19,117 bases of DNA from Bryobacterales bacterium (GTDB taxonomy: Bacteria; Acidobacteriota; Terriglobia; Bryobacterales; Bryobacteraceae): NCBI GenBank assembly GCA_003142355.1, contig PLMF01000413.1, positions 1 to 19,117 of the forward strand, given 5' to 3'. Below are positions 1 through 19,117 of the stretch, piece after piece (positions within the stretch are counted from its first letter, which is position 1; every line of letters begins with the position of its first letter). The notes under the pieces are model-generated. The model was given only the letters and a program-made list of their open reading frames with translations, ran no database searches and was not told the origin of the DNA. The translations under genes and the position numbers were made by a program.

Positions 1-2667
1 AATTGCTCCTGCACCACGGGAGGCGCCTATGGCAACGAGATCTTCATTTCGCTGAGGTCCGGTAATTACGGCCCAGTGGCGGTGTCTAGCTCCGACGGCT
101 CTGGGGGCGCCACGCTGTCGAACTACCAGCACTGGGTGAAGATCGGCAGCATCACGTATTCCTGTTACGAAGGATCGCTGAACAGCGCGCAGATAGCGGC
201 CAACGTCGCGGCGCAGATCAACGCTACCGATCCGAACTGCACGACCACGGTGGGAGGTCAGTACAACAACGAGATCCTCATCACGCTGAAGGCTGGCGTC
301 GCGGGCCCAGTTGCGGTGTCGAGTTCGGATGGCTCCGCGGCTGCATCGCTGACTCAAGGCACCGATGCCGCGACTGTCCTGAACAACATCGCCAACCAGA
401 TCAACGGAACGAACTGGGTGCTGAACGGCCCCGCCGTGCTCAGCGCCGCAGTGGTCGCTCCGAATCAGTTGGTGATCGCGGCCACGCCGGGAGCCGACGG
501 CAACATGGTGGCGTTCTATCAGACGGACAACAACAGCAGCAGCCGTTTGTACTTCACCGCGGCCAACTGGAACTTGTCCGGCGGCTCTTCGGACAACGTG
601 TCCTGGCATGTTCATATCGATTTCTCCACCCTCGGCTGGAGCGACGTGGACAAGGTCTGGTGGACCATCGCACCCGCGCTCCCCAACGGCCTGGCATACC
701 AACCGACCGAATGGCAGATGGTGGTGACGAATTGGACGGTGACCGATTCAGGGAGCAAACGCCTGCTCAAGGTGGCCGGACCGGGATCGGTTCGTATCGA
801 GGAAGACAATGCGTGGGTGGTGCGTTCGGGTTACTGGGAAGATCCGTCCGTTGTGGCTCCCGTGGTGTCCGATTTCTGGAGCCTGGGGCGGGCGATTCGG
901 TCGGCATACAGTTCCGGCGAGGCGCGCAGGCTGACCATCGAGACGCACTGCCAGAGCACGCACGACATCTACGTGGGGACGCGGCTGGACACCAATTGCG
1001 GCATTGTGAGCGCGTCGCTCGATGGCGGGACTCCGGTGACGCTCGACTGCTACTGTCCGGTGGCCTCAACGGGGCAGTTGCGGCGGCCGCTGTTTACTGG
1101 AGTGCCCGCGGGGCAGCACAGCGTGGTAATCGCGCTCACGAGCGCGAAGAACTCCGGGAGTTCGGGTTGGTACTTCTACTTTGACTTTCTGGAATGCGCG
1201 GTCAAAAGCGATGTGCCGGATGCTCCGCAAACGCGGACGGATGCCGGGGTAGCGACCGACTTCGACACGGACAACACCTACAAACTGTCGCCGCAGAGGC
1301 TGGTGTGGAACATTCAGAAACTCGGCTTGGTGGGCGAGATCGATCACTACTGCGGCGTGTTCTGGTGGAAACAGTCGGTCGCGGCCAGTCCGGCGTACCC
1401 GACCTGCACGGTCGCGTTTTCCGGCAACTGGAACGATCAGGATGTCGCTTGGCTGCACGTTGGCGGCTCCGCGATCGGCAAAACGGTATTCGGCGGGCAG
1501 GATACGAACAACACCATCGCGCAGCACTTCGCAAACTTCATCAACGCGATCTTCGATGGCGTCTGGGCGACCGCTACCGGCAGCGTCCTCACGATTACAT
1601 CTCATTCGTTCGGCAGCACGTTCCAGTTCCACGTGTATACGGAACTGCCCGGCTCGAACACCGGATCGGGGGTGGCCACGGTAACAGGCGACCTGCAGGG
1701 CGGCACGTATGGCGTGACGTGGGTCATCGATCCGACCCAGACGCCCGTGCTCAATCGGGCGTTCCGCGACTGGCATGCGGATTACCTCGCGCTACTTCAT
1801 TCCGCCGGCATCGGCGTGACGGTGTCCTTCTCGCAGGAACTCGTGAATCCGCCCGACAATCCGTCTGGCGGCGCCGTCTGGGTGCAGCGGTATCCGGACA
1901 ACACTCCCGTGCAGACGTCGACCGGCTTCGGCACGCTCTATAGTTCCCAGGCTGCGTTCGGCGCTCCGGTCGAAAGCTACATGGCAAAGGTGTACGCCGG
2001 CATGGCCGCGCTGATGGCTGCGGCCTCGCTCACGGTGCGCCTCCAGTTCGGCGAGGTGCTGTGGTGGTATCAAGCGAACACCGCCGGGATGGCGTTCTAC
2101 GATGCCGACACCACGGCGGCGGCGCAAGCTGCGCTCGGCCGCGCGCTGGCGACTTTCCACACGCCGGACGACGACCCGTCCGTGAATTCCTACGCCGATG
2201 CGAATTTCCTCCGCGCGCGGCTGAAGGCATACGTGGACGCGATCCGGAATTTAGTGCTGGCTTCCTATCCCGCCGCTGTCTTCGAACTGCTCTGGCCTAT
2301 GGATGTGAACGACCCAGACACATGCAGGCTGACCCGCTACATCAATCTGCCTACCGAATGGCAGACGCGGGCCGGTTCGGGGTTCGACACCTTCATGTGC
2401 GAAGGCTTCCAGTACGGCGGCATCGATCACAACATCGACAAGGCGCAGCGGTGCGCGGCATATCCCTTTGCGGAACTCTCCTGGGATCGGGCGCACTGCC
2501 GCTATCTGGTGGGCTGGTATTACTCCGGCTGGCCCTGGCAGCGAGAATACCTCGCGGCGCGGCGCACGCGGGTGCCGCTGATCAAGTTCTGGGCCTACGA
2601 CCACCTCTGCCTATTCGGGTGGCCACTGCCGCTTCCGGTAGCGGCTGCCAACCCGTCGTTTATCTGA
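1..2667 (+). CDS. Large modular phage-tail/adhesin-like protein (5' end outside window)
   Basis: The frame is open from base 1, so the gene starts upstream; the GTG at 76 is internal to a repeat and is not a believable start. 888 residues are visible. The N-terminal part contains bead-like modules: two adjacent copies share the pattern NC(S/T)..T.GG.Y.NEI.I.L followed by GPVAVSSSDGS (visible residues about 1-40 and 41-118). A looser third copy follows (about 124-180), and a fourth, diverged copy lies near 464-567 (IAQHFANFINA...LTIT). The C-terminal 300 residues (from about 584) are rich in Trp/Tyr and acidic residues (for example QFGEVLWWY, AELSWDR) and look like a TIM-barrel or glycosidase-like domain, which is an inference. 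Such bead-plus-barrel proteins are typical of phage tail or host-recognition parts. The gene is followed 15 bases later by an exported protein in the same direction. The exact function is not recognised. Confidence 0.7.
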   Translation, partial: NCSCTTGGAYGNEIFISLRSGNYGPVAVSSSDGSGGATLSNYQHWVKIGSITYSCYEGSLNSAQIAANVAAQINATDPNCTTTVGGQYNNEILITLKAGVAGPVAVSSSDGSAAASLTQGTDAATVLNNIANQINGTNWVLNGPAVLSAAVVAPNQLVIAATPGADGNMVAFYQTDNNSSSRLYFTAANWNLSGGSSDNVSWHVHIDFSTLGWSDVDKVWWTIAPALPNGLAYQPTEWQMVVTNWTVTDSGSKRLLKVAGPGSVRIEEDNAWVVRSGYWEDPSVVAPVVSDFWSLGRAIRSAYSSGEARRLTIETHCQSTHDIYVGTRLDTNCGIVSASLDGGTPVTLDCYCPVASTGQLRRPLFTGVPAGQHSVVIALTSAKNSGSSGWYFYFDFLECAVKSDVPDAPQTRTDAGVATDFDTDNTYKLSPQRLVWNIQKLGLVGEIDHYCGVFWWKQSVAASPAYPTCTVAFSGNWNDQDVAWLHVGGSAIGKTVFGGQDTNNTIAQHFANFINAIFDGVWATATGSVLTITSHSFGSTFQFHVYTELPGSNTGSGVATVTGDLQGGTYGVTWVIDPTQTPVLNRAFRDWHADYLALLHSAGIGVTVSFSQELVNPPDNPSGGAVWVQRYPDNTPVQTSTGFGTLYSSQAAFGAPVESYMAKVYAGMAALMAAASLTVRLQFGEVLWWYQANTAGMAFYDADTTAAAQAALGRALATFHTPDDDPSVNSYADANFLRARLKAYVDAIRNLVLASYPAAVFELLWPMDVNDPDTCRLTRYINLPTEWQTRAGSGFDTFMCEGFQYGGIDHNIDKAQRCAAYPFAELSWDRAHCRYLVGWYYSGWPWQREYLAARRTRVPLIKFWAYDHLCLFGWPLPLPVAAANPSFI

Positions 2668-2672
2668 GTCAC

Positions 2673-2680
2673 GGAGAAGG
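2673..2680 (+). promoter_or_regulatory. Ribosome binding site
   Basis: GGAGAAGG sits 2 bases before the ATG at 2683 (core GGAG 6 bases away) and lies after the upstream stop. It supports independent initiation at 2683. Confidence 0.6.
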
Positions 2681-2682
2681 AA

Positions 2683-3597
2683 ATGCGAATCTGCCCATTG
2701 CTCGTTCTTTGTTTGCCGGCATTCGCCCAAACCACCACAGTGACTGGCACGATCAGGGACCCTGCCGGCGATCCGCTCGCGGGGTCGTGCTCCATCCAGG
2801 CGGTGGGGCCATTCACCGCGGCGGCGGGCTGGCGCGTGATCGGGGCGCCAACGGTAGTCACTTTCTCGGGCGGATCATTCAGTGTCGGGTTGGCGCCCAC
2901 CGACAGCGGGACGCCCTCGGGGCAGTACTACAAAGTGACGTGTGCCGTGCCGAAGCAGACCGTCAACGGCCACTCGGTGGGGCCGTTTTCCTGGGGGCCG
3001 CGCTACTGGCTGGTCCCGACCAGCGCCAGCAGCCTCGACATCGGAACGGTCGAGTTGACCTCGCCGCCCCCAAGCCCTTCGTGGACGATACTCCCGCAAC
3101 AGATTGCGGGTGCGCTCGGCTACTCCCAAATGCCCGCTCTCAGCTACACGGCGACGGTCAGCACCGCCGAATACACAGACGGCTCCATCACCGTGACGAA
3201 CGGTTCCGACGAGGTCACCGGGGTCGGGACCGCCTGGACCTCGTCGATGACGGGTTACTGGCTGGCCACACAGCCCTGTCTCAGCGCTTATAGATTCAGT
3301 TACGTGTCGGCGACGTCGGGCACGCTGGACCGGCCCTACACTTGCGCCTCGGGGACGATGCGGGGTGTGCCATCCCCTCCCGGCACGCCGTACGGACACG
3401 CCTATGCATTGACGCAGTCCACTTACGTGGCGTCGTCCACGCACGGACTCGGAACCGTGCACATCATCCTGCAGTGCTTCGACGCCGGCGTTACGGCACA
3501 GAGAATCCAACCGGCGGCGGTTCTTGTGTGGCCGAACCAGGACGTCGAGATCCTGTGGCGTAGGGCCACAACCGGATCATGCATCCTCAACCGATGA
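2683..3597 (+). CDS. Exported phage-like protein with N-terminal carboxypeptidase-regulatory-like segment
   Basis: 304 aa. It starts with a short signal peptide (MRICPLLVLCLPAFA, then Q), so the product is probably exported. Residues about 18-40 (TVTGTIRDPAGDPLAG) match the start of a carboxypeptidase-regulatory/Cna-B-like beta sandwich, common in secreted acidobacterial proteins. Around residues 174-191 there is GSDEVTGVGTAWTSSMTG, a G.G.GTAW signature often seen in phage structural and tail proteins. The C-terminus (QDVEILWRRATTGSCILN) has the 'TG.cvin' ending also seen in phage tail-fibre-like proteins. The start at 2683 is supported by a Shine-Dalgarno and the signal peptide. The stop overlaps the next gene's start (ATGA). 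Function is unproven; a virion or tail-associated or surface role is inferred from motifs and neighbours. Confidence 0.7.
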   Translation: MRICPLLVLCLPAFAQTTTVTGTIRDPAGDPLAGSCSIQAVGPFTAAAGWRVIGAPTVVTFSGGSFSVGLAPTDSGTPSGQYYKVTCAVPKQTVNGHSVGPFSWGPRYWLVPTSASSLDIGTVELTSPPPSPSWTILPQQIAGALGYSQMPALSYTATVSTAEYTDGSITVTNGSDEVTGVGTAWTSSMTGYWLATQPCLSAYRFSYVSATSGTLDRPYTCASGTMRGVPSPPGTPYGHAYALTQSTYVASSTHGLGTVHIILQCFDAGVTAQRIQPAAVLVWPNQDVEILWRRATTGSCILNR

Positions 3598-4088
3598 CGC
3601 GGTGGATTCGATTCGTAGCGCCCGCTCTGTTGGCAGTCTCGCTGGGCGCGCAGGCGCGCGTGGCAGGTGATGTGGCTACTGGCGGGCTGGGGCTGTCCAG
3701 CGCGGATGATCGCACGCTGGAGGCTCTGCGGTTTGCGGGAACTTGCCTCAAGACCTGGCAGGACCGCCTCGCGCTCGGCAATTGGCATGTATCGGTCGAG
3801 ATCGCGCGAGCCAAGGACCTGCGGCCGGGGACCGTCGGCCAGGTTGAGATCGACTACCCGGCGAGGAGGGCAGTCATTCAAGTGCTCGACCCTGTCGACC
3901 ACAGGCTGCCGGAAGATCAAATGCTCGCTCTGGTCGAGTCGGTCGTAGTTCACGAGCTCGTCCACATTAGCCTCACCCCGGTGGTCGGAGCGCTGCGGGG
4001 CGTCGAGTCAACCGACAGCGAAGAAGAGCGCGCGGTGCGTCACATTACCGCCGCGCTGTTGGCGGCGCAAAAGAATGGTCACAACTGA
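3594..4088 (+). CDS. Exported HExxH putative zinc metallopeptidase-like protein
   Basis: 164 aa from the ATG at 3594, which overlaps the previous stop as ATGA; an in-frame ATG at 3579 would add five residues. The N-terminus (MTRWIRFVAPALLAVSLGAQA) reads as a signal peptide. The mature part has an alpha/beta segment (NWHVSVEIARAKDL, then a strand VGQVEIDYPARRAVIQVL). Next comes a helix ending in VVHELVHISL, a canonical HExxH zinc-binding motif, and a downstream acidic helix DSEEERAVRHI that could supply a third ligand. Small HExxH proteins with the same plan (beta strand with an IDY.-type segment, HELxHxxL, acidic helix) are common, mostly uncharacterised, in phage genomes. Here the apparent secretion signal is unusual. 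Catalysis is inferred from the motif only. It is translationally coupled to both neighbours and overlaps the next gene by 14 bases. Confidence 0.7.
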   Translation: MTRWIRFVAPALLAVSLGAQARVAGDVATGGLGLSSADDRTLEALRFAGTCLKTWQDRLALGNWHVSVEIARAKDLRPGTVGQVEIDYPARRAVIQVLDPVDHRLPEDQMLALVESVVVHELVHISLTPVVGALRGVESTDSEEERAVRHITAALLAAQKNGHN

Positions 4089-4425
4089 AACCTGCGCCTG
4101 CGGACGGTGCCGGCAATGCCGCTTCCGGGAGCGCGAGCGCCTGATGCGCGAGGCGCGCCAGCGAAAGCCGCAGCGACCAGAGCCGCGGCAACGTCCGTCC
4201 AGGGGCCCACTCTGCACCTGCGGAACATGCCGCAAATGCATCCACCGGGCCGCCGTTCGGAAAAGCAGACAGCGTGTCCCCGATGCTTTCCTTGCGCTCG
4301 ACCAGCCCAGGCCGTTTAATCTTTCCGAGTTTGCGCGAGGAATTTACGAGCTCGAGCTGGCCACGATTTGTCGGGCGGTGCGCGCATGGCGTTGTCGTGT
4401 CGGACCACTGCGGGCGGATGGCTAG
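4075..4425 (+). CDS. Small basic protein with twin CxCGxCRxC motifs
   Basis: 116 aa. Two zinc-knuckle-like motifs, CACGRCRQC (residues 7-15) and CTCGTCRKC (residues 47-55), are separated by a very Arg-rich linker (RERERLMREARQRKPQR). The C-terminal half contains a short helix (FNLSEFARGIYELELATICRAV). The two Cys clusters with identical spacing suggest two structural zinc sites and nucleic-acid binding. Short CxCGxCxxC proteins of this kind occur among phage genes of unknown role. The start overlaps the upstream gene by 14 bases and there is no clear Shine-Dalgarno, so coupled translation is likely. An alternative frame (4107-4319) is open but lacks the paired Cys pattern. Function unknown. 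Confidence 0.6.
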   Translation: MVTTETCACGRCRQCRFRERERLMREARQRKPQRPEPRQRPSRGPLCTCGTCRKCIHRAAVRKSRQRVPDAFLALDQPRPFNLSEFARGIYELELATICRAVRAWRCRVGPLRADG

Positions 4426-4429
4426 AACT

Positions 4430-4436
4430 GGAGGTG
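4430..4436 (+). promoter_or_regulatory. Strong ribosome binding site
   Basis: GGAGGTG ends 4 bases before the ATG at 4441. It is the best Shine-Dalgarno in the plus-strand cluster and is the main reason to accept the short gene that follows. Confidence 0.6.
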
Positions 4437-4440
4437 TTTC

Positions 4441-4668
4441 ATGGATGATCGTCAAACGCGGCTGGCTTTGTCGTGCGCCCTGTTGGCGGCACTCACTGGA
4501 GTGGCAGTCCAGGCCGTCCTCCTGCTCCGGGCCGCCACACAGGCCACCCGTGCGTTGCCAGGGGCCTTATGTGCCGAGCCTCGGGTCACCCGAATGGACC
4601 TGATTGGCCAAGTGGCCGCCGCGCGTATCCTAGTAAGATCCGCATCGATGACTCCTGTGGCTCTCTAG
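4441..4668 (+). CDS. Small single-pass membrane protein
   Basis: 75 aa, preceded by a near-perfect GGAGGTG Shine-Dalgarno. Residues about 7-29 (RLALSCALLAALTGVAVQAV then LLL) form one hydrophobic helix after a short charged N-terminus (MDDRQTR). The rest is short and unremarkable (LPGALCAEPRVTRMDLIGQV). It is the last gene of the plus-strand run and ends 38 bases before the convergent brxL stop. In a phage-like setting a holin, spanin or lysis accessory is conceivable, but nothing in the sequence specifically shows it. Not recognised. Confidence 0.5.
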   Translation: MDDRQTRLALSCALLAALTGVAVQAVLLLRAATQATRALPGALCAEPRVTRMDLIGQVAAARILVRSASMTPVAL

Positions 4669-4669
4669 G

Positions 4670-4681
4670 ACGCGGCCGCGT
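4670..4681. repeat. 12-bp perfect palindrome between convergent genes
   Basis: ACGCGGCCGCGT is self-complementary and begins one base after the stop of the 75-aa gene, in the 38-base gap before the convergent brxL stop. It has no loop and no T-run, so it is not a standard Rho-independent terminator. It could still act as a weak bidirectional pause or a protein site. Confidence 0.3.
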
Positions 4682-4706
4682 GCAGCGCCCCCCATCACGG
4701 GCATGC

Positions 4707-6245
4707 TCAGCACTCGCTCGAATCAACGTTCTCCACCTTCTCCAACAATCGATACCGGTAGTCCACGTCGGCAAACTCAAACGGCAACATCTTGGCGAGC
4801 TGATCCGTCACTCGCTTCCGCATCTCAACCGCCAGGTGTGCCAAAGGAGCAATCTCGTCAGGGCCGATGGTTTCCGGTGTGCGATGCGGATGAAGCAGCT
4901 TCAGCATTCCCGCCACCGTCTTCTTCACTGCATCCTGATTGCGCCCTGTCATGTTCCCCAGGTCAATCCAGCGATTAACGTGGGTCTGGAAATTCAGGCG
5001 CCGCAGCTCTGCGAAGATCTCCGCCATGTAATCGGTTAAGAAGCCATATCCAAGGGCATAGTTTTCCGGCCGGATCTTCGGCATCTCCCATCCGGGCAGA
5101 TACGCGTGAATTCGATCTAGGAACGCCGGATCACGCAACTCCAACGGGAGGACCTCGAAGAGGTGCTCATACCGCGACTCCGGCTGGCGCCGTTCGAGGT
5201 CGGTGTCGATGTTTCCACCGAGCACTATTGAACAGGACGCGGAAAACTCTTGATCTCCACGGCTGAACTTACCAGTCTGCATGTAGTCTTTGAGCACGCT
5301 GATGCTGGCCTCGGCGTCATCGAAGCGCGTGTTAGCAATTTCGTCAAAGAACACGACATGCTTCAGCCCAATCACGCCAAGCTTACGTGTGGCCTTGTTG
5401 TAGAACAGAGTGGCAGGCGTCGCCTTACCGCCGGAGACGACAAATGACCTGTTAGATGTGTTTCGGAAGGTGTAGGTTTTACCTGTTTCGCGCGGCCCCA
5501 GCTCGATGAGGTTGTAGTTCGCCTCGACGAACGGCAACAAGCGCAACAACATGAGCATCTTGATGCGCCGCTCGAAACGAGCCGGATTGAACCCGATCGA
5601 TTGTATTAGGAGATCGATCCACTCGTCGTCCGTAAACGCCGGCCGCTTCTCGATGAAGTCGGCCAAGTTCAGACGTGTGTATTGAAGTGGGGTGAATTCC
5701 CTGATGTAGAACGGAAATTTCCTTCCTTTAACCTCGTACGTCGCGTCGTATTCGATCTCAAGCGTTCCCCAGGCACCGCTAGTCAGCAGCACGTCTCCAA
5801 ATTGAACCAACACCTTCGGTGCAACCCTGACCGTGTTGTCGCCCAGGGCAGGCACGTCCGCCCAGTAGTGGTCCTTAGCCTGGTCCAGTCGGACCGAGAG
5901 CTGTCCCAACAGTGTGTACTGACCCTTTTCCTTGATGCGACTCTTGATTAACTCTTTCTTGGAGCTTTCGGCATAGTGCTCGCTCAGAATTTTGTCGATT
6001 TTTGCCTGGCCGGCGACCGGGTCCGTGGGTTTCACATATCGACTGACCAAGTACTCCATCACAAACCGCGGAAACTCCTTGTAAGCTTCGTTCCAGCGTG
6101 TTAACGGTTTCAGAATTACTCGATCACCAAGAAGCGCCAGAATCTTTTGATCCAATGGCGTCCCGGCTGTAGTCGTCGCCGCAGGAGATGGCGCCGACTG
6201 CGCACCCGGCCCGCCATTATGAATTGGATCTGGAGTGTCAGCCAT
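4707..6245 (-). CDS. brxL: BrxL-like AAA+ protein of a BREX system, lacking the Lon protease domain
   Basis: 512 aa. BrxL proteins are AAA+ ring ATPases required for BREX phage restriction. Visible motifs: Walker A GPRETGKT (residues 250-257), Walker B VVFFDE (297-302), a sensor-type Asn in VLGGN (345), and the family-typical arginine-rich stretch RDPAFLDRIHAYLPGWEMP (371-389). The N-terminal 240 residues include a predicted DNA-binding-type region (KEFPRFVMEYLVSRYV) and a beta barrel-like segment (150-200). Canonical BrxL is about 660-690 aa and carries a C-terminal Lon (S16)-like domain. Here the protein stops about 125 residues after the arginine-rich stretch, and no in-frame Lon sequence follows before the convergent genes. 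Shorter BrxL-family members may exist, so this may be a lineage form rather than a broken gene. It is the last gene of the operon, 14 bases after the pglZ stop, with a weak GAGAG ribosome site. Confidence 0.88.
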   Translation of the reverse strand: MADTPDPIHNGGPGAQSAPSPAATTTAGTPLDQKILALLGDRVILKPLTRWNEAYKEFPRFVMEYLVSRYVKPTDPVAGQAKIDKILSEHYAESSKKELIKSRIKEKGQYTLLGQLSVRLDQAKDHYWADVPALGDNTVRVAPKVLVQFGDVLLTSGAWGTLEIEYDATYEVKGRKFPFYIREFTPLQYTRLNLADFIEKRPAFTDDEWIDLLIQSIGFNPARFERRIKMLMLLRLLPFVEANYNLIELGPRETGKTYTFRNTSNRSFVVSGGKATPATLFYNKATRKLGVIGLKHVVFFDEIANTRFDDAEASISVLKDYMQTGKFSRGDQEFSASCSIVLGGNIDTDLERRQPESRYEHLFEVLPLELRDPAFLDRIHAYLPGWEMPKIRPENYALGYGFLTDYMAEIFAELRRLNFQTHVNRWIDLGNMTGRNQDAVKKTVAGMLKLLHPHRTPETIGPDEIAPLAHLAVEMRKRVTDQLAKMLPFEFADVDYRYRLLEKVENVDSSEC

Positions 6246-6259
6246 TCAAGTCTCTCTCA

Positions 6260-9046
6260 CTAAATGTCATCAAAGCTCTTAAGTGCATCTGTTTCCAGCT
6301 TCGTAGCCTTGGCCTGGACTGTAACGGGAATGGTAACGAGGCCATCCAGTGCATCCCGCCACTTGCTCTTCAGATCCGTGTGTCGCAGGCGGATGGTGAT
6401 GCCGGTGAGCGTGCCCTCGGGGTCCATTCCGCCATTTGCCCTTTGGCGGTATTTGCCCTCCAACTGGCATGTTGCCTTAAATGCGGCGCCGGGCGCCAGG
6501 GCGCCAGGTTGGGAGAGTAACTCATCCCCGAGATTATTGCGTACAGTGAGATGGAAGTCGACTTGGACGTTGCCTGTATTCCGCACGCTAAACACGTAGG
6601 CAACAACGTCGTCTTCGGGCACCACGATGCCGAGTGTGCTCAGATCTTCCAGTTCCGCTCGGGCCTCTTTCTCCGTCACTCGTTTCAACAGGTAGCCTGG
6701 AACAGCGATTTCCGCAAAAGAAAACCCACCGTGCCAGTACCGAGGCATGGATTTTGAGCCTTCTCTGCGGAACCACTGTCGCCCCACAGCCAGCCAGTGC
6801 TCGACACCTGCGGCCATCACGGCGAGAGCATTCGGGGCTGCGGCAGGCCGGAATCCCTTGGCATATCGATAGCGCACATCTTCCTGGAGTATACGTCCGG
6901 CGGTCTGCGCCTCTTGATCGCTGACAACCACCGCATCGCACGTAAGCAGTTCCGTAAAGCCGTGGTCAGAAGTCACCAAGACGGTGTCCTCTGGACGGAT
7001 TCGCCGCAACAGGTCGTCAAGAATACCCCTTACGCCTTGTGATTTGTCGCCGAGGATCTCCGTTCGTATCTTGTTGTTGAACGCAGCGAGGTCCCCTCGG
7101 AATTCATGGCATTCATCCGATATCGGATAGATCAAAACGTTCACGTCAGCCGCTTCAGCATCAGTGAAACCCATGATCATGCGCGACTTTGTCGTGTCCG
7201 CCTCTGTCACAAATCGGAGCTTCTTCTTTGCTTCCTGGGCGGTCAAACCCAGGTTCTGAGCAACGAGAGTCGCTTCATCTTTGGTGGCCGTGCCCTTGTA
7301 GCCAAGCCAGCTGCTCGGCAGGCAGCCGGCAAAGAGGCTGGTCCTGGCAATCTGCGTATAGCTGGGCAGCACGCAGAAGCTGCTCTGGCCTTGAAGGCTA
7401 AAATGCTCGGCAAGTAGTGGCTGAACGACCGTCTCCCAGGTGTCGAATCGCATTCCGTCAAAGAGCAATACCCATGCGCGCCCATTGTCGTTTCCGAGAG
7501 TAATCTTAGCAACCCGGTCTCCGATTAGCCTCTTCAGAAGTCCGAGGGTGCTGCGAGGTCCTTTGGCGAAACCCTCGGGATCTGCAAGGACGAACGTCGC
7601 AAGAGAATGGTCCAGTTGGTCCAGCCGGGTACGGACGCGATCCTTCAGCGAGGCAGTGCCAGGAGCAAGATCATCCTGTCCACCAAAGAGATAGTTCCGT
7701 GCCGCCTGTCCCAAATCGCTATCGCCGCTCTCTTCGATATCGTGGAAAGCCCTGGCCAACTCCAACTCCATACGGTGTTGTCCATGCTCCACGTACCAGT
7801 CCAATACCGCCTCGGCGTTCGCGAATAAAGGCAGATTCGTAGACAGGCCTTGCTCGATTCTCCGGATTGCTCGGGCAAAACGTATCAGGGCAAGGCACTG
7901 GGCCCCTCGGCTCGATAGATTCTCGGTGGCCGTGGTCATCACGGGGTGTTTGCTGAGCAGTTCCACCCACGCGAGCTTCTCAGCACTAGGGGCTTTGCAG
8001 AAAATGCCGAGGGCGTGCCGCAATTGGTAATGGAGAATCACTGAAGGGGCATCAGGCAGAGGTACGAAAGGAGATCCATCACCACCTGAAGGCAAGAGCA
8101 AACCGACACGTTCCATTCGGCCAGTAGTGAGAAAGACGTCTGCCAGGGCTTCTATTGTCGCCCAAGCCTTTGCGTCAGCAGCAAGCAGCTTTATTGCCTG
8201 CAGGCCAAAGGTGTCCATCTTGGCCAGGGGCGTGTCCAGTGAGAAGATGTGCAACCCAGCCAATTGGTTGGACGGATTCTGGAGCTTCAATTGGTCAGCG
8301 GCAAGGCGTAGAACCAGGTAGGCCGCCAGTTCTTCACCCTCGATGTCCAGCCAAAACAGTTGGTCTTGGACTTGTGGGCGCGCAGCTTCCCGCACGACTT
8401 CCCGCACCGTGCCGGCATCCGCCTGCTGCTGCCCGCGCCGCAAAATCACGCGGCAGGCGTGCGCCAGAAACTCGGCCGGATCTATCTCGTCCGGCCAGAG
8501 ATCTTCCAGCGTCCATTCCGGCCGCTCCGCCAGGAGTACCAGCGCGGCGACCTGCCCGCGTCCCCAATCGTCGGGCCGCCCCCACCGCTGCACTATCTTC
8601 GCGGTAGCCGCTGGCACGTTTTCAAGCCTCTCCAGTAAGGCCCCTTTGTACTGCCGAAGCTGGGCAACCGGAAAGTTGATTTTGGGGCAGATGCGACGGA
8701 AGAAGGCAGGGACCGAAAGGTCGAGAGCCGGTCCGGATTCATTTCTCGCGAGGATGTCCGTCACGTACGAGACATCTACCTTGTCAACCCCGAGTCCACG
8801 GCTCATCACGAGGACAACCCGGTCCGCCTTCGAGGCCTTACGCAACGACAGCCGAAAAGCCAGATCGTCACCCCGAAAGACCACAGCGTTCCACGCTCTG
8901 CCCTTCGTATCCTGCACGACCGATTTGGACAGTAGCCCGAAGTCTCCGAGAAGCCGATCCGAGTCGATGGCGACGGCTACGCGGGCGCTCACAGGCCGAC
9001 TACTCAGCCAATTGAGGAACACCTCGGCAGGGGGTTGCGCTTTCAT
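6260..9046 (-). CDS. pglZ: PglZ, alkaline-phosphatase-superfamily BREX protein
   Basis: 928 aa. PglZ is the hallmark BREX component, with an alkaline-phosphatase-type metal-dependent fold. Residues 525-537 (WVLLFDGMRFDTW) give the first metal ligands (D530, D535). PSYTQIARTSLFAG (561-574) carries the nucleophile-region Ser/Thr, VTSDHGFTEL (691-700) the conserved Asp-His pair, and YWHGGFSFAEIAVP (770-783) the last His. The catalytic set thus looks complete. The N-terminal 500 residues are helical and family-specific. After the phosphatase core there is a beta-sandwich tail (FSVRNTGNVQVDFHLTVRN). Length is slightly above the ~830 aa of type 1. The start ATG overlaps the methyltransferase stop as ATGA and has GAGG four bases upstream, so the two are translationally coupled. 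Its partner in known systems is the methyltransferase PglX. Confidence 0.92.
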   Translation of the reverse strand: MKAQPPAEVFLNWLSSRPVSARVAVAIDSDRLLGDFGLLSKSVVQDTKGRAWNAVVFRGDDLAFRLSLRKASKADRVVLVMSRGLGVDKVDVSYVTDILARNESGPALDLSVPAFFRRICPKINFPVAQLRQYKGALLERLENVPAATAKIVQRWGRPDDWGRGQVAALVLLAERPEWTLEDLWPDEIDPAEFLAHACRVILRRGQQQADAGTVREVVREAARPQVQDQLFWLDIEGEELAAYLVLRLAADQLKLQNPSNQLAGLHIFSLDTPLAKMDTFGLQAIKLLAADAKAWATIEALADVFLTTGRMERVGLLLPSGGDGSPFVPLPDAPSVILHYQLRHALGIFCKAPSAEKLAWVELLSKHPVMTTATENLSSRGAQCLALIRFARAIRRIEQGLSTNLPLFANAEAVLDWYVEHGQHRMELELARAFHDIEESGDSDLGQAARNYLFGGQDDLAPGTASLKDRVRTRLDQLDHSLATFVLADPEGFAKGPRSTLGLLKRLIGDRVAKITLGNDNGRAWVLLFDGMRFDTWETVVQPLLAEHFSLQGQSSFCVLPSYTQIARTSLFAGCLPSSWLGYKGTATKDEATLVAQNLGLTAQEAKKKLRFVTEADTTKSRMIMGFTDAEAADVNVLIYPISDECHEFRGDLAAFNNKIRTEILGDKSQGVRGILDDLLRRIRPEDTVLVTSDHGFTELLTCDAVVVSDQEAQTAGRILQEDVRYRYAKGFRPAAAPNALAVMAAGVEHWLAVGRQWFRREGSKSMPRYWHGGFSFAEIAVPGYLLKRVTEKEARAELEDLSTLGIVVPEDDVVAYVFSVRNTGNVQVDFHLTVRNNLGDELLSQPGALAPGAAFKATCQLEGKYRQRANGGMDPEGTLTGITIRLRHTDLKSKWRDALDGLVTIPVTVQAKATKLETDALKSFDDI

Positions 9047-11943
9047 AGGACCTCGATCTCGTCAAAAAGAGTTGGGCCTTCGGCCTTGCGCTTTCGAACC
9101 CGTACGGCCTCTGCCTGCGCCTCAAGTTCATCCGCGATCTTCTGCGACGCGACGCCGGCTTGTTTCTGCGCCCGATGAAACTCTTGCTGCGTGACCTTCT
9201 CCCGCAGGACGCTCTGAAACAGTCTGGCAACTAACCGGTATCCTTTCTCCCGCTCAAATCCACGCAACGCAGCAATGGCTTGAGTGTCACTATCTTCGAT
9301 AGCCCGACAAGCCTGAAAGAGTACGTCTATCCAGTCGCAACGCTCACTATCACTCGTATTTCGTCTAAGGCTTCCCGACACATAGCGTTCGGCGTCGTGC
9401 AAAACGCGAATGGAGCGATCATCGTTCATCTTTTCGCGCTCATCATCCGTTGGCTCGCGCCAGCGATTGCTGTCCGTGTCTCGCCAAAAATTCTCCGACA
9501 GCAGATCTTCCAATACCAGATTCTGGGAAACCTCGCTTGATAACAGGCCTGTCGCCCTCATCCATAGCGGTTTAAGTTCTCCGAGGAGCACGGAGCTCGT
9601 TTGGAGCTTCTGTCGAAGCCACTGAATGGCGGTCAGCTCGTCGACGATTCTGATCTCTTCCTCAATTAAGTAAGGAGAGCCAAATTCGGTACCTGCTGCC
9701 TCCCCTCGTAAGTACCAACGTTGCCCAACCTTCCGAAAGTAGCGCGCGCAAACGCGCTCAATAAAAGGGAGGTTCAGCTTTTGAACATTTACGCCTTTCG
9801 GAATCAACGCATTCATCAACATGCTGTTGATTGTTGCAGTTGTGCGATGATCGTGCCCGTACTTTCCGGAATCTGCCTGTATCTTTGCGGGAAGCTCTGT
9901 CAGAAATGATCTAACAGCATCCGCGACTGCGTGCTCCAAATCGCTATCCTCGACTCCAAATGTGGTTCCCAAAGCCGTCGGCTTAAGGGCATTGAAGAGA
10001 ACGTCCTTATCCACGACGTCCGAAACGCCGGTTGTACTTCGGATCTGTGCGTAGGTCCGTTCCACCTTGTCAAACACCAACATGTTTTGAATCTGAAAGC
10101 CGCACTTAACCAACCCAGCTTTGATGACTTCGAACACCTTTCCATCCGAGTTATTAAACTCGACTGTGGCCCATCGCCCCGGCTTGAGAATTCTGTAAAT
10201 CTCGCTGAATGCCTGATCCATCAAAGTTGCGTAATCGTCCAGACGTTTATAGCCACCATCGACGGGACGGTGCATAATGGCTTCTTGGGCTTCGTCTGTA
10301 AAGCGGCCAAACCATGCTTCCCACATGAACGTCACTTCGGAGTAATAGATATTTGAGCCGAAAGGAGGATCCGTGAAGACGTAGTCCACAGACTCCTTCG
10401 GGATGCTGTGCAGGTTCGTAGCCGAACCAAGGTGAACGAAGCTGCCCTCCGGTAACGCCGGTCGCGCAGTGGCAACTGCACTTAGATAGTTTTCAACAGC
10501 TTTCCCGAATACCTTGAGGACATTGGTTTCAACGGTCTCTGAAGCGATGTGGAGAGTACCGCTGAGTTGCTCCCCCGGTTTGGTTCCTTTCATGCGGCGA
10601 AGGCGACTACATCGCATGACCTGAGACGTGAAGCAGAACTGAAGTGCAGGACGCGGCGATGGATTCACTCGGCCGATCGCGCCCCACAGAAGTGCCATCG
10701 CCCAGAGGTTGCGGTGTGTAAAAAAGTCGCTGTACGTGTTGATATTCTTGCCAGCAAGAGAATCGCGTCGGTATCGAGGGCCTTGTTTGTTGACTGTGAC
10801 CGAGGGAAACCAGCATGGGATAGATTGTCGCCGCAGATTCTCGATAAATTCACGCTGCCGCTGTGACACGGGTCTTGTGCCCCTGAGTCTTTTCGCCGCA
10901 ATTCCTCCATTAGCGTTCACGATGCCTTCGTACTCGTAGACTTCCTCCACCGGGACGATGTTGATGCGAGGAACGCGGCCTTTCATCCAGCGCTCGTTGC
11001 AGTGCGGGCAACGCAAAAACGCATTGTTGCCGTCGTCTTCGGCTTTGTCGTCTGTGCCCCTTGCTACGATCTCCTGGCGACAACCCCGAGCGACCCTGCG
11101 CTTGATCATGACTCGCTTGCCAGTTCTGGGATTAGTGCGATCCGTGGGTTCCTCGACCGTCTTGAATCCTTCACATCGGTAGACGTCTGACCAGACGACG
11201 TAGCTGAGGCTCGCTGGTATGCGTATCCAATCGCATTCGGGCGGGGATGCGGTGGGGGCGCCAGCCTGTCGATCATTGGGAGGCCGGCAACCCAAGTACT
11301 GTTCCACAACCTCCGTACCAACCAGTTGCCACTCCCCTGGCTCAGAACTACTACGAGACATTAACATCTGCGAAGTGTCTCCTAGCCTAGCTGCAACCTC
11401 GGGGCGAGATGGTGTGTAGAGATCACGAGCGGGCTCGAAGTGATCCGTTGAATACAGCCCTTCAAGCTCGTCCTTGACTTCAGCGAGGATCGTGGCGAAC
11501 GCCTGCTTCACGAGATCGGGAGCGACGGGATGAGTGTAGTTGTAGCTGAGATGGCATGCGGCTGGCGACAAGTCGCTCAAGAGACCTACCCTAGCGCCCG
11601 GTTGGGACGAAGGATTCTCAGAAAGGATCGCCGGGTCGGGGTCGCTGCACATCTGACAGGCAACGCCCGTCATTCCCGAGCCGCAAAAAGGGTCGACGAC
11701 AAGATCTCCTGGGTTCGTGTAGTGCAGCAGCAGGCCAACTATTGATTCCGGAGGAACCTTGGTGAGATAGTAATGCAAGTTGTAGAAAGCGCTCCGGCCC
11801 GGGGATTTTACGTCAGATGAAAAGGGTGGCAGGTCATACGTGTCAGTCGCGGCGTCGTATCCACGCGCGTGCTGACCCACAAAGTCAGCAGTAGCCGCTT
11901 CCTGCTCTTCCGGTGTCATCAGGACGGGATTACTTGACAACAC
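9043..11943 (-). CDS. pglX: BREX DNA methyltransferase, DUF1156/PglXI-like (N6-adenine type)
   Basis: 966 aa from a GTG start. The AdoMet motif DPFCGSG is at residues 84-90 and the catalytic motif TDPPFGSN at 524-531. An interior of about 430 residues separates them, and a helical C-terminus follows the methylase core. DPP(F/Y) is the signature of amino-methylating (N6-A or N4-C) enzymes; in BREX these place the host self-mark on adenine. Length and motif order resemble the DUF1156-type methylases called PglXI in type 3, not the ~1200-aa PglX of type 1. A zinc-ribbon-like segment shows only one intact half: CPHC (312-315) pairs with a degenerate YRCEGF near 255. The GTG (11943) overlaps the ATPase stop (TAGTG) and is chosen because GGAGGTG lies 7 bases upstream; the ATG at 11919 has no ribosome site. 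Confidence 0.88.
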   Translation of the reverse strand: MLSSNPVLMTPEEQEAATADFVGQHARGYDAATDTYDLPPFSSDVKSPGRSAFYNLHYYLTKVPPESIVGLLLHYTNPGDLVVDPFCGSGMTGVACQMCSDPDPAILSENPSSQPGARVGLLSDLSPAACHLSYNYTHPVAPDLVKQAFATILAEVKDELEGLYSTDHFEPARDLYTPSRPEVAARLGDTSQMLMSRSSSEPGEWQLVGTEVVEQYLGCRPPNDRQAGAPTASPPECDWIRIPASLSYVVWSDVYRCEGFKTVEEPTDRTNPRTGKRVMIKRRVARGCRQEIVARGTDDKAEDDGNNAFLRCPHCNERWMKGRVPRINIVPVEEVYEYEGIVNANGGIAAKRLRGTRPVSQRQREFIENLRRQSIPCWFPSVTVNKQGPRYRRDSLAGKNINTYSDFFTHRNLWAMALLWGAIGRVNPSPRPALQFCFTSQVMRCSRLRRMKGTKPGEQLSGTLHIASETVETNVLKVFGKAVENYLSAVATARPALPEGSFVHLGSATNLHSIPKESVDYVFTDPPFGSNIYYSEVTFMWEAWFGRFTDEAQEAIMHRPVDGGYKRLDDYATLMDQAFSEIYRILKPGRWATVEFNNSDGKVFEVIKAGLVKCGFQIQNMLVFDKVERTYAQIRSTTGVSDVVDKDVLFNALKPTALGTTFGVEDSDLEHAVADAVRSFLTELPAKIQADSGKYGHDHRTTATINSMLMNALIPKGVNVQKLNLPFIERVCARYFRKVGQRWYLRGEAAGTEFGSPYLIEEEIRIVDELTAIQWLRQKLQTSSVLLGELKPLWMRATGLLSSEVSQNLVLEDLLSENFWRDTDSNRWREPTDDEREKMNDDRSIRVLHDAERYVSGSLRRNTSDSERCDWIDVLFQACRAIEDSDTQAIAALRGFEREKGYRLVARLFQSVLREKVTQQEFHRAQKQAGVASQKIADELEAQAEAVRVRKRKAEGPTLFDEIEVL

Positions 11944-14900
11944 TAGCCAGCACCTCCGTCGTTGCCATGGAAGCGCAGGAATACTCGCACACGCTTGCTT
12001 GCGGCGTGCCTGTTCTTAGCGTCCCTTACAGCCGTCTTTAGCAGCTTTGTGAACTCAGCGATGGCTTCATCGACACGGTCTTCCTCAATAGCCCCGACCT
12101 CCTGAATAATGGGCTCCAAAGCAACTTCCTCGTGAACGAGATTCTCGTCATACAGGAGCTTGCGCAAAAAGGCGACCAAATCGTCGGTCAGCACATTCGC
12201 GAGTTTATCGGCATCCGCTAGTTGCACAATCTGCAAGAGTTCTTTGAGACTGGTGTTCTTCTCGTCGGCGGCTTTCTTAAGGATCGCGGCAATCGTAGCG
12301 TCCTTGAACCGCTGAAACCGGTCAGTCAACCCGGCTTCGACCTTGGCCTGCAGGTGTTTGAGTTCCTGGTGTGGTAAGGACTCCTTCGGGGTCCATCTGC
12401 ATCTCGGACAGAGAGGAGACGACTGGTCCACTGCTGCTTCCATGGCGTCAGGACAACTGTACAGAGTGGTTTCCAGTTTGAGCAAGTCGGCTCCGGCGTG
12501 CATTGCCGTCCCAAGAGGTGGCCCCAACTCGATGATGGTATTCATTTTGTCTAGCGCACGCGCTCGCGGACGCAACGCATCGAACGACTTCCTCAATTCC
12601 GCCAATGCCTCGTGGTGTGCACGGTGCGCCTTGCGATACGCGTGAATGTAGTTGGTCTTCCATTTCTGAAAACCGTCCATGTGGACCGCAATCAGAGATG
12701 GCTGTTTCAGGTATGAATCTAGACTCAACATTGTGAGCAGCGAGGTCCGATTCAGCTCAACCCTGCTGTCGACCTCACAGGCACCGGAGAGATAGTCGAA
12801 GGCCTGGCTGATTTGGAACGCCTGGTCGCGCAATGTTCGGGCGTTCTCATATTCAGCAAAGGCGACCGCGAAGGCGTCCTTGTTGGCGTAGCTCTCGCGA
12901 ACTGCGGCATCGAACTCCTGATAGCTGCCGACTGTGACCAACCCGTTCAGTCGGGCGAGAGTTTCAATCAGCTCCTTCGGGATTGCAGAGCTCAGCTTCG
13001 ACGAAAGGCTTGTAAGGCTCTTCTCCACTTCGGGCAACTCGGCTTTGAGCTTCGCTAGCACGGCCAGGAGTTTATCGTTGCGAGTCAGTTCCTCGTCAGG
13101 AGAGCTTGCCGGCTTGAAGTCGGGATCCAGCACGCGTGCGTACTCCAGGACTTCGTTCCAGCCTTTTTGAATTGATCTAACCATTCGCGCGCCAAGCATT
13201 GCTTTGTCGAGCTTGGCATTCCACTCGCAAAGGGCCAGAGTGTGGGGAGTAAGGCGGTTTCCAGGCAGCGCCTTACCATTGGTCATGGTGATGGGCGAGC
13301 CCGGATTCAAAACCACCTCGAAGCCGCCAATTTTGACTTGGGCTAGCGCGTATAGCGAGACCATCGCTTCGGTGAGGCCGTACGGGGCGCGGCAGAACGC
13401 CGCCTTCAAGTCGGCGAGCGGTACGTCAGCCTGGCCTTGGAGGTGCTCGCGCATCTTTCCTAACGCCTGGGAGCTGTCCGGCTTGAAGTCGGTGGGATGA
13501 GACTTGGCTACCAACTCCAACCCAACGGCGAAATTCTGAACGGCATCCTTTTCGGCCTTAGCCGGCTCCTTCTGAAATAGGCCGGCATAGAGTTTTCGCG
13601 CATCCGCATCGGTAAACTCTTTCTTCAGACCTTTAGGATCGAACAGTGGCGTATCGTAGGATTTGTCCAGCAGTCGTCCAGCGAGATCCTCCTCGCGATC
13701 CTTAACGAGCTTGAAGATCTCCACGGCAACAATACCGTAGCCTTTCTGAGTAATCACTTTGCCGCGACGGTATTCGTCCTGCTGACACTTCAGAATGGCT
13801 TTCACGGCATCGCGGCGCTTGCCGTCGGCATACTCACGCAGGGTGCTCTGGTTGGGCGCCGCGCAGTTCCGCTTCATTTGCTCGGCGGCCAAAAGATCGG
13901 CCAAAGCCTCACGACTGTCGTCCGAAAGTGTGTCGGGCTGGCAGACTGCGATTCGTGCATCGGCCAAGGCCGCCGTTATCTTGCCATCAGCTATATCTGG
14001 TTTTCCCGTAAGGTAGACCAGCCGAAAGTGTTCATCGGCATTCTTGATCTCCTCGCCGAACTCGTCGCGCCAGCGATCAGAGACTACGACCTCGCCGCCG
14101 TATCGAACCTTGTGTACTCGTCCGGTCGAGGCCGCAGCATGGTGAGGTAAAAGATATGCGGGCGGTTTGCTCTGTGCCTTATCCTGCGCACTGCGTTGGT
14201 CATTCGGCCGGTAGTCGCTGAAGATTCCGCCATTCACGCCCAATTCAGCCTGTGCTTCAGGCGTGATGTCCGGCAGTTGCCAAAACAGGGAGTCGAGCCA
14301 CTTGGCGTCCTGCCCTTTCAAATCTTCTTTTGCCTTCTTCTTCAGGGGTGCGAAGTATTTCGCGGGAGTCTCTTGTGCGGCCGTGCCCTCATAGGAAAAG
14401 ACGGTGACCTCTTTGCCATCGCGAGTCTTCTTGTCCTGCCGCAATGGGAAACCATTTTGGACGAGTTTGCCGAGGATCATTTCCGTTTGGGCAGTGGAGC
14501 CTACGGCGTCATCAGATAGCCATGCTGCTTCGGCAACTTCCTGCGCAACCAGACCATCGCGCAAGTTGTCAGGTAGGCTGATTCCCCAGAGGAACAGTGT
14601 CTCCATGACGCGCTCAGCCTGGGCGCGCTCCTCCGGCGCCAGGTCCACTTGCGGGAGTTGTTCCAGTGAGCCGAGGAGATTCTGATATGCCTCCTTGTAA
14701 TGCTCGTGGGTGAGCCCTTTTCTCAATTCATCGCTTCGGATGATATCCGACAGCGTAAGCAGCCGCTTTCCCTTAAGCAACGTTGCGTCCGAAAGGGTCT
14801 GCCATGCCATTCGGATGGCAGAGCGAGCGGTGGGAAGGCTGTGTTGTTCGGCATTCTGCGTGATCCGGCGCATCACCTCGAAGCAGCGGGGCTGGAACGG

Positions 14901-16007
14901 GAAGATTGCCGTGAAATAGTCCAGGGAGATGTTCGACTGCTTGATGAAGCGGTACTCTTTTCGGCAGTAGTCGTAGTAGTCCTTGACGTCGGCCGAGGCG
15001 CCCTTCAGCAGTTCCCGACAGCGAAAAGAGACGATCTCCCCGAAATCCCCTTTATTCTTGTCGGCCAGCAAGTACAGGGGCATGAACCGATCACCCTCCG
15101 CACCGCCGGAAAGCTTCTGAGGCATATCGCCTTGACTGGCCACGAGCGTTAGGACGTTGTAGTGCTCTGTCGGCAACACGAATGCTAGTGTCTCCAGGAT
15201 CTCCTCGTCCTCCGCATAGGCTGCCGTCCCAGGAACATGCCGGTCCTGCCAAGACCGGAATTCATCCACCACAAAGGCAATGCCGGTGTAGCCGCCCAAC
15301 TTGGTGATCTGCTCGTAGATGTGGGCGAAGCGGTCTTTGTACCTGCCCTTAAGCCGGCCTTCTGGAAGCTTTGATCGAACCAGCTCTTGCCCAAATTTCT
15401 TCGGACCATTCGCCGAGCGGAACTCTTCGGGCGAGGACTTGTGCTCTCGAGAATAGAATGAGCGTACTGCAGCTCTTTCATCCTCGCTTGCTTCGTTCTC
15501 ATACCACTCATCTGCTAGCTCGACTGATGTGAGCTTAACCTGTGCATCCAGCTCAGGCGCGAACGCCTTGATACTTGCGCGGATCTGTTCCTCGAAGACC
15601 CGCATAAGGCTGTCGTGCCCACTAGATTCGCCCATTCCACGCAGGGAGAACGCGACCGGAAACAGCTTCACCTTTTCGAGCGCGTCATGGTAGTCGTGCT
15701 TGAGTTCTTCGTCCGTGAGGGAGGTCCAGACGGCCTCATCCTTCCATACCAGGAGATCGATTAAAGTGCCGAGAAAGTGCGTTTTGCCTGCGCCGTACTC
15801 GGCCTGAACCCAGAAGCCCTGGCCCTTCGCATTGACGACGCAATCGAAGATACGCTTGAAATGCGCTCGCAACGATGGAGTGAAATAGTACTGGAGAACC
15901 GTCTGAGCGGCGTTGCCTTTCTGAATAAGCTTCGCCAGGCTCGGCGTGGTATCCGGCTCCGGCTTCACAGCGATGATCTTGTTTAGCTCTCGGAATCCCT
16001 TGGCCAT
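11943..16007 (-). CDS. brxC: BrxC/PglY-like giant P-loop ATPase
   Basis: 1354 aa from the ATG at 16007, which begins MAKGFREL and lies 2 bases after the upstream stop with GGAG about 13 bases upstream. An upstream in-frame start at 16100 would run 90 bases into the preceding gene and is rejected. Walker A is AEYGAGKTH (69-77) and Walker B is IAFVVDEF (243-250). This is the very large ATPase subunit found in every BREX type (BrxC/PglY, about 1200 aa). The size and helical C-terminal two-thirds fit, although it is longer than type-1 BrxC and may be nearer the DUF6079/PglY branch. A Cys cluster near residues 1185-1205 (C-x14-C-x2-C) may bind zinc. It is coupled by one-base overlap to the methyltransferase. 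The proposed role is energy-driven assembly or remodelling of the BREX complex on DNA, inferred from the family. Confidence 0.9.
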   Translation of the reverse strand: MAKGFRELNKIIAVKPEPDTTPSLAKLIQKGNAAQTVLQYYFTPSLRAHFKRIFDCVVNAKGQGFWVQAEYGAGKTHFLGTLIDLLVWKDEAVWTSLTDEELKHDYHDALEKVKLFPVAFSLRGMGESSGHDSLMRVFEEQIRASIKAFAPELDAQVKLTSVELADEWYENEASEDERAAVRSFYSREHKSSPEEFRSANGPKKFGQELVRSKLPEGRLKGRYKDRFAHIYEQITKLGGYTGIAFVVDEFRSWQDRHVPGTAAYAEDEEILETLAFVLPTEHYNVLTLVASQGDMPQKLSGGAEGDRFMPLYLLADKNKGDFGEIVSFRCRELLKGASADVKDYYDYCRKEYRFIKQSNISLDYFTAIFPFQPRCFEVMRRITQNAEQHSLPTARSAIRMAWQTLSDATLLKGKRLLTLSDIIRSDELRKGLTHEHYKEAYQNLLGSLEQLPQVDLAPEERAQAERVMETLFLWGISLPDNLRDGLVAQEVAEAAWLSDDAVGSTAQTEMILGKLVQNGFPLRQDKKTRDGKEVTVFSYEGTAAQETPAKYFAPLKKKAKEDLKGQDAKWLDSLFWQLPDITPEAQAELGVNGGIFSDYRPNDQRSAQDKAQSKPPAYLLPHHAAASTGRVHKVRYGGEVVVSDRWRDEFGEEIKNADEHFRLVYLTGKPDIADGKITAALADARIAVCQPDTLSDDSREALADLLAAEQMKRNCAAPNQSTLREYADGKRRDAVKAILKCQQDEYRRGKVITQKGYGIVAVEIFKLVKDREEDLAGRLLDKSYDTPLFDPKGLKKEFTDADARKLYAGLFQKEPAKAEKDAVQNFAVGLELVAKSHPTDFKPDSSQALGKMREHLQGQADVPLADLKAAFCRAPYGLTEAMVSLYALAQVKIGGFEVVLNPGSPITMTNGKALPGNRLTPHTLALCEWNAKLDKAMLGARMVRSIQKGWNEVLEYARVLDPDFKPASSPDEELTRNDKLLAVLAKLKAELPEVEKSLTSLSSKLSSAIPKELIETLARLNGLVTVGSYQEFDAAVRESYANKDAFAVAFAEYENARTLRDQAFQISQAFDYLSGACEVDSRVELNRTSLLTMLSLDSYLKQPSLIAVHMDGFQKWKTNYIHAYRKAHRAHHEALAELRKSFDALRPRARALDKMNTIIELGPPLGTAMHAGADLLKLETTLYSCPDAMEAAVDQSSPLCPRCRWTPKESLPHQELKHLQAKVEAGLTDRFQRFKDATIAAILKKAADEKNTSLKELLQIVQLADADKLANVLTDDLVAFLRKLLYDENLVHEEVALEPIIQEVGAIEEDRVDEAIAEFTKLLKTAVRDAKNRHAASKRVRVFLRFHGNDGGAG
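11951..11957 (-). promoter_or_regulatory. Ribosome binding site fixing the GTG start of the methyltransferase
   Basis: GGAGGTG on the minus strand, inside the end of the ATPase gene and 7 bases before the GTG at 11943. It decides between GTG 11943 and ATG 11919 in favour of the former. Confidence 0.65.
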
Positions 16008-16009
16008 AT

Positions 16010-16477
16010 TTACGCTTTCTCTCCGAATACCTGCTTTACCATTGGTTCTTGGAAGTAGCCGAGCAACCGGTCGCTGTCGCACGCCACTTCTTCCGGCCAC
16101 TGGGTTTCCTCCAATGTCCGTTCCAGCAGCAGAATCACCATGGAAAAATCGCCGCAGAACCAGTCATAAAACTCCCTCAGACCCACCGCATACCTCGCCA
16201 GGAGACCGATTGACGTGACAACGAGAACCACCCGCATTCCAGAGCCAGTAGGAATGGCCTGGAGTCGCGTCGACAACGCGCTAACCAGGAACTGCCGTGT
16301 TTCTTCGTCATCCATTGGCAGTTTGTCTTCGTCAAAAAGGTCGAGAAGGTCGAGGGTTGCATGATGAACTGGCCCTAAGAGTTTTGCCAAGGCGGTTTCT
16401 GTGCCGACCCACAACACGACCTCCTTTTCCCAGGTTCGCTGCTCGACCAGCGACTTCAACTCAGCAGGTGGTTTCAT
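16010..16477 (-). CDS. Small BREX-operon protein in the BrxB/BrxF position
   Basis: 155 aa. It starts at an ATG that overlaps the upstream stop (ATGA), and its stop lies 2 bases before the ATPase start. An alternating hydrophobic strand KEVVLWVGTE (18-27) is followed by an acidic helix (TLDLLDLFDEDKLP). A second strand MRVVLVVTSIGLLARY (81-96) and a third FSMVILLLER (111-120) follow. The pattern is of a degenerate P-loop-like Rossmann core: the WVGTETALAK stretch sits where a Walker A would be but has no GxxGK(T/S). In type 1 this slot holds BrxB (DUF1788, about 200 aa); in type 3 the small gene before brxC is BrxF, a P-loop protein of about this size. A nucleotide-binding-dead BrxF relative is the best guess; BrxB is the alternative. 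Position and coupling make a role in the BREX complex likely. Confidence 0.75.
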   Translation of the reverse strand: MKPPAELKSLVEQRTWEKEVVLWVGTETALAKLLGPVHHATLDLLDLFDEDKLPMDDEETRQFLVSALSTRLQAIPTGSGMRVVLVVTSIGLLARYAVGLREFYDWFCGDFSMVILLLERTLEETQWPEEVACDSDRLLGYFQEPMVKQVFGEKA

Positions 16478-17373
16478 AGCCGGGCCTTCCGGATCAAGAG
16501 CTCATTCAGGGAATAGCATGTCGTCACCTGTTCAAGCTGGTCGGCGACGATGTATTTTCCAATGAGCTTGGCGGCATCTGCTTCACGCATGACCGCCCTA
16601 ACCGAATCCTCAGATTTATATCCGAGGTATTTCCAGAATGGATGGGACAAAATACGACTGATCTCGACAGTGCGCGGCCCCTCCGCGGCGAAAAGGTAAT
16701 GAACCAAGATGAGGGTCGAGGTCTTGTTTGGGACAAGGCTATTCAATCTGTCAGGCTTTCCCCGCTCGCGGGCGAGAAACCCAAGGCGCATGAGGTTCGA
16801 TTTTAGGCGTTCTTGCGTCTTTGGCGGAGGATCTTGACCCAGAGTACTTCGGAGTACCCGATCAAAGTACGTGGCCGGGATCAGCATCCCGTTCTCTAAG
16901 GGAAACAGAGCGGATTCCACACACATCCCGACAATTGGCTCGGCTGTCAAATAGAGGTACCGGAGGATGTCGGACTCAATCTGTTCGTCTTCGTAGGCGA
17001 TCCAAACCCGGCGGGTCAGGCAATCGATGTCGCCGGGAAAGAACCACCGTATGACAGATTGTGCGTACCGGGTCCGCGTCTCCAGGCTGTTCTGCCCAAA
17101 CTGCGCCACCAGAAGCCGCTGAAGGTCATCCAGTGACGTGGCATTTGCCGAGAGCTTGGCAGCTTCGAGGCCTTCTTTAAACAGGAGGTCCTGCAAAGAC
17201 TTGCGCTCGGATGCATTCCCCTTCGCGCCATGCCGGTGCGCACGATCAAAAGCCGTCGCCAGAAGTGCGGACTGATCCGCACCTGGGATTTCGCCGGGAG
17301 TATCTGGCCACAAAGATGACTGGCCGGCGTTTCGCGGTCCGTCTTCCGGCGGTGTTTTCGAGTGATCGCTCAT
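16474..17373 (-). CDS. brxA: BrxA-like (DUF1819-like) first protein of the BREX operon
   Basis: 299 aa from the ATG at 17373 (MSDHSKTPPED); a GTG at 17436 would add 21 residues. Neither start has a good Shine-Dalgarno. The N-terminal 45 residues are Pro/Gly-rich and probably disordered. The body reads as helical, with segments LETRTRYAQSVIRWFFPG (97-114), RRVWIAYEDEQIESDILRYL (121-140), a winged-helix-like ERLKSNLMRLGFLARERG (188-205), and a conserved-looking tail ILSHPFWKYLGY and DQLEQVTTCYS. This succession of an R-x-R-Y/F segment, helical middle and winged helix fits BrxA, a small DNA-binding BREX protein of about 200 aa. This one is longer at both ends. First gene of the operon; its stop overlaps the next start as ATGA. 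Assignment rests on position and pattern, not on a decisive motif. Confidence 0.7.
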   Translation of the reverse strand: MSDHSKTPPEDGPRNAGQSSLWPDTPGEIPGADQSALLATAFDRAHRHGAKGNASERKSLQDLLFKEGLEAAKLSANATSLDDLQRLLVAQFGQNSLETRTRYAQSVIRWFFPGDIDCLTRRVWIAYEDEQIESDILRYLYLTAEPIVGMCVESALFPLENGMLIPATYFDRVLRSTLGQDPPPKTQERLKSNLMRLGFLARERGKPDRLNSLVPNKTSTLILVHYLFAAEGPRTVEISRILSHPFWKYLGYKSEDSVRAVMREADAAKLIGKYIVADQLEQVTTCYSLNELLIRKARL

Positions 17374-17477
17374 ATTCAGGCGCCCAAACCGGCGCTGCGA
17401 GCCGGGTGGTCTTGGGCGGAGTTCTTGCGCGCGCACATAGCTATAATCCCAACGCTTTCAACGGGTTGTGAGTTCGA

Positions 17478-17516
17478 TCTGCCAGACACGCTGTCCAGAA
17501 CTTTAAGTATGGCAGA
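17478..17516. repeat. Inverted repeat upstream of the BREX operon (possible operator)
   Basis: TCTGCCA (17478-17484) and TGGCAGA (17510-17516) are exact inverted copies 25 bases apart. A nested GACA-CGC-TGTC dyad (17485-17495) lies next to the left arm. The site is about 105 bases upstream of the preferred brxA start. It could be a regulator-binding dyad or the scar of an insertion-sequence end; the sequence alone does not decide. Confidence 0.4.
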
Positions 17517-17850
17517 CTGAAGCGCCGATGGGGTATGCGAATGGACACTTCGTGACTTCGCCTGATAGCGGCCTAATGGGGGTCGCGACAGTTGGGGGGG
17601 CGGCAGAAAATGCGTGGGGACGTTTCAATCGTGTTGGACTGCTGGGGGGAGTCGCCGGCGATCTCATTCGCACGGCGCGCCGCCGGAGGCGAACACATAA
17701 CTGCACGTCGACAAAAGATAGCCGAAGCACTTTTCTGGGCGCCTCTAGTCTACTTTCCGGGCAGGGAATGGCCGCGCCTTTCGCACACACACTTGGCCCT
17801 TGTTGCGCCCCGGCGCGGCGGGACGGCTTGTCATACCCAGGCGGGGGGTT

Positions 17851-17872
17851 CCGGCGCGACGGCCCGCGCCGG
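17851..17872. repeat. Perfect GC-rich hairpin, REP-like
   Basis: CCGGCGCG and CGCGCCGG flank a 6-base loop (ACGGCC). The same CCGGCGCGG half-site occurs 40 bases upstream (17810-17818). There is only a TTT after the plus-strand arm, so it is a weak terminator at best. A REP-like palindrome is an alternative. Confidence 0.5.
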
Positions 17873-17906
17873 TTTGGGACCAGTTCCTCGCTGGCCATTT
17901 GCCCGC

Positions 17907-17927
17907 ACTGGGGGGAAACTGGGGGAA
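17907..17927 (+). repeat. Tandem G-rich direct repeat
   Basis: ACTGGGGGGAA is followed immediately by ACTGGGGGAA, two adjacent copies differing by one G. They lie 17 bases before the GGGTAA array and may belong to the same boundary structure. Confidence 0.5.
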
Positions 17928-17944
17928 CTCAGGCGTCCACGTTT

Positions 17945-17970
17945 GGGTAAATTCGGGTAAGGATGGGTAA
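17945..17970 (+). repeat. Three GGGTAA direct repeats at exact 10-bp period
   Basis: GGGTAA occurs at 17945, 17955 and 17965, separated by 4-base variable spacers, so all copies fall on the same helix face. The array sits about 85 bases beyond the tRNA-Asn 3' end. Such phased short repeats resemble protein-binding arrays (integrase arm sites, iterons); which protein is unknown. Confidence 0.6.
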
Positions 17971-18053
17971 AGATTTGAAACAGCCCTGGCTTGGGCGCAG
18001 TGCGGCAACTGGCGTGTTCAGTAGGGGATACGTTGAAACTAAAGGACTTAATC

Positions 18054-18128
<75 letters not shown>

Positions 18129-18144
18129 GCAGTGGTGTACTCTC

Positions 18145-18174
18145 ATTAAAACAGACGCCCGGACGAAGTGTCAA
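18145..18174 (-). promoter_or_regulatory. Sigma-70-type promoter of tRNA-Asn
   Basis: Minus strand: perfect -35 TTGACA (18169-18174), 18-base spacer, -10 TTTAAT (18145-18150, one mismatch to consensus). Transcription would begin about 7-10 bases before the mature tRNA 5' end at 18128. It is the strongest promoter seen in the window. Confidence 0.8.
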
Positions 18175-18199
18175 ATCTCTCGCGCCGCGCGCGCCCTGG

Positions 18200-18751
18200 T
18201 CAAATCATCTCGTTGAGCAGCTCGGGACGCGGGCGCGGGATCACTACCTTGTTCACCAGCAGGCCCTTCTGGCCCACCACCTGCGCGGCGGCGTCTACCG
18301 CGCTCTCCACCGCCGCTACGTCCCCTGTCAACGTCACGAACGCCTTCCCCCCGAGCGCCATTGCCAGGCGGATTTCGATCAGTTGCACGTTGGCCGTCTT
18401 CACCGCGGCGTCCGCGCCTTCAATCAGCGAGGCCACCGAGAATGATTCCACGATGCCGAGCGCTTCCAGCGCCTCAATCTTCGTCGCGCCGCTGATGGCC
18501 GGGAATACCGATTCGTGCAGGTTCGGAATCACGAACGAGTCGATCACCGAAAACTTGCCCGCGCTCACACCCGCCGAAACCGCCGCCTGCACCGCGCCCA
18601 CCTCGCCCCGCACCATCACCATGTATTTGCCGGAGCAAATCGAACGCGCCAGCACCATTTCCACGGCCGCCGCCTTCAGCATCGCGTCGCTCGCCTGGAA
18701 CCCGGCGGCGATGCTCGACAGCTCGATCAAACCGATTGAATTGTTCGCCAT
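18200..18751 (-). CDS. pduT: Bacterial microcompartment shell protein, tandem-BMC (BMC-T), PduT-like
   Basis: 183 aa with two BMC domains: residues about 4-90 (SIGLIELSSIAAGFQASDAM) and 97-180 (ALGIVESFSVASLIEGADAA). Proteins of this type form pseudohexameric trimers in the shell of metabolosomes. The sequence tracks PduT closely, including ARSICSGKY with a Cys at position 39, where PduT has the Cys that ligates a [4Fe-4S] cluster at the trimer pore, and the C-terminal NKVVIPRPRPEL. It starts 3 bases after the stop of the upstream PduS-like gene. PduT and PduS are thought to pass electrons across the shell. This gene appears to be the last of its operon, with tRNA-Asn about 70 bases downstream. 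The substrate of the compartment cannot be told from this window. Confidence 0.93.
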   Translation of the reverse strand: MANNSIGLIELSSIAAGFQASDAMLKAAAVEMVLARSICSGKYMVMVRGEVGAVQAAVSAGVSAGKFSVIDSFVIPNLHESVFPAISGATKIEALEALGIVESFSVASLIEGADAAVKTANVQLIEIRLAMALGGKAFVTLTGDVAAVESAVDAAAQVVGQKGLLVNKVVIPRPRPELLNEMI

Positions 18752-18754
18752 CGC

Positions 18755-19117
18755 TTATGCCACAATCTCGACGCACTCCGGCGTCACCTTCCGCACTTTG
18801 CCGTCGATGCTCGCGTGCACGTGCGCGCCCAGCTTGGAATCTTCCACGCGCCCCACCACCTGTCCCCGCTTCACCTTGGCGCCTTCCTCGACCACCGGCA
18901 CGGCGGGCTGTCCGGTATGCTGGAGCATCTTGATGCGCACCGCCACCGGGCGGCATTCCACTTCCTGGAACGGCGTGGCCTGCTCGTATTCTTCAATCTG
19001 CAACCGGCGCCGCAATTGCGAAAGCGGCACCCGCCGGTACTCCTTCATCGGGTGCACCTCCACCGGCCGGGTCTGCCCAAACTTCAGCCCGGCCGCGCGC
19101 CGGTCCTGCTTGCCCTG
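18755..19117 (-). CDS. pduS: PduS/RnfC-like electron-transfer flavoprotein, C-terminal part
   Basis: The frame is open to the window edge, so only the last 120 residues are visible; the GTG/ATG codons near 19063 are internal. The visible part has KEYRRVPLSQLRRRL, a segment typical of the region after the iron-sulfur domain of PduS. Next comes a barrel-sandwich-hybrid tail (VVEEGAKVKRGQVVGRVED, then HASIDGKVRKVTPECVEI), as found in PduS and RnfC. PduS is an Fe-S/flavin protein that reduces cobalamin or otherwise handles electrons in B12-dependent microcompartments. Adjacent to a PduT-like shell protein, its proposed shell partner. The stop lies 3 bases before the next start. Confidence 0.85.
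   Translation of the reverse strand, partial: QGKQDRRAAGLKFGQTRPVEVHPMKEYRRVPLSQLRRRLQIEEYEQATPFQEVECRPVAVRIKMLQHTGQPAVPVVEEGAKVKRGQVVGRVEDSKLGAHVHASIDGKVRKVTPECVEIVA

What the first reader, a model, noticed from the sequence alone, without database searches (positions are those of the whole stretch)
4707..17373. Mosaic BREX system: type-1 gene order built from non-type-1 parts
The operon reads brxA-like, small gene, brxC/pglY, methylase, pglZ, brxL, the order of canonical type 1. Seen directly: the methylase is 966 aa with DPFCGSG...TDPPFGSN, the small gene is 155 aa with no P-loop, the ATPase is 1354 aa, and BrxL is 512 aa. From the published scheme, a DUF1156-type methylase belongs to type 3, which has a BrxH helicase and no BrxL. 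No helicase, PglW kinase or BrxP lies inside the operon. The combination of PglXI-like methylase with a BrxL does not match any of the six described types as I know them.
Basis: partly seen in the sequence, partly recalled or inferred. Interest (0 to 1): 0.85.

Follow-up and report, generated by a model that had tools for sequence, protein, structure and literature searches.

The report
Undescribed seventh lineage of BREX defence
Six adjacent genes form what looks like a bacterial anti-virus system of the BREX kind, with the usual six roles and gene order but on its own deep branch, pairing a type-3-like DNA-marking enzyme with the BrxL motor, a pairing that the newest BREX survey says does not occur.

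Summary
Each gene maps to a BREX role: BrxL, PglZ and (weakly) BrxC by profile, the methylase by type-3 BrxXI-like layout, the BrxA-like and 155-aa proteins only by predicted fold (BrxA/SspB-like; P-loop-less AAA+). No described type fits: NCBI's subtype PglZ models stay far below cut-off, and in trees BrxC, PglZ and BrxL each form a separate supported clade outside type 1, 2, 3, 4 and 6 references. It is a recurrent lineage rather than a local mosaic: of 18 genome loci holding both brxC and pglZ, 14 have a methylase between them, in Verrucomicrobia, Planctomycetes, Acidobacteria, Methylomirabilis, Syntrophaceae, Chloroflexi, Myxococcota and one haloarchaeal bin. Components co-diverge; within the window's clade the methylase does not, and its recognition region falls into discrete alleles. 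The fullest survey held says BrxL is absent from type 3. Best reading: an undescribed BREX type that marks self by methylation and attacks unmarked DNA with PglZ and BrxL. Function is inferred, untested.

The parts
16474..17373 (-). brxA-like gene (299 aa; GTG at 17436 would give 320 aa)
16010..16477 (-). small gene (155 aa), P-loop-less AAA+-like fold, in the place of brxB/brxF
11943..16007 (-). brxC-like AAA+ ATPase (1354 aa)
   Evidence: DUF6079 32.1 bits over residues 1053-1309 (cut-off 23); PADLOC BrxC 29 bits; Walker A AEYGAGKT and Walker B FVVDE intact.
9043..11943 (-). BrxXI-like (PglXI-like) DNA methylase (966 aa), GTG start
   Evidence: PADLOC PglXI 413.8 bits (a type-3 methylase scores 1286.6), type II methylase model 297; motif I DPFCGSG, then an insert with cysteines aligned to the type-3 finger, then motif IV DPPF.
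6260..9046 (-). pglZ (928 aa)
   Evidence: PglZ domain 40.8 bits (cut-off 25); the D, T, D-H and H-G-G residues are conserved in 45 of 45 aligned rows.
4707..6245 (-). brxL (512 aa), without the C-terminal Lon-like part
   Evidence: BrxL_ATPase 379 bits and BrxL_N 90 bits; NCBI TIGR02688 467 bits (cut-off 329); matches residues 4-470 of the 679-residue solved BrxL 8emc.
18054..18128 (-). tRNA-Asn beside the operon (a possible island boundary; not part of the machinery)
   Evidence: ARAGORN and Rfam; no second copy of its end in the window.

Best explanation
The operon is a complete BREX-class anti-phage system of an undescribed lineage with composition A-B-C-XI-Z-L (provisionally a seventh type). 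Inferred mechanism: the BrxXI-like methylase marks a sequence motif in host DNA through its inserted recognition region. The BrxC-like AAA+ protein, the P-loop-less AAA+ small protein (in the BrxB role) and PglZ form the core complex. The SspB/BrxA-like protein binds DNA and regulates the complex. When unmarked motifs are met on incoming DNA the complex switches to restriction, with PglZ as nuclease and BrxL as the DNA motor whose place a BrxH helicase takes in types 2 and 3. Shown here: gene content, order and recurrence, intact catalytic motifs, predicted folds, phylogenetic separateness. Inferred from type 1: complex assembly, methylation, nuclease action, phage defence.
For: Six roles in order. 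MTase between brxC and pglZ in 14 of 18 loci, brxA upstream in 22 of 22, brxL after pglZ in 13 of 13. Own clade: BrxL 15 rows 100/100, BrxC 20 rows SH-aLRT 100, PglZ 15 rows 99. Co-divergence of C, Z, L, small and A over 9-14 loci, r 0.69-0.95, with at most 2 of 999 permutations as high. PglZ catalytic residues in 45 of 45 rows. Hypervariable recognition region in discrete alleles. [quoted passage not shown]
Against: No experiment, no methylome. BrxC and PglZ match known families only weakly (29-41 bits); the small gene and BrxA-like gene have no sequence-level link to BrxB or BrxA, only fold matches with modest TM-scores. The window's own BrxA-like profile (clade A) does not match the DUF4007 set (0.3%), only clade B's does (83.7%). 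4 of 18 loci lack a methylase between brxC and pglZ (L006, L015, L018, L021). Clade B methylases are not one clade, and L010's joins the Halorarius one. Deep branching order among types is poorly supported. Most loci come from metagenome bins, so the taxon labels (the haloarchaeal one above all) rest on binning.
Confidence: 0.8

Rival explanations
1. A divergent type-3 BREX in which BrxL took the place of the BrxHII helicase.
For: Methylase layout and PADLOC PglXI score; PglZ joins type 3 and two outliers at SH-aLRT 90; in the BrxC tree the group sits beside type 3, at only 58.
Against: Type-3 BrxC, PglZ and methylase references are each a clade of support 100 without it; NCBI BREX-3 PglZ model 41 bits against a cut-off of 250; gene order differs (brxA first, not last); the small gene shows no profile match to BrxF.
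Confidence: 0.08
2. A divergent type-1 BREX with an exchanged methylase.
For: Same six roles and order; its BrxL lies nearer type 1 than type 4 (split 100/100); PglZ has a C-terminal extension of type-1-like length.
Against: Type-1 clades exclude it: BrxC 100, PglZ 99, BrxL 100/99. BrxC identity to type-1 rows is 12-17%. No BREX-1 PglZ model reaches its cut-off. The methylase divergence is matched by all other genes, so it is not one exchanged part.
Confidence: 0.05
3. A type-4 BREX whose phosphorothioation writer was replaced by a methylase.
Against: Type-4-like BrxL and BrxC rows are separate (100/100 and 99). Short BrxL also occurs in three type-1-like loci, L105-L107. The window's own clade-A profile does not match DUF4007 (0.3%). 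L116, which has a type-4/SSP-like core with methylases, groups with type 4 and not here.
Confidence: 0.03
4. A decayed or non-defence remnant.
For: Some relatives are degraded: L006 (short brxC, no methylase), L015 (88-residue methylase remnant), L024 (split genes).
Against: All six window ORFs are full length with intact motifs and have close relatives, for example a 90%-identical BrxC.
Confidence: 0.04

Closest known systems
Type 1 BREX (brxA-brxB-brxC-pglX-pglZ-brxL; references L031, L033 and others)
   Same: Six roles and their order; BrxL of the same overall family.
   Different: All proteins tested lie outside the type-1 clades; methylase of the BrxXI layout instead of PglX; BrxL without the Lon-like C-terminus; identities to the window about 12-17% (BrxC, PglZ) and 33-40% (BrxL).
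Type 3 BREX (brxF-brxC-pglXI-brxHII-pglZ-brxA; references L029, L030, L159)
   Same: Methylase layout with inserted recognition region and aligned cysteines; possibly PglZ ancestry (90).
   Different: No BrxHII; has BrxL; brxA at the front; 25-30% methylase and 13-17% BrxC identity.
Type 4 BREX / SSP-like systems (L099, L100, L101, L102, L109, L110)
   Same: Short BrxL; SspB/DUF4007-like fold of the BrxA-like protein.
   Different: No PAPS reductase in the operon; has a methylase; BrxL and BrxC in other clades.
Halorarius halobius plasmid system (L026)
   Same: MTase, brxA ('BrxA family protein'), small gene, brxC-like, pglZ; the only plasmid record hit by the window's BrxC.
   Different: Methylase first; a metallophosphoesterase follows pglZ and no brxL is listed; 18-24% identity to the window.

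Membership tests
BREX superfamily | PglZ-domain protein with intact metal-site residues | tested here: met
   Pfam PglZ 40.8 bits over cut-off 25; residues in 45 of 45 rows.
BREX superfamily | BrxC-type AAA+ ATPase (DUF6079) | tested here: met
   DUF6079 32.1 bits over cut-off 23, but only over residues 1053-1309; Walker motifs intact. Weak.
BREX superfamily | BrxA-like multi-HTH DNA-binding protein | tested here: met
BREX superfamily | BrxB/BrxF-like inactive STAND/AAA+ protein | tested here: inconclusive
   P-loop-less AAA+-like fold; no profile match to BrxB or BrxF, and neither appears among the fold rows listed.
BREX superfamily | Phage exclusion and motif-specific host methylation | not testable with these tools
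   Needs experiments.
Type 1 BREX | Components inside type-1 clades / BREX-1 PglZ models | tested here: not met
Type 1 BREX | Gene roles and order A-B-C-X-Z-L | tested here: met
Type 2 BREX | PglW, BrxHI and BrxD; BREX-2 PglZ | tested here: not met
   No such gene in the operon; BREX-2 PglZ model 36.7 bits against 200; type-2 references apart.
Type 3 BREX | BrxHII helicase, no BrxL | tested here: not met
   BrxL present, no helicase in the operon.
Type 3 BREX | BrxXI methylase inside the type-3 clade | tested here: not met
   Type-3 methylases form a clade of 10 rows (100) without it; the layout is shared.
[quoted passage not shown]
   Methylase present; no PAPS-reductase hit among the six proteins.
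Type 5 BREX | BREX-5 PglZ | tested here: not met
   The BREX-5 PglZ model (seen) does not hit the window's PglZ at E 1e-3. No type-5 reference was in the trees.
Type 6 BREX | BREX-6 PglZ, BrxHI | tested here: not met
   No hit of the BREX-6 model; the BREX-6 reference L149 lies in the type-1 clade.
DUF499-centred BR (Hma-like) systems | DUF499 ATPase, DUF1156 methylase, SNF2 helicase | tested here: not met
   No DUF499 or DUF1156 hit, no helicase in the operon, BR methylases apart (95).

The most novel reading that the evidence does not exclude
A seventh, ancient BREX type spanning bacteria and archaea whose marking enzyme is a detachable, allele-swapping module. A cyanobacterial subset (L018, L021) runs with no methylase of this family and carries instead a large protein with sigma-region-4, RNA-polymerase-alpha-CTD and HARE-type HTH modules, which would make it a BREX without self-modification that recognises foreign DNA in another way.
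Probability: 0.3. Interest if true: 0.78.

Novelty: new variant of a known kind. Interest (0 to 1): 0.6.

Why it matters
It contradicts the rule in the fullest survey held that BrxL is specific to types 1 and 4 and absent from the type with the BrxXI methylase. It shows the six-role A-B-C-X-Z-L plan in a second deep lineage, so the plan rather than the type-1 sequences is what is conserved. It offers a natural test of whether BrxL and BrxH helicases are interchangeable motors. Profile-based callers would see BrxL and a methylase but barely BrxC and PglZ (29 and 37 bits in PADLOC models), so such systems are probably undercounted.

Tried and rejected
Rejected: membership in types 1, 3 and 4 (see rivals); DUF1156/BR membership. 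Looked for and not found: a relative of the BrxC in viral contigs (two peptide patterns) or in phages, more than one plasmid record, an att-like second copy of the tRNA-Asn end in the window, a profile link of the small gene to BrxB/BrxF or to a PDB sequence (best E 0.33), a PDB sequence match of the BrxC or BrxA-like profiles. BrxB is not among the fold rows listed for the small gene, which excludes nothing. I first took the methylase for a two-source chimera, because its residues 1-290 are unusually far from the other clade-A proteins (about 0.47 against about 0.8 among those); the N-terminal tree still places it with clade A (78/98), so I claim only allele classes of the recognition region.

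Limits: reference sets were chosen by hand from fetched loci. The genome-contig scan used two exact peptide patterns, so its 25 loci are a lower bound. The BrxC, PglZ and whole-methylase trees are quick trees (SH-aLRT only). Cut or split proteins were left out of the trees (for example the L024 methylase and PglZ, L008 and L025 PglZ); BR rows, H_L026, O_L158 and B_L010 were left out. Labels: L031-L033, L029, L030 and L159 are annotated records; L099, L117, L118, L144, L145 and L149 pass an NCBI subtype model; L113, put in the type-1 group, passes none (180 bits on BREX-6, 173 on BREX-1A); L101 and L109 score only 29 and 23 bits on BREX-4 and were put in the type-4 group, with L102 and L110, because of their DUF4007 or PAPS-reductase genes, so they are type-4/SSP-like. 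The other reference rows (L107, L112, L114, L146, L148, and the type-3 rows L140, L141, L147, L152, L153) rest on similarity to these. No type-5 reference was available. Goldfarb 2015 is not held.
Full report
What is there. Six ORFs on the minus strand, from 17373 down to 4707, are packed with overlaps or gaps of a few bases: brxA-like (299 aa), a 155-aa gene, brxC-like (1354 aa), methylase (966 aa), pglZ (928 aa), brxL (512 aa). The operon's GC is 0.56 against 0.637 and 0.624 on its two sides, and third-position GC is 0.60-0.68 in the six genes against 0.80-0.84 in three flanking genes, consistent with horizontal arrival. A tRNA-Asn stands at 18054-18128; its end has no second copy in the window.

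What each gene is. BrxL passes the Pfam and NCBI BrxL cut-offs but ends before the Lon-like part. PglZ passes the Pfam cut-off, with the D, T, D-H and H-G-G residues conserved in 45 of 45 aligned rows; in a type-1 PglZ the Thr T538, which I take by motif to be the same residue (not aligned here), is needed for nuclease activity (PMC12205998, passages). The BrxC-like protein passes DUF6079 only over residues 1053-1309 (32.1 bits) and has intact Walker motifs. The methylase scores 413.8 bits on PADLOC PglXI and 297 on a type II methylase model; a type-3 methylase scores 1286.6. It has motif I, then an insert with cysteines aligned to those of type-3 methylases, then motif IV DPPF, the layout that the survey gives for BrxXI. 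The 155-aa protein has no P-loop; its model (pLDDT 85.5) matches ORC and other AAA+ chains, the fold class given for BrxB and BrxF, but profile comparison with BrxB, BrxF or type-4 small proteins finds nothing. The BrxA-like model (pLDDT 84.8, residues 11-54 disordered) matches 3bhw, which a type-1 DUF1819 brxA also hits (E 5e-6), and SspB.

Recurrence. A genome-contig scan with the BrxC alignment gave 25 loci in two clades: A (13 loci, best-segment BrxC identity 52-71%: a deltaproteobacterial bin, Schlesneria, Verrucomicrobia, Bryobacterales, Syntrophaceae, Methylomirabilis) and B (12 loci, 29-31%: Chloroflexi, Cyanobacteria, Myxococcota, a haloarchaeal bin, one unnamed bacterium). A few loci share a genome (L003 and L020; L019 and L023; L016 and L025). 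A brxA relative precedes brxC in 22 of 22 loci that reach upstream; the small gene is matched in 21 of 22 (L021 has a 165-aa ORF there without a BLAST match). Of 18 loci with both brxC and pglZ, 14 have a methylase between them (that of L024 split in two). The misses are L006 (shortened brxC, then a Schlafen/AlbA protein), L015 (an 88-residue methylase remnant), L018 and L021 (none; their genomes have no match to the clade-B methylase at E 1e-10). BrxL follows pglZ in 13 of 13 loci with at least 500 bp beyond pglZ. In the protein database there are 304 hits to the BrxC (best 90% identity) and 1655 to the methylase, 120 of each listed; both searches scored only the candidates sharing most words. 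In sampled species genomes clade A is rare: apart from the centre genome, 0 of 198 (phylum of G004), 0 of 229 (of G009) and 0 of 198 (of G002) at E 1e-50, with two or three candidates scored per genome.

Relation to known types. In the trees the window's group (A+B) is a separate clade: BrxL 15 of 35 rows 100/100 (careful tree), BrxC 20 of 51 rows SH-aLRT 100, PglZ 15 of 45 rows 99 (quick trees). Type-1 rows (with a BREX-6 reference), type-2 and type-3 rows each form a clade without it; type-4-like rows do so together with L116 (100/100, 99, and 93 for PglZ). BrxL lies nearer type 1 than type 4. PglZ joins type 3 and two outliers at 90. For the methylase (31 rows) clade A has 100, type 3 has 100, BR is apart at 95, and clade B is not one clade: L010's joins the Halorarius one at 89. 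BrxC identity to the window is 12-17% for types 1-4 and 18-21% for the two outliers L026 and L139. NCBI's subtype PglZ models do not reach their cut-offs for the window's PglZ nor for that of L017. So this is neither type 1 with one exchanged part nor plainly type 3 with BrxL added, though a broad type-3 affinity of PglZ remains possible.

One lineage with a changeable methylase. Pairwise identities of components correlate across A+B loci: r 0.69-0.95 among C, Z, L, small and A (9-14 loci, at most 2 of 999 permutations as high); 0.71-0.79 for the methylase with C, Z, L and small; 0.49 for methylase with A (58 of 999 as high). Within clade A (21-28 pairs, window included) the methylase is uncorrelated with every other component (r -0.15 to 0.16) while the other pairs have 0.28-0.82. 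Among the other seven clade-A methylases, 40-residue blocks over window residues 321-520 have identity 0.27-0.42, against 0.49-0.95 over 1-320 and 0.61-0.81 over 521-880; the last 90 residues are variable again (0.29-0.45). Of 53 database hits compared (the top of the list), 13 share the window's version of residues 346-505 (0.53-0.91) and 40 do not (0.26-0.35), although residues 641-930 are about equally close in both sets, apart from the incomplete P0127. Exchange or selection of target specificity would leave this pattern.

Mechanism. [quoted passage not shown] By analogy I infer a marking state and a restriction state of a shared core, with BrxL as motor, as proposed for type 1 (PMC11842806, passages). 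None of these steps has been tested in this lineage.

Literature. The survey PMC12839542 (abstract; sections 14, 18-21, 28, 29, 33, 34; first parts of 25 and 35; passages; no supplements) lists types 1-6, three BR systems and one BRC system. It states that BrxL is specific to types 1 and 4 and entirely absent from types 2 and 3, and that a small unassigned fraction was discarded. Searches: 'BREX type 7' and five variants 0 papers, DUF6079 2, PglXI 4 (three on BREX), BREX with PglXI and BrxL 2, BREX with BrxL and mosaic 4 (listing only), a six-term classification search 0, a 'new subtypes' search 26 (listing only). Passages only were seen of PMC10799925 and PMC9716671. Nothing that I read describes this composition. 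Only open-licence papers are held.

Noticed in passing
L018:14381-17137 (Nodularia), L021:5703-9152 (Pseudanabaena): Clade-B operons without a methylase; in its place a 918- or 1149-aa protein with Sigma70_r4 (both) and RNA_pol_A_CTD (L021) hits. Their genomes have no match to the clade-B methylase at E 1e-10.
   Followed up: partly
L010, L012, L013, L015, L022, L024, L155 upstream of pglZ: Clade B carries an extra gene before pglZ, related across L010, L012, L013, L015, L022, L024 and weakly L018 and L021, with Mrr_N or HARE-HTH hits in those scanned (L010, L012, L013); the L155 one has RNA_pol_A_CTD and Sigma70_r4 and links only to L021.
   Followed up: partly
L116 (G011:C363:8000-27000): Another unusual hybrid: short BrxL, SspC-like BrxC (169 bits), PglZ, a 172-aa P-loop-like gene, a 769-aa ORF with no Pfam hit and a 1322-aa DrmMI/type-IIG-like methylase; it groups with type 4.
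   Followed up: partly
L026 (Halorarius halobius plasmid): MTase-brxA-small-brxC-pglZ-metallophosphoesterase cluster with no brxL listed, a distant outlier of the same lineage in the BrxC tree.
   Followed up: partly
L027 (Allomeiothermus silvanus pMESIL01): A BrxL gene beside helicase-related, 1338-aa methyltransferase and DEAD/DEAH genes (DISARM-like by recall), 41% identical to the window's BrxL.
   Followed up: no
L003, L006, L010, L115: Extra genes inside the operons: YhcG PDDEXK nuclease (L003), Schlafen AlbA_2 protein (L006), an AAA_15/AAA_21 protein with an unassigned partner (L115), and in L010 two small ORFs that look like a HEPN/nucleotidyltransferase pair (by eye).
   Followed up: partly
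window 76-4425: Plus-strand flank with a phage-tail-like protein (PF23845 non-contractile tail sheath TIM barrel, 85 bits) and a weak tail-protein match in the next ORF.
   Followed up: no
window 18200-18751: Bacterial microcompartment shell protein beyond the tRNA-Asn (BMC, 164 bits).
   Followed up: no
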